From assembly GCA_023139105.1 (NCBI GenBank), contig JAGLOF010000004.1:1-64000 (forward strand): 64,000 nt of DNA, in the 5' to 3' direction. A model generated the notes under the pieces. That model was not told where the DNA came from. It worked only from the letters and a program-made list of their open reading frames with translations, and did no database searches. This document shows positions 1 to 64,000 of the stretch, piece after piece. Every line of letters starts with the position of its first letter. The first letter of the stretch is position 1. The DNA comes from a bacterium. Its GTDB lineage: Bacteria; Zhuqueibacterota; QNDG01; JAGLOF01. The position numbers and the translations under genes are program-made.

Positions 1-376
1 TAACTAGCGAATTGGAACAATAAAACATAATCCAATGCATTATAAATGCCCCCAAGTTTCACAGTAGATAATGCAAGCAGTATCCAACCATCGACCCAAC
101 GGTTATTCCTTTTTATTGCCTCTAAAAAATTTTTCTGGGCAAGTCCCCAATCCTTTGGATAATAACCTTTTTCTACATAAGCATTGAAACTTGAAAATTC
201 CCATTTATCCGGTGATGAACATAATTTATATAGAATTCATGTCTCTTTTTTACATGCTTGAAAGTTTCTCGTAATAATTCAATATTTTCAGGCTGAGTCA
301 GGATTTTTGCCCGTTTACAGGCAACAACGGTGATGAAATATATTGCTCCATTGATATAGTATCGTTTGTAATTCAT
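1..376 (-). pseudogene. REP-associated tyrosine transposase (RAYT/Y1_Tnp) remnant, internally deleted, C-terminal part in another frame
   Basis: ORF 173-376 (MNYKRYYINGAIYFITVVACKRAKIL..ENIELLRETFKHVKKRHEFYINYVHHR) resembles the RAYT N-terminus. A second minus-strand frame over about 1-205 reads DKWEFSSFNAYVEKGYYPKDWG, resembling the RAYT C-terminus. The central HxH/Tyr catalytic region is missing. Confidence 0.7.
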
Positions 377-557
377 TTATCACTTTTTTTTGTCAGATTT
401 GAGAAGAGTAATCCGACTTACGGGCTAAACGGCCCTTCTTATTAATAAGAAGCCCCGGCAGTATGTCCATAAATTTCAAAAAATATAAGCGGAATGATAA
501 GTGTAGACCCAAATTGAAACAAACAAAAATCTTCATCGCAACTTCTGGCTCAACAAT

Positions 558-2294
558 TCAACCCTTATTGTTTCGAATCATTTTTTCAAGCACTTTCAAA
601 TTTTGAATTATTTGCGGGTTATGCGGATCCAGATTCAATGCAGCCCGATACCCCATAAACGCCACTTCATACTGACCTATTTTTGCATGACAGGTTGCCA
701 AGTCCACTAAAGTATTTGAATCATCTGGACGTTTATCTAAATACTTATTTAAAACCAAAATAGACCTTTCATGTTTTTGATTCTTTATTAATATCTTGGC
801 CACTTTCAACAACAATTCTTCAGAAGGTTCTTCTAAAACTAAAAACTGAGCAAGCAATTTATCAAGTAATTCACTATCAGCAACCTTTAGGGCCAGTTGA
901 ATCAAACCCAAATAAGCACCAACATGGTTTGGATTAATCCGAAGTATTTGCTCCCAATTCTTGATCGCTTTATCAGGTGATTTTTCAGCCAGAATAGCGG
1001 CCAAATGATTATGAAGTTCATCAGATTGCGGAAACACACAAAGCCCCTGTTCTAGTATTTGTTCCATCACACCCAGACTAGGGTACATATTGCAGAGAAA
1101 CGACCATTTAACATAATAGGACGGATCAATCCTCTCATTTGATACAGCAGACTCTAAAACAGTTCTAGCTTCATTAAAACGGTCAAGTCTGCATAAATTT
1201 AAGGCCAATGTTCGCTTATAATCGGCAATATCAGGTCGGAGAGCAATTGCCTTATTTGCTGCTTCAGCACCTTTCTCATACTTCCCCAATTCATGATAGC
1301 AATCTCCAATATTGGCCCAGATTTTATCTTCCATCGTATAAGTATCAACCAATAGTAAATCAACTTTGGGGGATATCCTTTCTTTCTCTTTAACTTTTAA
1401 AAAGTGTTGTAGGTAAAGCAATGCTTCTTTATATTTTTTTTTGGCAACTAAAGCTGCTGAGATCGTAAAAATCAAATCAAGGTTATCAGGATAATCTTTT
1501 AACACCTTTCCAATCATTTGCTCTGCTTCTGTAGCACGACCAATCTGAATTAAACAATAAGCTGTATCATGTACGATCATCTGGCGATGTATCGGCGTTA
1601 TTGTTTTAACACAATCAGTCAATGCTTTTTTTCCGATACTAACTCCCTCTTTAAAACGTTTCTGTGCACGCATTACTCTTAAATAATTAAAATGCACATA
1701 TGCATTTTCTGGCTCCACCTTAACTTGCTTTTCAAGTAATGCTTGAGTTCTTTTATATTTTGCCACCATTTTATCTTCAGGCAGGTTATATCCATAATGA
1801 TAAATTCTTACTGAAGTATTGAGTTTCTTCTCTCCATGAATCAATTGATTATGCACAATTCCTGAGTAATGGGCCTTACCCCGCCTAAACACCCGGTGCG
1901 AAGAATGCCGTGTCCAACCCTCCTTCGTTTCGCTAGAGACAATGCAAAAAATCACATCAATATCTGTGCGGTTTAGCGCATTTAAAAGAATTGGAATATC
2001 ATCCCGGTCCAACTCTTCATCTGGATCAATAACTATAATCCAGTCTGAAGCGGCATAACTCAAACTGATATTCCGGGCTTTACTGAAATCACCTTCCCAG
2101 GGATGATGGTAGACTTTGGCGCCATAACTTTCTGCAATTTCAACTGTCTTGTCTGTAGATCCTGTATCAACGATGATGATTTCATCCACTACATCTTTTA
2201 AAATATCCAGGCATTGCGGCAAAAAATATTCTTCATCCTTCACAATCATACACAAAGATAATGTTGGTTGTTTTTTTATATTCTGAACATTCAT
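558..2294 (-). CDS. Glycosyltransferase family 2 with C-terminal TPR repeats
   Basis: LSLCMIVKDEEYFLPQCL..DEIIIVDTGSTDKTVEIA..DWIIVIDPDEEL GT2 motifs, followed by multiple TPR-like repeats. Confidence 0.88.
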   Translation of the reverse strand: MNVQNIKKQPTLSLCMIVKDEEYFLPQCLDILKDVVDEIIIVDTGSTDKTVEIAESYGAKVYHHPWEGDFSKARNISLSYAASDWIIVIDPDEELDRDDIPILLNALNRTDIDVIFCIVSSETKEGWTRHSSHRVFRRGKAHYSGIVHNQLIHGEKKLNTSVRIYHYGYNLPEDKMVAKYKRTQALLEKQVKVEPENAYVHFNYLRVMRAQKRFKEGVSIGKKALTDCVKTITPIHRQMIVHDTAYCLIQIGRATEAEQMIGKVLKDYPDNLDLIFTISAALVAKKKYKEALLYLQHFLKVKEKERISPKVDLLLVDTYTMEDKIWANIGDCYHELGKYEKGAEAANKAIALRPDIADYKRTLALNLCRLDRFNEARTVLESAVSNERIDPSYYVKWSFLCNMYPSLGVMEQILEQGLCVFPQSDELHNHLAAILAEKSPDKAIKNWEQILRINPNHVGAYLGLIQLALKVADSELLDKLLAQFLVLEEPSEELLLKVAKILIKNQKHERSILVLNKYLDKRPDDSNTLVDLATCHAKIGQYEVAFMGYRAALNLDPHNPQIIQNLKVLEKMIRNNKG

Positions 2295-2332
2295 TAATTT
2301 TCCTGTTATTTCAATTACTTGTACTATAGGAT

Positions 2333-3823
2333 TTATATTTCTTCAATCTTTTTTAACCCATTTATTGCAGCCAGATAATCAGGTTTAATATCTAATGCTT
2401 TAAGAAAATGCTCACGGGCTTTCTCAAAATTATTTTGAGAAAACTCAACCACTCCAAGATTATTAAAAATCGATGCATCTCCAGGTGCCAATTGGGCTGC
2501 TTTCTCAAAATATAACACTGCATTATCAAACTGATGTTCTCGAAAATACAGTAATCCCAAATTATAGAGTGGCTCAATACTTTCATTTTTGAGTTCAGCC
2601 GCAATGTGGTACTTTTTAATCGCTTCTAAATTCTGACTTTCACTTTCAAGTCGTTTCGCATCTTCCATTAAAATTTTATATCTATCTGGAACTGAATCTG
2701 ACTTCTTTTCAAGCTGGATTATTAAATCAGCTTCTTCAGTTCGACCAATTACGGCCATGCACTTTGCCCGGGCCCGTTGCAGACCAGGGAATTTTGGAAA
2801 AATAAGCATTGCCATTTCCATACGCGCCAATACCATTGAACAGTAATATTGATCATGCATCTGTGTTGTTTCCTTAGGTGATTCACCAACCCAAGGATAT
2901 CTGTAAGCACCTTGTTCAACCAATTTAATAGCGCGATGAATCTCATAGGAAACCTGACCCTTCCACCGCTCTCGGAAACACTTCAAAGTATCACAATATA
3001 ACCGAGATTTCGCAACCTCTTCCAGAGCTGAAAATTTAATTACATTCAGGGTCTCATATGCAAACTCGCAGAATGGGAAAAAGATACCCTCTAAATTATT
3101 CTCCGGATTATATGACATCCTAAAACTGTTATACTCTTCCAAAGTTTCATACTTTCTCTCATTATGGAACCGGCGAATAAAAAGTTCTTGGGGAACCTGA
3201 ACAAATCGTCCAAACAAGGATAATTCGCCAAGGAATACATGATCACTCCCATGGGACCTCGTACTAGTAAGATGCACTTGATGCAAAGCATCCGATCTGA
3301 TCAAACCATAAAACATACTACAGACTGTCAAATTCCAAAGTATACTTCGAAAGCGATCTTCAGGTAAATCATGATTCGCTTTCACATAATCATTTTTACT
3401 GGGTAAAGCATTCCCAGTCTCATCAATATTTTTTATCTTCGGATAACAAAGCACAATACTGTCATCATTTTCAATCACCCTCAGACACTCACTGATCATA
3501 TTGGGCTCTCTTAAATCATCGTCTGCAGCCCATAAAAAATACTCTCCTGATGATGCTGCAATAAGACGACCGCCTGTGCTTTGTGCACCCATATTTTTTT
3601 TAAATTGGTAATATTTTATCCGTTTATCCCTACCGGCATATTCCATACATATATCATAAGTAGAATCTGTTGATCCATTATCGGAAATAATTAGCTCAAA
3701 ATCTTCAAAATCTTGAGATAAAACCGATTCAATCGCCTCTGAAAGAAACCTCTCGCCATTGCAGACAGGCAATCCAACCGTGACTTTGGGCCTATTCGGA
3801 TTACTTGCGAGATTCAATGTCAT
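2333..3823 (-). CDS. Glycosyltransferase family 2 with C-terminal TPR repeats
   Basis: VTVGLPVCNGERFLSEAIESVLSQDFEDFELIISDNGSTDST GT2 fold; C-terminal TPRs (EPLYNLGLLYFREHQFDNAVLYFEKAAQLAPGDASIFNNLG). Confidence 0.9.
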   Translation of the reverse strand: MTLNLASNPNRPKVTVGLPVCNGERFLSEAIESVLSQDFEDFELIISDNGSTDSTYDICMEYAGRDKRIKYYQFKKNMGAQSTGGRLIAASSGEYFLWAADDDLREPNMISECLRVIENDDSIVLCYPKIKNIDETGNALPSKNDYVKANHDLPEDRFRSILWNLTVCSMFYGLIRSDALHQVHLTSTRSHGSDHVFLGELSLFGRFVQVPQELFIRRFHNERKYETLEEYNSFRMSYNPENNLEGIFFPFCEFAYETLNVIKFSALEEVAKSRLYCDTLKCFRERWKGQVSYEIHRAIKLVEQGAYRYPWVGESPKETTQMHDQYYCSMVLARMEMAMLIFPKFPGLQRARAKCMAVIGRTEEADLIIQLEKKSDSVPDRYKILMEDAKRLESESQNLEAIKKYHIAAELKNESIEPLYNLGLLYFREHQFDNAVLYFEKAAQLAPGDASIFNNLGVVEFSQNNFEKAREHFLKALDIKPDYLAAINGLKKIEEI

Positions 3824-3859
3824 ATCGCCATACCTCCACTTGATTCAATTCCATGTATT

Positions 3860-4639
3860 TTACTTGATTCTTCTTAAATATCCATCCGGTGCGGCTGTTA
3901 TCAACAATTTATTATTAAAACTCTTGTCTATTTTAAAGCAATTTGTACTTTTCAAGTATTCATACACAGCAGTCTTTGGGTTATTGCCTTTATCCCATGG
4001 CCGGTCAGAACAAAAATCTTGAGGCAAATCTTCAATTCCTGTATCCCATACTACGCAATAGCTACCGACAGAAGTTAACGGTGCATAGGACATTAACTCT
4101 GATAGTACATGGTCATGTGTGTGATTTGAGTCGAGGAAAATTAGTATTTTATCATAATTTTGTGCAATTTCATGGACTTGATGAACAGTATCATCAGCAA
4201 TAGAAGACCCCTCTATCATCTTTATCAGATGTGTCATCGGATGTACCTCAATCGCTTCCCGATTATGAGAACGAATATCGATATCAATACCGAGTACAAG
4301 CCTCTCTGAATCCACCGGGTTTAGAGGTTTGCCCATTTCAACAGCATCACAATAGTCCAACATTGCCAACATGGATGCACTCATTATTAGTGAACCCCCA
4401 TGAGCGATACCGGTTTCAATAATAAGGTCAGGTTTAACTTCCCATACAAGTTCCTGTATTGCATATATATCTTGGGGTATTTGTATAATCGGCCGACCAA
4501 GCCATTGAAAATTATGCGCATAATTGTATCGAATTGCCTCACGAATCCATATATTGGACAAACCAAGAAAGTCTCGGTCATTCGAAATCGCATCTAAATT
4601 CCTCTGAACATCAGCCTTAAAGTCATTAATTGGGTTCAT
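3860..4639 (-). CDS. CmcI/cephalosporin-hydroxylase-family protein (likely SAM-dependent O-methyltransferase)
   Basis: WLGRPIIQIPQDIYAIQELVWEVKPDLIIETGIAHGGSLIMSASML and LIFLDSNHTHDHVLSELMSYAPL are typical of the CmcI family. Confidence 0.8.
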   Translation of the reverse strand: MNPINDFKADVQRNLDAISNDRDFLGLSNIWIREAIRYNYAHNFQWLGRPIIQIPQDIYAIQELVWEVKPDLIIETGIAHGGSLIMSASMLAMLDYCDAVEMGKPLNPVDSERLVLGIDIDIRSHNREAIEVHPMTHLIKMIEGSSIADDTVHQVHEIAQNYDKILIFLDSNHTHDHVLSELMSYAPLTSVGSYCVVWDTGIEDLPQDFCSDRPWDKGNNPKTAVYEYLKSTNCFKIDKSFNNKLLITAAPDGYLRRIK

Positions 4640-4706
4640 TTTTTTCTACTCCACATTATGTGTAGTTATGAACATGTCTTAAAATCATATTCAATTAATA
4701 TTAAAT

Positions 4707-6302
4707 CTAAATCAAATTAAAAGCAATGGCATATTTTTTCCATTTTTCATTGTTTGCAACTAAATCAGCAAAGGCATTCTTATGCTTCACAGACAATTCA
4801 GCCTTACCATTCAACTGCTCATAAGCCTTTGAGAGATAGTAATGCGCAAAGGCATGGGATGGATGGTTTTCAACAACATTGCTGAAATACCCCTTTGCTA
4901 CATCATACTCGCCTGTTTTCATGCGGTGATTATTTACGAAGTTAACATCCAAATTTACTTGATAAATATATTCTGTTAATACATCAGGATCAATTTCTGA
5001 AGTCCTTATCGTCGCCTGATATACATGTGAATCCAAAAGATCATTATTGTCGTCAATATATCCCTTTTCTAAACATATGTCATATAATCTACTACCTTTT
5101 AATGGAGCTGCGGCAGAAATGTTTGACCAATCAATACCCACGTCCTTTATTAGGTCTACCGTTGCCTTCCGATCCTCTTCCCGTTCTCCAGGAAGGCCAA
5201 AAATAAAAAAACCATGCACAAAAAACCCAAGCTTTCTTAATAATTTTGTAGCAGGCTTAACATCAGAAAGTTTCATGGGTTTATCTATAATGTTTTTCAA
5301 AACATATTCAGAACCTGATTCAATAGCCAGATTAACTACTTCAAGGCCCGCTTTTTTTAATAATAAAGCGATTTCCTCATCTATAAACTTTACATTTAAA
5401 CCGGTTGGGAATTCCAGACTCATATTTAATCCGACTACTGCTTCTAAAATCTTTTTGATTCGACCTTTATCAATTAATGATTGATCATCATTGATAACAA
5501 GCCTCCTCATATTATATTTTTCCTTTGCCCTAATTATGTCAGAGATAACTCTCTCTGCACTCATAAATCTTACCTTTTTACCAGAAAGAGAACCTGCAGC
5601 GCAAAATATACAATTGAAAGGACAACCCCGGGTCGTAATAAACGGCAACCTAACCATCCCATTTTCATCTCTGGCTATCGGATTATTATTACGATATCTA
5701 GAATCATATTTGTCAATATCAATCATAGAAAAATCAATTGGTGGTATTTCATCGAGATTGTGGATAAAAGCTGCTACAGGGATTATTCCTTTTGCAATTT
5801 TTTTATGTGTAATCCATGAAGGCGATTTCTCCATGGCTTCAAAAGGATTATCAGCCTCAATCAAATCTAAAACAGGAACTTCGCCTTCTGAAAAACATGC
5901 TCCATCAATATACCCATTATGCTTGAACAGTAATTTATAGGCATTGGTAGAAACATTGCCTCCCACTACCAATAATATGTCGGGATTTTTGTCTTTTACA
6001 TAGACTGAAAATTCATTAACATAATCAAACATTGAGCTGAACAATCCAGAAATACCTACGATATCAGGTTCAAATTCTTCAATTTTTCTCTCTAAAATAT
6101 CTTTATAGTGGATATTCCTGCTCGCATTTAAATCTAATATTTGAATTTGAATATTTTTTTTACTATATACTTTGACATAAGAGGCTATTGAAAGTAGTCC
6201 ATAAGGTAATTCTTTGTAGGAAGCAACACTTTCTCCTGTCAATTCATGTGTAGATTTGGACGGAGGCATAATAAATAATATATTTTTTATTATTTTTTTC
6301 AT
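4707..6302 (-). CDS. B12-binding radical SAM protein with C-terminal TPR-like segment
   Basis: B12-binding-like N-terminus; radical SAM motif TTRGCPFNCIFCAAG; C-terminal HAFAHYYLSKAYEQLNG TPR-like helix pair. Confidence 0.87.
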   Translation of the reverse strand: MKKIIKNILFIMPPSKSTHELTGESVASYKELPYGLLSIASYVKVYSKKNIQIQILDLNASRNIHYKDILERKIEEFEPDIVGISGLFSSMFDYVNEFSVYVKDKNPDILLVVGGNVSTNAYKLLFKHNGYIDGACFSEGEVPVLDLIEADNPFEAMEKSPSWITHKKIAKGIIPVAAFIHNLDEIPPIDFSMIDIDKYDSRYRNNNPIARDENGMVRLPFITTRGCPFNCIFCAAGSLSGKKVRFMSAERVISDIIRAKEKYNMRRLVINDDQSLIDKGRIKKILEAVVGLNMSLEFPTGLNVKFIDEEIALLLKKAGLEVVNLAIESGSEYVLKNIIDKPMKLSDVKPATKLLRKLGFFVHGFFIFGLPGEREEDRKATVDLIKDVGIDWSNISAAAPLKGSRLYDICLEKGYIDDNNDLLDSHVYQATIRTSEIDPDVLTEYIYQVNLDVNFVNNHRMKTGEYDVAKGYFSNVVENHPSHAFAHYYLSKAYEQLNGKAELSVKHKNAFADLVANNEKWKKYAIAFNLI

Positions 6303-6323
6303 CTCAACTCCATTTCGTATATC

Positions 6324-7454
6324 TTATATCAATAAGAGTTTCAATAATTCTTCACGCTTTTCAAATAAACTTTTATCAACTATCGAATAGACTTCACAAC
6401 ACTCACAAGCAAGAATCCCGTTATAATTCATTTTAAGAAGGTTTCTTTGCCTAGCCTTTAATCCGCTTGACATGAGAATACTTTTTATTGAATCTGACTG
6501 TTGGATATTCCCTACAATCAATTCCTTCATGGCATCGGCACAGCACATTGATACATCGCCGTCGGCATGTACCATCAGCAAATAAAAAGGCTGCTCGCAT
6601 GGAACTGGCCGTCGATATGGACCTCCATCTGTTATCCTCTTGATGGAATCCACCCAATTAAATAATTTTCTATATTGAATAATTACATTTGCCATGTCAT
6701 TAATTTTTTCTTCAAAATATTCTTGAATCTTCAGTGTCTCCTCAACAATTTCCTTGTCCTCTGATTTAGGATCTGCACATAAAACAGTCAATGTTACGGG
6801 TAGATGATCGGATCTCATCAAATTAATGCACGCATCTATATTCGTTAGTACTATCTCAGCAAAATCAGCTCCTTTCACCTCACGAAATTTCTTGGGCGAA
6901 ATAATATCTAGACTTACTCGAATACTTGTTATGCCGGCAACAACCAAATCCATAAACACTTGTTTACTAAGCAGTACACCATTTGTCACCAAAATAATCT
7001 GTTCTGCAATATCTGCTTTCTTAGCAATATCCACCATTTTAACAATATCAGGATTTAACAGTGGTTCTCCATTGCCATGCAAATAAAGCACCTTGAGTTT
7101 TCCTATGCCCTGGCATTTCTTGACTGTCTCTTTAAAAAGATCCAAATCTATATGCATTTTAGGTGGGGTCATCTTTCTATTTTTTGAATTGTCCGTTGTT
7201 GAAAGACTCTTACTATGCATGCCACAAAAAGAGCACGTCAAATTACATCTTGATGTGGCTTCCACAACCAAGACCGCCAATGTATTATTAATTAAGCCCT
7301 GTTCAATGCCCCGGATCCTTTCTGCTATTTTAGCTGCATTACATGCATCAGCAGGCACAGCACTTGGGATACTTGAATGGTTCATATCAGCTTTCTCCTT
7401 ATTCATCAGAACACTACTTATCTGACGATCTCGTGCTGTTCTCAAATAGGTCAA
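6324..7454 (-). CDS. Radical SAM protein with SPASM-like C-terminus
   Basis: EATSRCNLTCSFCGMHS (CxxxCxxC); HADGDVSMCCADAMKELIVGNI and CECC at the C-terminus. Confidence 0.87.
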   Translation of the reverse strand: MTYLRTARDRQISSVLMNKEKADMNHSSIPSAVPADACNAAKIAERIRGIEQGLINNTLAVLVVEATSRCNLTCSFCGMHSKSLSTTDNSKNRKMTPPKMHIDLDLFKETVKKCQGIGKLKVLYLHGNGEPLLNPDIVKMVDIAKKADIAEQIILVTNGVLLSKQVFMDLVVAGITSIRVSLDIISPKKFREVKGADFAEIVLTNIDACINLMRSDHLPVTLTVLCADPKSEDKEIVEETLKIQEYFEEKINDMANVIIQYRKLFNWVDSIKRITDGGPYRRPVPCEQPFYLLMVHADGDVSMCCADAMKELIVGNIQQSDSIKSILMSSGLKARQRNLLKMNYNGILACECCEVYSIVDKSLFEKREELLKLLLI

Positions 7455-7786
7455 TTAAAAAAATCATCCATTGCAGGAACTTCAAAACCGAATTAACTGA
7501 TACTTGTCCAAAGACAGTATATTTAAATCAAGAAGCTCGATTTTACTGGGCTATTTACATTCGCCTTCATGTATTCATCAATCGAAAGGATGCCATGCGG
7601 AATTATTGAAGCTGGCAGCAATACATTTATTTCCGATTTGCTTAAACAGTTTTCTATGTTAATACATAAAAAAGTTACATATAAGCCCCTTTGCATTGTG
7701 TCTCCTGAATACCTAACATCATAAAACCTACCATAGGAGGAGGCCCTCTTAGAAACCGGCAGCTTAACTAGCGTAACCAGAAGTCT

Positions 7787-9025
7787 CTATGGAGCATAAT
7801 GAACATCACCAAATCCCAACACAATCACTTTTCCCTTGAAACCAACTTTTTCTGTCAGATACCGGTACATTTCCATACTGTGTGTAGGAGCTCCAATAAC
7901 AACCACATCTAGCTCCGTTGCTTTTTTTAGCACCTCTATTGAATCAACTTTCTTTCCATCAATGGTTTTACACTGGGTTCTTTTATCACCATCAATAAAA
8001 TATTTAATATTGCAATCTCCAAGTCCGCTCATTCCCAGCATCATCTGAGCATGAATACCAAGCCCCCAAAGATATACTGTTGTTTTTTTTAATGCTAAAT
8101 TAGCAAGGACCTCGTTATTGTCTAAAGAAATACTTTCAAACCAACGCTTAACTTTTCGAGCCAGTTCAAAATTGGGCCTCACTGAACCACGTTGTATATT
8201 GACTTTTCTGAAGATCCCCCCGACACAAGGCATCAACAATTCTCCCTCCACCCGTAAATGATGTACAATTTTCAACTTTTCATAACCATTCGTTTCAAAC
8301 AAATTACATAGATGATGTACATCAAAATGATTTACATGTTGAAGGTAAAAGTAACGTAAGGGAGAGACCGAATTCACAGCTTCATATTTACTGGCATCGG
8401 GCACTTCCACATAAACTATGCCGTCCTTTGTAAGTTTGGAATGAACCTCTTGGATGGCTTGAGGCAAATCGAGAACATGTTCAATGATATGAGCAAGAAC
8501 AATAACATCTGCACTACTGATTTCCAAAGGCAAATCTGCCATCGAGCCAATTTCACCATTAATCCCATTTTTTTTTATCAGCACTTCAACACATGACGGC
8601 GCCGGATCCACACCACAGAGATTTGCATATCCCGACAACTGCAATGTTTCAAGTAATCGACCGACACCACAGCCTACATCAAATATTGAGGCATCTTTAT
8701 TCTTAATAAATGGTGCGATTACTCCTTCTATCCTACTAAAATACTTTATCTCATCTGCACTAACCTCTCGATCAATGTAGGCAGAACTATAAAAAGATTT
8801 TTCGTAAAAACGAGTATAATCATCCTGTGATGAAGGCGTGTCATAGAAGACAAGACCGCACTTACTGCAACAGATAGCGTCATATGATCCCGCTAATGGG
8901 CTGTCATCAAATAATGTGTAACTCAGGCGTCCCAATACTGCACCATATTCTGACCGACAGACGGGGCAAAAATAGTTAAGTTTTTTTATCTGAGAGAGTC
9001 CTTCTTCTGAAATTCGCTCAAACAT
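7787..9025 (-). CDS. Class I SAM-dependent methyltransferase with N-terminal zinc-ribbon-like segment
   Basis: CPVC..CSKCGLVFYD; ASIFDVGCGVGRLLETL SAM-binding motif; C-terminal nucleotide-binding-like domain. Confidence 0.82.
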   Translation of the reverse strand: MFERISEEGLSQIKKLNYFCPVCRSEYGAVLGRLSYTLFDDSPLAGSYDAICCSKCGLVFYDTPSSQDDYTRFYEKSFYSSAYIDREVSADEIKYFSRIEGVIAPFIKNKDASIFDVGCGVGRLLETLQLSGYANLCGVDPAPSCVEVLIKKNGINGEIGSMADLPLEISSADVIVLAHIIEHVLDLPQAIQEVHSKLTKDGIVYVEVPDASKYEAVNSVSPLRYFYLQHVNHFDVHHLCNLFETNGYEKLKIVHHLRVEGELLMPCVGGIFRKVNIQRGSVRPNFELARKVKRWFESISLDNNEVLANLALKKTTVYLWGLGIHAQMMLGMSGLGDCNIKYFIDGDKRTQCKTIDGKKVDSIEVLKKATELDVVVIGAPTHSMEMYRYLTEKVGFKGKVIVLGFGDVHYAP

Positions 9026-9040
9026 TCCAATTCCTACTTT

Positions 9041-10639
9041 CTATATTTGGTCTTTCAAAATTCTGTGTATATCGGCCTTAGTATGGCTTTTTTGGAAAGA
9101 TGAAATCGAAATCAATGGTGAATCACCGCCAAATCGATTTTTTACTTGCCGCTCAATAACGTCAAAATCTGAACCCAGGAATGAATAAGTAACACACCAA
9201 AATGGTGGCGCGCTAGTTTTCTCATTATATCGGATTAACAGATCATCTTTACTTTCCAAGTTGAAGCCTGCTTCTGTATCAATATCAATATACCCCAGAC
9301 AATTCCCCCAATTTAAAGACGCCAATTTCCTCATCAGTGTCTTGTAATAATAATGCCTTGTCGTTCCAATTAACACCCACGGCTGCAAATCAACTATTTC
9401 CATTCTCTCGAATAAAGTTTCATCACGATTCATCACTTTGTCTATTTGTTCTATATAATTGATGGCTAAATCATAATCCACCTTATTCAATTTTAACTGT
9501 AAGTCAGAAATCCCATCGATATCCGGCCTAAACCAGTCAAATCGATGTTTGTTAAATGCCTCAGGAAGATATTGATGTTCAAAACAATAATCATATAATT
9601 CAGTCCCTGGATATGGGGTATAGAAAAAGGAATTCACACTATCCGGTTTTGCCTTTTTTACAAATTCTAAGGTACAACGGTAATCCTCTTCATCCTGAGT
9701 AGGAATTCCAAACATAAGATTGATTACACAATTTAAGCCATTCTCATGGCAGACTTCTACGGCCCTACATGCATCATCAACTGTTTGCCGTTTATTTAAA
9801 AATTCTAACAACTTGGGAGATGCAGTTTCAATACCAAAATTAACAGTTTCTACTCCCATCCGTATAAGCTCTTGAGCAATATTTGCAGTAAAGCAATCAG
9901 CCTTAGCGGAAACTTGGCTGCTAAATGCGGCCTTTGAATTTGATTCTTCCATAATTTTTCGAAACTTTTTTAATCTGTTAAGATTACATGCAAACAAATC
10001 ATCAAGAAAATGGAAATTCCTGACTCCATAGTTATTGTATAATTTCAACACACACTGCACAATATTTTCAACCGGGTGCGATATAAATTTTTGTTTCCCG
10101 GAATGGCAAAAACGACAATTATAAGGGCAACCGAGAGCCGTCAATACAGTCGCTGTTTCTGTAGCTTTCATACGCTCAATCTGACTCTTCGAATAGAAAT
10201 ATTCAGTATATAATTCCTTATTAGGGTGTGATTTACCGGAAATAATCTCACCACTAAACCCCATATACTTATCAAGAATCTCCTTCCATATCCCCATCCC
10301 ATCTCCAGCTACTACGGCGTCAAATAAACCGGTCAGAGCAATATCCTTCGGCATCAAAGATGGATGAATTCCACCAGCAATAATTTTTGCAGGGACAATA
10401 CTCTGAATGTCCTCAGCCAGAGACAATGCCTGGCTTCTCTCCCAGGATTTAAATGAGAAACCGATTAAATTCGGCCTATATTTTTCAATATAAAATGCGA
10501 GGTCCGAACTCTTGTTACCATTAGGGGGTACAAAATATATATCGGCTTCCCATCCATATTTACATGTGAGTGAACATAACATTGATACGCCTAGATTGGA
10601 ATTCTCTGTAAAAATGATCATTAATAGTTTGTTCAACAA
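9041..10639 (-). CDS. B12-binding-domain radical SAM protein
   Basis: KIIAGGIHPSLMPKDI..FDAVVAGDG and TALGCPYNCRFCHSGKQKF. Confidence 0.88.
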   Translation of the reverse strand: MLNKLLMIIFTENSNLGVSMLCSLTCKYGWEADIYFVPPNGNKSSDLAFYIEKYRPNLIGFSFKSWERSQALSLAEDIQSIVPAKIIAGGIHPSLMPKDIALTGLFDAVVAGDGMGIWKEILDKYMGFSGEIISGKSHPNKELYTEYFYSKSQIERMKATETATVLTALGCPYNCRFCHSGKQKFISHPVENIVQCVLKLYNNYGVRNFHFLDDLFACNLNRLKKFRKIMEESNSKAAFSSQVSAKADCFTANIAQELIRMGVETVNFGIETASPKLLEFLNKRQTVDDACRAVEVCHENGLNCVINLMFGIPTQDEEDYRCTLEFVKKAKPDSVNSFFYTPYPGTELYDYCFEHQYLPEAFNKHRFDWFRPDIDGISDLQLKLNKVDYDLAINYIEQIDKVMNRDETLFERMEIVDLQPWVLIGTTRHYYYKTLMRKLASLNWGNCLGYIDIDTEAGFNLESKDDLLIRYNEKTSAPPFWCVTYSFLGSDFDVIERQVKNRFGGDSPLISISSFQKSHTKADIHRILKDQI

Positions 10640-10666
10640 TCCACTCCCCTTAATTCCCTTGCAAAA

Positions 10667-12001
10667 TTAGAACTTATCTTTTTTTAGATGCTGATTAATC
10701 TGATATTTTTCCATATTCACTTGTAGTGTCTTCAGCTTGCTAGCCCATAACTTTAACTTCAAATTGTCCGGGAAATACTCACTAAAATGAAAAACAGACC
10801 CCTTAGATTGTTCAAACAGGCCGTAGTTCATTGATCCATGCTTGAAACAGATATCACCCTCTTTGGAAAAAACAGCCTTCTCACGCTGGCACGCCAGGAA
10901 CCAATCCACGGGATCATCGCCGAAGATCCTAGAAAAGTTAATTGACTTCTTTTCACTGGATCGCAGAGAGATATAATGCTTATGAAGTGCAATTTCCGTC
11001 TGCTCCGCTGAGAACCGTGCCCGCACGAACTGCGCGGCCCTGCGTCCCATGGCTACCCGTTCTTCAGGATATTCATGCAGCCACTGGATGGCTTTGGCAA
11101 ATGTCTTCTGGGATTGAACGATCAGCCCTGTTTTCTGGTGCTCCACAATGTGGCGCTCGGCAGGATTGTCTAATACTACCGGAACTACACCAATGGCCAT
11201 CGCCTCAAGAAGCGCATTTTCGGCTGTACCATAATGCTTTGGGTTCATGAGATAAACAAGCACATTAATTTTCGAGAGCTCAGGGATAATATCATCCGTG
11301 TATCCCCTGAAATTCAGCAGTTCAGGCCTTCCAAGCCGGGAACACTGTTTCGTAAGGACTTCACGATTTGTCGGATCACCTATCATTCGCACGCTGAAAT
11401 CCGGCAAGCCAACGGCTGCCAAGTAATCGACATAATCGGGATGAAGCTTTGAAAAATTGAGACTGCCTACATAACCGGCAACCATCGTCTGTTTATTTCC
11501 CTCCACCGGCTCAGGGAAACCTTCAAAGCCGCCGCTGCTTGAGACCACACCGAACCGTTTTCTCACCTCCCCAGGCATCACCGCCACCTCCCGGCTTTCA
11601 TAAGAACAGGGCGATGTAAAAAGAAAGCAATGGGTCGCTTCAAGTAACTTTGATGGAAATATAGGGGTGTACAGTCCAGAGACATGGCTCCATACCATCA
11701 GCCGCATGGGCCGCTCCGGCAAAGCACAGAGGGCCTCCAACGTTGCCGGATGATTCCACCACTCAAGCTGCACGACATCTGCATGATCAATCAACTTCAC
11801 CAGCGACGATGAGTCAGGCTGAATGATCACTTCACATCCAACACGCCTGATTTTATCGATAAAAAACGTCCGTTCCGGCTTCTCAAAGCAGACCCACCGA
11901 TGCTGTACACCAAAACCTGAAATTGCCGACTGAGCCGCGAGACCACTCATCACTTTACCAACGCCCCCGCCAAGATGGGCTGTCAGATGGAGGACATTCA
12001 T
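10667..12001 (-). CDS. Glycosyltransferase family 1/4-like
   Basis: MNVLHLTAHLGGGVGKV; ENALLEAMAIGVVPVVLDNPAERHIVEHQKTGLIV. Confidence 0.87.
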   Translation of the reverse strand: MNVLHLTAHLGGGVGKVMSGLAAQSAISGFGVQHRWVCFEKPERTFFIDKIRRVGCEVIIQPDSSSLVKLIDHADVVQLEWWNHPATLEALCALPERPMRLMVWSHVSGLYTPIFPSKLLEATHCFLFTSPCSYESREVAVMPGEVRKRFGVVSSSGGFEGFPEPVEGNKQTMVAGYVGSLNFSKLHPDYVDYLAAVGLPDFSVRMIGDPTNREVLTKQCSRLGRPELLNFRGYTDDIIPELSKINVLVYLMNPKHYGTAENALLEAMAIGVVPVVLDNPAERHIVEHQKTGLIVQSQKTFAKAIQWLHEYPEERVAMGRRAAQFVRARFSAEQTEIALHKHYISLRSSEKKSINFSRIFGDDPVDWFLACQREKAVFSKEGDICFKHGSMNYGLFEQSKGSVFHFSEYFPDNLKLKLWASKLKTLQVNMEKYQINQHLKKDKF

Positions 12002-13056
12002 TTCTTCAGCACCTGTCGAGACGCAATGAGACGAACTGAAAGTTCATCCGCATAGGGATCTATATTATCAGGAAGGCAATGCGACAGTTGACTGCACTGA
12101 CCGCATATGGCATGTGCCTTCCGCTTGCCTTGAAGCTGCGACAGCTGATGCCTGTAAAGCGGCTCACCATCCCAAATACTTTTCAGGCTTTGAAATCTGA
12201 CATCACCAATCAACAGTTTATGCGACCAGTCCAGGAAGCACAAACTAACAGAACCGTCAGAATTGACTGAAATCATGTAGAATATATAAGGGCAGGTATT
12301 CACATCACTGAGAGGCTGGTCATAAATCCCTTTTGTAATCTCTACATCCAAATGGTCTTCCACATCAAATTCCGGCCAGCAGGGAGCGACATTCTCAATA
12401 AAGATCCGGTCGGCTATATCTCCAAATGTGAGATAAAACCTCTCTTTCTCATCCTCGGTCAAGAAATCTCCGGCGATCTTAATGGCGATTTCACACTGGC
12501 CTTTTATATCATAGAGTCTGGCGATATTTTCGACATAGTGGTCAAAATCCAACTCAACCCCAGAAAACTCTAAAAATTGCCGGCTAGACATGCCATTGAC
12601 AGAAATATTTATCTTGTCGAGACCTGCATCAAGAATAGGCTTCATCCGTTCAGGATCGCACAATAAACCATTAGTAGTGGTATCAATATATTGTACAGAG
12701 CCACTCTGCTTGGCATAGTGCACCATATCGGCAAGTCGGGGATTGAGCAACGGCTCACCCTCTTTATAGAGCCGGAGTACTTTAAGGGGCTTGTCAAAGT
12801 CTTTCAGATCATCGATAATTTTCGTATAAAACAGGAAATCCATCAGTCCCTGCCATCGTCCCGAATCCCGAATTATCTGATGATCTCCGGTGGGACAAAA
12901 CTTACACTTGAAGTTGCACAGGCTGGACGGATCGACAAATAGAATCATCAGTGTCGAAAGCGGGATTACTGTTTCCAAGCGTGTTCGATTTTCAAGATTG
13001 ATTCTTGGTTTTATCTTAGCCTTCATCAATTTCCTCAATGATCTCAATGTTAACAT
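11998..13056 (-). CDS. Radical SAM protein with SPASM domain
   Basis: DPSSLCNFKCKFCPTGDHQ; SLCFLDWSHKLLIGDV..CGQCSQLSHC. Confidence 0.88.
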   Translation of the reverse strand: MLTLRSLRKLMKAKIKPRINLENRTRLETVIPLSTLMILFVDPSSLCNFKCKFCPTGDHQIIRDSGRWQGLMDFLFYTKIIDDLKDFDKPLKVLRLYKEGEPLLNPRLADMVHYAKQSGSVQYIDTTTNGLLCDPERMKPILDAGLDKINISVNGMSSRQFLEFSGVELDFDHYVENIARLYDIKGQCEIAIKIAGDFLTEDEKERFYLTFGDIADRIFIENVAPCWPEFDVEDHLDVEITKGIYDQPLSDVNTCPYIFYMISVNSDGSVSLCFLDWSHKLLIGDVRFQSLKSIWDGEPLYRHQLSQLQGKRKAHAICGQCSQLSHCLPDNIDPYADELSVRLIASRQVLKK

Positions 13057-13071
13057 CAGAACAATATGTAT

Positions 13072-13920
13072 TTATTCAGGAAACAATATTTTATTTAATT
13101 TTAGGGAACTCCCCCAAAACTCCATGGGCTCATACTCAGGATAAGGATAGACACCATAATCCAATTCTATATTACGTCCTTTTTCGTACAGATAATTTTC
13201 GACTAATTCCCTTATCGCTATCGGCTGACCACTACAGCAGTGAATCACACCATTAACTTCATTCTGTATTGCGGCCGTGACTATATATTCTGCTGCTGTT
13301 TCTACGGAAAGATAATCACGTAACTGCCTGCCGCCTGACATCGGGAATACTGAATCTCCTTTCGACAGCGCGGTATCAAGTTGTGACAACAGTGATTTAG
13401 AACTCTGCCCCCTACCATGCAGGTAAAACAAACGCAGCCATTTCATTGAAAAAGCATTTGTACTCTGAAACTGCTCAAGCCACTCTCGCAGCTTATTTTT
13501 CGCAGAACCATATGCAGTTACTGGTAAAGCAGCCATATCTTCAGTCAGACATCCTTCCTGAAGACCATATTCAAGACATGTACCAGTGACAGTAAGATTC
13601 TTTAATCCACCTTCAATCATATTCTTTAGAAACATAACATGCATTGGAAAAATCTTTTCCACATGTATCTTTTCTTTATAGTTATCCAGCGCATCCCAGG
13701 CCAGATGAATGAGAATCTGTGGTTTTCCAAAATACTCATACAGGTTGTCAGAGCAACTGTTAAAATCATATAATTTATATTCAATTTCATTATACCAGTC
13801 ACATTGTGCTGCCTGATCAGATTTATTAGACGTAGCAATGACTTCATGCCCATTACTCATAGCATGGGCAACCACATAATTCCCTACAAAACCGGTAGCA
13901 CCTGTAACCAGTATCTTCAT
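13072..13920 (-). CDS. NAD-dependent epimerase/dehydratase (SDR)
   Basis: MKILVTGATGFVGNYV Rossmann motif; sugar-nucleotide SDR features. Confidence 0.88.
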   Translation of the reverse strand: MKILVTGATGFVGNYVVAHAMSNGHEVIATSNKSDQAAQCDWYNEIEYKLYDFNSCSDNLYEYFGKPQILIHLAWDALDNYKEKIHVEKIFPMHVMFLKNMIEGGLKNLTVTGTCLEYGLQEGCLTEDMAALPVTAYGSAKNKLREWLEQFQSTNAFSMKWLRLFYLHGRGQSSKSLLSQLDTALSKGDSVFPMSGGRQLRDYLSVETAAEYIVTAAIQNEVNGVIHCCSGQPIAIRELVENYLYEKGRNIELDYGVYPYPEYEPMEFWGSSLKLNKILFPE

Positions 13921-13945
13921 CAGTATAAAACAACCTCAATAATTT

Positions 13946-14497
13946 TCAGGATATAAAATCCTTATCCTTTTGAAAATCAGTATAAAACCGATCTTTCTCA
14001 GAAATAACCCGGGGTTCAATTTCCGGCCATTTAATATTGAACACGGGATCGTTCCACTTTATACCCCTAGCAAATTCCGAATGATATGTCTCGGACATCT
14101 GATAAAAAACCACTGAATCATCCTCAAGTGTTTGGAATCCGTGTGCGAATCCTTCGGGGATATACAGCAGCTGATAATCCTCAGAATGGAGTTCAATTGC
14201 GAACCATTCACAGTATGTAATTGAATCGGGTCTCAGATCAATAATCACGTCATATATTGCACCTTTTGTACAGCTGACCAGCTTAGCTTCCTGAAATGGT
14301 GCTGATTGGAAATGCATACCGCGCAATGTCCCTTTATTTTTGTTTTGAGAGACATTGCATTGAACAATGGAAAACTCAAGATTATACTTTTTAAAGTCAT
14401 CCTGACAGAAACTTCTGGCAAAAAAACCTCGTTCATCACATAACATGTCCAGTTCTATTACATAGGCTCCCCTGAGTCTGGTTTCAATTAATTTCAT
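13946..14497 (-). CDS. rfbC: dTDP-4-dehydrorhamnose 3,5-epimerase family protein (RfbC-like)
   Basis: DERGFFARSFCQDDF, GTLRGMHFQ, YIPEGFAHGFQTLEDDSVVFYQMSE. Confidence 0.92.
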   Translation of the reverse strand: MKLIETRLRGAYVIELDMLCDERGFFARSFCQDDFKKYNLEFSIVQCNVSQNKNKGTLRGMHFQSAPFQEAKLVSCTKGAIYDVIIDLRPDSITYCEWFAIELHSEDYQLLYIPEGFAHGFQTLEDDSVVFYQMSETYHSEFARGIKWNDPVFNIKWPEIEPRVISEKDRFYTDFQKDKDFIS

Positions 14498-15735
14498 AAC
14501 TGCACGATCCTGGGCTCAGGTATGGGTATTATAAAACGGCCGCCTCTTTCAAGATATTCTTTTTGTTGTGCGATAATTTCATCTACAAAATTCCATGTAA
14601 GAAGCAGTACATAGTCCGGCATCTCATCTATCAGGCTGATAGGTGATTTAATAGGAATATGAACACCCGGCATATAATGACCCTGTTTATGTATATTCCT
14701 GTCCACAACAAAATCTATATACTCTCTGCCTATTCCGAAATAATTAAGCAGTGTACTGCCTTTAGCCGCTGCACCATATGCCGCAATACTTTTCCCTTCT
14801 TCTTTCAGTAGATTCAGCCGAACTAGCAACTCTTTTTTTAATAATTCAACCCTACCGGCAAAGTTATTATAAACTGACAGCTGATTCACACCCCACAGCT
14901 GTTCCTCCATCAGTAAAGCGGAAACGGATTCATCAGATTTTTCACTTCCCGTATGAGCAATAAACAACCTTAGAGTTCCACCGTGAATTGCTACTCGTTC
15001 TATCTGAACAACATCCAGTCCCCACTGTTTAAAAAGAGTATTCAAAGCTGTAAGTGAAAAATAACAAAGATGTTCATGATAGATTGTATCAAATTCACAT
15101 TTATCCAGTAAATCCTTAACATAAGGCACTTCTATAACGACAACACCGTCATCATTTAAAAGTATTTTCAGCCCATTTACAAAACCATTAAGATCAGGCA
15201 CATGAGCCAGAACATTATGAGCATGGATGACATCAGCACCACCTCGTTCTGATTTCAGGCTACAAGCAGCTTTATCAGTAAAAAACTCGGTGACTGTGGG
15301 AATACTTCTTTCATCACGTGCATACTGAGCTATATTCAGTGCAGGTTCAAAGCCAAGAACAGGAATTCCTGCCTTTTGATAATATTGCAACAGATAGCCA
15401 TCGTTGCTGGCTATCTCAACAACAAAACTGTCGCTGTTCAGATTTTGTTGGTCAATTACTTTATCAACAAGATTACTTGAATGCTGCAGCATAGTCTCAG
15501 AAAATGAAGAAAAATAGAAATAATCGCGAAACATCGTTTCCGGAGAAACTGTCTCTGTTAACTGTGCCAGCGAACAGTTAGTGCACAGTGCAAGCTCCAG
15601 AGGGAATTCGGCTTCAGGTGTTTCTGGATACTGTTCATCAAGCAGCGAATTTGCCAGTGGTGTCTGTCCCAGGGATAGTACAATATCGAGACCGCGTCGA
15701 CCACATGCCCGGCAGACTGTATCAGAAACGATCAT
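14494..15735 (-). CDS. Sugar C-methyltransferase family (N-terminal Zn-binding + SAM-MT + C-terminal domain)
   Basis: [67 protein letters not shown]; same architecture as TylCIII/NovU-type C-methyltransferases. Confidence 0.88.
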
Positions 15736-16748
15736 TTAACCTCTCCAAAATATTGTCCGTACCAATTAATCGTACGAAACAAGCCGTCTTCCAAAGTAAA
15801 TAGGGGTTCCCATTTCAGCAACCTGCGGGCCTTGGATGCACTTAGAAACTGATGCAGGATTTCATTGGAGGCTTCATTCTTAATATCAGGTACAAGGTCA
15901 GAATCCATCAACCTCAAAATAGTTTTTACAAGATCAATAACAGTAATTTGATTTTCATATGAAAAGTTGAAAGCCTGTCCATGTATTGAGCAGTCATCCA
16001 TTTTTTCTGCTAATTTTATATAGGCTGCTGCACCGTCTTCGATGTAAATATAATCACGTATAAACTGTCCATCAGATCGAATAACAGGCCGCTGTCCACG
16101 AATCACTGAACGTATAGTTCCAGGAACAATACGGTTCCAATTAAGATCTCCGCCGCCAAAAAAATTGCCGCATCGAGTAATAGTCACAGGCAGCTTATAT
16201 GATTTATAATACATCTGAGCAATTAAATCAGCACATGATTTACTAACATCATAGGGATGCATCCCCTGCAGGGGCATCTGTTCGTCATAAGGCAACTGTA
16301 ATTGATCACCATAAGCTTTGTCCGATGAAGCCAATATCACCCGGCTGACTTCAGGAGAGCGTCTGCAGGCCTCCAGCAGCTTGTATGCCCCGCCTATATT
16401 GCTCTCAAATGTTGAAACGGGATTGCGATTGGCAACCTGCACTATGGTCTGGGCAGCAAGATGAAATACTGTATCTATCTCATATTCACCAAGAACTCTT
16501 TCAAGCAGTGCCTGATCTTCAATCTGGCCTCTGACTACAGTTGCTTTTTCACTCAAATTACTTCTATTGAACTGACTGTCGGGTACCCAATCCCTAACCA
16601 GACAAATCACATCAGCACCGGCATTGATAAGCTGCCGGGTCAACCAGCCACCGAGGAGTCCAGTGGCTCCGGTTATCAGTGTTGGTCTGTCCTGCCAGAA
16701 TTTGCGGCTCAAGTCCACACTTTCCACGGTACGTCTCCCTGCTCCCAC
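15732..16748 (-). CDS. rfbG: CDP-glucose 4,6-dehydratase
   Basis: [48 protein letters not shown]; adjacent to rfbF. Confidence 0.9.
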
Positions 16749-17554
16749 AATTGATTAAGATATAAAAAGTCCCGATATGTGTCCATGCATTGCCAGAAAC
16801 CTTTATGCTTATAGACCATAAGTTCCTTACTCATGGCCAGGGCCTCCAGCGGATCATTCTCAAAATTCTGATTCTGATTGGCATCAATATGGTCAAACAC
16901 AGCCCGGTTAAAAACAAAAAAACCACCGCTGATCAAACTGCAGGTTGATTTGGGTTTCTCCTCAAAACGAAGTACATGCTTCCCTCGAATGGATAATTCG
17001 CCAAACTTTGACGGTGGATTCACACCGGTGACAGTTCCCGTTTTTCCATGACCTTGATGATAGCTCAATAAATCTGATATATCAACATTGGCGATGCCAT
17101 CTCCGTAGGTCAGCATAAATGTATCTGTATCGATATATTTTTCAATTTGCTTGACGCGTGCCCCGGTATTGGTGTTTAAACCGGTATCCGCCAGCGTGAT
17201 CCGCCAGTTTTCAATTTCCCGGCCAGAATGCAGTTCTATACCATCATGCTTGCCAATATTCAATGTAAAATCATTACTCATCATAGCGTAATTCAAAAAG
17301 TATTCTTTTATCATCCACCCTTTGTAGCCCAGGCAAAGAACAAAATCAGTTATACCGTAAGAGGCATAAGTTTTCATTATATGCCATAAAATAGGCTGTC
17401 CACCAATTTCCACCATGGGCTTTGGCCTATACTCTGTTTCTTCGCGTAACCGGGTTCCCATACCACCACATAAAATAACCGCTTTCATAATCCACCCCAA
17501 AAACCTTGAATTTATTAGATAGTCATAATGGCGACTAAACGGCACAAAAGACAT
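16709..17554 (-). CDS. rfbF: Glucose-1-phosphate cytidylyltransferase; likely start is the internal [12 protein letters not shown]
   Basis: [57 protein letters not shown] is the RfbF signature. Confidence 0.94.
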
Positions 17555-17653
17555 AGCACCTATTGTTCAAAATTAAAGCAAGTATAAAAAATCACCCCCT
17601 ACAAATAGAGTAACATTATAGAGGGCAGTACTAAGTCTAAACATCTCAAATGA

Positions 17654-17932
17654 TTACGAGTCAATCGTCAAACTGACGCGAAAATCATCCTCAGGTTCCT
17701 GCACCTTGAGCATAGTCGCCTTACATTCATTATCCAGACTGTGCTTGAAAAAATCACCATGAAGACGTTGTTTAAGCTCTTCAGGTGATGCCGCTTCAAA
17801 AAACAGTTCAAGTGCTTCACTAAGATTGTCTCGCGCCTCTTCAATGCCATCACCCTGGCTTGCGATATCTAATTCCGGACATAATGATACATATCCATCA
17901 CCTTCGCGCTCAATAATTGCAGTAAGCTTCAT
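17654..17932 (-). CDS. HicB-like protein with C-terminal extension ending [14 protein letters not shown]
   Basis: MKLTAIIEREGDGYVSLCPELDIASQGDGIEEARDNLSEALELFFE is the HicB N-terminal fold; no HicA-like ORF adjacent. Confidence 0.85.
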   Translation of the reverse strand: MKLTAIIEREGDGYVSLCPELDIASQGDGIEEARDNLSEALELFFEAASPEELKQRLHGDFFKHSLDNECKATMLKVQEPEDDFRVSLTIDS

Positions 17933-17965
17933 AATGTTTTGTCTCTTTTTTATATTGTGTAAAGC

Positions 17966-18973
17966 TCAATCATCTATCGTCAGACTGACACGGAAATCAT
18001 CCTCAGGTTCCTGGTGTATCTTCCCATCAAATAACGAAGCCTTAGTTCCATCACCCTGTTTCAACCAATATTTTGCCACATACGCGCAAATACGATTAAA
18101 AACGCTAATTTCCATATCATCAAGCTCCGCCTCAACCCTCTCAACCCATTGCTCATACATCATTACAGCAGATTTTTTATCCTTACGCTTCTCATAAACA
18201 AAACCCAACAGATGTAGTGCCTCAAGGTTAGAGGGATCAAGTTTGTATGCATTGGCAAAAAACGGCTCTGCCTGTTTAACTAAATCAAGAGCCAGGCAGA
18301 CTTCACCCAAATGAAAGAAACCGTCAGCATGTTCTTGGTCCAGGGTCACCACTTTATTGAATGCAGCCAGAGCAGATTCCCACTTCTCCTGTTCCTTCAG
18401 CACCACACCAAGGACAAAATGCAGAGATACTTCTTGGGGATGAGAGACTAAACTCACACGCAAAGCGTCTTCGGCTTTCTGCCACATGCCGCGTTCAATA
18501 TAGATAACAGCCACTAAATTACCGGCATCCGGATGCTGCGGTGCTAAACGAAGTACTTCTTCCCAGAAACTGAGCGCATCATCCGTTCGATCGAGTGTCT
18601 GGGCGCAATGTCCCATACGGATCAAAGATTCAATATCCTGAGGCTGACGGCGTAGCACTTCCTTATAAAAAGAAAGGGCACTCCCTGCTTCACCACGCTC
18701 TTCAAAAAGCAAACCCAGATTAAAATAAGCGGCAGTTAAATCAGGATTTACAGAAAGAGCTTCCTGAAAGTAACGTTCAGCTATCTCCTGATGCCCCTGC
18801 TGAAAGGCTACCAGGCCAAGGCTAACGCGAATATCCGGATCATCGGGACGATCCTGTAAAGCTTTCTCGAATAATGCCTGCGCTTCATTCCATTTGTTTT
18901 CAGACAATAAATTATTGCCGTGTTCAAGCATTTCATCAATTGATTTATAAGATTGTGTGTCATTCCTTGACAT
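17966..18973 (-). CDS. Tetratricopeptide repeat protein ending [14 protein letters not shown]
   Basis: Seven or more TPR-like repeats; ATG at 18973 overlaps the csrA 3' end (ORF track uses TTG at 18976). Confidence 0.9.
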
Positions 18974-19205
18974 CAACGGATCCTCCGAATCCTATAAGTT
19001 TCTGAGCATTCTCTAAAGTAGTAGATAGTGCGGCACGACGATTTTCTTCTACAATTTTATCGTATATTTCCTGGCGGTGAACACTGACATTACGAGGTGC
19101 ATCAACGCCAATCTTCACACTCTGCCCCTGAACAGACAGCACTGTGATCTTGACATCATCGCCAATTCTAATGCTTTCACCGGATTTTCGTGTTAAAATG
19201 AGCAA
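18960..19205 (-). CDS. csrA: Carbon storage regulator CsrA
   Basis: [51 protein letters not shown]. Confidence 0.98.
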
Positions 19206-19217
19206 TTCGTCCTCCCC

Positions 19218-19652
19218 TCAAACCTGCGAAGTCAGTGGGTGACGTAATGAATATTTTGAATCTGCCAAAATTATCTGACGGCCAGACCGTTCAGTTTTTG
19301 CAATCAGCAAGGGAGCACGTAAATTAACTGTAACATTTTCAGTTGATCCGCCAATGGCCACAATCAGAAACACTGCGTCATCTCCGGACATATCCGGAAT
19401 AAGCGGATTATAATCCGGTAAAAGATCTGAGGCTAAAATAACAGGAAACATCAATTCCGGCTTATCAATTGAGATCAGCCATCCGAAGGGGCGGTATTTA
19501 ACTTGATCATAAAGAAGATAAGATCGTTGTTCCTCATAACCAACTATACCTTCAGGAAAAATCAACACTTCCGATGGTGTGTATATAATCTGCCCAAACT
19601 GGCTGTCCAGAACTTTTTCAGTAGAGGCGGTGTTTTCATCGATTGAAGTCAT
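19218..19652 (-). CDS. fliW: Flagellar assembly factor FliW
   Basis: FPEGIVGYEEQRSYLLYD..PFGWLISIDKPELMFPV; adjacent to csrA. Confidence 0.95.
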   Translation of the reverse strand: MTSIDENTASTEKVLDSQFGQIIYTPSEVLIFPEGIVGYEEQRSYLLYDQVKYRPFGWLISIDKPELMFPVILASDLLPDYNPLIPDMSGDDAVFLIVAIGGSTENVTVNLRAPLLIAKTERSGRQIILADSKYSLRHPLTSQV

Positions 19653-19668
19653 GGGCTGCCGCTTTTAT

Positions 19669-20799
19669 TTAGAGATAATCTAATAATGTGTTTTTAATCA
19701 ATCTGGCAGAGGTCTGCAAGGATGCCTGATATACAGCCTGATCGCGCTCCAGTTGCAGCAGTGCTCCGGCAATATCTGTATCTTCAATACTTGACATCAG
19801 TCGTTTATAATTTAAAATATCTGCACTTAACTTGAATTTTTGATCATCCAGCCGATTAATCTTTGTTCCAACTTCTCCCTGAACACCGGTGGCCCGATCC
19901 AGGTTGCTTGAAAGAGCATCCCTGGCACCTTGAAAAGAATCTCTCTCATTTCTGATCAGTGCATTATAAGCATCATGCAGTGCTGCCTGCAATTCATTAG
20001 TATCACCAAAAACTTGCGTAGCAGAAACATTGATCTTCATCTGCATGCCTTCATCAATAACGCGGTTGATTTCGCCGGAGACACCTTCCGGATTTAATTC
20101 AACAGCCACCGGAGAATCCGTATCGTAATCAATTAAAAAATCCGTTGCATCCGCCATGGATCCGGAGGAATGTACTGTAATAGCACCATTTTTATAATCT
20201 ATGGAATAATCACCTCCGGATGTGGCGTCACCCTCAGTATATGTGACACTGCCATCAGCACTTGTTACATTAACAGTACCGGAAGAGAATCCAACATTAT
20301 TAAGATAAACTGAAGTATCATGTGACGAAACGAAAGTTTCATCGTCACTTTCCGAGATTTTAGAGTATGGTTCTGTCAGATTGTTTGTACCACCAAAGAT
20401 ATACTTGCCGGCAAATGATGTATTTCCAATGTCTATTGCCTGATTCCAAAATTCCTTCATCTGTAAAGCCTGCATAGCTCGCTCTTCAGCACCCAGAGTA
20501 TCATTGGCTGCCTGAAGCATCATATTATCAGCACGCGTTATAAGATCCACTACATTCTGTATAGCATTTTCTGTAGTTAAAATAAGCTGATTAGCATCAT
20601 CAATATTCTTTTCATACCGTTCTGTACGGCGCACCTGGCTCTTCAGCTGCATCAGACGTGTGGTGCCACCGGGATCATCAGATGGCTTATGAATACGTTT
20701 GGCCGTAGACAGATCCTGTTGTGTCTTGATCATCCGGCTCATAGACCTGTTGATATCACTTAACAGGTTGTACGATTTCATTCTTTCAGATACACGCAT
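19669..20799 (-). CDS. flgL: Flagellar hook-associated protein FlgL
   Basis: MRVSERM..SRMIKTQQDLSTAKRIHKPSDDPGGTTRLMQLKSQV; flagellin-like ends. Confidence 0.95.
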   Translation of the reverse strand: MRVSERMKSYNLLSDINRSMSRMIKTQQDLSTAKRIHKPSDDPGGTTRLMQLKSQVRRTERYEKNIDDANQLILTTENAIQNVVDLITRADNMMLQAANDTLGAEERAMQALQMKEFWNQAIDIGNTSFAGKYIFGGTNNLTEPYSKISESDDETFVSSHDTSVYLNNVGFSSGTVNVTSADGSVTYTEGDATSGGDYSIDYKNGAITVHSSGSMADATDFLIDYDTDSPVAVELNPEGVSGEINRVIDEGMQMKINVSATQVFGDTNELQAALHDAYNALIRNERDSFQGARDALSSNLDRATGVQGEVGTKINRLDDQKFKLSADILNYKRLMSSIEDTDIAGALLQLERDQAVYQASLQTSARLIKNTLLDYL

Positions 20800-20815
20800 G
20801 ACTTAAACCCGCTTC

Positions 20816-22195
20816 CTAAACCATATTTACCAATGTTTCCATCATCTCATCAACTGTTTTGACAAGACGAGCCGCCGCTTGATAGGCGTGTTGATACTTT
20901 ATGAGATTTGTCATCTCTTCATCCAGTGAAACACCGGCAATAGAGTCTTGCTGATGTTTCAACTGTTCCACCATCAATTCCTGATTTTCACGCATGAATG
21001 AAGATTCTTGCGTATAAACACCAAGACCTCCTATGAGCGCGGCAAAGAAATCATTGGCACTGACAGTATCATCTTCAAGTACTTTAGACTCTTCTATTTT
21101 GCCAATGTCCAGGGCAGTATTACCATCACCTGCACTCCCGTCAGACGAAGCAGCTATATTATTAATAGACGCCAATACAGCCGAATCAATTTCTACATCT
21201 CCGGCACCTGAAGTATTGACATTGAAAAAATTTCTGCCTGTCAGACTATTTCGATCGAATCCGGCCGAATGAATGGTATTTACCTGATCTACAATCTCAT
21301 TGACAAGATCGTCAAGAGTTTCCAAATGATGGGGGATTATCTCATCCCGCATATCCAGAATACCCTTCATCTTACCATCGGATATTTTAACGGGCCGATC
21401 AGAAGATGCTACAACCGGATCACCTACATATAAATAGCCCAGTGAACGATCCTTAATACCTAATGTACTAGCATTATCGCGCTCAACCAAGATATTTCCG
21501 TCTAAAGTGACTGTTACATTGCCATCTGAGGACTCATTTACCGCAACATCGGCCAGTTCGTTGAGTTTTTCAAGTACATATGTACGACGATCTCTGTAAT
21601 CATTTGCAGTAACGCCACGTGATTCGGAGAGTACAATGCGTTCATTTAAATCAGCTACCTGTTGCAGTATCGTATTAAACTCTGAAACAGACTGATCAAA
21701 TTCCTGATTAAGGTTGCCCTGCAGATTAGTTAATCGTCGGTTCAGATGCTGAAATTTATTTGCCAGTTGAATTCCGGTCTGCCGTACACGTTCTCTGGAT
21801 GAAGAGCTGTCAGGATCATTGGCCAGCTGTCCCCATGAATCAAAGAAATCCCGCATAACTGCAGAAAGGCCTGTATCCGATGGTTCATTATAGGCAACTT
21901 CAATTTCACCAAATACCCGTTCTTTATACTGCCACTGACCAAGGGTCTGTGTCTCTGCATGTATCTCAGTATCAATGAACTTATCCCGTATCTGCTGAAT
22001 TGTCTGTACATCCACACCCGTACCAACAATGCCCCATTGCTCAGGATCAGGACGCGATGGTGCGAAAACCGCCCTCTGTCTTGAATAACCCGGCGTATTA
22101 ACATTGGCTATATTATGCGAAGCAACATTGAGACCGGCTTCCTGAGCCGCCAATGCCCGTCTTGCAATATCCAGTATTCTACCAGTACCTGACAT
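20816..22195 (-). CDS. flgK: Flagellar hook-associated protein FlgK
   Basis: ARRALAAQEAGLNVASHNIANVNTPGYSRQRA; C-terminal YQHAYQAAARLVKTVDEMMETLVNMV. Confidence 0.97.
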   Translation of the reverse strand: MSGTGRILDIARRALAAQEAGLNVASHNIANVNTPGYSRQRAVFAPSRPDPEQWGIVGTGVDVQTIQQIRDKFIDTEIHAETQTLGQWQYKERVFGEIEVAYNEPSDTGLSAVMRDFFDSWGQLANDPDSSSSRERVRQTGIQLANKFQHLNRRLTNLQGNLNQEFDQSVSEFNTILQQVADLNERIVLSESRGVTANDYRDRRTYVLEKLNELADVAVNESSDGNVTVTLDGNILVERDNASTLGIKDRSLGYLYVGDPVVASSDRPVKISDGKMKGILDMRDEIIPHHLETLDDLVNEIVDQVNTIHSAGFDRNSLTGRNFFNVNTSGAGDVEIDSAVLASINNIAASSDGSAGDGNTALDIGKIEESKVLEDDTVSANDFFAALIGGLGVYTQESSFMRENQELMVEQLKHQQDSIAGVSLDEEMTNLIKYQHAYQAAARLVKTVDEMMETLVNMV

Positions 22196-22217
22196 TTTAT
22201 AAGACCCCCAAAGTCTA

Positions 22218-22808
22218 TCAACCTACGCCTGAAAACATCGACTCTTGCGGTGTATCCATGACACCGTGCCGGCTGTAGGCATTGGCTTTCTGCTGATTCT
22301 GCATTAAAAGTCGCATACAATTATCTACAAAATCCAAAGAATTGGAAAGGAGGAATCTATTCCGTTCATTGGTTTTCTGAATTTTTTTCATCAACATCAC
22401 CAGTATCTCCCGTAATTCTCCAAGACGCCGGGCATATCTGTCCTCTACCAAAGGAATTACCTGTGAGAGCGATAATTTTTCATCGTCATCCGGATGAAGG
22501 CGCTGCCCCAGAGACTGTGTCTCACCAATACGCTGCTTCCCTAAGACCCGGGTCTCTGCCATTAATTGCTCAACCTTCTCATTTGAAGCAGTGACAGCGT
22601 CAGTATCGCCCTTAATAATATTTGCCTGCTGATCTAATAATGCACTTAAAAGTAATTGAAAAGCTTCTGTCTCTTTCTCTACAATTTCCGCTAAATTAGA
22701 GACAAGCTTGCCCATATCTACTAAATGAGTATCGGCAGGTTTTATTCTTTCTTTAGTGCTCAAAGGATATTTCTCCCTTTTACGCCTACGATTGACCGGA
22801 TTGGTCAA
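22218..22808 (-). CDS. flgN: FlgN-like flagellar export chaperone
   Basis: Helical protein between flgJ and flgK: LVSNLAEIVEKETEAFQLLLSALLDQQANIIKGD..; FlgN-like size and location. Confidence 0.75.
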   Translation of the reverse strand: MTNPVNRRRKREKYPLSTKERIKPADTHLVDMGKLVSNLAEIVEKETEAFQLLLSALLDQQANIIKGDTDAVTASNEKVEQLMAETRVLGKQRIGETQSLGQRLHPDDDEKLSLSQVIPLVEDRYARRLGELREILVMLMKKIQKTNERNRFLLSNSLDFVDNCMRLLMQNQQKANAYSRHGVMDTPQESMFSGVG

Positions 22809-23559
22809 GTTGCTGCCTGTAAAATTCCAATAATTCCATTACATGTTCTACATATTTTTGCGTCTCTTTGAATGGAGGCACACCGCCGTAACTCTCTACT
22901 GTGCCGGGCCCGGCATTATAAGCTGCCAGAGCTTTGGATGTATCTCCATCAAAACGGGCCAGCATTGCTTTAAGATATTGAACACCACCGTCAATATTTT
23001 GCCGGGGCTGAAAAACATTGGCAACACCCATTTCACGGGCCGTTCCATCCATGAGCTGCATTAAACCCTTTGCACCCTTCATTGATACAGCATGCGGATT
23101 TCCGCCGGACTCTGCCTGAATGACAGCATAGATCAATGCCGGTTCTACCTCATGTGCTGATGCTGCTGTGCTTATGGCAGCATCAAATTGCCGAATCTGC
23201 TCAAATGCATTTACCTTGCCTGATGCAGAACCACCAGATATGGACTCGGGAAGCAGGCCTTTTTCGAGCAACTTATCATAAAGCTGTTCGGCCATACCCA
23301 GTCCACGTTGTGATGCCATACTGCGGGCTATTTCAGCATCAAAAAGATCCTGGAAAAGATCACCGCCCAAGCCCTTTCCAAACAAACCGTCTCCGGTGTC
23401 TGATGCACTACGCATTTTTTTTAACATATGTGCAATGAAAAGCGCTTCAAAATCCTGACAAGCACTCTTTAACTTCTTCTGAGAATTACTTGTTCCTGAA
23501 CGGGCGGAAGCGTTAGCATTTAAAATCTTTTGCATATTTTGTGCCGAATCGATTTTCAT
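22786..23559 (-). CDS. flgJ: FlgJ-type protein: N-terminal rod-binding domain + C-terminal SLT lytic transglycosylase
   Basis: LKSACQDFEALFIAHMLKKMRSA (rod-binding); PALIYAVIQAESGGNPHAVSMKGAKGLMQLMDGTAREMG..ALAAYNAGPGTVESYGGVPPF (SLT). Confidence 0.93.
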   Translation of the reverse strand: MKIDSAQNMQKILNANASARSGTSNSQKKLKSACQDFEALFIAHMLKKMRSASDTGDGLFGKGLGGDLFQDLFDAEIARSMASQRGLGMAEQLYDKLLEKGLLPESISGGSASGKVNAFEQIRQFDAAISTAASAHEVEPALIYAVIQAESGGNPHAVSMKGAKGLMQLMDGTAREMGVANVFQPRQNIDGGVQYLKAMLARFDGDTSKALAAYNAGPGTVESYGGVPPFKETQKYVEHVMELLEFYRQQLDQSGQS

Positions 23560-23570
23560 GAATTACGTCC

Positions 23571-24689
23571 TTACATAATAACCAGTTCAGCTTGCAGAGA
23601 GCCCGCCTGTTTCAAGGCTTGAAAAATAGCAATTACATCACGCGGCTGTACCTGTAAATCATTCAAAGCCTGAGCCAAAGCACTGACATCAGTTGGCTCT
23701 GGCAGTACTGTCAACTGCGTTCCCTGTTCATTTACAGTAGTAGTGGTTTGAGTACCTGCAACAGTAGCACCTGCAGTTAGCGGCAGAGGCTGCGAAATAA
23801 AGGGCTGTGCCTGTATGCTCACAGTCAAATTACCCTGACTGACAGCTACAGGAGAGAGCCTGACATTGCCTCCCACAACTATTGTCCCGGTGCGCTCATT
23901 TATCACAACACGGGCTATCTGATCCGGGATTACAGTGATATTTTCAAGTTGTGCCATGAGCCGTACAACCTGATTCTGAAACTCCGGAGGGATTTGAATC
24001 TCAATTGTACCAGCATCAAGAGGATTAGCAATTGCCGCATTAAATACAGAGTCAACCGCATTGGCAATACGAAGAGCTGTTGTAAAATCAGGTTCTCTGA
24101 GCAGTAGTTGCAATTGACCGTTTTGGCCCAGTGTATTGGCCATTTCCCGTTCAATAATTACTCCACCTGGTACGCGACCGACCAGTGCATGATTACGTCT
24201 GAACCTGCCTCCGGCCATAGTTTCTATGTTAATTCCACCTACTGAGAGGCTGCCCTGCGCCTGACCATATACCTGGCCATCCGGCCCGATGAGAGGCGAA
24301 CGCAACAATGTTCCACCTTCAAGACTTGTGGCATCTCCCATTGAAGAGACAACAACATCCATTGAACTTCCCTGCCGCAGAAAAGGCTGCATCTCAGCTG
24401 TTAGCATAACTGCGGCAACATTACGCATATTAAGCCGTTTATCCTCCAGGGCCAGACCGAAAGTACGCAGCATATTCCTAACTGCCTGTTGCGTAAAGAG
24501 TGACCGGCGTCCATCTCCAGTACCGTTTAATCCCACAACCAGGCTGTAACCGACAAGCTGTGTCTTGGAAATGCCGCGCAGAGTGGCAATATCTTTTATT
24601 CTTACTTCTGATTTCACCGGCACAACAAAGAGGAATACTGTCAATATCAGCATAATTATCGAATAGGCTATTTTTCTCAAATTTCCCAT
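23571..24689 (-). CDS. flgI: Flagellar P-ring protein FlgI
   Basis: RIKDIATLRGISKTQLVGYSLVVGLNGTGDGRRSLFTQQAVRNML. Confidence 0.98.
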   Translation of the reverse strand: MGNLRKIAYSIIMLILTVFLFVVPVKSEVRIKDIATLRGISKTQLVGYSLVVGLNGTGDGRRSLFTQQAVRNMLRTFGLALEDKRLNMRNVAAVMLTAEMQPFLRQGSSMDVVVSSMGDATSLEGGTLLRSPLIGPDGQVYGQAQGSLSVGGINIETMAGGRFRRNHALVGRVPGGVIIEREMANTLGQNGQLQLLLREPDFTTALRIANAVDSVFNAAIANPLDAGTIEIQIPPEFQNQVVRLMAQLENITVIPDQIARVVINERTGTIVVGGNVRLSPVAVSQGNLTVSIQAQPFISQPLPLTAGATVAGTQTTTTVNEQGTQLTVLPEPTDVSALAQALNDLQVQPRDVIAIFQALKQAGSLQAELVIM

Positions 24690-24691
24690 GA

Positions 24692-25258
24692 TTAGAACAC
24701 CCAGTTAAACAACTTGGCAATCAGGCCCGGCTTTTGTCCACTGTTAACCACTCCTTTGCCTTGATAGACGATCTGTACATCAGCAACCTGTGTAGAAAGA
24801 ATTGTATTCTGCCAGCTGATATCCTCAGAACGAATAGTACCGGTAATTGTAGTGGTCTCCTTCTCACCATTAAGATCCATTAAACGGCTACCCTGGATTA
24901 TAAAATTTCCATTAGCCATTATTTCAGAGATGGTGGCCGTAATCTTGGTTCTCAGCTGCCCCTTACGTTGAACACCGGCATTTCCGTTAAAACCATTATT
25001 AACCTGACCACGCAGACCATAAATAGGAGAATAAGCTTGTGCCTGCGGTCCTCCTGTACCCAGAAAACCAACATCATTTTCTTTTTTAGAGGAGGTCTTA
25101 GCCTCACTGGTTGCAGAGGAATACTCTACTACCAAAATTGTTATCACATCACCTACACGGTGTGCTTTTCTATCTGAAAACATTGAAGTTGTATGTTGAG
25201 CCTCTACTGTTCTTCCCATGGCCAAACATGCCATCGCCATATAAATCCACCATCTCAT
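24692..25258 (-). CDS. flgH: Flagellar L-ring protein FlgH
   Basis: SMFSDRKAHRVGDVITILVVEYSSATSEAKT; FIIQGSRLMDLNGEKETTTITGTIRSEDI. Confidence 0.96.
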   Translation of the reverse strand: MRWWIYMAMACLAMGRTVEAQHTTSMFSDRKAHRVGDVITILVVEYSSATSEAKTSSKKENDVGFLGTGGPQAQAYSPIYGLRGQVNNGFNGNAGVQRKGQLRTKITATISEIMANGNFIIQGSRLMDLNGEKETTTITGTIRSEDISWQNTILSTQVADVQIVYQGKGVVNSGQKPGLIAKLFNWVF

Positions 25259-25275
25259 AGATAACTCCTGTTCTG

Positions 25276-25971
25276 TTAATAAATCACAGTGACCAGGCCG
25301 GGACCTGTCACTATGGCTTTCATTTCTCTGCGATTCTCCGGCAGCCGCACACGGATCTCACCACTGAGCCACCCGTCATCCCGGGCAATACCTTTAGCTG
25401 TCACGATAATATTACCACGCTGAAGCCTGACCTCTACAGCCTCACCCATTTTTACCATAGGAACAGGTTCCAAAGAGCCCGCAAGAAACACACGGTCAGC
25501 CATTACATAGCGTTTAACACGTTTCCCTAATACATTGTTAATCTGACGAAAAAACGTTCCATTGATCCTGCTAGTCTCACGCCAATCGAGTTTTATATCA
25601 ATATCCCCTATAACAGAGTGGCGCGGAAGATTGCTCATGGCCACAGCCAAACGGTCAAATGTACGTACCTCTGTTCTTACATAGATTGTTTTCTCAAAAC
25701 CCGATACCAGCGTGATACGAATCGGAATTGTAAATTGTCCACGCAGACTGGCATCTGAACGTGTATAACGCACAGAAAGAGCCGAAATATCCTCTATAGG
25801 AATTACAGATGGCAGCTTAATATCAATATCAATGCTGTCAGCCTGGATTCTTGACTCAATATATTCAATGGCCGTTGACCGTATTTGAGTGGCGTTATCA
25901 GACATTGCCCAACACTCTATACCTGCCATACTCGCAAATACACTCAATAATAACAGCCACCTTAATTGCAT
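25276..25971 (-). CDS. flgA: Flagellar P-ring assembly chaperone FlgA
   Basis: SAF-like region; C-terminal AKGIARDDGWLSGEIRVRLPENRREMKAIVTGPGLV. Confidence 0.93.
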   Translation of the reverse strand: MQLRWLLLLSVFASMAGIECWAMSDNATQIRSTAIEYIESRIQADSIDIDIKLPSVIPIEDISALSVRYTRSDASLRGQFTIPIRITLVSGFEKTIYVRTEVRTFDRLAVAMSNLPRHSVIGDIDIKLDWRETSRINGTFFRQINNVLGKRVKRYVMADRVFLAGSLEPVPMVKMGEAVEVRLQRGNIIVTAKGIARDDGWLSGEIRVRLPENRREMKAIVTGPGLVTVIY

Positions 25972-25977
25972 ATAATG

Positions 25978-26766
25978 CTACCTCTTCATCTGATTAATTA
26001 TACTCATCATATCATCTGCAGTTCGCACAACCTTGGAATTGATCTCATACGCACGCTGCGCCGTAATCATATTTACCATCTCCTCAACCACATCTACATT
26101 GGAAGATTCCAGATATCCCTGTTCTATAGTACCGAATCCCTCTTCTGCCGGTGAACCGAAAATAGGATCTCCTGAAGTGACTGTCTGTTGATAAAGATTA
26201 TGCCCTAGATTCTTCAATCCCGATGGATTGATAAATTTTACAAGCTCAATCTGTCCCACTTCTTCAGGCTGACTCTGGCCTGCCACATGTGCATACACCA
26301 AACCATCTGTACTTACAGTTACTTCCTGGGTATCCTGCGGCAGAGAAATCTCCGGTTCTATAATAAAACCATCGCTGGTAACCAGCCTTCCGTCAGGCGA
26401 TAACTTGAATGAACCATCACGAGAGAATGTCCTGGAATTATCTGGCATGAGTATGGTAAAGAACCCCTCTCCATGCACTGCAAGATCCAGGGGATTTCCT
26501 GTCTCTGTAACATCGCCCTGCATGAACATCTTTGAAGTAGCTACAGGCCGTGTTCCCAGGCCCATCTGCAGACCATTTGGTGCCATGGCATTTTCAACAG
26601 TGACAGCTCCTTCAGGGCGAACAGTTTGATATAGTAAATCCTGGAACTCAATTCTACTTTTTTTATACCCGGGTGTATTAACATTGGCCAAGTTATTTGC
26701 AATAGTGTCTACATTCATCTGCTGCGCAGCCATGCCGCTTGATGCTGTATGCATTATACGATTCAT
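25978..26766 (-). CDS. flgG: Flagellar distal rod protein FlgG
   Basis: MHTASSGMAAQQMNVDTIANNLANVNTPGYKKSRIEFQDLLYQT. Confidence 0.97.
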   Translation of the reverse strand: MNRIMHTASSGMAAQQMNVDTIANNLANVNTPGYKKSRIEFQDLLYQTVRPEGAVTVENAMAPNGLQMGLGTRPVATSKMFMQGDVTETGNPLDLAVHGEGFFTILMPDNSRTFSRDGSFKLSPDGRLVTSDGFIIEPEISLPQDTQEVTVSTDGLVYAHVAGQSQPEEVGQIELVKFINPSGLKNLGHNLYQQTVTSGDPIFGSPAEEGFGTIEQGYLESSNVDVVEEMVNMITAQRAYEINSKVVRTADDMMSIINQMKR

Positions 26767-26789
26767 CTCAAATACTCCTGTCTATATTC

Positions 26790-27506
26790 TTAAAACCGAC
26801 TGATTTCGTTAACAACTTGATTTAATATTTCATCCTGCGTCCGCATCACTTTTTCATCTGCCTCAAAATTTCTATATACAGTAATCATGCGGATCATTTC
26901 CTCAATACCATTTACATTTGACTCTTCAACAAATCCCTGTTTAACAATAAAATTACCGGAAGGAGTCTCAAGGCCAACAGCCTGTGGATCTGTCAGACCA
27001 TAGAGGCCATTCCCCACTTTTTTAAGAGGAGTCCCATCAGGAAACACTACAACATTTAAAGTATCTGAAAGTTGACCATCAAAGAAGACCTCACCTTTTT
27101 CATTAATCCCCATACTCCCCCTGCCTTCAACAGGCCCGTTAAGCCCCATGATCGTATGCCCTTTATCTGTCACCAATTGCCCATGCGCATTTAGCTGGAA
27201 ATTCCCGTTTCTGGTATATCCGGGGCCCTGCGCTGTATCAACAACAAAGAAACCTTCACCCTGTATAGCGACATTGGATAAATTCTGTGTCTCCCTCAGC
27301 GCGCCCTGTTCAAACACAGTAATCGGCTGTACAGTAGTAGCCAGATCAGTCTGCTGATCATCCAGCAATGTTTGAAAGATTCTGTCCTTTTTAAATCCGG
27401 TTGTATTTATATTAGCCAGATTATTCGCGATGACTTCCTGCTTCATAATCCTTGCCTGCATGGAAGCTGAAGTTTGTCTCATTTTTTCTATCAACATAGA
27501 CTCCAT
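26790..27506 (-). CDS. flgF: Flagellar proximal rod protein FlgF
   Basis: MKQEVIANNLANINTTGFKKDRIFQ; immediately upstream of flgG. Confidence 0.93.
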   Translation of the reverse strand: MESMLIEKMRQTSASMQARIMKQEVIANNLANINTTGFKKDRIFQTLLDDQQTDLATTVQPITVFEQGALRETQNLSNVAIQGEGFFVVDTAQGPGYTRNGNFQLNAHGQLVTDKGHTIMGLNGPVEGRGSMGINEKGEVFFDGQLSDTLNVVVFPDGTPLKKVGNGLYGLTDPQAVGLETPSGNFIVKQGFVEESNVNGIEEMIRMITVYRNFEADEKVMRTQDEILNQVVNEISRF

Positions 27507-27526
27507 TTATTATTCAAATACATTCA

Positions 27527-27542
27527 CGCAAACTATGTGCCA
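27527..27542 (-). promoter_or_regulatory. Sigma-54 promoter (-24/-12) for the flgF-flgG operon
   Basis: Minus strand TGGCACATAGTTTGCG, 21 bp upstream of the annotated flgF ATG. Confidence 0.8.
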
Positions 27543-27816
27543 TGAAGACCAAAGTAAAAGAACAAAATAACGGCTCACAACATATTGATTTTAAAGAAGA
27601 TAGCACAATTGGATATGCTCACTAAAAGCCTCAGGTAGATTAGCATCAGGGAAAGAATACCCTGTTGGCAGGGAATTACTCCCTGGCAGAGACAGCGTTA
27701 AGGCCGTATGTGTCAATTGCGAGGCGTTCTGTGCCGTGACAATCTCCTTGCGCAATCTCCGAGGGAAAAAACATTGGGACTTTTATACACTTTTGAGCTG
27801 AATACATTACCTTTCC

Positions 27817-27856
27817 ATCGGTATCGGTATCGGTATCGGTATCGCAATTGTAATCG
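27817..27856. repeat. Hexanucleotide microsatellite (GGTATC)n followed by (GTAATC)n
   Basis: ATCGGTATCGGTATCGGTATCGGTATCGCAATTGTAATCGTAATCG. Confidence 0.9.
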
Positions 27857-27929
27857 TAATCGTTTCTCTTTTATTACCAGATTAATAATACAACCATATC
27901 ATCTGCCATTAATTTTATATATATTGTTT

Positions 27930-28070
27930 CTTACAAATCTCTATATCTTTTCTCTCTTGTTCGTTTTGTTAGTCTTGTTCGTTACAAATCTCTATATCTT
28001 TTTCTCTCTTGTTCGTCTTGTTCGTCTTGTTCGTTGCTAATCTCTATATCTTTCTCTCTCTTTTGTTAGC
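27930..28070. repeat. About 51-bp tandem repeat, 2.6 copies, with internal CTTGTTCGT units
   Basis: AATCTCTATATCTTTT..CTCTCTTGTTCGT recurs at about 27936, 27987 and 28039. Confidence 0.85.
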
Positions 28071-28311
28071 TGCCAGTCCCCAATATCATACATCAACTAC
28101 TATATCTCCACCCCAATGAACGGAGGGCTGGTATCACAACTCAATGTTGCAAGAACAAAAATTCAGCAACTAACAAAACGAACAAGATGAACAACAAAAA
28201 ACACAATTATAAAAAAATACTTTACTTGGCATTATTACTCCGGCGATAAAAGGCCTTGCATTAATGTTATCATAGCGGGTGTTTTAATAATTTGCCTGTT
28301 ATTATTGAATT

Positions 28312-28358
28312 TAGACACCCGGTGATGTCGTAAAAAGAACGACAACAACCGGGGTCTA
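28312..28358. repeat. Imperfect inverted repeat/stem-loop with CACCCGGTG core
   Basis: TAGACACCCGGTGATGTCGT-aaaaaga-ACGACAACAACCGGGGTCTA. Confidence 0.75.
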
Positions 28359-28480
28359 CACTTTTTCAACAGTCCCCTCGGGTAATTTTTAAAAATGAAC
28401 TAATATAAAATTTACTCACTCGATTTGACATAGAGCCCATAATTTATTAAATTAGAAAATCATGCAAGCATAAACATTTG

Positions 28481-28496
28481 TGGCATTTTTTTTGCA
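28481..28496 (+). promoter_or_regulatory. Sigma-54 promoter for the M23 peptidase gene
   Basis: TGGCATTTTTTTTGCA, 47 bp upstream of the ATG at 28543. Confidence 0.85.
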
Positions 28497-28542
28497 CCTA
28501 TGTTATATGATATAAAGCCACAAAACAAACGAACAGGATACC

Positions 28543-29442
28543 ATGAAAAAAAGATATCTCATCTCCCTTGTAGAAACATCCAGCCACAAGGCATTTAGTC
28601 TTGTCTTGTCGCCCTTGAGTGCTTCATTATTAATTGCAGCCATAATAGTTTTATTCAGCTTGGTTGCATGGCCTGTTAGCATATATCTGCATAATGCTGA
28701 TGAGCAGCACCTGATACAGCAATTTCACCAGGAAAATCAAACATTAAAGATCACACTGCATGATTATCATCAACGTCTTGTTGAACTGGAGGACGCAATA
28801 GATGAGATGATGGCCGGCAATCCTTATTTCCAGACACTGGCTGAAAGCTCAAACGGCATGCTGGCGCAATATGGTGTTGGCGGCCCATCATCAGGCGAAC
28901 TACATACAATCAAAGATGCCATGCTGACAGAGGCTGACAATCTTGCCTTGAACAAACTTGAACGCCAGGTAAGCTCTCTGAAGTATCGTATCTCTACATT
29001 GGATACAACAATGGCCATGCGCATGTCAGAGATTGCCCACTATCCTTCCATCCGCCCGGCACGTACAGGCTGGACAACATCAGGATATGGTAATCGTCTT
29101 GACCCATTTACAGGCAAGATGGAACACCATCCGGGATTGGATATATCCATGCCAGTTGGTTCAGCCGTTTATGCTACGGCCGATGGCGTTGTTAAAGAAG
29201 TACGCACGCACTTCATTAACAATAAAAGTTATGGAAAATTTATAGTGATAGACCATGGCTTCGGATACAGAACACTATATGCACATCTATCCAAAATAAT
29301 GGTCAAAAAAGGCCAGCGCATTGAACGATGGGACCTTATTGCCCATTCCGGCAATACCGGTAAATCCACAGCTCCACACCTGCATTACGGAGTCTATGCC
29401 GCAAACATCGCCCAGGATCCATTGCATTTCATATTGGAATAA
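28543..29442 (+). CDS. M23 family (LytM-like) peptidoglycan peptidase with N-terminal TM/coiled coil
   Basis: HHPGLDISMPVGSAVYATADGVV..GYRTLYAHLSKIMVKKGQRI..IAHSGNTGKSTAPHLHYGVY. Confidence 0.95.
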   Translation: MKKRYLISLVETSSHKAFSLVLSPLSASLLIAAIIVLFSLVAWPVSIYLHNADEQHLIQQFHQENQTLKITLHDYHQRLVELEDAIDEMMAGNPYFQTLAESSNGMLAQYGVGGPSSGELHTIKDAMLTEADNLALNKLERQVSSLKYRISTLDTTMAMRMSEIAHYPSIRPARTGWTTSGYGNRLDPFTGKMEHHPGLDISMPVGSAVYATADGVVKEVRTHFINNKSYGKFIVIDHGFGYRTLYAHLSKIMVKKGQRIERWDLIAHSGNTGKSTAPHLHYGVYAANIAQDPLHFILE

Positions 29443-29586
29443 TTTGGCACACAAGAAGGTTAAGTTGGATCCAAGCCCTGGTTTTACTATGGTAACACTC
29501 GGTCTTGGGGTTTATTCTTATTTGATACTTCACTATAATTAACATAATAAAAAAAGTTGTACGTAATATGATATTGATGCCAATAA

Positions 29587-29660
29587 AAACACCGGGTGTT
29601 GAATTTCGACTCATACATGATACACATACAGGAGATAAAACAATTCAACACCCGGTGTTT
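29587..29660. repeat. Perfect 19-bp inverted repeat, 36-bp loop, each arm itself palindromic
   Basis: AAACACCGGGTGTTGAATT (29587-29605) and AATTCAACACCCGGTGTTT (29642-29660). Confidence 0.95.
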
Positions 29661-29693
29661 GACAATCTAATAAATATCTGCATAGACTCTGGC

Positions 29694-29862
29694 TTTTAAA
29701 AGATCTCTCAGTCGCAAGCTCCATCGAGATGACAACCTTCGCCCGAATTACGCAGATGACAATATAAATGGATACGTTAATAAAAAAACATTCACGACCA
29801 ACATCATATTATGCACAACTTTTTTGTCATCTCGAAGTGTTCTTTCTGAGAGATCTTAAAAA
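29694..29862. repeat. About 40-bp terminal inverted repeats flanking about 90 bp (MITE-like); arm family also at 63833-63870
   Basis: AAGATCTCTCAG..TCGAGATGACAA versus reverse complement of TTGTCATCTCGA..CTGAGAGATCTT. Confidence 0.8.
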
Positions 29863-30127
29863 ATAGAGGCAAATGACATTACCGTCTGACGTTAAACCCG
29901 TTTCTTAAAAACTCAACTTTTCCAGATGATTATAAAATAATGTGCTACACATTACGCTCTTGCTCTCGGGCAGGATAAGTGAGTACTTTTTTATACCTGT
30001 CAATTGTAGACTCCTGACAGGAGCATTGACCTCCGGTCGGCATGAAGAGTTCAGGAGAGACAACTTTTTTTACCTCCGGGTACGCATCGCAGCAGTCTCT
30101 TCAAAGCTCCACCAACATTCATCAATA

Positions 30128-30200
30128 TCTTTCAGGCAGGGCCGGGCGGCTTCGTGTATCTCCGCTCTTTTCCGTAGGCAAATGCTCCTGCTCTTCAGGC
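30128..30200. repeat. Dispersed repeat, second copy at window end (63938-64000)
   Basis: TATCTTTC..GGCAGGG..GGGCGGCTTCGTGT..CGTAGGCAAATGCTCCTGCTCTTC compared with TATCTTTCGAAGCGGGCAGGGTGGCTCCGTGTCTTTCGTGGACAAATGCTCTTGCTCTCC. Confidence 0.75.
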
Positions 30201-30228
30201 AAATTCAATATCCTTACGACAGATCTTT

Positions 30229-31029
30229 TCAAACAAGACCATGCATTGCTACATCACGCAGGATATATAACAATTTTTTCTCTTCAACCGGTTTGGACAA
30301 TACAGCCTTTACATTGGGCATAGAATCAACTGCGCCTGCCTGAAGCGCAAAAAGATCTGAGATGACAACAAGAGGGATATGCTTTGTAGTTTGATGCCTT
30401 ATGAGTACATCAAGAAAAGTATCTACCGGCACATCACTCTGATCCACATCAAGCAAAATGATATCCGGACGTGATTGCCGCGCCTGCCTCAAGGTATCTT
30501 GAGGATTATCTATAGTAATAAGTTTGAACTCAGTATTACTTATAAAACGACGCACCGGGTCTAAAAACTGATCTGTTCCGAGAGTATATCCGGCATTAAC
30601 ATAAAGAACCTGACGTTCTACATTTAATCGTCCATGAACCTTGACTGGCAGCTCTTTGGCCAGTAGTTCCTTGACCTTGCTTATAAGATAATCCAGATCA
30701 AAAGGCTTTGATATATAATGAATGCCTCCTGCATGATAAGCCTCAACAACATCGTCTTCGGTGTTCAACGCAGATATAAAAATAACGGGTATATCTTTCA
30801 CCTTATCAATACGCTTAAGTCTACGGCAAACAGTATATCCGTCAATTCCCGGCAATTTAATATCCAATAGAATTAATGCCGGATTCAGTTCAATTGCACG
30901 CTCAACTATCTGCTCGCCATTTGTTTCAATAATACAATCAGCACCCTGATTTTCCAATATATCCTGTACCAGATAAGCTACATCTTTATCATCTTCCACA
31001 ATAAAAATAATAGGCTTTTTCTTAATCAT
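30229..31029 (-). CDS. Response regulator with two receiver domains (second degenerate)
   Basis: PIIFIVEDDKDVAYLVQDIL..LILLDIKLPGIDGYTVCRRL..ISKPFDLDYLISKVKELL; second REC-like PDIILLDVDQSDVPVDTFLDVL..VLSKPVEEKKLLYIL. Confidence 0.88.
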   Translation of the reverse strand: MIKKKPIIFIVEDDKDVAYLVQDILENQGADCIIETNGEQIVERAIELNPALILLDIKLPGIDGYTVCRRLKRIDKVKDIPVIFISALNTEDDVVEAYHAGGIHYISKPFDLDYLISKVKELLAKELPVKVHGRLNVERQVLYVNAGYTLGTDQFLDPVRRFISNTEFKLITIDNPQDTLRQARQSRPDIILLDVDQSDVPVDTFLDVLIRHQTTKHIPLVVISDLFALQAGAVDSMPNVKAVLSKPVEEKKLLYILRDVAMHGLV

Positions 31030-31051
31030 CAGTGCATATCCTTGATAGTAG

Positions 31052-31345
31052 TTATATGGTAATATCTATCAGATGACCTGGTTCCGATTCATCCTCATCA
31101 GAATCATCAACCGCATTATTATTATTTTTAGATTTCACCGGCTGTGCATTATCTTCATCTTCACGTTGATATGTATCTTCACCTGAAGATTTGTGCTGCT
31201 CTTCCTCTTCATCATCTCTCTTATGCCCACTACCCTGATCGTATTTTTCCGGCGCATCCTTATCTCGTGATATTGGTCTTGATGGTTTCACCCTTTCAAT
31301 AGGGAGAGGAGCAGGCTGCCATTCAATTTTCTCAATTTCATCCAC
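31052..31345 (-). CDS. Hypothetical low-complexity acidic protein
   Basis: Uninterrupted ORF immediately downstream of fliA, D/E/K-rich; no recognised family. Confidence 0.5.
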   Translation of the reverse strand: MDEIEKIEWQPAPLPIERVKPSRPISRDKDAPEKYDQGSGHKRDDEEEEQHKSSGEDTYQREDEDNAQPVKSKNNNNAVDDSDEDESEPGHLIDITI

Positions 31346-31359
31346 TACAAGTTCCTAGA

Positions 31360-32130
31360 TTAACTGATAGAGCTTTGTATTGAGCTTCGAAGTTTTAATA
31401 TAGCCTGTGTATGTACCTGGGAAACGCGTGACTCTGAAACTTTTAAAACCATGCCAATCTCTTTCATTGTCATCTTTTCATAATAATACAGTGCAATTGT
31501 CAAACGTTCGTTTTTGTCCAGATTCTGTATAGCTTCAACCAGCAACTGTTTAACTTCTTCATTATCAGCTGCAAGGCCTGGTCCGGCATCAGATGAGGCA
31601 AGCTCCCAATCGGCATCATTATTTAATGTATGAGAAAGTGAAAGGAAACGAATTGGTGCCAACTTACGAAGAAGATCTCGATACTCCTGCACTGACAAAC
31701 CCATTTCAACAGCAATTTCTTCTTCATAGGGGCCACGTCCCAATTTACCTTCCAGCGATCTCATTACCTGTTGCACTTCGCGCATCTTCATACGAATAGA
31801 TCTTGGTATAATATCATATGAACGAAGTTCATCCAGAATTGCACCTTTAACCCTGGGTATGGCAAAGGTCTTAAACTGGACTTTAAGCTCAGGATTGAAC
31901 TTTTCAACAGCATCTATGAGTCCGACAATGCCTGCACTCATCAGGTCATCTCTGGAGAGATGATCCGGCAGATGTGCAAGTTGACGCCCGATTACATATT
32001 TAACCAACGGAATATACTGAAGAACCAGTTTTTCACGATAATGCTCATTACGATTCTTTGCATATGCATTCCAAATCGCTGCTTCATCCATATTCCCGGC
32101 ATCAGGCCTTCGATCACCGTAGCCTATCAT
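31360..32130 (-). CDS. fliA: Flagellar sigma factor FliA (sigma-28)
   Basis: NRNEHYREKLVLQYIPLVKYVIGRQLAHLPDHLSRDDLMSAGIVGLIDAVEKF; KNERLTIALYYYEKMTMKEIGMVLKVSESRVSQVHTQAILKLR. Confidence 0.96.
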   Translation of the reverse strand: MIGYGDRRPDAGNMDEAAIWNAYAKNRNEHYREKLVLQYIPLVKYVIGRQLAHLPDHLSRDDLMSAGIVGLIDAVEKFNPELKVQFKTFAIPRVKGAILDELRSYDIIPRSIRMKMREVQQVMRSLEGKLGRGPYEEEIAVEMGLSVQEYRDLLRKLAPIRFLSLSHTLNNDADWELASSDAGPGLAADNEEVKQLLVEAIQNLDKNERLTIALYYYEKMTMKEIGMVLKVSESRVSQVHTQAILKLRSSIQSSIS

Positions 32131-32369
32131 GCCCGACCTCCGTCAGTATGCGATGCTGTAGTTGAAGTATTCATAGGTGCTTTATTCTCCCTCTTAGACA
32201 TGCCGGTCATCACAATAATCACACTGACAACCAGGCCAACGGCATAGGTGCCAAAGAATACACCAACTACTCTCCAAAAACTGGACCAAATACGAAAATC
32301 CAGCAATGTTGCAATACAAAGCATTACAAAACTAAATGAAATGGACATTGTGAATAACAAGTTTTTCAT
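32127..32369 (-). CDS. Small two-TM hypothetical protein between flhG and fliA
   Basis: Two hydrophobic segments; ATGA-type overlap with fliA and tight spacing to flhG. Confidence 0.65.
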   Translation of the reverse strand: MKNLLFTMSISFSFVMLCIATLLDFRIWSSFWRVVGVFFGTYAVGLVVSVIIVMTGMSKRENKAPMNTSTTASHTDGGRA

Positions 32370-32371
32370 TT

Positions 32372-33160
32372 CTAAAGCTCCCCGGCAATCCGATGCATCG
32401 ATTGAGCCGCATCACAATCCGGATAGGCGCGCATCAAGGGTATTTGTTGCTTAACCGCCTCTTTCAACTGTCTGTCATCAATTACATAACCTCCGAAGCC
32501 GGGTTTAATTTGGAGAAATCTTTCAATTACAAGATTAAACCGCTCAAATACCTCTCTAGCTTCCTCTTCAGAGACTACTTGATTGATAATAGTCTTAATT
32601 TTGATATTTTCTCTGCGTTCACCTAAAATTTTTACAAGAGCATATGCATCAGAGATAGCTGTCGGTTCCGGAGTTGTAATTACCAACACCTCATCTGCAC
32701 GAACAGAAAAATCGACCATTGTCTCTGTTAAACCAGCAGAAGTATCAATAAAAACAAAATCATTTGAAAATTTCAATTTGAAAATTTCATGAAAAAAACG
32801 CTCTTTTACAGACTCCTCCCACTCTTGGAAATCATGTTCAATTGCGCCGACACTAATCCACCGCAATGCTGATTCATCCACCTGTGTGATATCAGCCATT
32901 GTCCTGCGGCCATATATAACGTCCATAATGGAATGCCGGGGTTCGCGTCCAACGAGTATATCAATATTAGAGAGACGTGTATCTGCATCAAAAAGTGTAA
33001 CACGGCGTCCACGGCTGCACAAATCCATGGCCACATTCAAGGCGATATTTGATTTACCCACACCACCCTTTCCTGATGCAATGGCAATTACACGGCCTCT
33101 GGCTGCAGCATCTGCGCTGGCCATCTGTTTCAAACGAGCAAATGGATCGGATTGCTGCAT
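32372..33160 (-). CDS. flhG: Flagellar number regulator FlhG/FleN (MinD-like ATPase)
   Basis: VIAIASGKGGVGKSNIALNVAMDLCSRGRRVTLFDADTRLSNIDILVG. Confidence 0.94.
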   Translation of the reverse strand: MQQSDPFARLKQMASADAAARGRVIAIASGKGGVGKSNIALNVAMDLCSRGRRVTLFDADTRLSNIDILVGREPRHSIMDVIYGRRTMADITQVDESALRWISVGAIEHDFQEWEESVKERFFHEIFKLKFSNDFVFIDTSAGLTETMVDFSVRADEVLVITTPEPTAISDAYALVKILGERRENIKIKTIINQVVSEEEAREVFERFNLVIERFLQIKPGFGGYVIDDRQLKEAVKQQIPLMRAYPDCDAAQSMHRIAGEL

Positions 33161-34530
33161 TAAATTACCCTCATTATCATCTGAGCCATACGCTGAGCAT
33201 TAGCCAGCTCAATATCATCAGGAATTACCTGTCCCGTTGTAATATATGATACAGGATGTTCACACTCAACTGCAATATTAAGCATATTACCCAAAGCACT
33301 TGATTCATCGGTCTTGGAAATTACTACTCTGTTAAAATCTAATATAGAGAAACGTCTAATAGTTTCTAATAAATCAATATGGTGCATGGAGGCTGGCAGA
33401 ACCAGATGAATCTCAGTAGGATTTGCATATTCCATAAAACTTTTCAACTCAAGAAGATGCTGTTCATTTCTGGGGCTGCGACCCGCCGTATCTATAAATA
33501 TCAAATCTTTATCCTGCTGGGCAATAAGGGCGGCTTTAAGTTCTTCCGGTGAATATACTGCACTGATAGGCAGTTTGGAAATACCGGCAAATGTATTTAA
33601 ATGTTCCAAAGCAGAGACATTATGTGTATCTGCCGTAATCAATGCCACTTTCTTTTCAAATACAAATTTTGAATTAGCAGCCAGCTTGGCAAGTGTCGTT
33701 GTCTTGCCGCTACCTGTTGGCCCGACAAGGACAATAACACGGGCAGCATTTTTCTGGCATTTAATAGGGCCCGCCACCTTGATTTTCTGCATTATCTGCC
33801 TGCTCATCTCTGCTTGAAGCACCCTGGGATCATGCAGATTATCGATAGAGACAGCAGAAGCCGCTCTCTCTACTAAAGACCGTGCTATACGGCTATCAAC
33901 GCCGGCCTGCATCAATGACATTACCTGGTCAGCATATGGTGCTGGCAGATCTGCAAATTCACGCATTGTATATTCACTCTGAATATTACCAATACGTGCA
34001 GTCATTGATTGTATCATATTGCGTAATTCACCAACCTCATTTACAAGGGAGGAAATTCGTTTTTCCTGCCCTTCACCAGGCTTGATCACCGGGCTGGCAG
34101 TCACTGATGGTCCAGGTTTCACAGGCTGTCTTCCTTTTGATTCCGGTGCCCCGGTTGCATGCCCGGATGCCGGAACGACCCTCTTTTGAGATTTAGATGT
34201 TCTCTTTTTAATACCCGCATTTTTCTTCTTATCCAAAAAATTAGAATCTAAAAAAGTAGCAAAATCCTTGGGTGAAGGTTCACTCAAATTACTTTTCCCG
34301 GCACTGAAATAACCATTGGAACCACCCAGATTAGGGGTTGGTTTTACCGGAGCAACCGGCTTTACATCTATGGCTGCAACAACTTCTATAGCCGGCTTTT
34401 TACGTAGGTCCAATATTCCGGATCTGGCCACAGTTTCAGACTTAAGAATTACAGCTTCATCGCCCAGTTCCTGCTTGACCAATGCCAGGGCCTCTTGCAT
34501 GGTTGCCGCTTTAAATCGCTTAACTATCAT
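33160..34530 (-). CDS. flhF: Flagellar SRP-like GTPase FlhF
   Basis: VLVGPTGSGKTTTLAKLAANSKF; KDLIFIDTAGRSPRNEQHL; N-terminal KRFKAATMQEALALVKQELGDEAVIL. Confidence 0.96.
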   Translation of the reverse strand: MIVKRFKAATMQEALALVKQELGDEAVILKSETVARSGILDLRKKPAIEVVAAIDVKPVAPVKPTPNLGGSNGYFSAGKSNLSEPSPKDFATFLDSNFLDKKKNAGIKKRTSKSQKRVVPASGHATGAPESKGRQPVKPGPSVTASPVIKPGEGQEKRISSLVNEVGELRNMIQSMTARIGNIQSEYTMREFADLPAPYADQVMSLMQAGVDSRIARSLVERAASAVSIDNLHDPRVLQAEMSRQIMQKIKVAGPIKCQKNAARVIVLVGPTGSGKTTTLAKLAANSKFVFEKKVALITADTHNVSALEHLNTFAGISKLPISAVYSPEELKAALIAQQDKDLIFIDTAGRSPRNEQHLLELKSFMEYANPTEIHLVLPASMHHIDLLETIRRFSILDFNRVVISKTDESSALGNMLNIAVECEHPVSYITTGQVIPDDIELANAQRMAQMIMRVI

Positions 34531-36601
34531 TACCGAACCCCAATGTGCCTACTGACTCAATTTCCACTCGTGCAGGTATCTCACCATATGACAAGACAAC
34601 CAAATTATTAAAAACACCTTCAATCATTTTTCTGAAAAAACTCCTGAAAGCAGGAGGTGTAACAATAACGGGCTGGAAGCCACCCTGAACAAGCCTGTCA
34701 ATTTCTGTTGCCAATTCAGTATAGAGTGATTGCATCACCTCCGGCGGCAATACCATCTGATCCATTCCGGCCTGGATACCGGATCGCCTGATCTCTTCTA
34801 CAGCGGTTTGAAAAATTTGTTCCACAGCAGGACTGAGTGTTATTGCTCTCAAGATCTGAGAATCGTCAACATATGGTTTAATCAAGGTCTCAGAGAGTGC
34901 CTGTCTGGCATACTCAGTCAAGACAGCCGAATCTTTACTCATCAATCCCCAATCAGAAAGCGACTCAAGGATTGTACCAAGATTACGTATACTCACACGC
35001 TCTTTGAGCAGATTCTGCAACACTTTTTCAACAATACCCAAAGATAAAATATTTGGAACAAGCTCTTCAACCAGCACAGGCTGCTCTTTCTTCATATTGT
35101 CCAGTAAGTTTCTTACATCCTGCCGCGTAAGTATCAGATGTGCCTGTGCCTTTAGTATCTCCAAAATATGAGTTGTAAGTACGGCAACAGCCTCAACGAC
35201 TGTATAACCAAGCATCTCTGCTTTTTCTCTGTCTTTTGCTGCTATCCATGTTGCCGGCAGACCAAAGGCAGGTTCTATCACTTCCATTCCCTCAAGTTCG
35301 CCAGAGGCCGCACCGGGATTCAAAGCCATATATCTATTAAGCGCAAGCTCACCGGTGGCTACAGTAACTCCCTTAATAATAACCATATATCCGTGTGGTT
35401 TCAACTGAATATTATCTCTTATACGAATAGGAGGAATAATTATGCCTATTTCCGTGGCGCACTGCTTACGTAATTGCGTAATGCGTGAGAGCAGATCTCC
35501 ACCCTGCTCTGTATCAACCATAGGAATCAGGCCATAACCTATTTCCAACTCCAAAGGATCAACTCGCAGATAGTCTTCAACTTCCTCCACAGCTTTTTCA
35601 GGCACACCCTCTGCCTCGGCAGCTGCGGCTGCCTCCTCTGCTTCTTTTGGTTCTCTTACTATATAACCCACTGCGCCTGTCACTGTACCCAGTACAAAAA
35701 AAGGAAGGAAAGGTAAACCCGGTGTAATACCCAGGGCAAATAAAACAGCTGTCGTCATATATATTGCCCGGCTACTGGAAAAAATCTGGCCTATAACATC
35801 ACTACCCATATCCGTATCCGTGGCCGTACGGGTTACAACCATACCGGCAGCTGTGGAAATAATCAGCGAAGGAATTTGCGAGACAAGTCCGTCACCAACA
35901 GTAAGACGCGTATAAGTAGTAACCGCCTCATTCATGGTCATGCCGTGCTGGGCCATACCAATTATGAATCCGCCAACTATATTGAGAACTGTGATAACCA
36001 GACCGGCAATTGCATCTCCACGAACAAATTTACTGGCACCATCCATGGAACCATAAAAATCTGCCTCTTGAGTAATAGCCTCACGACGGAGACGCGCCTG
36101 TTTTTCATCTATCACACCAGCATTAAGATCTGCATCAATTGCCATCTGCTTGCCGGGCATTGAGTCTAATGTAAAACGGGCTGCCACTTCAGCCACACGG
36201 CCCGCACCCTTTGTAATAACAACAAAATTAATGATAACAAGGATCAAAAAGATGATAAGACCTACAACATAATTCCCTTTTATTACAAAATCACCAAAAG
36301 CCAGAATTATTTTACCTGCATAGGCCTCTCCTAAAATAAGCCGTGTAGTTGCAACATTAAGTGAAAGCCTGAAGAGCGTAACAATCAGCAACAGTCCCGG
36401 AAAGACTGAAAACTGTAGAGGATGTCTGATATAGAGCGACACCATCAAGATCAACATTGCAATAGCAAGATTAACTGCCAGTAGAAGATCCATAAGCACA
36501 GGTGGCACAGGAAAAATCATAACCATCAACACTAATATGATGGCAACAGCCAGCATTAAATCACTATTTGCAAACGTTCTATTTGGAGTTAAATCAGCCA
36601 T
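34520..36601 (-). CDS. flhA: Flagellar export apparatus protein FlhA
   Basis: FHIPEP-family features: PGLLLIVTLFRLSLNVATTRLIL; FALDSMPGKQMAIDADLNAG-like FTLDSMPGKQMAIDADLNAG. Confidence 0.98.
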   Translation of the reverse strand: MADLTPNRTFANSDLMLAVAIILVLMVMIFPVPPVLMDLLLAVNLAIAMLILMVSLYIRHPLQFSVFPGLLLIVTLFRLSLNVATTRLILGEAYAGKIILAFGDFVIKGNYVVGLIIFLILVIINFVVITKGAGRVAEVAARFTLDSMPGKQMAIDADLNAGVIDEKQARLRREAITQEADFYGSMDGASKFVRGDAIAGLVITVLNIVGGFIIGMAQHGMTMNEAVTTYTRLTVGDGLVSQIPSLIISTAAGMVVTRTATDTDMGSDVIGQIFSSSRAIYMTTAVLFALGITPGLPFLPFFVLGTVTGAVGYIVREPKEAEEAAAAAEAEGVPEKAVEEVEDYLRVDPLELEIGYGLIPMVDTEQGGDLLSRITQLRKQCATEIGIIIPPIRIRDNIQLKPHGYMVIIKGVTVATGELALNRYMALNPGAASGELEGMEVIEPAFGLPATWIAAKDREKAEMLGYTVVEAVAVLTTHILEILKAQAHLILTRQDVRNLLDNMKKEQPVLVEELVPNILSLGIVEKVLQNLLKERVSIRNLGTILESLSDWGLMSKDSAVLTEYARQALSETLIKPYVDDSQILRAITLSPAVEQIFQTAVEEIRRSGIQAGMDQMVLPPEVMQSLYTELATEIDRLVQGGFQPVIVTPPAFRSFFRKMIEGVFNNLVVLSYGEIPARVEIESVGTLGFGNDS

Positions 36602-36627
36602 AAATACTTCTCATCACTGCATGTTAG

Positions 36628-37695
36628 TTAATATTTTTTCTTCTTAAGTCGATAAACATAAGCCAGAATTTCTGCCACTGCTTTGTAGAGTTCATAAGGA
36701 ATAGCCGAACCCACTTCGACAGCGGCATGCAAGGCACGGGCCAGAGGTTTATTTTCTACTACAGGCACGTCATTTTCTTTGGCAATTTCTTTAATCTTCT
36801 GTGCAATTAAACGAACACCTTTTGCAACTACAATAGGTGCTGCAGATTTCTCCGGAAGATATTTTATTGCAATTGCATAGTGAGTCGGATTTGTAATCAC
36901 AACATCAGCTTCAGGCACCTCAGCCAGCATCCTTTGCCTTGCACGCTCACGTTGAATAGAACGTATACGGGATTTGATAAGTGGATCTCCTTCAGTCCTC
37001 TTATACTCTTCCTTGAGTTCCTGCTTGGTCATGCGGAGTTCTTTATCATGTTTATGTTTTTGATATGCGAAATCAAAGGCCGCAAGAATAACCAGTGCCA
37101 TAGCTGCTCGCATTGCCAGTGTATAACCCGTGGATGCTATAAAATTTATAATCTGACCTGGCGTACCTGCAATAAGATAGGGTGCAAGCGGCAGACGATC
37201 TTTCAAAGTGATATAACCGATTATCCCGACAATGAGCATTTTAAAAATGCCTTTAACCAATTCCACAGCCGATTTGCCGGAGAACATCCTTTTTATTCCC
37301 TTGGCGATGCTCAACTTCTCAGCTTTGGGTTTCATAGGCTCTGCTGTAAATACCCAGCCGCTCTGTATCAGATTGGCACTTACTCCGGCCACCATTATCA
37401 TTATCACCAACGGTGCCAGAAGATATGCAAAAAACTTACCGCCAAATCCCATCATCTGTGGCAGGACATCTTGTGTAATCTCAATAGTAGCAAGCTGCGA
37501 AAATACATTCCTTGTCAATCCACCCAGGTGGGAAAGTATGCGACCGCTAAACATTTTAAGTCCGACAAGGCTGACAATAAGTACTATTGCCGTATTAACT
37601 TCCTGACTCTTTGGAACATTACCCTTTTCCCTGGCCTCTCTCCGCTTTCGCGGACTAGCCTGCTCAGTTTTCTCCTGGAGTGATTCGTCGGCCAT
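36628..37695 (-). CDS. flhB: Flagellar export apparatus protein FlhB
   Basis: EKTEQASPRKRREAREKGNVPKSQEV; EVPEADVVITNPTHYAIAIKY (NPTH autocleavage site). Confidence 0.98.
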   Translation of the reverse strand: MADESLQEKTEQASPRKRREAREKGNVPKSQEVNTAIVLIVSLVGLKMFSGRILSHLGGLTRNVFSQLATIEITQDVLPQMMGFGGKFFAYLLAPLVIMIMVAGVSANLIQSGWVFTAEPMKPKAEKLSIAKGIKRMFSGKSAVELVKGIFKMLIVGIIGYITLKDRLPLAPYLIAGTPGQIINFIASTGYTLAMRAAMALVILAAFDFAYQKHKHDKELRMTKQELKEEYKRTEGDPLIKSRIRSIQRERARQRMLAEVPEADVVITNPTHYAIAIKYLPEKSAAPIVVAKGVRLIAQKIKEIAKENDVPVVENKPLARALHAAVEVGSAIPYELYKAVAEILAYVYRLKKKKY

Positions 37696-37701
37696 GACGC
37701 A

Positions 37702-38475
37702 TTAACCTCCCAACAGATGGAGCATGGCCGCAAAACCCTCTTTAAACTGCGCCCATTCCGATTGAAAAATTATGACAAATAAATCTATTGTCAGCACCAT
37801 GGCAATTAGTCCCAGCCCAATACGCAGAGGCAGCCCAACCATAAACACATTCATCTGGGGAACTGTGCGGGCCAGAATGCCAAGAGCAATATTTGTTAAC
37901 ATTAATGTCGCAAGTACAGGTGCTGCAATTCTGATACAGGATACAAAAATACCAGAGGCCATCTTCATAAACGGCACTTGAATCCCCGCAACTGCCAAAT
38001 CCCCCCCAATTGGTAAAAACCGGTAAGTATCGGCCAGTCCCTCAAGAAGGAAATGATGCCCACTGAGAATCAGATATATCAACATCATAATTATCATATA
38101 AAATTCACTGATAATTGATGCCTGAGTTTGAAATGTCGGATCAAAAGTTCTGGCCATTGCAAAACCAATCTGCCGACCTGCCAGCTCACCCGCCATCTGA
38201 ACACCTGCAAAGAGCATCTTGGAGAGAAAACCCAGCCCAAGCCCTATAAGTACTTCTTTCATTGCTACTAGAATGAAACCAAGCAAGGTAGCGGGTAAAG
38301 AAATGGTCTGTATTCCCGAGGCAGAATACATAAAAAATGCAAGGAATCCTGCCAGACCTATCTTGGCAATTACAGGAACTGAACGGTTACCCATAACCGG
38401 CAGTACAGAGAGGAAAGACCCTATCCTTGCAAAGAGCAGAACATATTGTTCCATATATACCCAAATTACCAGCAA
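37702..38475 (-). CDS. fliR: Flagellar export apparatus protein FliR
   Basis: FARIGSFLSVLPVMGNRSVPVIAKIGLAGFLAF; LGLGFLSKMLFAGVQMAGELAGRQIGFAMA. Confidence 0.96.
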   Translation of the reverse strand: MLVIWVYMEQYVLLFARIGSFLSVLPVMGNRSVPVIAKIGLAGFLAFFMYSASGIQTISLPATLLGFILVAMKEVLIGLGLGFLSKMLFAGVQMAGELAGRQIGFAMARTFDPTFQTQASIISEFYMIIMMLIYLILSGHHFLLEGLADTYRFLPIGGDLAVAGIQVPFMKMASGIFVSCIRIAAPVLATLMLTNIALGILARTVPQMNVFMVGLPLRIGLGLIAMVLTIDLFVIIFQSEWAQFKEGFAAMLHLLGG

Positions 38476-38486
38476 TCAATACTCCC

Positions 38487-38759
38487 TTACTGTGCCACGG
38501 TTGGCAGCATACTGTATAGGCTGATAGTAAAACCGATAATAGTTCTCAACATCCACGGCAAAAAGATAAGCATAGCAAGAAATACAGCTAATATTTTGGG
38601 TATAAATGTCAATGTCATTTCATGAATAGATGTAGCGGCTTGAAAAATACCTACGGATAAACCAACCATCAGCCCGGCAGCTAACATTGGCGCGGCTACA
38701 AGAAGAACAGTATAGACCGCTTGATATGCTATGGTAATTACCATATCCGTTGTCATCAA
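38487..38759 (-). CDS. fliQ: Flagellar export apparatus protein FliQ
   Basis: PMLAAGLMVGLSVGIFQAATSIHEMTLTFIPKILAVFLAMLIFLPWML. Confidence 0.96.
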   Translation of the reverse strand: MMTTDMVITIAYQAVYTVLLVAAPMLAAGLMVGLSVGIFQAATSIHEMTLTFIPKILAVFLAMLIFLPWMLRTIIGFTISLYSMLPTVAQ

Positions 38760-38766
38760 TAACTCC

Positions 38767-39528
38767 CTATCTAAAACTTTCTACCAAAGATCCAACAATG
38801 AGGTGCCACCCGTCAACCAGGACAAATAGAATCAGCTTGAAAGGAAGCGAAATCATCATCGGCGGCAGCATCATCATACCCATTGACATCAATACACTGG
38901 CAATAACCATATCAAGAACCAAGAGTGGAATATACAACAGGAAACCAATCTGAAATGCAATACGAAATTCACTTATCATAAACGCCGGAATAATTATGTA
39001 AGTAGGAAGGTCATCTTCCGACTCCGGTCTCTCCAACTGTGCCATATTTACAAATAGAGCAAGATCTTTTTCTCTGGTCTGGCGCAGCATAAATTCCCGT
39101 ACTGGCTTGATACCACGTTCATAAGCAATCTGTTGAGTGATGTCTCCACTCATGTAGGGTTGAAGAGCATTATCATTGATATCTTTACCAACCGGAGCCA
39201 TGATAAATAGTGTCATAAATAATGCCAGACCCAGGATTACCTGCGTTGGAGGAGATTGCTGTGTGGCCAGGCCATGACGCAGAAAAGAGAAGACAATTAC
39301 AATACGTGTAAAAGAAGTCATCATAAGGATAATTGCAGGAACCAGTGAAAGCACTGTAAGCAGCATGACAATTTGAAGTGTAACAGCTACATCCTGAGGC
39401 CCTTTAGCCTGATCAATACCGATGGTCAAACGAGGCAGAGGCTGAGCCTGCACCTGCGCCATGGAAAGTGAGGGCAATATCAGAATAAAAAGAACCAGCA
39501 TTGCCGTAAGAAAACGCCATCTATTCAT
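38767..39528 (-). CDS. fliP: Flagellar export apparatus protein FliP
   Basis: TSFTRIVIVFSFLRHGLATQQSPPTQVILGLALFMTLFIMAPV; FQIGFLLYIPLLVLDMVIASVLMSMGMMMLPP. Confidence 0.98.
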   Translation of the reverse strand: MNRWRFLTAMLVLFILILPSLSMAQVQAQPLPRLTIGIDQAKGPQDVAVTLQIVMLLTVLSLVPAIILMMTSFTRIVIVFSFLRHGLATQQSPPTQVILGLALFMTLFIMAPVGKDINDNALQPYMSGDITQQIAYERGIKPVREFMLRQTREKDLALFVNMAQLERPESEDDLPTYIIIPAFMISEFRIAFQIGFLLYIPLLVLDMVIASVLMSMGMMMLPPMMISLPFKLILFVLVDGWHLIVGSLVESFR

Positions 39529-39973
39529 GCTTGGCTCCCGGCCGCATTAATCCATCCATAAACTGCCGAAAACTGCGTGGAGGCATCTCTGAAACAATGG
39601 CAACATCTGCAATTTCTTCAACCTTTTCAATCTCTGTTAAATAATGTATACTCTGTTCCGTGACGCCAAGTACCAGTCGCTTATCTGCTACATCTACAAG
39701 ATAAATACACTTTTTTGCCCCAAGATGAGAAACACCTGCAACACGAATCAAGGTCTCGCCCTTATATCGCTTCTGCCCGGCAAATCTTTTAAATGCCCAT
39801 GTAAGTGCTATTACAAGGCCTATGACAAAACTCAAAGCCATCAATGTTTTTATTAATGCCCATCCCATATTGCCACTTAGAGCTTCATTGGCAGGGCCAC
39901 CGGGCTGTGCACCAGAGACATTAACTACATTGATGATGGCTGTAAAAAATAAATATTTAATATAAAACCGCAT
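39521..39973 (-). CDS. fliO: Flagellar biosynthesis protein FliO
   Basis: Single TM followed by GAKKCIYLVDVADKRLVLGVTEQSIHYLTEI; between fliN and fliP. Confidence 0.88.
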   Translation of the reverse strand: MRFYIKYLFFTAIINVVNVSGAQPGGPANEALSGNMGWALIKTLMALSFVIGLVIALTWAFKRFAGQKRYKGETLIRVAGVSHLGAKKCIYLVDVADKRLVLGVTEQSIHYLTEIEKVEEIADVAIVSEMPPRSFRQFMDGLMRPGAKHE

Positions 39974-39982
39974 ACACCTTGC

Positions 39983-40294
39983 CTATTTTAAATTCATTAA
40001 ACGTTCATCAGGCCCAATTAATGCCGTAATTCTTACACCAAAATTCTGTTCAATAACTACAACTTCACCTTCGGCAAATTTCTTTTCATTCACATACACA
40101 TCAACAGGTTCACCTGAAAACTTATTTAACTCAATCAAAGCACCCGGCCCCAAATCAAGTATATCCTTGACCATCATCTTTATGCGTCCAAGTTCTACTG
40201 TTACAGGTAGTTCCAAGTCCATAAGCATGCCGATGCTCCGCTGATTTCGGCCATTCTCGACATTTTCTTTTTTCTTCTCGGGAGTATCGCTCAC
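39983..40294 (-). CDS. fliN: Flagellar motor switch protein FliN
   Basis: MDLELPVTVELGRIKMMVKDILDLGPGALIELNKFSGEPVDVYVNEKKFAEGEVVVIEQNFGVRIT. Confidence 0.97.
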   Translation of the reverse strand: MSDTPEKKKENVENGRNQRSIGMLMDLELPVTVELGRIKMMVKDILDLGPGALIELNKFSGEPVDVYVNEKKFAEGEVVVIEQNFGVRITALIGPDERLMNLK

Positions 40295-40337
40295 AATTCA
40301 CCTCAATTTAATATTTTCAGGATCAAATCAATCTTAA

Positions 40338-41381
40338 TTATGATCCTTTATTTCCTCTACTAATAATCCATCTTCGCGGATCCTGGCTAACCAAGTCTTC
40401 TTCTGTTACAATCTCTTCCAATATGCGGACAATGAGCTTGTCTTCGCGCTGCCCTGCCTCGCCCCTGAAGCGGGCTCTTTCACCTACAATTAATTCAATT
40501 GGTTCTGTAACCTTTCTATCGAGTATAACAATATCTCCCTTTTCCAGATCCAGAAGTTCTCCCATGGTAATTATGGATGTTCCCAATTCGGCCCTGAAAA
40601 TTACATCTGTATTTTCCACAGTATCATTTAATTTTTCAATATCCGTATTACTTTTTATCATAGACGAATGAGTTATCCAGGCATCAGATGTAAGTTTTTG
40701 TATAATGGGTTCAAGCACAAAATATGGAAAACAGATATTCAAAGGGAATGTAGTATTACGTACATTGACTTCAAGAAACAAGACCACGGCTGTTTCACTG
40801 GCTGGAGCAACCTGGGCAAATTGAGGATTCATCTCAAAACTTATCATATTGGTATGAAGCGCCACAGCCTTTTCCCAAGCTTCATCATAAATACTTAATA
40901 TACGTCGAATAATTTTACTTGCCACATTCTGTTCAATAACTGACAGAGATCTAATTTCACCCGTCTGCTTTCCCTCTCCGCCAAACAAACGTTCAATTGT
41001 CAAAAGTATCAAATCAGGAGAGACTTCAACAATACCCCGCCCCTCGTATTCTTCAATATCAAAAACCCAGATACAACCCGGATTTGACATTGCCATAGTA
41101 AATTCAAGAAAAGTTACCTGATCGATCGATAAAAGCTGAACATCAACAATTGTCCTTAAAAGTGTAGTCAGGTATGTCGCCAGCATACGCGAAAAACCTT
41201 CATGGATGGTTCTGAGGTTACGCAGTTGATCTTTTGAAACACGGTTGGGGTGCTTAAAGTCATAAAGATAATACTGCGCTTCTTTCTCAGGCTCTTCCTG
41301 CTCTGTAATAGGTTTTTCCGCAGACACATTATGCAATAACGCATTAATTTCGTCTTGTGAAAGAACTTCAGCCACGATCAA
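40338..41381 (-). CDS. fliM: Flagellar motor switch protein FliM
   Basis: VLSQDEINALLHN N-terminal CheY-binding motif; YDFKHPNRVSKDQLRNLRTIHEGFSRMLATYLT. Confidence 0.97.
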   Translation of the reverse strand: MIVAEVLSQDEINALLHNVSAEKPITEQEEPEKEAQYYLYDFKHPNRVSKDQLRNLRTIHEGFSRMLATYLTTLLRTIVDVQLLSIDQVTFLEFTMAMSNPGCIWVFDIEEYEGRGIVEVSPDLILLTIERLFGGEGKQTGEIRSLSVIEQNVASKIIRRILSIYDEAWEKAVALHTNMISFEMNPQFAQVAPASETAVVLFLEVNVRNTTFPLNICFPYFVLEPIIQKLTSDAWITHSSMIKSNTDIEKLNDTVENTDVIFRAELGTSIITMGELLDLEKGDIVILDRKVTEPIELIVGERARFRGEAGQREDKLIVRILEEIVTEEDLVSQDPRRWIISRGNKGS

Positions 41382-41387
41382 TCCCCT

Positions 41388-41948
41388 TTATTGCAGCACA
41401 TATTTTGAAAAATAGACCTTGACGCCACCATTAATGCCCAGAACATCACAGGCAATCTGAGCCAGCTCTTCTTTTAAAGCGTCTCTATTATTATAATCAC
41501 CAAAAAAAGTAAAAGTGCGCTTACCCAACTGATCTAAAATTCTATCCTGTAGCAGCGGCTCTCTCCTTGTCAGACGTTCGGCATTTTCAGGATCTGAAAA
41601 AGCAAACACCATGGAAGAGACAAAAAAATGTTTTCCTTCTGAAAAGGCCGGATTCACAACAAAATCTGCAAGTGTATAAACTGCTTCAGGATCAAAATCA
41701 TCATCTGTAACTTTTACAGCAGGGTCACTCTCTTTTTCTTCAGTAGGGTCACTCTCTTTTTCTTCAGCAGGGTCACTCTCTTTTTCTTCAGCAGGCTGCT
41801 CTGCATCTTCTATGACAAGTACTTCTACAGCTTCTATTGCCGAAGCCGGTTTTTTATTGGCAAACTGCGTAATGAGTAAATATGATATGCCAACTTCAAC
41901 TATTATTACACCCAGACCTATGCCAACCCACATTAATGTTTTTTGCAT
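41388..41948 (-). CDS. fliL: Flagellar basal body-associated protein FliL
   Basis: N-terminal TM; VYTLADFVVNPAFSEGKHFFVSSMVFAF..RIDILG-type RILDQLGKRTF. Confidence 0.85.
   Translation of the reverse strand: MQKTLMWVGIGLGVIIVEVGISYLLITQFANKKPASAIEAVEVLVIEDAEQPAEEKESDPAEEKESDPTEEKESDPAVKVTDDDFDPEAVYTLADFVVNPAFSEGKHFFVSSMVFAFSDPENAERLTRREPLLQDRILDQLGKRTFTFFGDYNNRDALKEELAQIACDVLGINGGVKVYFSKYVLQ
41716..41794. repeat. 24-bp in-frame tandem repeat (3 copies) in fliL
   Basis: (CAGYAGGGTCACTCTCTTTTTCTT)x3, encoding EEKESDPA/T repeats. Confidence 0.95.
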
Positions 41949-42016
41949 TACATCTTCCCCAATGAGTTAAATAATTTCACTTAACAGCAATACACAGCAT
42001 ATCCAGGAGAAATATT

Positions 42017-42032
42017 AGCAAGCCGTATGCCA
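42017..42032 (-). promoter_or_regulatory. Sigma-54 promoter for the fliL-fliM operon
   Basis: Minus strand TGGCATACGGCTTGCT, 69 bp upstream of the fliL ATG. Confidence 0.85.
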
Positions 42033-42237
42033 CGACACACTCATAATCGTAGAATAAATTTTTACTTATTAACTAATTGTTTTTATTGAAGTTAAAATAG
42101 AATATTCAATCTACATAATACATGCCATATACATGCACCGGGAATTAGTGGGGAATTTTTATCCAGCGGGTATCACTTTTTGAACTCAGGTAGATAAAAA
42201 ATAACGCCCATGCTGAATCAAGCAGATAGGCTGAAGG

Positions 42238-42376
42238 GCCAAATAACAAATCTCAAATTCCAAATTCCAAATTCCAAATTCCAAATTCCAAATTTCAAAT
42301 TTCAACTCCTCATGTCAACATCAGAGTCTTATTTTCTTTTTTTGTTATTTGTTATTTGTTATTTGTTATTTGTTAA
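42238..42376. repeat. Heptanucleotide element: (CAAATTC)n and (TTATTTG)n arms in inverted orientation
   Basis: CAAATAACAAATCTCAAATTCCAAATTCC... then TTGTTATTTGTTATTTGTTATTTG. Confidence 0.9.
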
Positions 42377-42386
42377 GGGCAATGTT

Positions 42387-43103
42387 CTAACGAGGCAGGC
42401 GTATATCATCAAAATCCAGCAGTATCTCTACACGGCGATTCTTGGCCCGGTTTTCAACACTCGTATTGGGCAGAAGTGGTCTGAATTCACCCAAACTATT
42501 GGTCGAAAACATGAGTGGGCTCAGATTTCTTACATCCACAAAATACTTAACAACACTAAATGCCCTGTGCCATGCAAGCTCCCAGTTTGAATTGAAACGT
42601 GCCGTACGAATCGGCAGACTATCCGTGTGGCCTTCCACACGAACCTTGCAATTGAGCATTATCACCATCATTGCCAGATGATCTAAAATGGGATATACAA
42701 TTGGTTTGATCTCAGTATCGCCTGACATGAACAAGAGTGCAGAATTGAGACGTATTGTCAAGCCGCCTTCACGCATTTCAATTCCCACACCATTCTCAAT
42801 CTGCATCTCAAAAACATAACGTTCAATATCTTCCATTGATTTCATCATGACCTGGCTCTGCATATTGGGCATGGTAGATTGATTCTGTTTGGCTATGATA
42901 GATGAGCCGTCCTGCTCAAGCAGCACACCCATTGAACCACGCAAAGAGCCCATGGCTTTCCTGAACTTAATCAGTTCTGTCGTGGAAAAGGATACAATAA
43001 GAATAAAGAATGTCATGAGCAAAGTTACCATATCACCATAGGTCGCCATCCAAGCTGCTATGCCTTCCTCCACAGGTTGTTTTTTCTTTTTTGCCATGAT
43101 CAA
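42387..43103 (-). CDS. motB: Flagellar motor stator protein MotB
   Basis: WMATYGDMVTLLMTFFILIVSFS; VRVEGHTDSLPI..NWELAWHRAFSVVKYF (OmpA-like). Confidence 0.96.
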   Translation of the reverse strand: MIMAKKKKQPVEEGIAAWMATYGDMVTLLMTFFILIVSFSTTELIKFRKAMGSLRGSMGVLLEQDGSSIIAKQNQSTMPNMQSQVMMKSMEDIERYVFEMQIENGVGIEMREGGLTIRLNSALLFMSGDTEIKPIVYPILDHLAMMVIMLNCKVRVEGHTDSLPIRTARFNSNWELAWHRAFSVVKYFVDVRNLSPLMFSTNSLGEFRPLLPNTSVENRAKNRRVEILLDFDDIRLPR

Positions 43104-43906
43104 CCGTCCTCGCCCAATGATTCTTTCCGGTCTTTTGGTGCCAGGAATGTCAACAACTTATCCTTCAAAAGACGTGGATTATCTCCGGCCTGAATAGAAC
43201 AAATGCCTTCAATTGCCAACTGACGCGTTAATACTTCAGATATTGAGCGCTCCTTCAACTTACCTGCAATGGGTGTAAAAACCAAGTTGGCAAAGATAAC
43301 ACCATAAAGAGTGGTAACCAGGGCTACAGCCATACCAGCACCAATTTTTGATGGATCCGACAGAGACTGAAGCATCTGAATGAGACCTATCAATGTACCA
43401 ACCATACCAAAGGCCGGTGCATAACCGGCAAGTGCCTTAAAAATACTCTGTCCCATCAAATGCCTGTCTTCCAGATAATCCAGTTCAGTATTCATCAGCT
43501 GTCGCAGGATCTCCATTTCAGTACCATCAACCATAAGCTGAAGGCCTTTTTTCATGAAGGCATCATCCATATCGGCAATATCTTTTTCCAGAGAGAGTAA
43601 GCCTTCAACTCTTGCACGACGGGAGAGGTCTATCAATTTCTCAATAAGCTCATCTACAGGAATTGCCTTATGCAAAAACGCCTTTTTAGTAACATTCATC
43701 ACACCGAGAAAGTCTTTAAGCGGATATTGAGTCAGAGTAGCCGCTATTGTACCACCCATGACAATTATAAATGCATCAATCTTGAAAAAAAAGCTTGCAC
43801 CCGGCTTCATGAAGATGGCAACACCCATAAGAAGAAAACCACCTGTCATACCTAATATCGTCGAGAGATCCATACTCAATATCCTATAATTTGTGATGCC
43901 CGGCAA
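43100..43906 (-). CDS. motA: Flagellar motor stator protein MotA
   Basis: ILGMTGGFLLMGVAIFM; GYAPAFGMVGTLIGLIQMLQSLSDPSKIGAGMAVALVTTLYGVIFANLVFTPIAGKL. Confidence 0.96.
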   Translation of the reverse strand: MPGITNYRILSMDLSTILGMTGGFLLMGVAIFMKPGASFFFKIDAFIIVMGGTIAATLTQYPLKDFLGVMNVTKKAFLHKAIPVDELIEKLIDLSRRARVEGLLSLEKDIADMDDAFMKKGLQLMVDGTEMEILRQLMNTELDYLEDRHLMGQSIFKALAGYAPAFGMVGTLIGLIQMLQSLSDPSKIGAGMAVALVTTLYGVIFANLVFTPIAGKLKERSISEVLTRQLAIEGICSIQAGDNPRLLKDKLLTFLAPKDRKESLGEDG

Positions 43907-43916
43907 AAGTAATCTC

Positions 43917-43949
43917 TCTGTCAGGGCATGGAATCCAAGCCCTGACAGA
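43917..43949. terminator. Strong 11-bp perfect stem-loop between flgE and motA (attenuator/terminator/processing site)
   Basis: TCTGTCAGGGC-atggaatccaa-GCCCTGACAGA; no strong U-tract follows on the minus strand. Confidence 0.55.
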
Positions 43950-43982
43950 AAATGCGTAAAGCCTGGCTAACCTGTTAAAAAA

Positions 43983-45962
43983 TTATCGTTTCAACTGCAC
44001 TATCTCTTGAAGCAAAGTATCTGACGTAGTTATTACACGGCTGTTAGCCTGGAAACCGCGTTGAGCCACAATCATATCCGTAAACTCTTTTGCAAGATCA
44101 ACATTGGACATCTCCAGGGCACCTGAGTTTATAGATCCTTGAATACCTGCGCCAATACGACCCTTAACCGGCGTGCCGGAGTTAGCCGAGCGTATATACA
44201 TATTATCTCCTGAACGCGTCAAGCCTGCCGGATTATTAAATGAAGCCAGCACGATCTGCGCCAGCGTCTGTGAAATACCATTGGAAAAATGACCGGCAAT
44301 CTCACCCTGCTCATCAATAGATATTGTCTGCAGGTTACCCATTCCATATCCATCCTGATGCTTGGCAACCGTTGTAGTTGGCGCATCAAGCTGTGTAATA
44401 CCGCCAAAAGTACCCGAATCTCCGGCATCCAGGTCTATAGTCATGGTATCTGCACCACCTCCTGGCGTGAAAGTAAGAGGCTGCCCGCTATCTACAATAG
44501 CTACTGCCAGGCTTCCGTCATTGTTAAAATGCAGGGAGCCTTTATTACCAGTAGTAGGAATAATATCACCGTTGTCCACTGTCACTTCCCATGACCAGAT
44601 ATTGGGAGACCCTTCAGAAGAGACATTGACCATATTATAAGCAACGGTATGTTCTCCGCCTTTTGAGTCAAATACTGTAATGCTGGCACTGTGCGTACCT
44701 GCATCACGACCCGCTTGAGTAGTGTTGAATCCGGGCAAAGTGATACTGGAACCATTGGAATCTTCATCTAAAAATGTAAGGGATGCAACAGAATTGGAAT
44801 CGCCGGGAATAGCGTCTTTGATTTCAATCTGGCCTGTGGAAGACACTGTTGCAGTAGCACCTGAAAATGCAGAGTTCAAGGCTGTAATCAATGCAGCAAC
44901 ATCATCACCTGCAGCGTATATATAGGTTGAACTGACTACTGTTCCATCGGGATTTACTCCGGCAATATTAAACTTGTCACCTACTGATATATCATTCCCC
45001 ACCATGGGCATATCATTCAATAGGGTAGTAGCCTCCAGGCCTTTTGCAGATGTTCCTGCAGTGAAATCAAGAGCAGCAATGGCACCTGCACCTGTAAGTA
45101 CTACTGTGGTGTTACTGCCACCACTATCTTTTGTTATTATTTGCACTACATCATTCCCACCGTTTTGTACAACTTTGGCCTCAACTTCACCCTTAAGATC
45201 ATTGTTGGCAATCTGATTATTAATATCAGCTACCATGTCACTTATTGATGAATAGTCCTGGTCCAGGATTATATCATCATCAACAGTACTACCCTGATCA
45301 TCATCTACTTCTATATTCAAGGTTTGATTGCCTCCTGCATAAGTCAGAGACGGCACTCCTGCAGCCGTTACCTGCGCAGCCATGGCAAAATCACCACCAA
45401 GAACCTGTGAAAGGGCCTGTGTATCGGCATTGAGGTTACAATAATACTGAATCTCTTCAGTAGCCCTGGCCGGAGATTTCTGGCCGAATGGCAGTACAAC
45501 TCCCTGTACTTTTGCGCTGGATAAAATCTCACCCTGATCATTGGCCAGTACACCTTGAACAATATTCCCTGTTTTAGGACTCACAAGACGACCGTCACCA
45601 TCTACAACAAAATTACCTGCACGGGTATAGTAATCGGCATTTCCATCGGAGACTACAAAAAAGGCACTGCCCTGAATTGCAAGGTCTGTAATCACACCTG
45701 TTGTTTCCAGGTTACCCTGGTTGAAATTCACATCAATACTGGCAATAGATGCTCCCAGACCAACCTGGCGAGGATTAATACCACCATGAGTAGCACGCGG
45801 GCGCGTAGATGATTTAAGCATCTGTGTCAGACTCTCTTCAAATGTAACACGGCCTGATTTAAATCCAACCGTATTAATGTTGGCAATATTATTACCTATT
45901 ACATCCATCTTGACCTGATGGTTTTGCAAGCCGGAAACACCGGCAAAAAGTGAACGCATCAT
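43983..45962 (-). CDS. flgE: Flagellar hook protein FlgE (likely ATG at 45962, not 45989)
   Basis: MMRSLFAGVSGLQNHQVKMDVIGNNIANINTVGFKSGRVTFEESLTQ; C-terminal NVDLAKEFTDMIVAQRGFQANSRVITTSDTLLQEIVQLKR. Confidence 0.97.
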   Translation of the reverse strand: MMRSLFAGVSGLQNHQVKMDVIGNNIANINTVGFKSGRVTFEESLTQMLKSSTRPRATHGGINPRQVGLGASIASIDVNFNQGNLETTGVITDLAIQGSAFFVVSDGNADYYTRAGNFVVDGDGRLVSPKTGNIVQGVLANDQGEILSSAKVQGVVLPFGQKSPARATEEIQYYCNLNADTQALSQVLGGDFAMAAQVTAAGVPSLTYAGGNQTLNIEVDDDQGSTVDDDIILDQDYSSISDMVADINNQIANNDLKGEVEAKVVQNGGNDVVQIITKDSGGSNTTVVLTGAGAIAALDFTAGTSAKGLEATTLLNDMPMVGNDISVGDKFNIAGVNPDGTVVSSTYIYAAGDDVAALITALNSAFSGATATVSSTGQIEIKDAIPGDSNSVASLTFLDEDSNGSSITLPGFNTTQAGRDAGTHSASITVFDSKGGEHTVAYNMVNVSSEGSPNIWSWEVTVDNGDIIPTTGNKGSLHFNNDGSLAVAIVDSGQPLTFTPGGGADTMTIDLDAGDSGTFGGITQLDAPTTTVAKHQDGYGMGNLQTISIDEQGEIAGHFSNGISQTLAQIVLASFNNPAGLTRSGDNMYIRSANSGTPVKGRIGAGIQGSINSGALEMSNVDLAKEFTDMIVAQRGFQANSRVITTSDTLLQEIVQLKR

Positions 45963-46047
45963 AAGTTTTTTCTCCTGTCCTTTCTCCACGTCAGTCAGTC
46001 GGTGGAGACAGAGCCTCCTCTATTGAGGTCCGGCCCGAATTAAATTG

Positions 46048-46431
46048 TCAGACTATAACAGCACTGTCAATATTAGTAAAAACATTGTTTTTCATCTGCT
46101 CACCGCCAATGGCAGTAATTACCGTATGATTCTTGACACTGACTATAAAAGCAGTATTATCCATGAGCACTACAGACTCACGCCCGCCCTTTTCAGCTAT
46201 CTGATTAACACCTGTCTTAAGGCGCTGCATTTCATGCACTGAAAGCGGCAATCCCCGCATCCGTATACGTTCCATGGCATGCGTAGAGAACTGCAGATCT
46301 TTCTGTTCCTGAATCTGCTGAGCGAGTACATCATGAAAAGCTTGTCCTGCTGGTACCGGCCCCGTTTGTCCTGCCTTGCCGCTCTCCGGCCCTACCGGCC
46401 TGACACCTACGCCGCTTACATGATCAACCAC
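46048..46431 (-). CDS. Flagellar operon protein (TIGR02530-like, FlbD-region family)
   Basis: FHDVLAQQIQEQKDLQFSTHAMERIRMRGLPLSVHEMQRLKTGVNQIAEKGGRESVVLMDNTAFIVSVKNHTVITAI; between flgD and flgE. Confidence 0.85.
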   Translation of the reverse strand: MVDHVSGVGVRPVGPESGKAGQTGPVPAGQAFHDVLAQQIQEQKDLQFSTHAMERIRMRGLPLSVHEMQRLKTGVNQIAEKGGRESVVLMDNTAFIVSVKNHTVITAIGGEQMKNNVFTNIDSAVIV

Positions 46432-46463
46432 TTATTTCCTCCTTTTCATGTCAGGCATGATGA

Positions 46464-47138
46464 TCATGAATTATTTGCCTCATAAATAGATAAAATCAAA
46501 GCCGGATTTACAGGCTGATCTCCTATAAAGAGCCATGGCTGTCCTTCAGCTACCTGTATACCACTTACATGCCCAATCATATAGGGATTCAATTGTGTCT
46601 CAGCTCCGCCGTCAGTCTGATATTCTACCTGTACTGTGTACTGCCCATTTGCCACGGCATTACCCGCCTCATCCAGACCATCCCAGCTTATTCGCTGATC
46701 TCCGGCATCCAGCACACCTTCAGAGAGTGTCCTGATCACTTGACCGTCTTCATTGGTAATGTCAACAGTGACAAGACCTGAATTAGAGAGATAAAAACCA
46801 ATATCAGCTGATACGCCTTCATCTGATTGATAGAGTGTATCACTGGCAAAATGGACTTCCTTGCCGATAAGACTGGTCATCATAGTATTGTTTAATGCAA
46901 GTGTCAAATCATTACCGGCACCCATGGTATCATTGATATTCCAAAGCTGTTCCAATGAGCTGAACTGTGAAAGCTGCGCCACAAATTCAGAATTATCCAT
47001 GGGATTCATAGGGTCCTGATGCTTTAGCTGAGTTGTAAGAAGAAGTAAGAACTCTTCTTTACCCATGTCACTTTTACCTGTGTTTGTCGTTGTCTGTGAT
47101 GCCGCATAGGCACCGGACAGATCACTAATAGAAGCCAT
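46464..47138 (-). CDS. flgD: Flagellar hook capping protein FlgD
   Basis: MGKEEFLLLLTTQLKHQDPMNPMDNSEFVAQLSQFSSLEQLWNIN. Confidence 0.96.
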   Translation of the reverse strand: MASISDLSGAYAASQTTTNTGKSDMGKEEFLLLLTTQLKHQDPMNPMDNSEFVAQLSQFSSLEQLWNINDTMGAGNDLTLALNNTMMTSLIGKEVHFASDTLYQSDEGVSADIGFYLSNSGLVTVDITNEDGQVIRTLSEGVLDAGDQRISWDGLDEAGNAVANGQYTVQVEYQTDGGAETQLNPYMIGHVSGIQVAEGQPWLFIGDQPVNPALILSIYEANNS

Positions 47139-47160
47139 TATATTTTTCCTTTCTCAGCCA

Positions 47161-48747
47161 TCAGGCCTCAAGCTCCATTGAGTTATAGCCGAAATCTCTT
47201 TTCTTATGCTGACGTGGCTGTTGGTCTTCATCATGCTGCCTCTCATCATCTGCCTGCATCTCATGTTGAGCCTGACTATACCGATAAGACCTGTTCTCCG
47301 TACCATTATTGGTTGATGACTGCTGCGAGAGATCAATATTTACCGAACCGGTATCAAGCCCCTCTTTCATCAGAGCCAACTTCAACTCTGGCAGAGATTG
47401 ATTGATCAGTGTCTTAACTTCAACGGACTCCACTACAAAACGCACTTCCACCAGACCCTTGATCGATTCAACTTCAATCTGAACCTGCCCCAGGGATTGT
47501 GGCTTCAACGATAATGTTACCTTGGAATCTCCCTTAAGGATCATCCGCGATATTACAGGCCTGATCTGTTCAACCACAGCATCACGCAGCACAAATGGTT
47601 GTGAGGCTGCTGCTTTCTGTACATGCGTCATTGAATTTAAAGAAGATGTCTTGCTCTCTCTGTTTTCAGAGATTCCGGCCAGAATGGAATCGATTTTCTC
47701 CACAGTTTTAGAAGCTCCGGCCTGTTGTTGCTGCACGTTCCTGACATCGCCTCCTGCATTACCCGCATGCTGCTTAAAGGCACGAGCAGCATGATTCGGA
47801 TCAGCCTTGCTGCTATCTGCTACCTGTGTTTCTATATTGCCAACATGCTTTGATCTGCTTCTTCCCGAATGTTTTAATTTATTCGCAGATTTAACAGACG
47901 GATCTTTTACAAGTTCAAGACCATTCAAAACTACTCCTTGTTTCTCTGTAGTTTGACCCGTCTGTGATTGGGCAGCCATATTCTTCAGAGGCGTCTCAGC
48001 TATAGCCATCTTCGAAGTTCCCAGAGCATCTTTCTCAATTTTAGAGGCTCTGGCCTGCAAGGCGGCTGCTACATTTTTTTGAACTGTCTCAGTTGCAGCC
48101 ATCTTCTGAGTTCCCGGGGTATTGTTCTCAATGTTCATTTTTCCGTTTTTCAATTGCTGCAATCCGGAATCCTGAACTTCACCCTTTAAGCCAGCCGTCA
48201 CAGTCTCTTTGATCGATGCATCAACATCAACACCGGTAGATCCGAACGCTTTATTACTCTCTGCAACTATGCTTGCTATCACTGATTTGACAGCTGCATT
48301 TACTCCGGAAATGTTGGATTTTCCATGCCCTCCTGTTTCAAGATTTCCAGACACTTCTGAAGATCCATTCTTGTCAGCTCCCGATAGAGTGCCCTCAGAT
48401 GTTTCAGGCAATGTCTTCTGCAGCATTGGCATTTTCCGTAAGAGAGAGACTCCACCACCTTGAAGCTTTACATTCAGTAACTGTAAATCTTTGTCAGGCA
48501 ACTTCTTCTCAAGAGTCAAAGGCGGTGCATGACCTTGCTTCAACACCTTCTTCGGCGATGTTGCCAGGCCAAGCTGCCATTGCGGCAGAGTGGCAGGATT
48601 GTTACTCTGTCCTACCATTGAGGCAAAGAACCCCCCGAAAAGGGCTGCCTCCTCCGCATTGAGCTGCTTTTGCACCGGCGACGTAGCCGCACCTTTGCTT
48701 TGAGGATTTTGAACGCCTAACAGCAACACTCCACAACTCTGTGCCAT
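47161..48747 (-). CDS. fliK: Flagellar hook-length control protein FliK
   Basis: C-terminal KVTLSLKPQSLGQVQIEVESIKGLVEVRFVVESVEVKTLINQSLPELKLALMKEGLDTGSVNIDLS. Confidence 0.93.
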   Translation of the reverse strand: MAQSCGVLLLGVQNPQSKGAATSPVQKQLNAEEAALFGGFFASMVGQSNNPATLPQWQLGLATSPKKVLKQGHAPPLTLEKKLPDKDLQLLNVKLQGGGVSLLRKMPMLQKTLPETSEGTLSGADKNGSSEVSGNLETGGHGKSNISGVNAAVKSVIASIVAESNKAFGSTGVDVDASIKETVTAGLKGEVQDSGLQQLKNGKMNIENNTPGTQKMAATETVQKNVAAALQARASKIEKDALGTSKMAIAETPLKNMAAQSQTGQTTEKQGVVLNGLELVKDPSVKSANKLKHSGRSRSKHVGNIETQVADSSKADPNHAARAFKQHAGNAGGDVRNVQQQQAGASKTVEKIDSILAGISENRESKTSSLNSMTHVQKAAASQPFVLRDAVVEQIRPVISRMILKGDSKVTLSLKPQSLGQVQIEVESIKGLVEVRFVVESVEVKTLINQSLPELKLALMKEGLDTGSVNIDLSQQSSTNNGTENRSYRYSQAQHEMQADDERQHDEDQQPRQHKKRDFGYNSMELEA

Positions 48748-49661
48748 TAGTTATTACTCCCCATTTTTTTGGTTAAGCGAGCCGCTTGGCTCACGGTTAA
48801 TTGTGCCATGATTTTCCCTGCCGCCCGTTCTTTCATCTGGCTGAGAATCATGGATAGTTCATTATCACTCAGTTTCGCCAATATCTTTGCCGCCTCTGCT
48901 GGCCGCATAGTCTCATAAATCTTGGCCATACGGCGCGTATTTACCTGATTCTGACGCTGTTTTTCAACTTTTGTAAGCGGAACTTCAGCTGAGGCTGGCC
49001 TGGTGGCCTGGTGCTCAATGAGGCGGCGTATTACCTCTTCAGGAAGAGTCTTCTCCATATAATCCAACCTCTCCTTCAAGGATGCATTCTCATCCTTTAA
49101 TCCACCAAGCATTTCAGCCATTTCATCTTTCCCCTCAACCTGCCTTTCAAGATCCGCCAGCCTGCTATTTTTATCACGCACTCTATCTCTTAATTGTGAA
49201 AGTGCCTGTAAAAACTTCTGCTGTCCGCCGGGATCAGAGAGATATAAACCTCTTTTTACTGCGGTATCTTTCACAGCTTCATCCATTTGCGGCAGGCCGG
49301 AAGTATCTGCGATAGTGGTTGAACCTATTACTGCAAGGGAATCCGGCCTTGCCAGGCTGTCTGCCACCAAACTATCTGCAAGTGCCAGGCTGTCCGCCAG
49401 TGCCAAACTATCCGCAAGTACCAAGCTGTCCGCAGCACTGATAATGCCACTATCTTCAACAAATGGTGGTGCAAAAGCAAACCACATAGTCGCAAGAACA
49501 ACAGGAAATGACACAGCCAGAATAATAATTAACGGTAAGGGCGGCCCACCTTTACCACTCTTTTCTTTGACACTACCACTTTGATCATCCGATTCCCCCT
49601 CGAGGCTGGAAAACTCCTCCTCTTCCGGTTCACCAAGTCCATCAACTTCATCTATTCCCAT
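48747..49661 (-). CDS. MotE-like/MgtE-N-domain flagellar protein
   Basis: TM segment, ADSLALADSLAL repeats, coiled coil, RRMAKIYETMRPAEAAKILAKLSDNELSMILSQMKERAAGKIMAQL; between fliJ and fliK. Confidence 0.85.
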   Translation of the reverse strand: MGIDEVDGLGEPEEEEFSSLEGESDDQSGSVKEKSGKGGPPLPLIIILAVSFPVVLATMWFAFAPPFVEDSGIISAADSLVLADSLALADSLALADSLVADSLARPDSLAVIGSTTIADTSGLPQMDEAVKDTAVKRGLYLSDPGGQQKFLQALSQLRDRVRDKNSRLADLERQVEGKDEMAEMLGGLKDENASLKERLDYMEKTLPEEVIRRLIEHQATRPASAEVPLTKVEKQRQNQVNTRRMAKIYETMRPAEAAKILAKLSDNELSMILSQMKERAAGKIMAQLTVSQAARLTKKMGSNN

Positions 49662-49663
49662 GA

Positions 49664-50113
49664 TTACTTCCTATCATTGCCAAAGTGTGTAATGGCCACA
49701 TCGTCAATCAGCGCTTGTTCTTTACGGGCAAATTCCGCCAGATATGCCTCCCGCTGCCTGGACTTCAAATTCTCCAACATTTTACGTTCTTTTGCCGCCT
49801 CTAAAAGTGCATTCCGCCGAAGAACTACTTTTGTCTTAGCCTCTTTAATACGCACACATTGCCGAGACATATCGTTCTCTATCTTTTTTTTATAACGGTA
49901 CCGGCAATCCATTTCATAAGGATTAAACCGCTCTCCCTGCCTCATTTGTTCTATAGCATCTCTCTCCCTTGAGAGTTTTGACTCCAATTCTTTTAACCTG
50001 TCTTCTTCTTTGACTAATTCTATCTGCGCTCTGGCCAGATCCATCTGCCGCTGCCGTTCGGCCTCAGCCCTCATGTCCATTACTTTTTCAAGCCTGAATT
50101 TAAACTTTTTCAT
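49664..50113 (-). CDS. fliJ: Flagellar export protein FliJ
   Basis: MKKFKFRLEKVMDMRAEAERQRQMDLARAQ; coiled coil, follows fliI. Confidence 0.9.
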   Translation of the reverse strand: MKKFKFRLEKVMDMRAEAERQRQMDLARAQIELVKEEDRLKELESKLSRERDAIEQMRQGERFNPYEMDCRYRYKKKIENDMSRQCVRIKEAKTKVVLRRNALLEAAKERKMLENLKSRQREAYLAEFARKEQALIDDVAITHFGNDRK

Positions 50114-50124
50114 GATTTAATTCT

Positions 50125-51468
50125 CTATTTAGCGGATGAAAAAAGATCTGTTAAACCGGAAATAGTCACATCATAAGACGTAGACTCTTCGATTGCCTGG
50201 CACAAAAATGTATTTACCGGATCAATCTGCTCAATTGCCCTGTCTATTTTAGGATTGGAACCTTTTACATATGCACCAATATTTATCAAATCTTCGGATT
50301 CCCTATATGTAGCCAAAATCTCGCCGGCAGCACCTGCAGCAGACTTATGGTCTTGAGGTACAATATCATTCATCACACGGCTGACAGACTCAAGTACATC
50401 AATTGCAGGATAATGATTCATGGCTGCCAACTTTCGACTGAGCACAATATGTCCATCAAGAATGGATCGTACTGAATCAGCGACAGGATCATTCATATCG
50501 TCACTCTCAACTAAAACTGTGTATAGGCCTGTAATGCTGCCACGCTCACCTGTGCCGGCGCGTTCCAGCAATTTCGGAAGCAGCGAAAATACAGAGGGCG
50601 TATACCCCTTGGTTGTAGGCGGCTCACCAACCGCAAGGCCAATCTCCCGTTGGGCCATAGCAAAACGCGTTACCGAATCCATCATCAGCATTACACGTCT
50701 TCCCTGATCACGAAAATATTCAGCGATGGATGTGGCTGCCATGGCACCCTTTATACGAAGGATTGCCGACTGATCCGATGTTACAACAACAACAACAGAA
50801 CGCGCCAGTCCCTCAGGACCAAGATCACGTTCAATAAATTCACGAACCTCACGCCCTCTCTCTCCAATAAGAGCAATAACATTTACATCGGCTTCTGTAT
50901 TACGGGCTATCATTCCCAGAAGAACACTTTTACCTACACCTGATCCTGCAAAAATACCCACACGTTGCCCTTCACCACATGTCAGCATTCCGTCAATTGC
51001 CCTGATACCCGTGGCAATAGGTTTTTCTATTCTCTTGCGTTTCATAGGATCAGGAGGATCACTATGAATTGCACGTCGTTCAGAGACTATTAGTGGCCCT
51101 TTGCTGTCTATAGGGCGTCCCATGCCGTCTAATATGCGTCCAAGCAGATGCTCCCCAACAGGAACGGAGACCGGCTCACTACCGGCTATTACTTCTGACT
51201 CGGCAGAAATTCCTGCTATCGGGCCAAAGGGCATCAGTAATATTTTATTACCGCGCAGACCTACAACCTCTGCCAAAATACGATTCTGCCCATCCTTGGA
51301 GACAATCCAGCCAACATCTCCTATGTTCATCATTGGTCCTACAGACTCAACAATAACGCCAACCACCTGACTTACGCGGCCGCCCAGGCGCGTAGGACGA
51401 ATACGGCCCAGAGCCTTTAAATAACGTTCCAGCCGGATCGGTGATCCATTTTGAGAAATTTTATCCAT
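50125..51468 (-). CDS. fliI: Flagellum-specific ATPase FliI
   Basis: [72 protein letters not shown]. Confidence 0.98.
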
Positions 51469-52118
51469 TAATATGCCCCTAACAAGCCAGCAGCTATTTC
51501 CTCTATTTGCGTGTCAATACGAGCATCCACAATGCCTGAATCACTCTCAATCAGACAACCTCCTCGCCTAATTTGAGCGTCTTCCTTTATTTCAATTTCC
51601 CGTATACTATGCATGGCCTCACGTATCTCCGGTTCAAAAGTCTTTATAGCTGTCCAATCTTCAGGGTGAACTTTAACAACAATTCTGCGCCTGTCTTCAA
51701 CCTGACGCAAAGCCTCTTTTACTACATCCTTGATTAATTCCGGATCTTCAGTTACAGTACGCTGTATCAATACTTTCACTATGGATAGTGACAATTGCGT
51801 AACAATTTCATCAACCTCACGAATAAGCGAGCTACGATAGATCTCCAACTCACGTGTCAATTCACCAAGCTGTTCCATTACCACCTTTATCTCCTGACGC
51901 CCCTGCTCCAGACCCATTTCAGTACCATCTTCAATGCCATTCTTATATGCAGCCTCACTACGCTCTTGATACGTTTTTTCCAGTTCCGCAATCACAGTTT
52001 CCTGGCTGGGTTCCGGCTCTACCGGCTCAGGAGGGCCATTTCTATACCGCATGGTTTTAGGCAAAATTGCCCTGATATGCCGCACCGGATGAGGTAATTT
52101 CAAACGTTGCTCAAACAA
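51468..52118 (-). CDS. fliH: Flagellar assembly protein FliH
   Basis: FliH C-terminal region [47 protein letters not shown]. Confidence 0.93.
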
Positions 52119-53127
52119 CTATCTCTTCCCCACCACCGGAGCTTGCCATCACAACCTCACCCTCTTCATCCAGTTTCCTTACAATATCAACTATCTTCTG
52201 CTGTGCTTTTTCAACATCCCGTAGTTTCACAGGTCCCATAAATTCCATCTCTTCACTGATCATTGCAGCTGCACGTTCAGATACATTTGTCAGTATCTTC
52301 TTCTGCATCTCTTCACTGCTACCCTTTAAGGCCAGGCTCAACTCTTTCATGTCAACATCTTTCAGTACACGCTGTATTGATCTGTCATCCAGCATTAAAA
52401 TATCTTCAAAGACAAACATCAGGTTCTTGATTTCAGTTGCCAGTTCAGGATCACGCTGTGATAAATCTGCAAGAATATTCTTTTCAACACTCTGCCCTGT
52501 CATGTTTAATATTCCTGCGGCCATTTTTACGCCGCCAATCTGGTTACCGGAAACATTAAACTCAACACGGGATTCCAGGACTTTCTCAACCTCTTTAATA
52601 TAATCGACAGCCACACGATCCATTGTTGCAAAACGGTACATCACATCATTACGCATATCCACAGGCAAATTGCCAATGATACTGGAGGCTTGAGCCGGTT
52701 CCAACTGTGTCAATACCAGTGCTATTGTCTGAGGATGTTCTTTCTGCATAAATGAGAGCAATTGTTCGGTATCCAATTTTTTAAGCACATTAAATCCGCG
52801 AATTTCCATAGAACGCTGAACTTTTTTAATTATCTCCAAAGCCTTCTGACTTCCCAGTGCCTCTTCCAATACTTCTTTGGCAAACTCAATACCACCAACG
52901 GCAATATATTGCTGGGCCAGCACCATCTGACGGAACTCGCCCTTTACATAATCTATTGTTTCACCGTCAATATTATCCAGTAGAGCAATTTCACGGGTAA
53001 TGGCTTCAACTTCTTCATCTGTCATCTCTTTTAAAATTGTAGATGAAGCCTTGGATCCTATTGTCACAAGCAATATTGCAGCCTTTTTCTTCCCATCAAC
53101 TTTTTTATTTTTTTTAAGTTCTGCCAT
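52111..53127 (-). CDS. fliG: Flagellar motor switch protein FliG
   Basis: EHPQTIALVLTQLEPAQASSIIGNLP; FVFEDILMLDDRSIQRVLKDVDMKELSLALKGSSEEMQKKILTNVSERAA. Confidence 0.98.
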   Translation of the reverse strand: MAELKKNKKVDGKKKAAILLVTIGSKASSTILKEMTDEEVEAITREIALLDNIDGETIDYVKGEFRQMVLAQQYIAVGGIEFAKEVLEEALGSQKALEIIKKVQRSMEIRGFNVLKKLDTEQLLSFMQKEHPQTIALVLTQLEPAQASSIIGNLPVDMRNDVMYRFATMDRVAVDYIKEVEKVLESRVEFNVSGNQIGGVKMAAGILNMTGQSVEKNILADLSQRDPELATEIKNLMFVFEDILMLDDRSIQRVLKDVDMKELSLALKGSSEEMQKKILTNVSERAAAMISEEMEFMGPVKLRDVEKAQQKIVDIVRKLDEEGEVVMASSGGGEEIVV

Positions 53128-53129
53128 TT

Positions 53130-54686
53130 CTATTCCTCAAGTAACCAATAACGAATTAATTTAACGGCAGCAGAAGGCTTCTCATCTACAAAATCAGAGA
53201 TCTGCTGCAATAATTTAGCACTTTCTGCACCCTCGGGAGAGAGACCTTCCTCATCAATTCTGGGCAGAGGCACAGCCTCTGTACTTTCACCCGGTAATAC
53301 TGCACCACCAGCTGCACGCAGTTGACGTGTGCCGGCAATACCACTGGGTGCCGACAACTTCATCTTCTTCAGGCGCCCTTTGATTATCATGAGAAAAAGA
53401 AAAAGAAACAGGACAGGCAAAACCTTTTGCACCAGATCAATATACTGGCCATCAATTCCAAAAAGAAAATCAGGTTCAACAGAAAGAGGCTCATCACTCG
53501 TGTCAAATGCAAGGTTTGCTATTTCAAACTGATCCCTGTCCTCATTAAATCCTATTGCATTTTTAACAATATTTTCCAATGCATTCATCTCTTCCGGCAG
53601 CCGTTGTCTGACACTGTCCACCATTACACCGTTAATATCAGGCATGGTACGCCTGAAATGATCAACAACAACCGAAATCGATAATTGAGTAATACCGCCA
53701 ACTGCATTTACAATATGCTCAACAGTCGTGGGAACATTATAATTAGTAGTAAAATACTCTGATTGGCCGGTAACGTTTTGCTGCCCTTGATTTGATTTCT
53801 CACTACGTTCTTCACTGAGAATGGCCGTATTATTCGGATCATAATTCTCACTTGTCTGCTCTATGCGCTGAAAATCAAGATTTGCCGTAACCCGAATATG
53901 TGAGTGCCCTTCCCCCAGTACAGCCGACAACATCGATTGAGCCTTTTGTGTAAGATGAGCCTCGACACGCCGTTGAACATCTAATTGAGAAGATGTCATG
54001 CCCATTATACTATCCATAGAATAGGCTCCACTGAGCGTACGACCTCGTGAATCAACAATCTTGACATTGCCCGGATGCAGACCTTCAACACCGGCAGAAA
54101 CCAAGTTTGCAATGCCTTCAACCTGTTCATCACGTAGCCTTCGATTTGTGGACATATGTAGAACTATTGAAGCAGTAGGATCATTTTGATCTTTCCTGAA
54201 GAGACGGTCTTCCGGAATAACTATATGAACACGGGCCTTGGTAATTCCTTTAATTGATTCAATTGTACGGCTCAGTTCTCCTTCAAGGGCCCTGCGGTAA
54301 TTAATTTTCTGAACAAAATTTGAGAGTCCAATCTCATTCTGATCAAAAATCTCATAACCAATAGATCCGGCGGAGGGTAGTCCCTGAGCTGCCAGGGTGA
54401 CGCGCCATTCATATATTTGCCTGGATGGAATTAATACAGATGAACCACCGGCTGAAAGCTTATATGGCACATTCTGAGCTCTGAGAGACTCGACAATCTG
54501 GTCAGCTTCTTTCAAATCCAGATTAGAAAACAGAAGTGCATAATCGGGCTGAGTGGCCCATCTGAACAGAAAAACAAAACCAAGGATACCAACAATAAGC
54601 GTAGTGGAGATTGTCATCTTCTGGCCCAGAGTCATGCCTCGTAAAAAGCCTAATATTTTATCTTTAAATTGATCAGCATCCGCCAT
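53130..54686 (-). CDS. fliF: Flagellar MS-ring protein FliF
   Basis: YALLFSNLDLKEADQIVESLRAQNVPYKLSAGGSSVLIPSRQIYEWRVTLAAQGLP. Confidence 0.98.
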   Translation of the reverse strand: MADADQFKDKILGFLRGMTLGQKMTISTTLIVGILGFVFLFRWATQPDYALLFSNLDLKEADQIVESLRAQNVPYKLSAGGSSVLIPSRQIYEWRVTLAAQGLPSAGSIGYEIFDQNEIGLSNFVQKINYRRALEGELSRTIESIKGITKARVHIVIPEDRLFRKDQNDPTASIVLHMSTNRRLRDEQVEGIANLVSAGVEGLHPGNVKIVDSRGRTLSGAYSMDSIMGMTSSQLDVQRRVEAHLTQKAQSMLSAVLGEGHSHIRVTANLDFQRIEQTSENYDPNNTAILSEERSEKSNQGQQNVTGQSEYFTTNYNVPTTVEHIVNAVGGITQLSISVVVDHFRRTMPDINGVMVDSVRQRLPEEMNALENIVKNAIGFNEDRDQFEIANLAFDTSDEPLSVEPDFLFGIDGQYIDLVQKVLPVLFLFLFLMIIKGRLKKMKLSAPSGIAGTRQLRAAGGAVLPGESTEAVPLPRIDEEGLSPEGAESAKLLQQISDFVDEKPSAAVKLIRYWLLEE

Positions 54687-54716
54687 GGATGGCTCCCTTT
54701 CATCTCAAACAATTAA

Positions 54717-55019
54717 TTACATCTGTGTTCGCATTATCTCTTTATAAGACTCCAGCAATTTATTCCTTATTTCAATAACCATCTCAAGCCCTACACTGGC
54801 TTTCTCTGCCGCAATCATCACCTGATGGAGATCTGTCACTTCACCACTAGCCATCTTTTCAGCACCTTTACCCGCTTCTATAATAGTCTGGTTTACATCT
54901 TCCAGCATATTACCCAGAGTCTCTCCAAAACCGGGTTTGGATACCTTATCAGGCATCTTATTAATGGCACCAATACGGCCACCAAGCCCTCCAATATGTG
55001 AAATTTCACTCATAGTCAA
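54717..55019 (-). CDS. fliE: Flagellar hook-basal body complex protein FliE
   Basis: DLHQVMIAAEKASVGLEMVIEIRNKLLESYKEIMRTQM. Confidence 0.96.
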   Translation of the reverse strand: MTMSEISHIGGLGGRIGAINKMPDKVSKPGFGETLGNMLEDVNQTIIEAGKGAEKMASGEVTDLHQVMIAAEKASVGLEMVIEIRNKLLESYKEIMRTQM

Positions 55020-55028
55020 GCTCCTGCC

Positions 55029-55379
55029 CTAAGAAACTAAATCCAGATTATGCCCCCGCACAGCCGAATGCATTCCGACATTCTGACCTTGCTGGTAGGC
55101 GGATATGCCAAAGATACCACCTGATGGAGGAAATAATGCGCCAAGCAACGCCTTCTCTTCACCACTCAAATACTTGGACAACGGCTGACTTACAGGGTCA
55201 CTCATGGATGTATTCTGCAGCTGCCCTACAGAATTAACCGAATTTGTCTGTTGTGCCTGTTCAGCCTGTGCGGCTTTGGCTATCTTGTCAAATTGTGCTG
55301 CCTGTCCGGCATCTTGACGTTGAGGCCGTGATACGGGTTGATACGACAGTCCATTTTGCTCAATTCTCATGCGCTGCAT
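55029..55379 (-). CDS. Hypothetical Gln/Ala-rich protein inserted between flgC and fliE
   Basis: Tightly spaced intact ORF: ..QPLSKYLSGEEKALLGALFPPSGGIFGISAYQQGQNV.. Confidence 0.7.
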   Translation of the reverse strand: MQRMRIEQNGLSYQPVSRPQRQDAGQAAQFDKIAKAAQAEQAQQTNSVNSVGQLQNTSMSDPVSQPLSKYLSGEEKALLGALFPPSGGIFGISAYQQGQNVGMHSAVRGHNLDLVS

Positions 55380-55390
55380 ACTCCTTTACA

Positions 55391-55912
55391 CTAAATTTCC
55401 AGTGCCTTCTTCATCATGGCCTTGGCCGCATTTAAAATAGAAATATTTGCCTCATAACTCCTGGAAGCAGTCATAAGATTTGTCATCTCTTCAACAGAAT
55501 TAACATTGGGTTTTAGTACATAGCCCTCTGCATCAGCTGATGGATTCTCAGGCTCATAAACTTTTTTGAAAGGATTTGTCTGCTCCATGACAATTTGAGC
55601 ATCCACACCACTCAGGGCCGGATCATTGCCTCCTACACCCATATCCTCTTCCATACCGCGTTTATCAAAATGCCGTATCGAATCCTGCTGTAGCTCGATA
55701 CCCCGCATGGCATCACTCATTTCACGGGCAAAAAGCACCTCTACCGGTTTCTCTCCAAAAGTAACACGGCGCGGCACATAGGGCCCGCCAGCCGCCGTCT
55801 CAGTAGTATCAATATTTGCAATATTACTGGCAGTAGCATCTATCAAACGGCGTTGTGCTGCCAGCCCGCTGCCACTCACACGAAATACTGAGAATAAACG
55901 ATCAAATGCCAT
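55391..55912 (-). CDS. flgC: Flagellar basal-body rod protein FlgC
   Basis: FRVSGSGLAAQRRLIDATASNIANIDTTETAAGGPYVPRRVTF; NVNSVEEMTNLMTASRSYEANISILNAAKAMMKKALEI. Confidence 0.97.
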   Translation of the reverse strand: MAFDRLFSVFRVSGSGLAAQRRLIDATASNIANIDTTETAAGGPYVPRRVTFGEKPVEVLFAREMSDAMRGIELQQDSIRHFDKRGMEEDMGVGGNDPALSGVDAQIVMEQTNPFKKVYEPENPSADAEGYVLKPNVNSVEEMTNLMTASRSYEANISILNAAKAMMKKALEI

Positions 55913-55930
55913 AATAAAACCCCTAACTCA

Positions 55931-56314
55931 CTAATTACGCCCGCGAATGGCTGTATGCAACCCTCTGAACTGCCGGCCAATTAAATTTGCTGCTGTATGA
56001 TACAAGATCTGATTTTCAGCAGAAGCAGCCATCTCTGTCTCAAGATCTACAGCCTCATTAAGTGTATTGACCAGACCGTCTGCTCCTTTTTGCCCGGAAA
56101 AGGGCATATGCCGTAAATCTTCTCTCAATGCAGTCAGCCTTGATGCCTGATCCATCTCTTTCAAACTGGCGGCAAAATCTACATCCCTGCGCTGATAACC
56201 AGGTGTCATAACGTTTGCCACATTACCGGATATTACACGCTGCTTCAGCCCTGCTACATCCAGCATCTTTTCAATAAAAGGTACAGGCGTCTTTTGAAAT
56301 ATGCCTTTAAGCAT
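55931..56314 (-). CDS. flgB: Flagellar basal-body rod protein FlgB
   Basis: RVISGNVANVMTPGYQRRDVDFAASLKE; NLIGRQFRGLHTAIRGRN. Confidence 0.96.
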   Translation of the reverse strand: MLKGIFQKTPVPFIEKMLDVAGLKQRVISGNVANVMTPGYQRRDVDFAASLKEMDQASRLTALREDLRHMPFSGQKGADGLVNTLNEAVDLETEMAASAENQILYHTAANLIGRQFRGLHTAIRGRN

Positions 56315-56355
56315 TGTAAAACTCCATTCTATTTACATTCATCAGGAGTCAAAAA

Positions 56356-56371
56356 TGCAAGCCGCATGCCA
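56356..56371 (-). promoter_or_regulatory. Sigma-54 promoter for the flgB operon
   Basis: Minus strand TGGCATGCGGCTTGCA, 42 bp upstream of the flgB ATG. Confidence 0.88.
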
Positions 56372-56502
56372 ATCTAAAATAGTTATGATTTCAGAAAAGA
56401 TAATACCGTAAGTTGTTGTTTTTTATAGGAAGAAAAGGGAAGTGTTAATATTAAGCCTGATGTGCAATACCATATACCGGGGAAATTTTCACTATCTGCT
56501 AA

Positions 56503-57888
56503 TTACTTTTGATCTTGTACTGCCTTGTCAATGATCTCATAATCCCGAAGTTTTGTCCGTAGCGTTTTAATGGTAATACCAAGTTTTTTAGCGGTTTGAG
56601 TCTTGTTAAAATTCATCCTGCGATAAGTACGAATAATCAACTGTTTCTCTACTTCTGCAATTGTCATATCTTCTCTAAAACCATTCTCATCCTCCAGGAG
56701 GTCACGGTGGTCTTCAAGAAATAGAAAATGCTCCGGTTTAAGTATATCTTCACGATTTAAGATTACAGCTGTCTCAACAGAATTTTCCAGTTCACGCACA
56801 TTACCAGGCCAGTCGTATTGTATTAATAATTCCAGGGCTTTATTGGAAAAACTCTTATTTTTATCATACTTTTTATTATAACTATCTAAAAAATGTGTTA
56901 GAAAATGCGGAATGTCTTCACGCCGGTCTCTCAAAGATGTTAAAGTGAGAGAGACAACATTCAACCTGAAAAATAAATCTTTTCTAAAATTACCTTTTTT
57001 CACTTCATCCTTGAGATTACGGTTAGTAGTGGCAATAACACGCACATCCACTTTTACTGTTTTACCACTGCCTACTCTTTCAAACTCCTGATGCTGCAGA
57101 ACGCGAAGCAGTTTGGCCTGTACATGCAGATCCAGCTCACCAATTTCATCGAGAAGCAATGTGCCGCCGTCAGCAAGTTCAAACCTGCCCTTAGTGCGTT
57201 GTACAGCACCTGTAAATGCACCTTTCTCATGTCCAAACAGTTCATTCTCAAGAAGAGATTCTGGCAATGCGGCACAATTAACTTTAATAAAAGGTTTGTC
57301 GCGTCTCGGACTCACCTGACGAAGTGCACTGGCTGCCACTTCTTTACCCGTACCTGTTTCACCCATAATCAATACCGTAGAAGATAGCGGGCCCACCATA
57401 TCTATTAATTCTTTGACACGTTGGCTACTTGTGCTCCGACCGATTATTTGACTTACCGTGCTGTTTTTATTGAGTTCCTGTTTCAAAAAACGATTTTCAT
57501 CCAGCAGTTTCTGATGCTGGAAAACACGCTCTATTACAATATCAAGTTCTTCCAGTTCAACAGGCTTGGTAATATAGTCAAAGGCCCCTTTTTTCATAGC
57601 ATCAACAGCTGTAGATACAGAGCCAAAGGCTGTGATGATAATAACCTCTGTAGCCGGAGAGATTTTTTTTATCCTGGTCAGCAGCTCCAAACCATCCATG
57701 CCAGCCATCTTTAAATCACTAACCACAAGGTGATATGGATGTTTTTTGATCTCTTCAAGGCCCGCAAGACCATCGGCAGCACTGGCTACCTGACATCCCT
57801 TACGTTTTAATACATCACCAATAAAACGTCTGAGTATGGGGTCGTCTTCAACTACCAGGATAGATCTATCTTGTAATGACATAATCAT
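56503..57888 (-). CDS. Sigma-54-dependent response regulator (NtrC/FlrC-type)
   Basis: REC domain; [61 protein letters not shown] present; C-terminal HTH. Confidence 0.97.
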
Positions 57889-57889
57889 C

Positions 57890-59149
57890 TCAATGCTTAG
57901 GTAACATTATAGTAACCGTTGTACCTGCAGCAAGCTCACTTTCTATTAATATATCACCATGATGCAGGCCGATAAAGTTCTTGGCCAGGGCCAAGCCTAA
58001 ACCCAGGCCCTGCTCTCTTGTAGTAAAAAATGGTGTAAAAAGTTGCTGCAACACATCTTTACTCATGCCAATGCCATGGTCAATTATTGATATGGCTGCA
58101 TATTCATGCCTGTCTTTACCGCTCTTCTTTATTATTTTTAATTCAACACGAATATCAGAATTTTTAACATTGGCCTTCATAGCATTATTTAAGATTGACA
58201 TCAACGCCTGTTCAATTAAAATAGGATCAAAAGTTACATTCAAAGGAGAAGTAATAGAATCAAAATTATGCAGTATATTAACACCCGCTTCCTTCACTTC
58301 GTCTTGCTGAAGGAAATAGCCCAGCACATCACGCATGTAAGATACTACGTCCGTCTCTTCAAAATAGGGTTTTACAGGCCTGGTAAAATGATTAAAATTA
58401 GCAACAATTTCATCTAATCGTATTATAGACTCATTCACATGACCAACCATCTCGAGCCGCGGGTCATCCTTATCAAAGGATTCTGCTATAAGGTCTACAT
58501 AACCGCGTATGCCGCCCAGGGGATTACGCACTTCATGTGCAACTAAAGCGGCCATCTGATTAAGAGCCGTTTGAGTTTTTATCTGCAGCATCTCTTTTTC
58601 AAGCCTCTTAATACGGGAAAGATCTGAAAAAACCTCAACCACACCAAGAACTTTCTGATCACCTTCTGTTACAAGGGCCGTACTGTATCTAACCGGTACA
58701 GGCTGACCGCTTTTTGTTTGAAGCTGCTTCTCTTCCAGATTAAGTGCCCTACCCTCATTCAAGGTATAAAGAGGTGAAAAACGTTGACTAAATCCCTTTG
58801 CAAAAACTTCTTTATAGGGGCGCCCCAGCACCTCTTCTCCGGTAAATCCCGTCATTTTTTGCGCACCATTATTGAACAAAACTATAACACCCTGAGGATC
58901 TATCACTACCATGCCGCTTGTCATGCTGTTCAGTATGGAATCAAAGAACCAACGCAGCTGGTTAACCTTGTAAAAATCTTCTTCAAGCTGTTTGTTCTGC
59001 TCAGACATTTGAAGATTCAATGCCTGAATATTTTGTTTCAACTCCTTATAATTGGCATCTAAACTTGAGACACTTGAATTAAATGAATCAAAGGCATTGA
59101 CAATAGAGTGCGCATCAACATCTTGTTTTTTTTGCACATCATTGCTCAT
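57890..59149 (-). CDS. PAS-domain sensor histidine kinase (FlrB-like)
   Basis: PAS; NQMAALVAHEVRNPLGGIRGYVDLIAE; HGIGMSKDVLQQLFTPFFTTREQGLGLGLALAKNFI. Confidence 0.95.
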   Translation of the reverse strand: MSNDVQKKQDVDAHSIVNAFDSFNSSVSSLDANYKELKQNIQALNLQMSEQNKQLEEDFYKVNQLRWFFDSILNSMTSGMVVIDPQGVIVLFNNGAQKMTGFTGEEVLGRPYKEVFAKGFSQRFSPLYTLNEGRALNLEEKQLQTKSGQPVPVRYSTALVTEGDQKVLGVVEVFSDLSRIKRLEKEMLQIKTQTALNQMAALVAHEVRNPLGGIRGYVDLIAESFDKDDPRLEMVGHVNESIIRLDEIVANFNHFTRPVKPYFEETDVVSYMRDVLGYFLQQDEVKEAGVNILHNFDSITSPLNVTFDPILIEQALMSILNNAMKANVKNSDIRVELKIIKKSGKDRHEYAAISIIDHGIGMSKDVLQQLFTPFFTTREQGLGLGLALAKNFIGLHHGDILIESELAAGTTVTIMLPKH

Positions 59150-59808
59150 TAGCGCGCCTCTGACTTCTTAGCTTTTAGCCTTTTCAATCTACGTTCAAAT
59201 TCACTGTCAGATATCACAGAATTATTATGCAGTTCTTCAAGTTTTGCCTGACGTTCTTCCAGATCAATGGTTTTTTTCCGATAAGCCGATATTCCTGTTG
59301 AGGTAAATCCCTCATCATGGCTCTCCGCAGCAGGCAGAATACGATGTCCATGGCGCAACATACTTTCATACTTCTGTATCTGAGCCTTTGCATCTTGAAG
59401 TTCCTGCCGCAAACGTATCATCTCCTGCTGATTCTCCTGCTCCTGAAGACATCGCCTTATTACATCGGCCAACTGTTCCAGTTTAAAAGGTTTAATTAAA
59501 TAATCCTGAACACCAATTTTCATAGCTTCCAGAGCAGTTTCAAGGGTTGGATGACCCGTCATCATAATCATGATTATATCAAATGAAAGGCGCTTGAACT
59601 CATTAATAAGCGTGATACCGTCCATATCATCAAGCATCAAATCGATCACTGCCAGATCAACAGGTTTTTCTTTCAACAGAGAAATTGCTGCCGGACCGGA
59701 AGAAGCTAATACTACATCATAACCCTCTTTGGTTAAAAAACGATGCAGTAAATCGCTAATGAACATATCGTCATCAACAATCAAAATACGAATTTTATCT
59801 TTATTCAT
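59149..59808 (-). CDS. Response regulator (receiver + C-terminal SHOCT-like helix pair); likely ATG at 59808
   Basis: MNKDKIRILIVDDDMFISDLLHRFLTKEGYDVVLASSG..; C-terminal KLEELHNNSVISDSEFERRLKRLKAKKSEAR. The ORF track starts at 59850. Confidence 0.9.
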   Translation of the reverse strand: MNKDKIRILIVDDDMFISDLLHRFLTKEGYDVVLASSGPAAISLLKEKPVDLAVIDLMLDDMDGITLINEFKRLSFDIIMIMMTGHPTLETALEAMKIGVQDYLIKPFKLEQLADVIRRCLQEQENQQEMIRLRQELQDAKAQIQKYESMLRHGHRILPAAESHDEGFTSTGISAYRKKTIDLEERQAKLEELHNNSVISDSEFERRLKRLKAKKSEAR

Positions 59809-60088
59809 TGGCATTGTCATAGTCAAAGTGAAGTGTTGTTCTCTCGCCACATTTACAGGTAACTACTACACCTGTAATCATATCCCCCTCAATCAAAGGT
59901 TCAACATATGGACCTTTTTTTGCGATATCCAGATAAGGAATAACTTTACTCATGGGGACAACGGGTATATCCTCACCTTTCAGTATTCGCTTGATTTTAC
60001 TGATAGGAACCTGGCTTTGCTCAACATTCCAGTCTTTAATTTCAGGCATGTCGGGCCTGTTGCTGTCTTTTTTCTTAATTACTGACAT
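59801..60088 (-). CDS. Conserved-looking hypothetical 95-aa protein with TCKCGE motif
   Basis: Stop overlaps the downstream RR start in ATGAATAA; ..GVVVTCKCGERTTLHFDYDNANE. Confidence 0.75.
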   Translation of the reverse strand: MSVIKKKDSNRPDMPEIKDWNVEQSQVPISKIKRILKGEDIPVVPMSKVIPYLDIAKKGPYVEPLIEGDMITGVVVTCKCGERTTLHFDYDNANE

Positions 60089-60103
60089 ATTATACTCCCG
60101 ACA

Positions 60104-60919
60104 CTACATACTCTTTGCAGAAGAATGAAGTTTCTTCTCATTATTAAGCAGCTGTTCAAGTAATGACTTAATCTCTAAAAATGAAAATGGCTTGGATATG
60201 AAACCGCTGGCCATGCTCGTTTCCGTCATATCTCTGGAATAAATAGAGTGATAACCTGAAATCAGAACAACTGGTATATCAGGCTCATCTTTCTTAATCC
60301 GTTGTATCAATTCCCATCCATCCATACGCGGCATCCTCAGATCTGTAATAACCAGATCTATGGTCATCTTTTTTAATATTTTCAATGCTTCAAAACCATT
60401 TCCAGCAGTTACAACCTGATATTTCAATTTTGTCAGCATGCGCTGCAATACAGCACAAAGAACAGGCTCATCATCAACAATCAGTATAAGAGGCATCTCA
60501 ATACTGCTTTCCTGTAACAATTCAGTACCCTGCCACTCATGTTCTGAGGCATCAATAAAATTTGAGATTCCCTGCCACTTCACCATATTACCAAATAAAA
60601 ACCTATCATCAAAAAAGCAGTCTATTCTTAGCTCTGATGCAAGCAGCTTATCAGAGCTATGCAGTTCAACCCGGACGCCTGAAATTGTATTTGAGGAATC
60701 CTGCTTTATAAGATTTTCAAGGTCGTATGTCAACTCAGTTATAAAATGCTCTTCATACTGCCTGCGAACATTTCGGTCTGTTTCCGAGAGAAAAACCAGA
60801 AAACGATTGGGGGAATGCCCTGTATTCTCAGGAGTAGTTTTTGCCTGCAACAGAGCCGCAGACAATACTTCAATAAAATAATTATATGGTATACGCAATT
60901 TCCTGCCTAAATAATCCAT
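60104..60919 (-). CDS. Response regulator: uncharacterised N-terminal domain + C-terminal receiver
   Basis: LILIVDDEPVLCAVLQRMLTKLKYQVVTAGNGFEALKIL..LVITDLRMPRMDGWELIQ..FISKPFSFLEIKSLL. Confidence 0.9.
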   Translation of the reverse strand: MDYLGRKLRIPYNYFIEVLSAALLQAKTTPENTGHSPNRFLVFLSETDRNVRRQYEEHFITELTYDLENLIKQDSSNTISGVRVELHSSDKLLASELRIDCFFDDRFLFGNMVKWQGISNFIDASEHEWQGTELLQESSIEMPLILIVDDEPVLCAVLQRMLTKLKYQVVTAGNGFEALKILKKMTIDLVITDLRMPRMDGWELIQRIKKDEPDIPVVLISGYHSIYSRDMTETSMASGFISKPFSFLEIKSLLEQLLNNEKKLHSSAKSM

Positions 60920-62115
60920 TAAGTTGCCAATAACTGAATTTCAACATCTTCACCCAGGTTGAGCACTTCACTGCGTGGTGAGTGTATCTGCCCGTTATTA
61001 TCAGTCAAAATTACAACCAAAAGCTCAGAAAAATCATTAGATTCGGATTTTTCTACAACACATCTGGCACCTGTAAGTAATGGATTGGGATGTCTGACTA
61101 TTTCAACATTCTGAGCAACCGGATATAGTGTAATTATGTTAAAAAGTCCCTCAACAATAGATGAATTTAATTGAGAGCCGGCAACTGCCAGCATCTCCTG
61201 CAAAGCTTCCTTTGGTGAAAACATCTGTTGAACCAGACTACCGGAGATTAAATTTTCATAGACATTGGCAACAGAAATCAATTCGGCAAAACGGAATATA
61301 TGACGTGGTTTGGTATATGCTGACCGCATAGGTTTGGAGTTGTCACCAACAAGGCCCGATGGATAGCCACTGCCATTCTGACGTTCATGATGCTGCAACA
61401 CAATCTGGCGCTCAATCTCTGAAATAGTTCTGGCACGGCTCAATATCTTTTCACCAAAAACAGGATGATGCCTCATCAAGCTGCGTTGCTCAGGATCAAG
61501 TTCATGATGAGATTTGTCATATATTTCACCCAGGGCCGTCTTACCAATATCATGCAACAAGGCACCCATTCCCATTGCTGCCTGTTCCTGATCGGTAAAA
61601 TCAAATACATCGCCCAATAACATAACAAGTACGGCAACATTTAAGACATGATTATGCAAGGCATTGGCACGGGAGACACCTGAAGCGATCTGAAAATTCG
61701 GAACATTGCCTATTAAAAAAAGATCCTGAAATATCTCTTTCACACTCTCCCGCAATCTGGCTGAAGGTGGAAGTGCAATCATCATGGAATCTCTTTTTAA
61801 AAGCTCATCAATACCCTTTGCAGATCGCACATAATCATTCATACTGGAATATACATTATCATAATATTGTGATATCTTTTGAAGTGAGCTATCTCTTGTG
61901 GCATCTGCAAGAACATCTACAGGTGTAATATGCTCAGTACCTTTTTCTTCGATGTACACAGAGGTATATTTCATAGAACGAAGCTTATCAATCATATTAA
62001 CAGATAATTCAGCACTACGTCCCAGCAAGAGAGTTCTTCTTCCGCCAACATAGGTATACAGGGGTTGGCCTAAAACCATTCCGGGATTCAAACTATCAAT
62101 TGAACATGCTCTCAA
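60919..62115 (-). CDS. HD-GYP domain protein
   Basis: GMGALLHDIGKTALGEIYDKS..EKILSRARTISEIERQIVLQHHERQNGSGYPSGLVGD. Confidence 0.95.
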   Translation of the reverse strand: MRACSIDSLNPGMVLGQPLYTYVGGRRTLLLGRSAELSVNMIDKLRSMKYTSVYIEEKGTEHITPVDVLADATRDSSLQKISQYYDNVYSSMNDYVRSAKGIDELLKRDSMMIALPPSARLRESVKEIFQDLFLIGNVPNFQIASGVSRANALHNHVLNVAVLVMLLGDVFDFTDQEQAAMGMGALLHDIGKTALGEIYDKSHHELDPEQRSLMRHHPVFGEKILSRARTISEIERQIVLQHHERQNGSGYPSGLVGDNSKPMRSAYTKPRHIFRFAELISVANVYENLISGSLVQQMFSPKEALQEMLAVAGSQLNSSIVEGLFNIITLYPVAQNVEIVRHPNPLLTGARCVVEKSESNDFSELLVVILTDNNGQIHSPRSEVLNLGEDVEIQLLAT

Positions 62116-62469
62116 ATCTTAATCTCCCTTAAGTCTTGTTATAAACTTCATACTTAATATTGCAAAAATGAAACCACTAAGTTAAAATAAGTGCTAATTT
62201 AATGTAATTGGTAGATTTAAAGCAATATACAGCCTGAAAAGAATTAAAACTATCTCTTTTTCCACTAATGCACATATGACAACAATCCTCATATGCAATG
62301 ACTTTGTTCAAAATCAATTTCAATATCGGATACTTTTTATCTATACAGATCATTTTGCTCTGGTACCGGATCTTTTTTACCCGTTCATAAATTTGGAAGT
62401 TATTTTACTTCCGAATCAAAATATTCGATTTTGAGCTCGCAATGATTCATCATTCAATAGCAGTCAGAA

Positions 62470-62485
62470 TGGCATATGGTTTGCG
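62470..62485 (+). promoter_or_regulatory. Sigma-54 promoter for the divergent kinase-like gene
   Basis: TGGCATATGGTTTGCG; probable true ATG at 62539 preceded by GGAG. Confidence 0.8.
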
Positions 62486-62538
62486 TAATCGAACTGAGAT
62501 AAGTGTTTACAACAAATTTTATATGGAGCTGTTATCTC

Positions 62539-63639
62539 ATGGGTCAACAGTCACCGATTTTAAAAAACACTCCGGTTTCCGGAATGCAAGCACATGTAAG
62601 AAACATGCAGGCCTCACTGCTCAACACAAACATTGCAATGCAACGCATGACAGATGTAATCGGAGAGCATAGAAACCGGCTGCATGCTGTTCTATCAACA
62701 TTGCCCGAAGGCATGCTTCTTTTGGATTCAAAAGGCATGGTAATATTAAAAAATGAGCTTGGACAAAATCTTCTCACAGAAATTGAAAAAATCCAGGGAG
62801 AAGATCGACCGGGGCTGATAGACCTTCTATATTATAAAATACGATCCGAAAATCTCCCTAGCATTACACATGAACTCTATGATACACACGCCGTATACAG
62901 AATGATTATTAAACAGTTTCACCCCGAAAGTCCTGTAGAGCGCTACGCTATATATATAAAGAAACAGGCATTATCACATGGTATTCAAAGCAGGTCTACA
63001 ACAAGTTTCATGATGGACCTCATCGCCTCTCTGGCACATGAAATCAACAATCCACTGACACCCATACTGGCATTAACAAGCCCGGCCATGCGCCTGGGTG
63101 ATGAATATGATGACACCCTTGAAACCATATACCAGGCAGGCAACCGTATAGCCGGTGTTATCAGTCAAATGCTGATCCTGGAAACAGCCATGCAAAATCA
63201 AGCACTTCAATCACTTAGCCTGGATCAGATATGCCGTGAAGCCATACAAGAATATTGTATCGAGTTTCCGGAGACCTTTATATCTTTTCACTGTACAGTC
63301 ACTGCCCCTCAGTGCTATCAAAACGAATCAGGCTTGAAAAGATTAATCACATTTCTCCTGATGAGCCTTAAAAATCAGCGTGGTGAACATCCTGTTTCCA
63401 TGGAAGTGTATCTGGAAGATCGTAATTGTGACATGATTCTGGCGATACGAGAGCGCGGTACATGGCCCGACACCATAGAACGGGCAAGTATTAAAGACGC
63501 TGCCGGATTTGCAGATTTTTACAGATTGCTTGCAGAAATATTCTGTCAGCAAGCCAGACTGGATTTTCACATACAACAAACCGAAAATGGCCACAATGGT
63601 TTCTGGATCAACATTCCCGCAACACCCGACATAGGTTAG
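62539..63639 (+). CDS. PAS/HisKA histidine-kinase-like protein with degenerate ATPase region
   Basis: LHAVLSTLPEGMLLLDSKG (PAS-like); IASLAHEINNPLTPILAL (H-box); no recognisable DxGxG/GxGxG motifs. The ORF track starts at 62503. Confidence 0.8.
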   Translation: MGQQSPILKNTPVSGMQAHVRNMQASLLNTNIAMQRMTDVIGEHRNRLHAVLSTLPEGMLLLDSKGMVILKNELGQNLLTEIEKIQGEDRPGLIDLLYYKIRSENLPSITHELYDTHAVYRMIIKQFHPESPVERYAIYIKKQALSHGIQSRSTTSFMMDLIASLAHEINNPLTPILALTSPAMRLGDEYDDTLETIYQAGNRIAGVISQMLILETAMQNQALQSLSLDQICREAIQEYCIEFPETFISFHCTVTAPQCYQNESGLKRLITFLLMSLKNQRGEHPVSMEVYLEDRNCDMILAIRERGTWPDTIERASIKDAAGFADFYRLLAEIFCQQARLDFHIQQTENGHNGFWINIPATPDIG

Positions 63640-63832
63640 AGACATGCAATGTAAGAATATGAACGAAGAAGAAAAACTCTATACTGTAAATCGAGTGGAA
63701 AATTATTAAAATTCCAACTTCCAATATACAAAAAACAAACACCTTGTCCCCGGAGACTGTTGAAAAAAACCGGGTATTTTCACGCTACTTGACCCGTTGT
63801 GTAAAACTTTTTTATTAACCTTTAACTACAAG

Positions 63833-63870
63833 ATTTCTCACCCCAAAAAGCGGGGTTCGAAATGACAGCC
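63833..63870. repeat. Single copy of the AAGATYTCTCA-N-TCGARATGACA repeat
   Basis: AAGATTTCTCACCCCAAAAAGCGGGGTTCGAAATGACAG; CCCC..GGGG internal hairpin. Confidence 0.75.
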
Positions 63871-63937
63871 TTTAAAAAATTTAGACAAAAAACCCGGTGT
63901 ACACCTGCCATAATTTTGACAATGGATAAATTAAGTA

Positions 63938-64000
63938 TCTTTCGAAGCGGGCAGGGTGGCTCCGTGTCTTTCGTGGACAAATGCTCTTGCTCTCCACCCC
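63938..64000. repeat. Second copy of the dispersed repeat at 30128-30200
   Basis: TATCTTTCGAAGCGGGCAGGGTGGCTCCGTGTCTTTCGTGGACAAATGCTCTTGCTCTCC. Confidence 0.75.

Follow-up and report, generated by a model that had tools for sequence, protein, structure and literature searches.

Dehydrogenation, deoxygenation and C-methylation of sugars by radical SAM (rSAM) enzymes are known mainly from antibiotic pathways, and GT2 glycosyltransferases with TPR tails glycosylate flagellin. AprD4 deoxygenates a pseudodisaccharide, and aminoglycosides receive C-methyl groups from the B12 rSAM enzymes GenK and GenD1 (PMC5461906). In the Twitch/SPASM group, similarity is no reliable guide to function, and the SPASM motif itself comprises seven cysteines, CX9-15GX4C...CX2CX5CX3C...C (PMC6231123). 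A literature search for work joining rSAM enzymes with surface or flagellar glycans returned nothing relevant, a weak negative, as most subscription journals lay outside its coverage. Here we analyse a 64,000-nucleotide stretch from a bacterium of the Zhuqueibacterota (the window), of which 8.35 kb (4707-13056) hold four intact rSAM genes, two with B12-binding domains and two with a Twitch domain. We consider it probable, at roughly 60%, that they belong to an island for flagellar glycosylation, in which an unusual sugar is built on a CDP carrier and then tailored by radical chemistry.

The four open reading frames, all on the minus strand like every other feature of the window described here, are rSAM1 (4707..6302), rSAM2 (6324..7454), rSAM3 (9041..10639) and rSAM4 (11998..13056); rSAM2 and rSAM3 have TTG starts, and their true starts possibly lie further inside. 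Each protein belongs to the radical SAM superfamily by Pfam Radical_SAM (PF04055; 58-77 bits against a cut-off of 29.5) and a CxxxCxxC cluster motif, bearing out an initial annotation that had placed four such proteins here, two labelled B12-binding and two SPASM-like. The former label holds at the level of the domain, with rSAM1 and rSAM3 passing PF02310 (57 and 43 bits against 32.1), but a B12-binding-like domain is no proof of B12 use, because one of the two has as its best fold match AprD4, a sugar diol dehydratase. The latter needs correcting: rSAM2 and rSAM4 pass the SPASM profile PF13186 but show a four-cysteine, one-cluster Twitch pattern rather than the seven-cysteine motif, with only four auxiliary cysteines conserved in rSAM4 and the later ones missing from rSAM2.

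Four of the genome's 41 PF04055 matches (in 5.29 Mb) falling anywhere within 7.8 kb has P ~0.001 under uniform placement, a weak control, since operons cluster genes anyway; the same site in relatives is a better one. Downstream of fliW, four rSAM genes occur within the phylum only in the window and in one other genome, G017, whereas 20 other genomes of the phylum, in each of which the available sequence 3' of fliW spans no less than 9.8 kb, carry 0-2, so that the density is unusual for the site, as first proposed. These counts may be slightly low, the local HMM having recovered six of seven known rSAM controls. In related glycan loci, as many as 12 rSAM genes share about 33 kb.

The island directly continues a flagellar block composed of flgK (20816..22195; by sequence, homologous to the flgK-position genes of Romboutsia and G017), flgL (19669..20799; by sequence, with a Flagellin_N match), fliW (19218..19652; PF02623, 1e-24) and csrA (18960..19205; PF02599, 3.4e-26), with a TPR protein (17966..18976; Pfam) between csrA and the sugar genes, and it ends in two GT2 glycosyltransferases with TPR tails (2333..3823, Pfam; and 558..2294, Pfam Glycos_transf_2 and TPR). 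The second of these, SunS-like in its N-terminal half (88 bits to TIGR04195, below the cut-off of 350) and probably a flagellin or protein glycosyltransferase, resembles genes that follow fliW in 11 of 35 other phylum genomes. G017 uses the same site, running flgI-flgJ-flgN-flgK-flgL-fliW-RfbF-dehydratase before its sugar genes and four rSAM genes. The proposal that an island for glycan modification occupies a flagellar site is supported. The genome's fliC-fliS-fliD genes open a different contig, C201, where they are preceded by a possible sugar-gene fragment with a weak match to polysaccharide pyruvyltransferase; C201 and C158 have no end overlap, their shared 66-bp repeat not being one. No riboswitch, cobalamin riboswitches included, was matched by Rfam in the window.

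The sugar genes include RfbF, a glucose-1-phosphate cytidylyltransferase (16709..17554; TIGR02623, 355.6 bits, cut-off 300; 1tzf, 3.5e-89); an NDP-glucose 4,6-dehydratase of the CDP-glucose type (15732..16748), 63% identical to the gene beside RfbF in G017 and below the TIGR02622 cut-off (205 bits, against 278) that its counterparts in two related loci (L036 and L043) pass; and a TylC3/TcaB9-type sugar 3-C-methyltransferase, which is no radical SAM enzyme (14494..15735; PF08421 and PF08484; 2.5e-94 to D-mycarose 3-C-methyltransferase). With them lie an RmlC-type 3,5-epimerase (13946..14497; TIGR01221, 175 bits, above the cut-off of 155.75) and a probable 4-ketoreductase of the SDR (NAD-dependent epimerase/dehydratase) family (13072..13920; PF01370, 1.7e-23), a gene that precedes rSAM4 in several loci. 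Judged by sequence, this set is predicted to encode a CDP-6-deoxy-3-C-methyl-sugar route. A class I methyltransferase with an extra C-terminal domain (7787..9025; PF13489, 2.3e-21) has relatives that adjoin rSAM4 homologs in two loci (L044, L045) and lie nearby in two more (L047, L050), and a CmcI/rhamnosyl O-methyltransferase family protein (3860..4639; PF04989, 2.5e-90), which may O-methylate sugars, has 57-63% identical copies in alphaproteobacterial and Arenimonas rSAM4 loci.

The anchor of the conserved module is rSAM4, whose auxiliary cysteine pattern and predicted fold mark it as a putative BtrN-type Twitch enzyme, with two-electron oxidation of a secondary alcohol as the reaction that this would imply. 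Cysteines 47, 51, 54, 255, 273, 318 and 321 are invariant among 24 homologs, the last four forming a single auxiliary cluster of pattern CX17C ... CX2C that aligns with the auxiliary domain of BtrN. A profile comparison with BtrN gives 1.5e-24, and the predicted structure (pLDDT 93.5), an rSAM barrel with a Twitch domain, has BtrN (6.6e-14), DesII and BlsE as its top fold matches. Its conserved partner is a GT4 glycosyltransferase (10667..12001; Pfam and conserved adjacency), which shares its high GC3 and adjoins it both here and at eight related loci, lies one gene apart in Nitrospira and is present in a further Rhizobiales genome; in the tree, the clade of rSAM4 (97/93) comprises eight rows, all with GT4 adjacent or one gene away.

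Orthologs of rSAM4 in Planctomycetes, Nitrospira, Alphaproteobacteria, Arenimonas, Desulfovibrio and Romboutsia stand alongside the same CDP-sugar genes and usually adjoin the same GT4. Of the 15 rSAM4 loci closest to that of the window (L036-L050), 12 have at least two module genes, and of 55 distant ones (L061-L115) none has even one. Module loci are flagellar in Nitrospira (RfbF..rSAM4-rSAM1-GT4..fliC-fliD, on one strand), Romboutsia (flgK-flgL-fliW, fliC, two GT2-TPR genes, rSAM4-GT4 and CDP genes) and one same-phylum genome, but not elsewhere: those of Alphaproteobacteria, Arenimonas, Prochlorococcus and Planctomycetes are not near flagellin, nor are many rSAM4 orthologs, and flagellin is absent from 6 of 20 genomes. 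Wherever the flank suffices, then, the closest orthologs occur in CDP-sugar glycan loci, which upholds the tie to surface glycans, yet they often lie away from flagellin; the first reading is mostly right, but its scope should extend beyond flagella to surface glycans, and its SPASM label needs correcting. Cultured carriers of the module are Romboutsia maritimum, Hoeflea marina and Rhizobium sp. RU20A, in whose order rSAM4 occurs in 2 of 298 genomes, too thin for co-occurrence statistics. The GWA2_39_15 ortholog contains two in-frame stops, the first a TAG; selenocysteine or other recoding was rejected, as the stops align with Glu and Arg rather than with Cys, and we read the gene as a probable damaged copy or sequence error.

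Among 82 phylum genomes there are no orthologs of rSAM1, rSAM2 or rSAM3, and remote homologs of rSAM3 only; rSAM1 has orthologs (36-41% identity) in five genomes, while a single-protein scan of genome contigs found no relative, and no ortholog, of rSAM3. B12-binding by Pfam and with a TPR-like tail, rSAM1 matches the folds of AprD4 (1.6e-21) and then of the B12 rSAM enzymes MgmA (1.4e-19), CysS (1.7e-17) and TsrM (2.7e-17), as well as OxsB and TokK, with AprD4 its best solved relative in both fold and sequence; AprD4 is also the best solved sequence relative of rSAM3 (1.5e-12). Neither protein reaches the NCBIfam cut-off of any characterised B12 radical-SAM family. In rSAM2, which is 27% identical to rSAM4, C70, C74 and C77 are accompanied by C286, C304, C350 and C353, giving the Twitch spacing C286-X17-C304, C350-X2-C353 in its own, single sequence, there being no orthologs to compare; its tree position carries a long-branch warning and is not trusted. 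The link of rSAM2 and rSAM3 to sugars comes from their location, because neither has orthologs.

From these parts we propose a pathway whose order of steps is a guess. RfbF would supply CDP-glucose, the CDP-type dehydratase a 4-keto-6-deoxy sugar, the TylC3/TcaB9-type enzyme a methyl group at C3, and the epimerase and SDR the finished branched 6-deoxyhexose, all with direct sequence support. rSAM4 might then act on that CDP-sugar, or on the growing glycan, by abstracting hydrogen from a ring carbon, with the enzyme's auxiliary cluster accepting the second electron to yield a keto sugar or epimer for GT4 to pass on; rSAM2 could perform a second Twitch-type oxidation, and rSAM1 and rSAM3 either AprD4-like deoxygenation or B12-dependent C-methylation on the sugar, the choice being a guess. 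The O-methyltransferases and GT2-TPR enzymes would complete the glycan and attach it to flagellin. The rSAM4-GT4 unit, often with the whole CDP-sugar module, would move between phyla as a cassette.

Which molecules the radical chemistry acts on was initially left as sugar or protein; sugar is the likeliest, given the CDP-sugar partners and the closest solved relatives and folds, which by profile and structure-model matches are enzymes of sugars and aminocyclitols (BtrN, DesII, BlsE, AprD4), the individual reactions being proposals. That the rSAM enzymes instead modify protein or peptide, be it the side chains of flagellin or a RiPP (a glycocin, for example), seems improbable to us, even though most Twitch/SPASM enzymes in model libraries are peptide maturases and the terminal GT2 recalls, at its sub-threshold score, the peptide S-glycosyltransferase SunS. 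None of the four has a Pfam match to an RRE/PqqD-type precursor-binding domain, a full SPASM motif or an NCBIfam maturase score at cut-off. We also agree with the earlier statement that no precursor-peptide gene is obvious at the locus: in the sole large gap (7455-7786), a 57-residue frame with a good ribosome-binding site was considered and rejected as a precursor, being the decayed N-terminus of a fifth rSAM gene of rSAM1 type (7523..7696; 39% identity over 56 residues, then a frame break; it scores 40 bits, where the best of 100 shuffles reached 25.8). That relic, together with the stops in the GWA2_39_15 ortholog, mixed GC3 and, at the left edge, a repeat resembling a mobile element, might suggest a decaying or silent scrapyard of horizontally acquired genes, but fourteen intact, tightly packed, co-directional reading frames with conserved catalytic motifs, and a conserved adjacency that argues for selection, make this very unlikely.

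A reading that keeps sugar as the rSAM substrate, but has the island produce a surface polysaccharide of a general kind (O-antigen, capsule or exopolysaccharide) and lie beside flagellar genes by chance, deserves somewhat more weight while remaining unlikely: the module loci remote from flagellin and the genomes without it speak in its favour, but the fliW-downstream site is common to G017, GT2-TPR genes recur there across the phylum, fliC is contiguous with the islands of Nitrospira and Romboutsia, and Pfam finds no wzx/wzy-like gene in the island. Compatible with the flagellar-glycan reading is the tentative idea, possible though on balance doubtful, that rSAM1 and rSAM3 work without cobalamin as AprD4-type sugar dehydratases, with the operon's SDR as a potential reductase partner. 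Their best matches to AprD4 favour it; both nonetheless pass the Pfam B12-binding cut-off, MgmA, CysS, TsrM, OxsB and TokK match too, the AprD4 sequence match spans the rSAM core only, and the AprD4 family cut-off (NF033070, 500 bits) is missed by far (71.5 for rSAM1 and 58 for rSAM3).

Taken with its relatives in distant bacteria, the cluster points to radical chemistry as a means by which microbes decorate flagella and other sugars of the cell surface, in ways for which the literature search gave no description. More broadly, we hold it an evenly balanced question whether rSAM enzymes form a general, horizontally exchanged toolkit for diversifying surface glycans, those of flagellin included, in which islands of 3 to 12 Twitch- and B12-type enzymes would act on CDP-sugars or assembled glycans and change their ring carbons through dehydrogenation, deoxygenation and C-methylation. 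If so, radical enzymology would extend to cell-surface and flagellin glycans, unusual branched, deoxy or C-methylated surface sugars would be explained, and a large set of sugar-active rSAM candidates would be available for study; for rSAM4, both the partner (GT4) and the accompanying nucleotide-sugar pathway are defined, and its substrate is therefore directly testable in vitro.

Set against described systems, rSAM4 shares the four auxiliary cysteines and fold of BtrN, the Twitch rSAM dehydrogenase of butirosin biosynthesis, but is about 17% identical to it, is longer (352 residues against about 250) and has CDP-sugar genes and GT4 for neighbours, where BtrN belongs to an antibiotic cluster for an aminocyclitol. 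The closest solved match of rSAM1, the radical SAM diol dehydratase AprD4 of apramycin biosynthesis, likewise acts on a sugar, whereas rSAM1 differs in its TPR-like tail, its B12-binding family match and its score far short of the AprD4 family. In domain order and fold rSAM1 also resembles the class B (B12-dependent) C-methylases GenK, TokK and CysS, whose Pfam B12-binding domain it and rSAM3 carry, cobalamin use here being predicted at most. A named B12-domain rSAM family like rSAM3 is NCBIfam TIGR04295 (B12_rSAM_oligo), whose short name suggests oligosaccharide loci; at 31.6 against a cut-off of 400, rSAM3 is not a member. The C-methyltransferase, RmlC and SDR set recurs in the TylC3/TcaB9 pathways to NDP-3-C-methyl-6-deoxy sugars, but there the carrier is TDP, where the island uses CDP (RfbF) and adds radical SAM tailoring. 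With known flagellar glycosylation islands, which lie between flgKL/fliW/csrA and fliC, the locus has in common its position, nucleotide-sugar genes, methyltransferases and GT2-TPR enzymes; what sets it apart is the CDP-sugar route and four radical SAM enzymes.

The four radical-SAM reading frames that the initial annotation placed at 4707-13056 are real and intact, all on the minus strand (rSAM1, 4707-6302; rSAM2, 6324-7454; rSAM3, 9041-10639; rSAM4, 11998-13056). Each protein carries a Pfam Radical_SAM domain, with the expected B12-binding domain in rSAM1 and rSAM3 and SPASM matches in rSAM2 and rSAM4, and none of the four reaches an NCBIfam equivalog cut-off. In transcription order, flgK, flgL, fliW, csrA and a TPR protein precede RfbF, an NDP-glucose dehydratase, a TylC3/TcaB9-type 3-C-methyltransferase, RmlC and an SDR; then come rSAM4, the glycosyltransferase GT4 (10667-12001), rSAM3, a methyltransferase, a relic (7523-7696), rSAM2 and rSAM1, and finally a CmcI-type methyltransferase and two GT2 glycosyltransferases with TPR tails (GT2-TPR). 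The C-terminal ~90 aa of rSAM1 (4707-6302) and its orthologs form a TPR-like tail, paralleling these TPR-rich glycosyltransferases. GC3 is 0.47-0.52 in rSAM4 and GT4 and 0.27-0.34 in their neighbours (SDR, rSAM3, methyltransferase, rSAM2 and rSAM1), as if rSAM4 and GT4 had been acquired as a pair.

Given 41 Radical_SAM matches genome-wide, four such genes in 7.8 kb have P of about 0.001 under uniform placement, a null made too easy by operon structure; the same site in relatives is therefore the better control. In the 20 further genomes of this phylum that have 9.8 kb or more of sequence after fliW, just 0-2 rSAM genes follow that gene (in eight of these genomes one or two are present), bearing out the earlier view that this density is unusual for a flagellar site. 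GT2-TPR genes follow fliW in 11 of 35 phylum loci.

The contig ends where the window starts. Flagellin_N occurs in this genome only in flgL and in a flagellin gene close to the beginning of another contig, C201, where fliS and fliD follow it and a preceding fragment weakly resembles polysaccharide pyruvyltransferase (0.00011, just below cut-off). The window contig may plausibly join C201, island to fliC; the two ends have no overlap and share only a 66-bp repeat. This repeat (89% identical) lies downstream of the last island gene (in the stretch 1-426 of the window, minus strand) and upstream of fliC on C201 (L162 1475-1540). It continues into the beginning of a reading frame, MNYKRYYINGAIYFITVVACKR..., that resembles a transposase and by eye looks like a decayed REP-associated one.

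An alternative reading makes the rSAM enzymes RiPP maturases. No window rSAM protein reaches the cut-off of a maturase-type model or has an RRE domain in Pfam. A decayed rSAM1-type N-terminus, not a precursor gene, lies in the 332-bp gap ahead of rSAM2 (39% over 56 aa; 40 bits, shuffles at most 25.8); within the island no precursor-peptide reading frame is obvious, as first noted.

Among 82 genomes of the phylum, rSAM1, rSAM2 and rSAM3 have no orthologs and rSAM4 has one (42%), in G017. When 84,980 genomes were scanned with a profile, orthologs of rSAM4 (45-75%) turned up in Planctomycetes, Nitrospira, Alphaproteobacteria, Arenimonas, Desulfovibrio, Prochlorococcus, Romboutsia and others. At least two genes of the CDP-sugar/GT4/CmcI/rSAM1 set occur in 12 of the 15 nearest rSAM4 loci and in 0 of 55 distant-hit loci (L061-L115). 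GT4 immediately follows rSAM4 in the window, in eight related loci and in one further Rhizobiales genome, and is one gene away in Nitrospira. Phyla are intermixed in the rSAM4 clade (support 97/93), with Arenimonas (Gammaproteobacteria) nested with Hoeflea (Alphaproteobacteria), a tree pattern indicating that rSAM4 spread by horizontal transfer. The closest ortholog (75%; L036 9129-10142, Planctomycetes GWA2_39_15) has two in-frame stop codons, at positions where the window's rSAM4 has Glu and Arg. Three Prochlorococcus loci (L046, L054 and L058) encode rSAM4-like Twitch enzymes in glycan-type neighbourhoods, in non-flagellated, aerobic hosts.

Of the proposed flagellar/surface-glycan setting, the flagellar part holds for only some of these relatives. 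G017 has the order flgI-flgJ-flgN-flgK-flgL-fliW-RfbF-dehydratase (dehydratase 63% identical to the window's), after which come more sugar genes along with four rSAM genes; the Romboutsia locus comprises flgK-flgL-fliW, fliC, two GT2-TPR genes, rSAM4-GT4 and CDP genes; and in Nitrospira the module is followed by glycosyltransferases, fliC and fliD, all on one strand. In Alphaproteobacteria and others, by contrast, flagellin lies elsewhere, and it is absent from 6 of 20 genomes examined. The module is thus a surface-glycan cassette, flagellar in some hosts, the window's among them. Adjoining the four G017 rSAM genes (L012 16538-19657) are NeuB-type sialic-acid synthase-like and thiamine-diphosphate enzyme-like genes, assigned by eye, suggesting that this island makes a nonulosonic-acid-like sugar.

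All 38 additional rSAM reading frames from related loci pass Pfam; Bsp_15, like G017, has four such genes. GWA2_39_15 has twelve across about 33 kb of sugar locus (L036, L156 and L157, on a 44-kb contig), including the damaged rSAM4 copy and three tandem Twitch paralogs (L156 1188-4296), and Candidatus Saganbacteria has seven in about 12 kb, likewise in a sugar locus (L051 618-12353). Two Saganbacteria proteins are sisters in the tree of two from the G017 flagellar island, which suggests that parts of rSAM-rich islands have been exchanged.

The island's gene content, motif conservation, synteny and fold are direct observations; we infer that the rSAM substrates are CDP-sugars or glycan, that flagellin is the acceptor, and in what order the pathway steps run. 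The 'SPASM-like' label fits both proteins by Pfam, but rSAM4 homologs keep seven cysteines, three for the SAM cluster and only four auxiliary (C255, C273, C318 and C321), in BtrN spacing. BtrN is the top match of the predicted rSAM4 structure (pLDDT 93.5), with DesII and BlsE next; all three are sugar or cyclitol enzymes. BtrN removes two electrons from an alcohol and holds its auxiliary cluster with four Cys ligands (PMC9012708); within the Twitch/SPASM group, similarity does not predict function (PMC6231123). Because the rSAM1 model (pLDDT 85) matches AprD4 and then the B12 enzymes MgmA, CysS, TsrM, OxsB and TokK, its reaction could be either deoxygenation or C-methylation, both with sugar precedents in aminoglycoside pathways (PMC5461906).

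The open-access literature searched did not yield the combination seen here: CDP-sugar islands, rich in rSAM genes, for flagella and other cell surfaces across several phyla. The short name of NCBIfam TIGR04295, 'B12_rSAM_oligo', suggests that others had already noted B12-rSAM genes in oligosaccharide loci. Each element of the combination is known by itself: flagellar glycosylation islands, Twitch dehydrogenases, AprD4 and C-methyl sugars.
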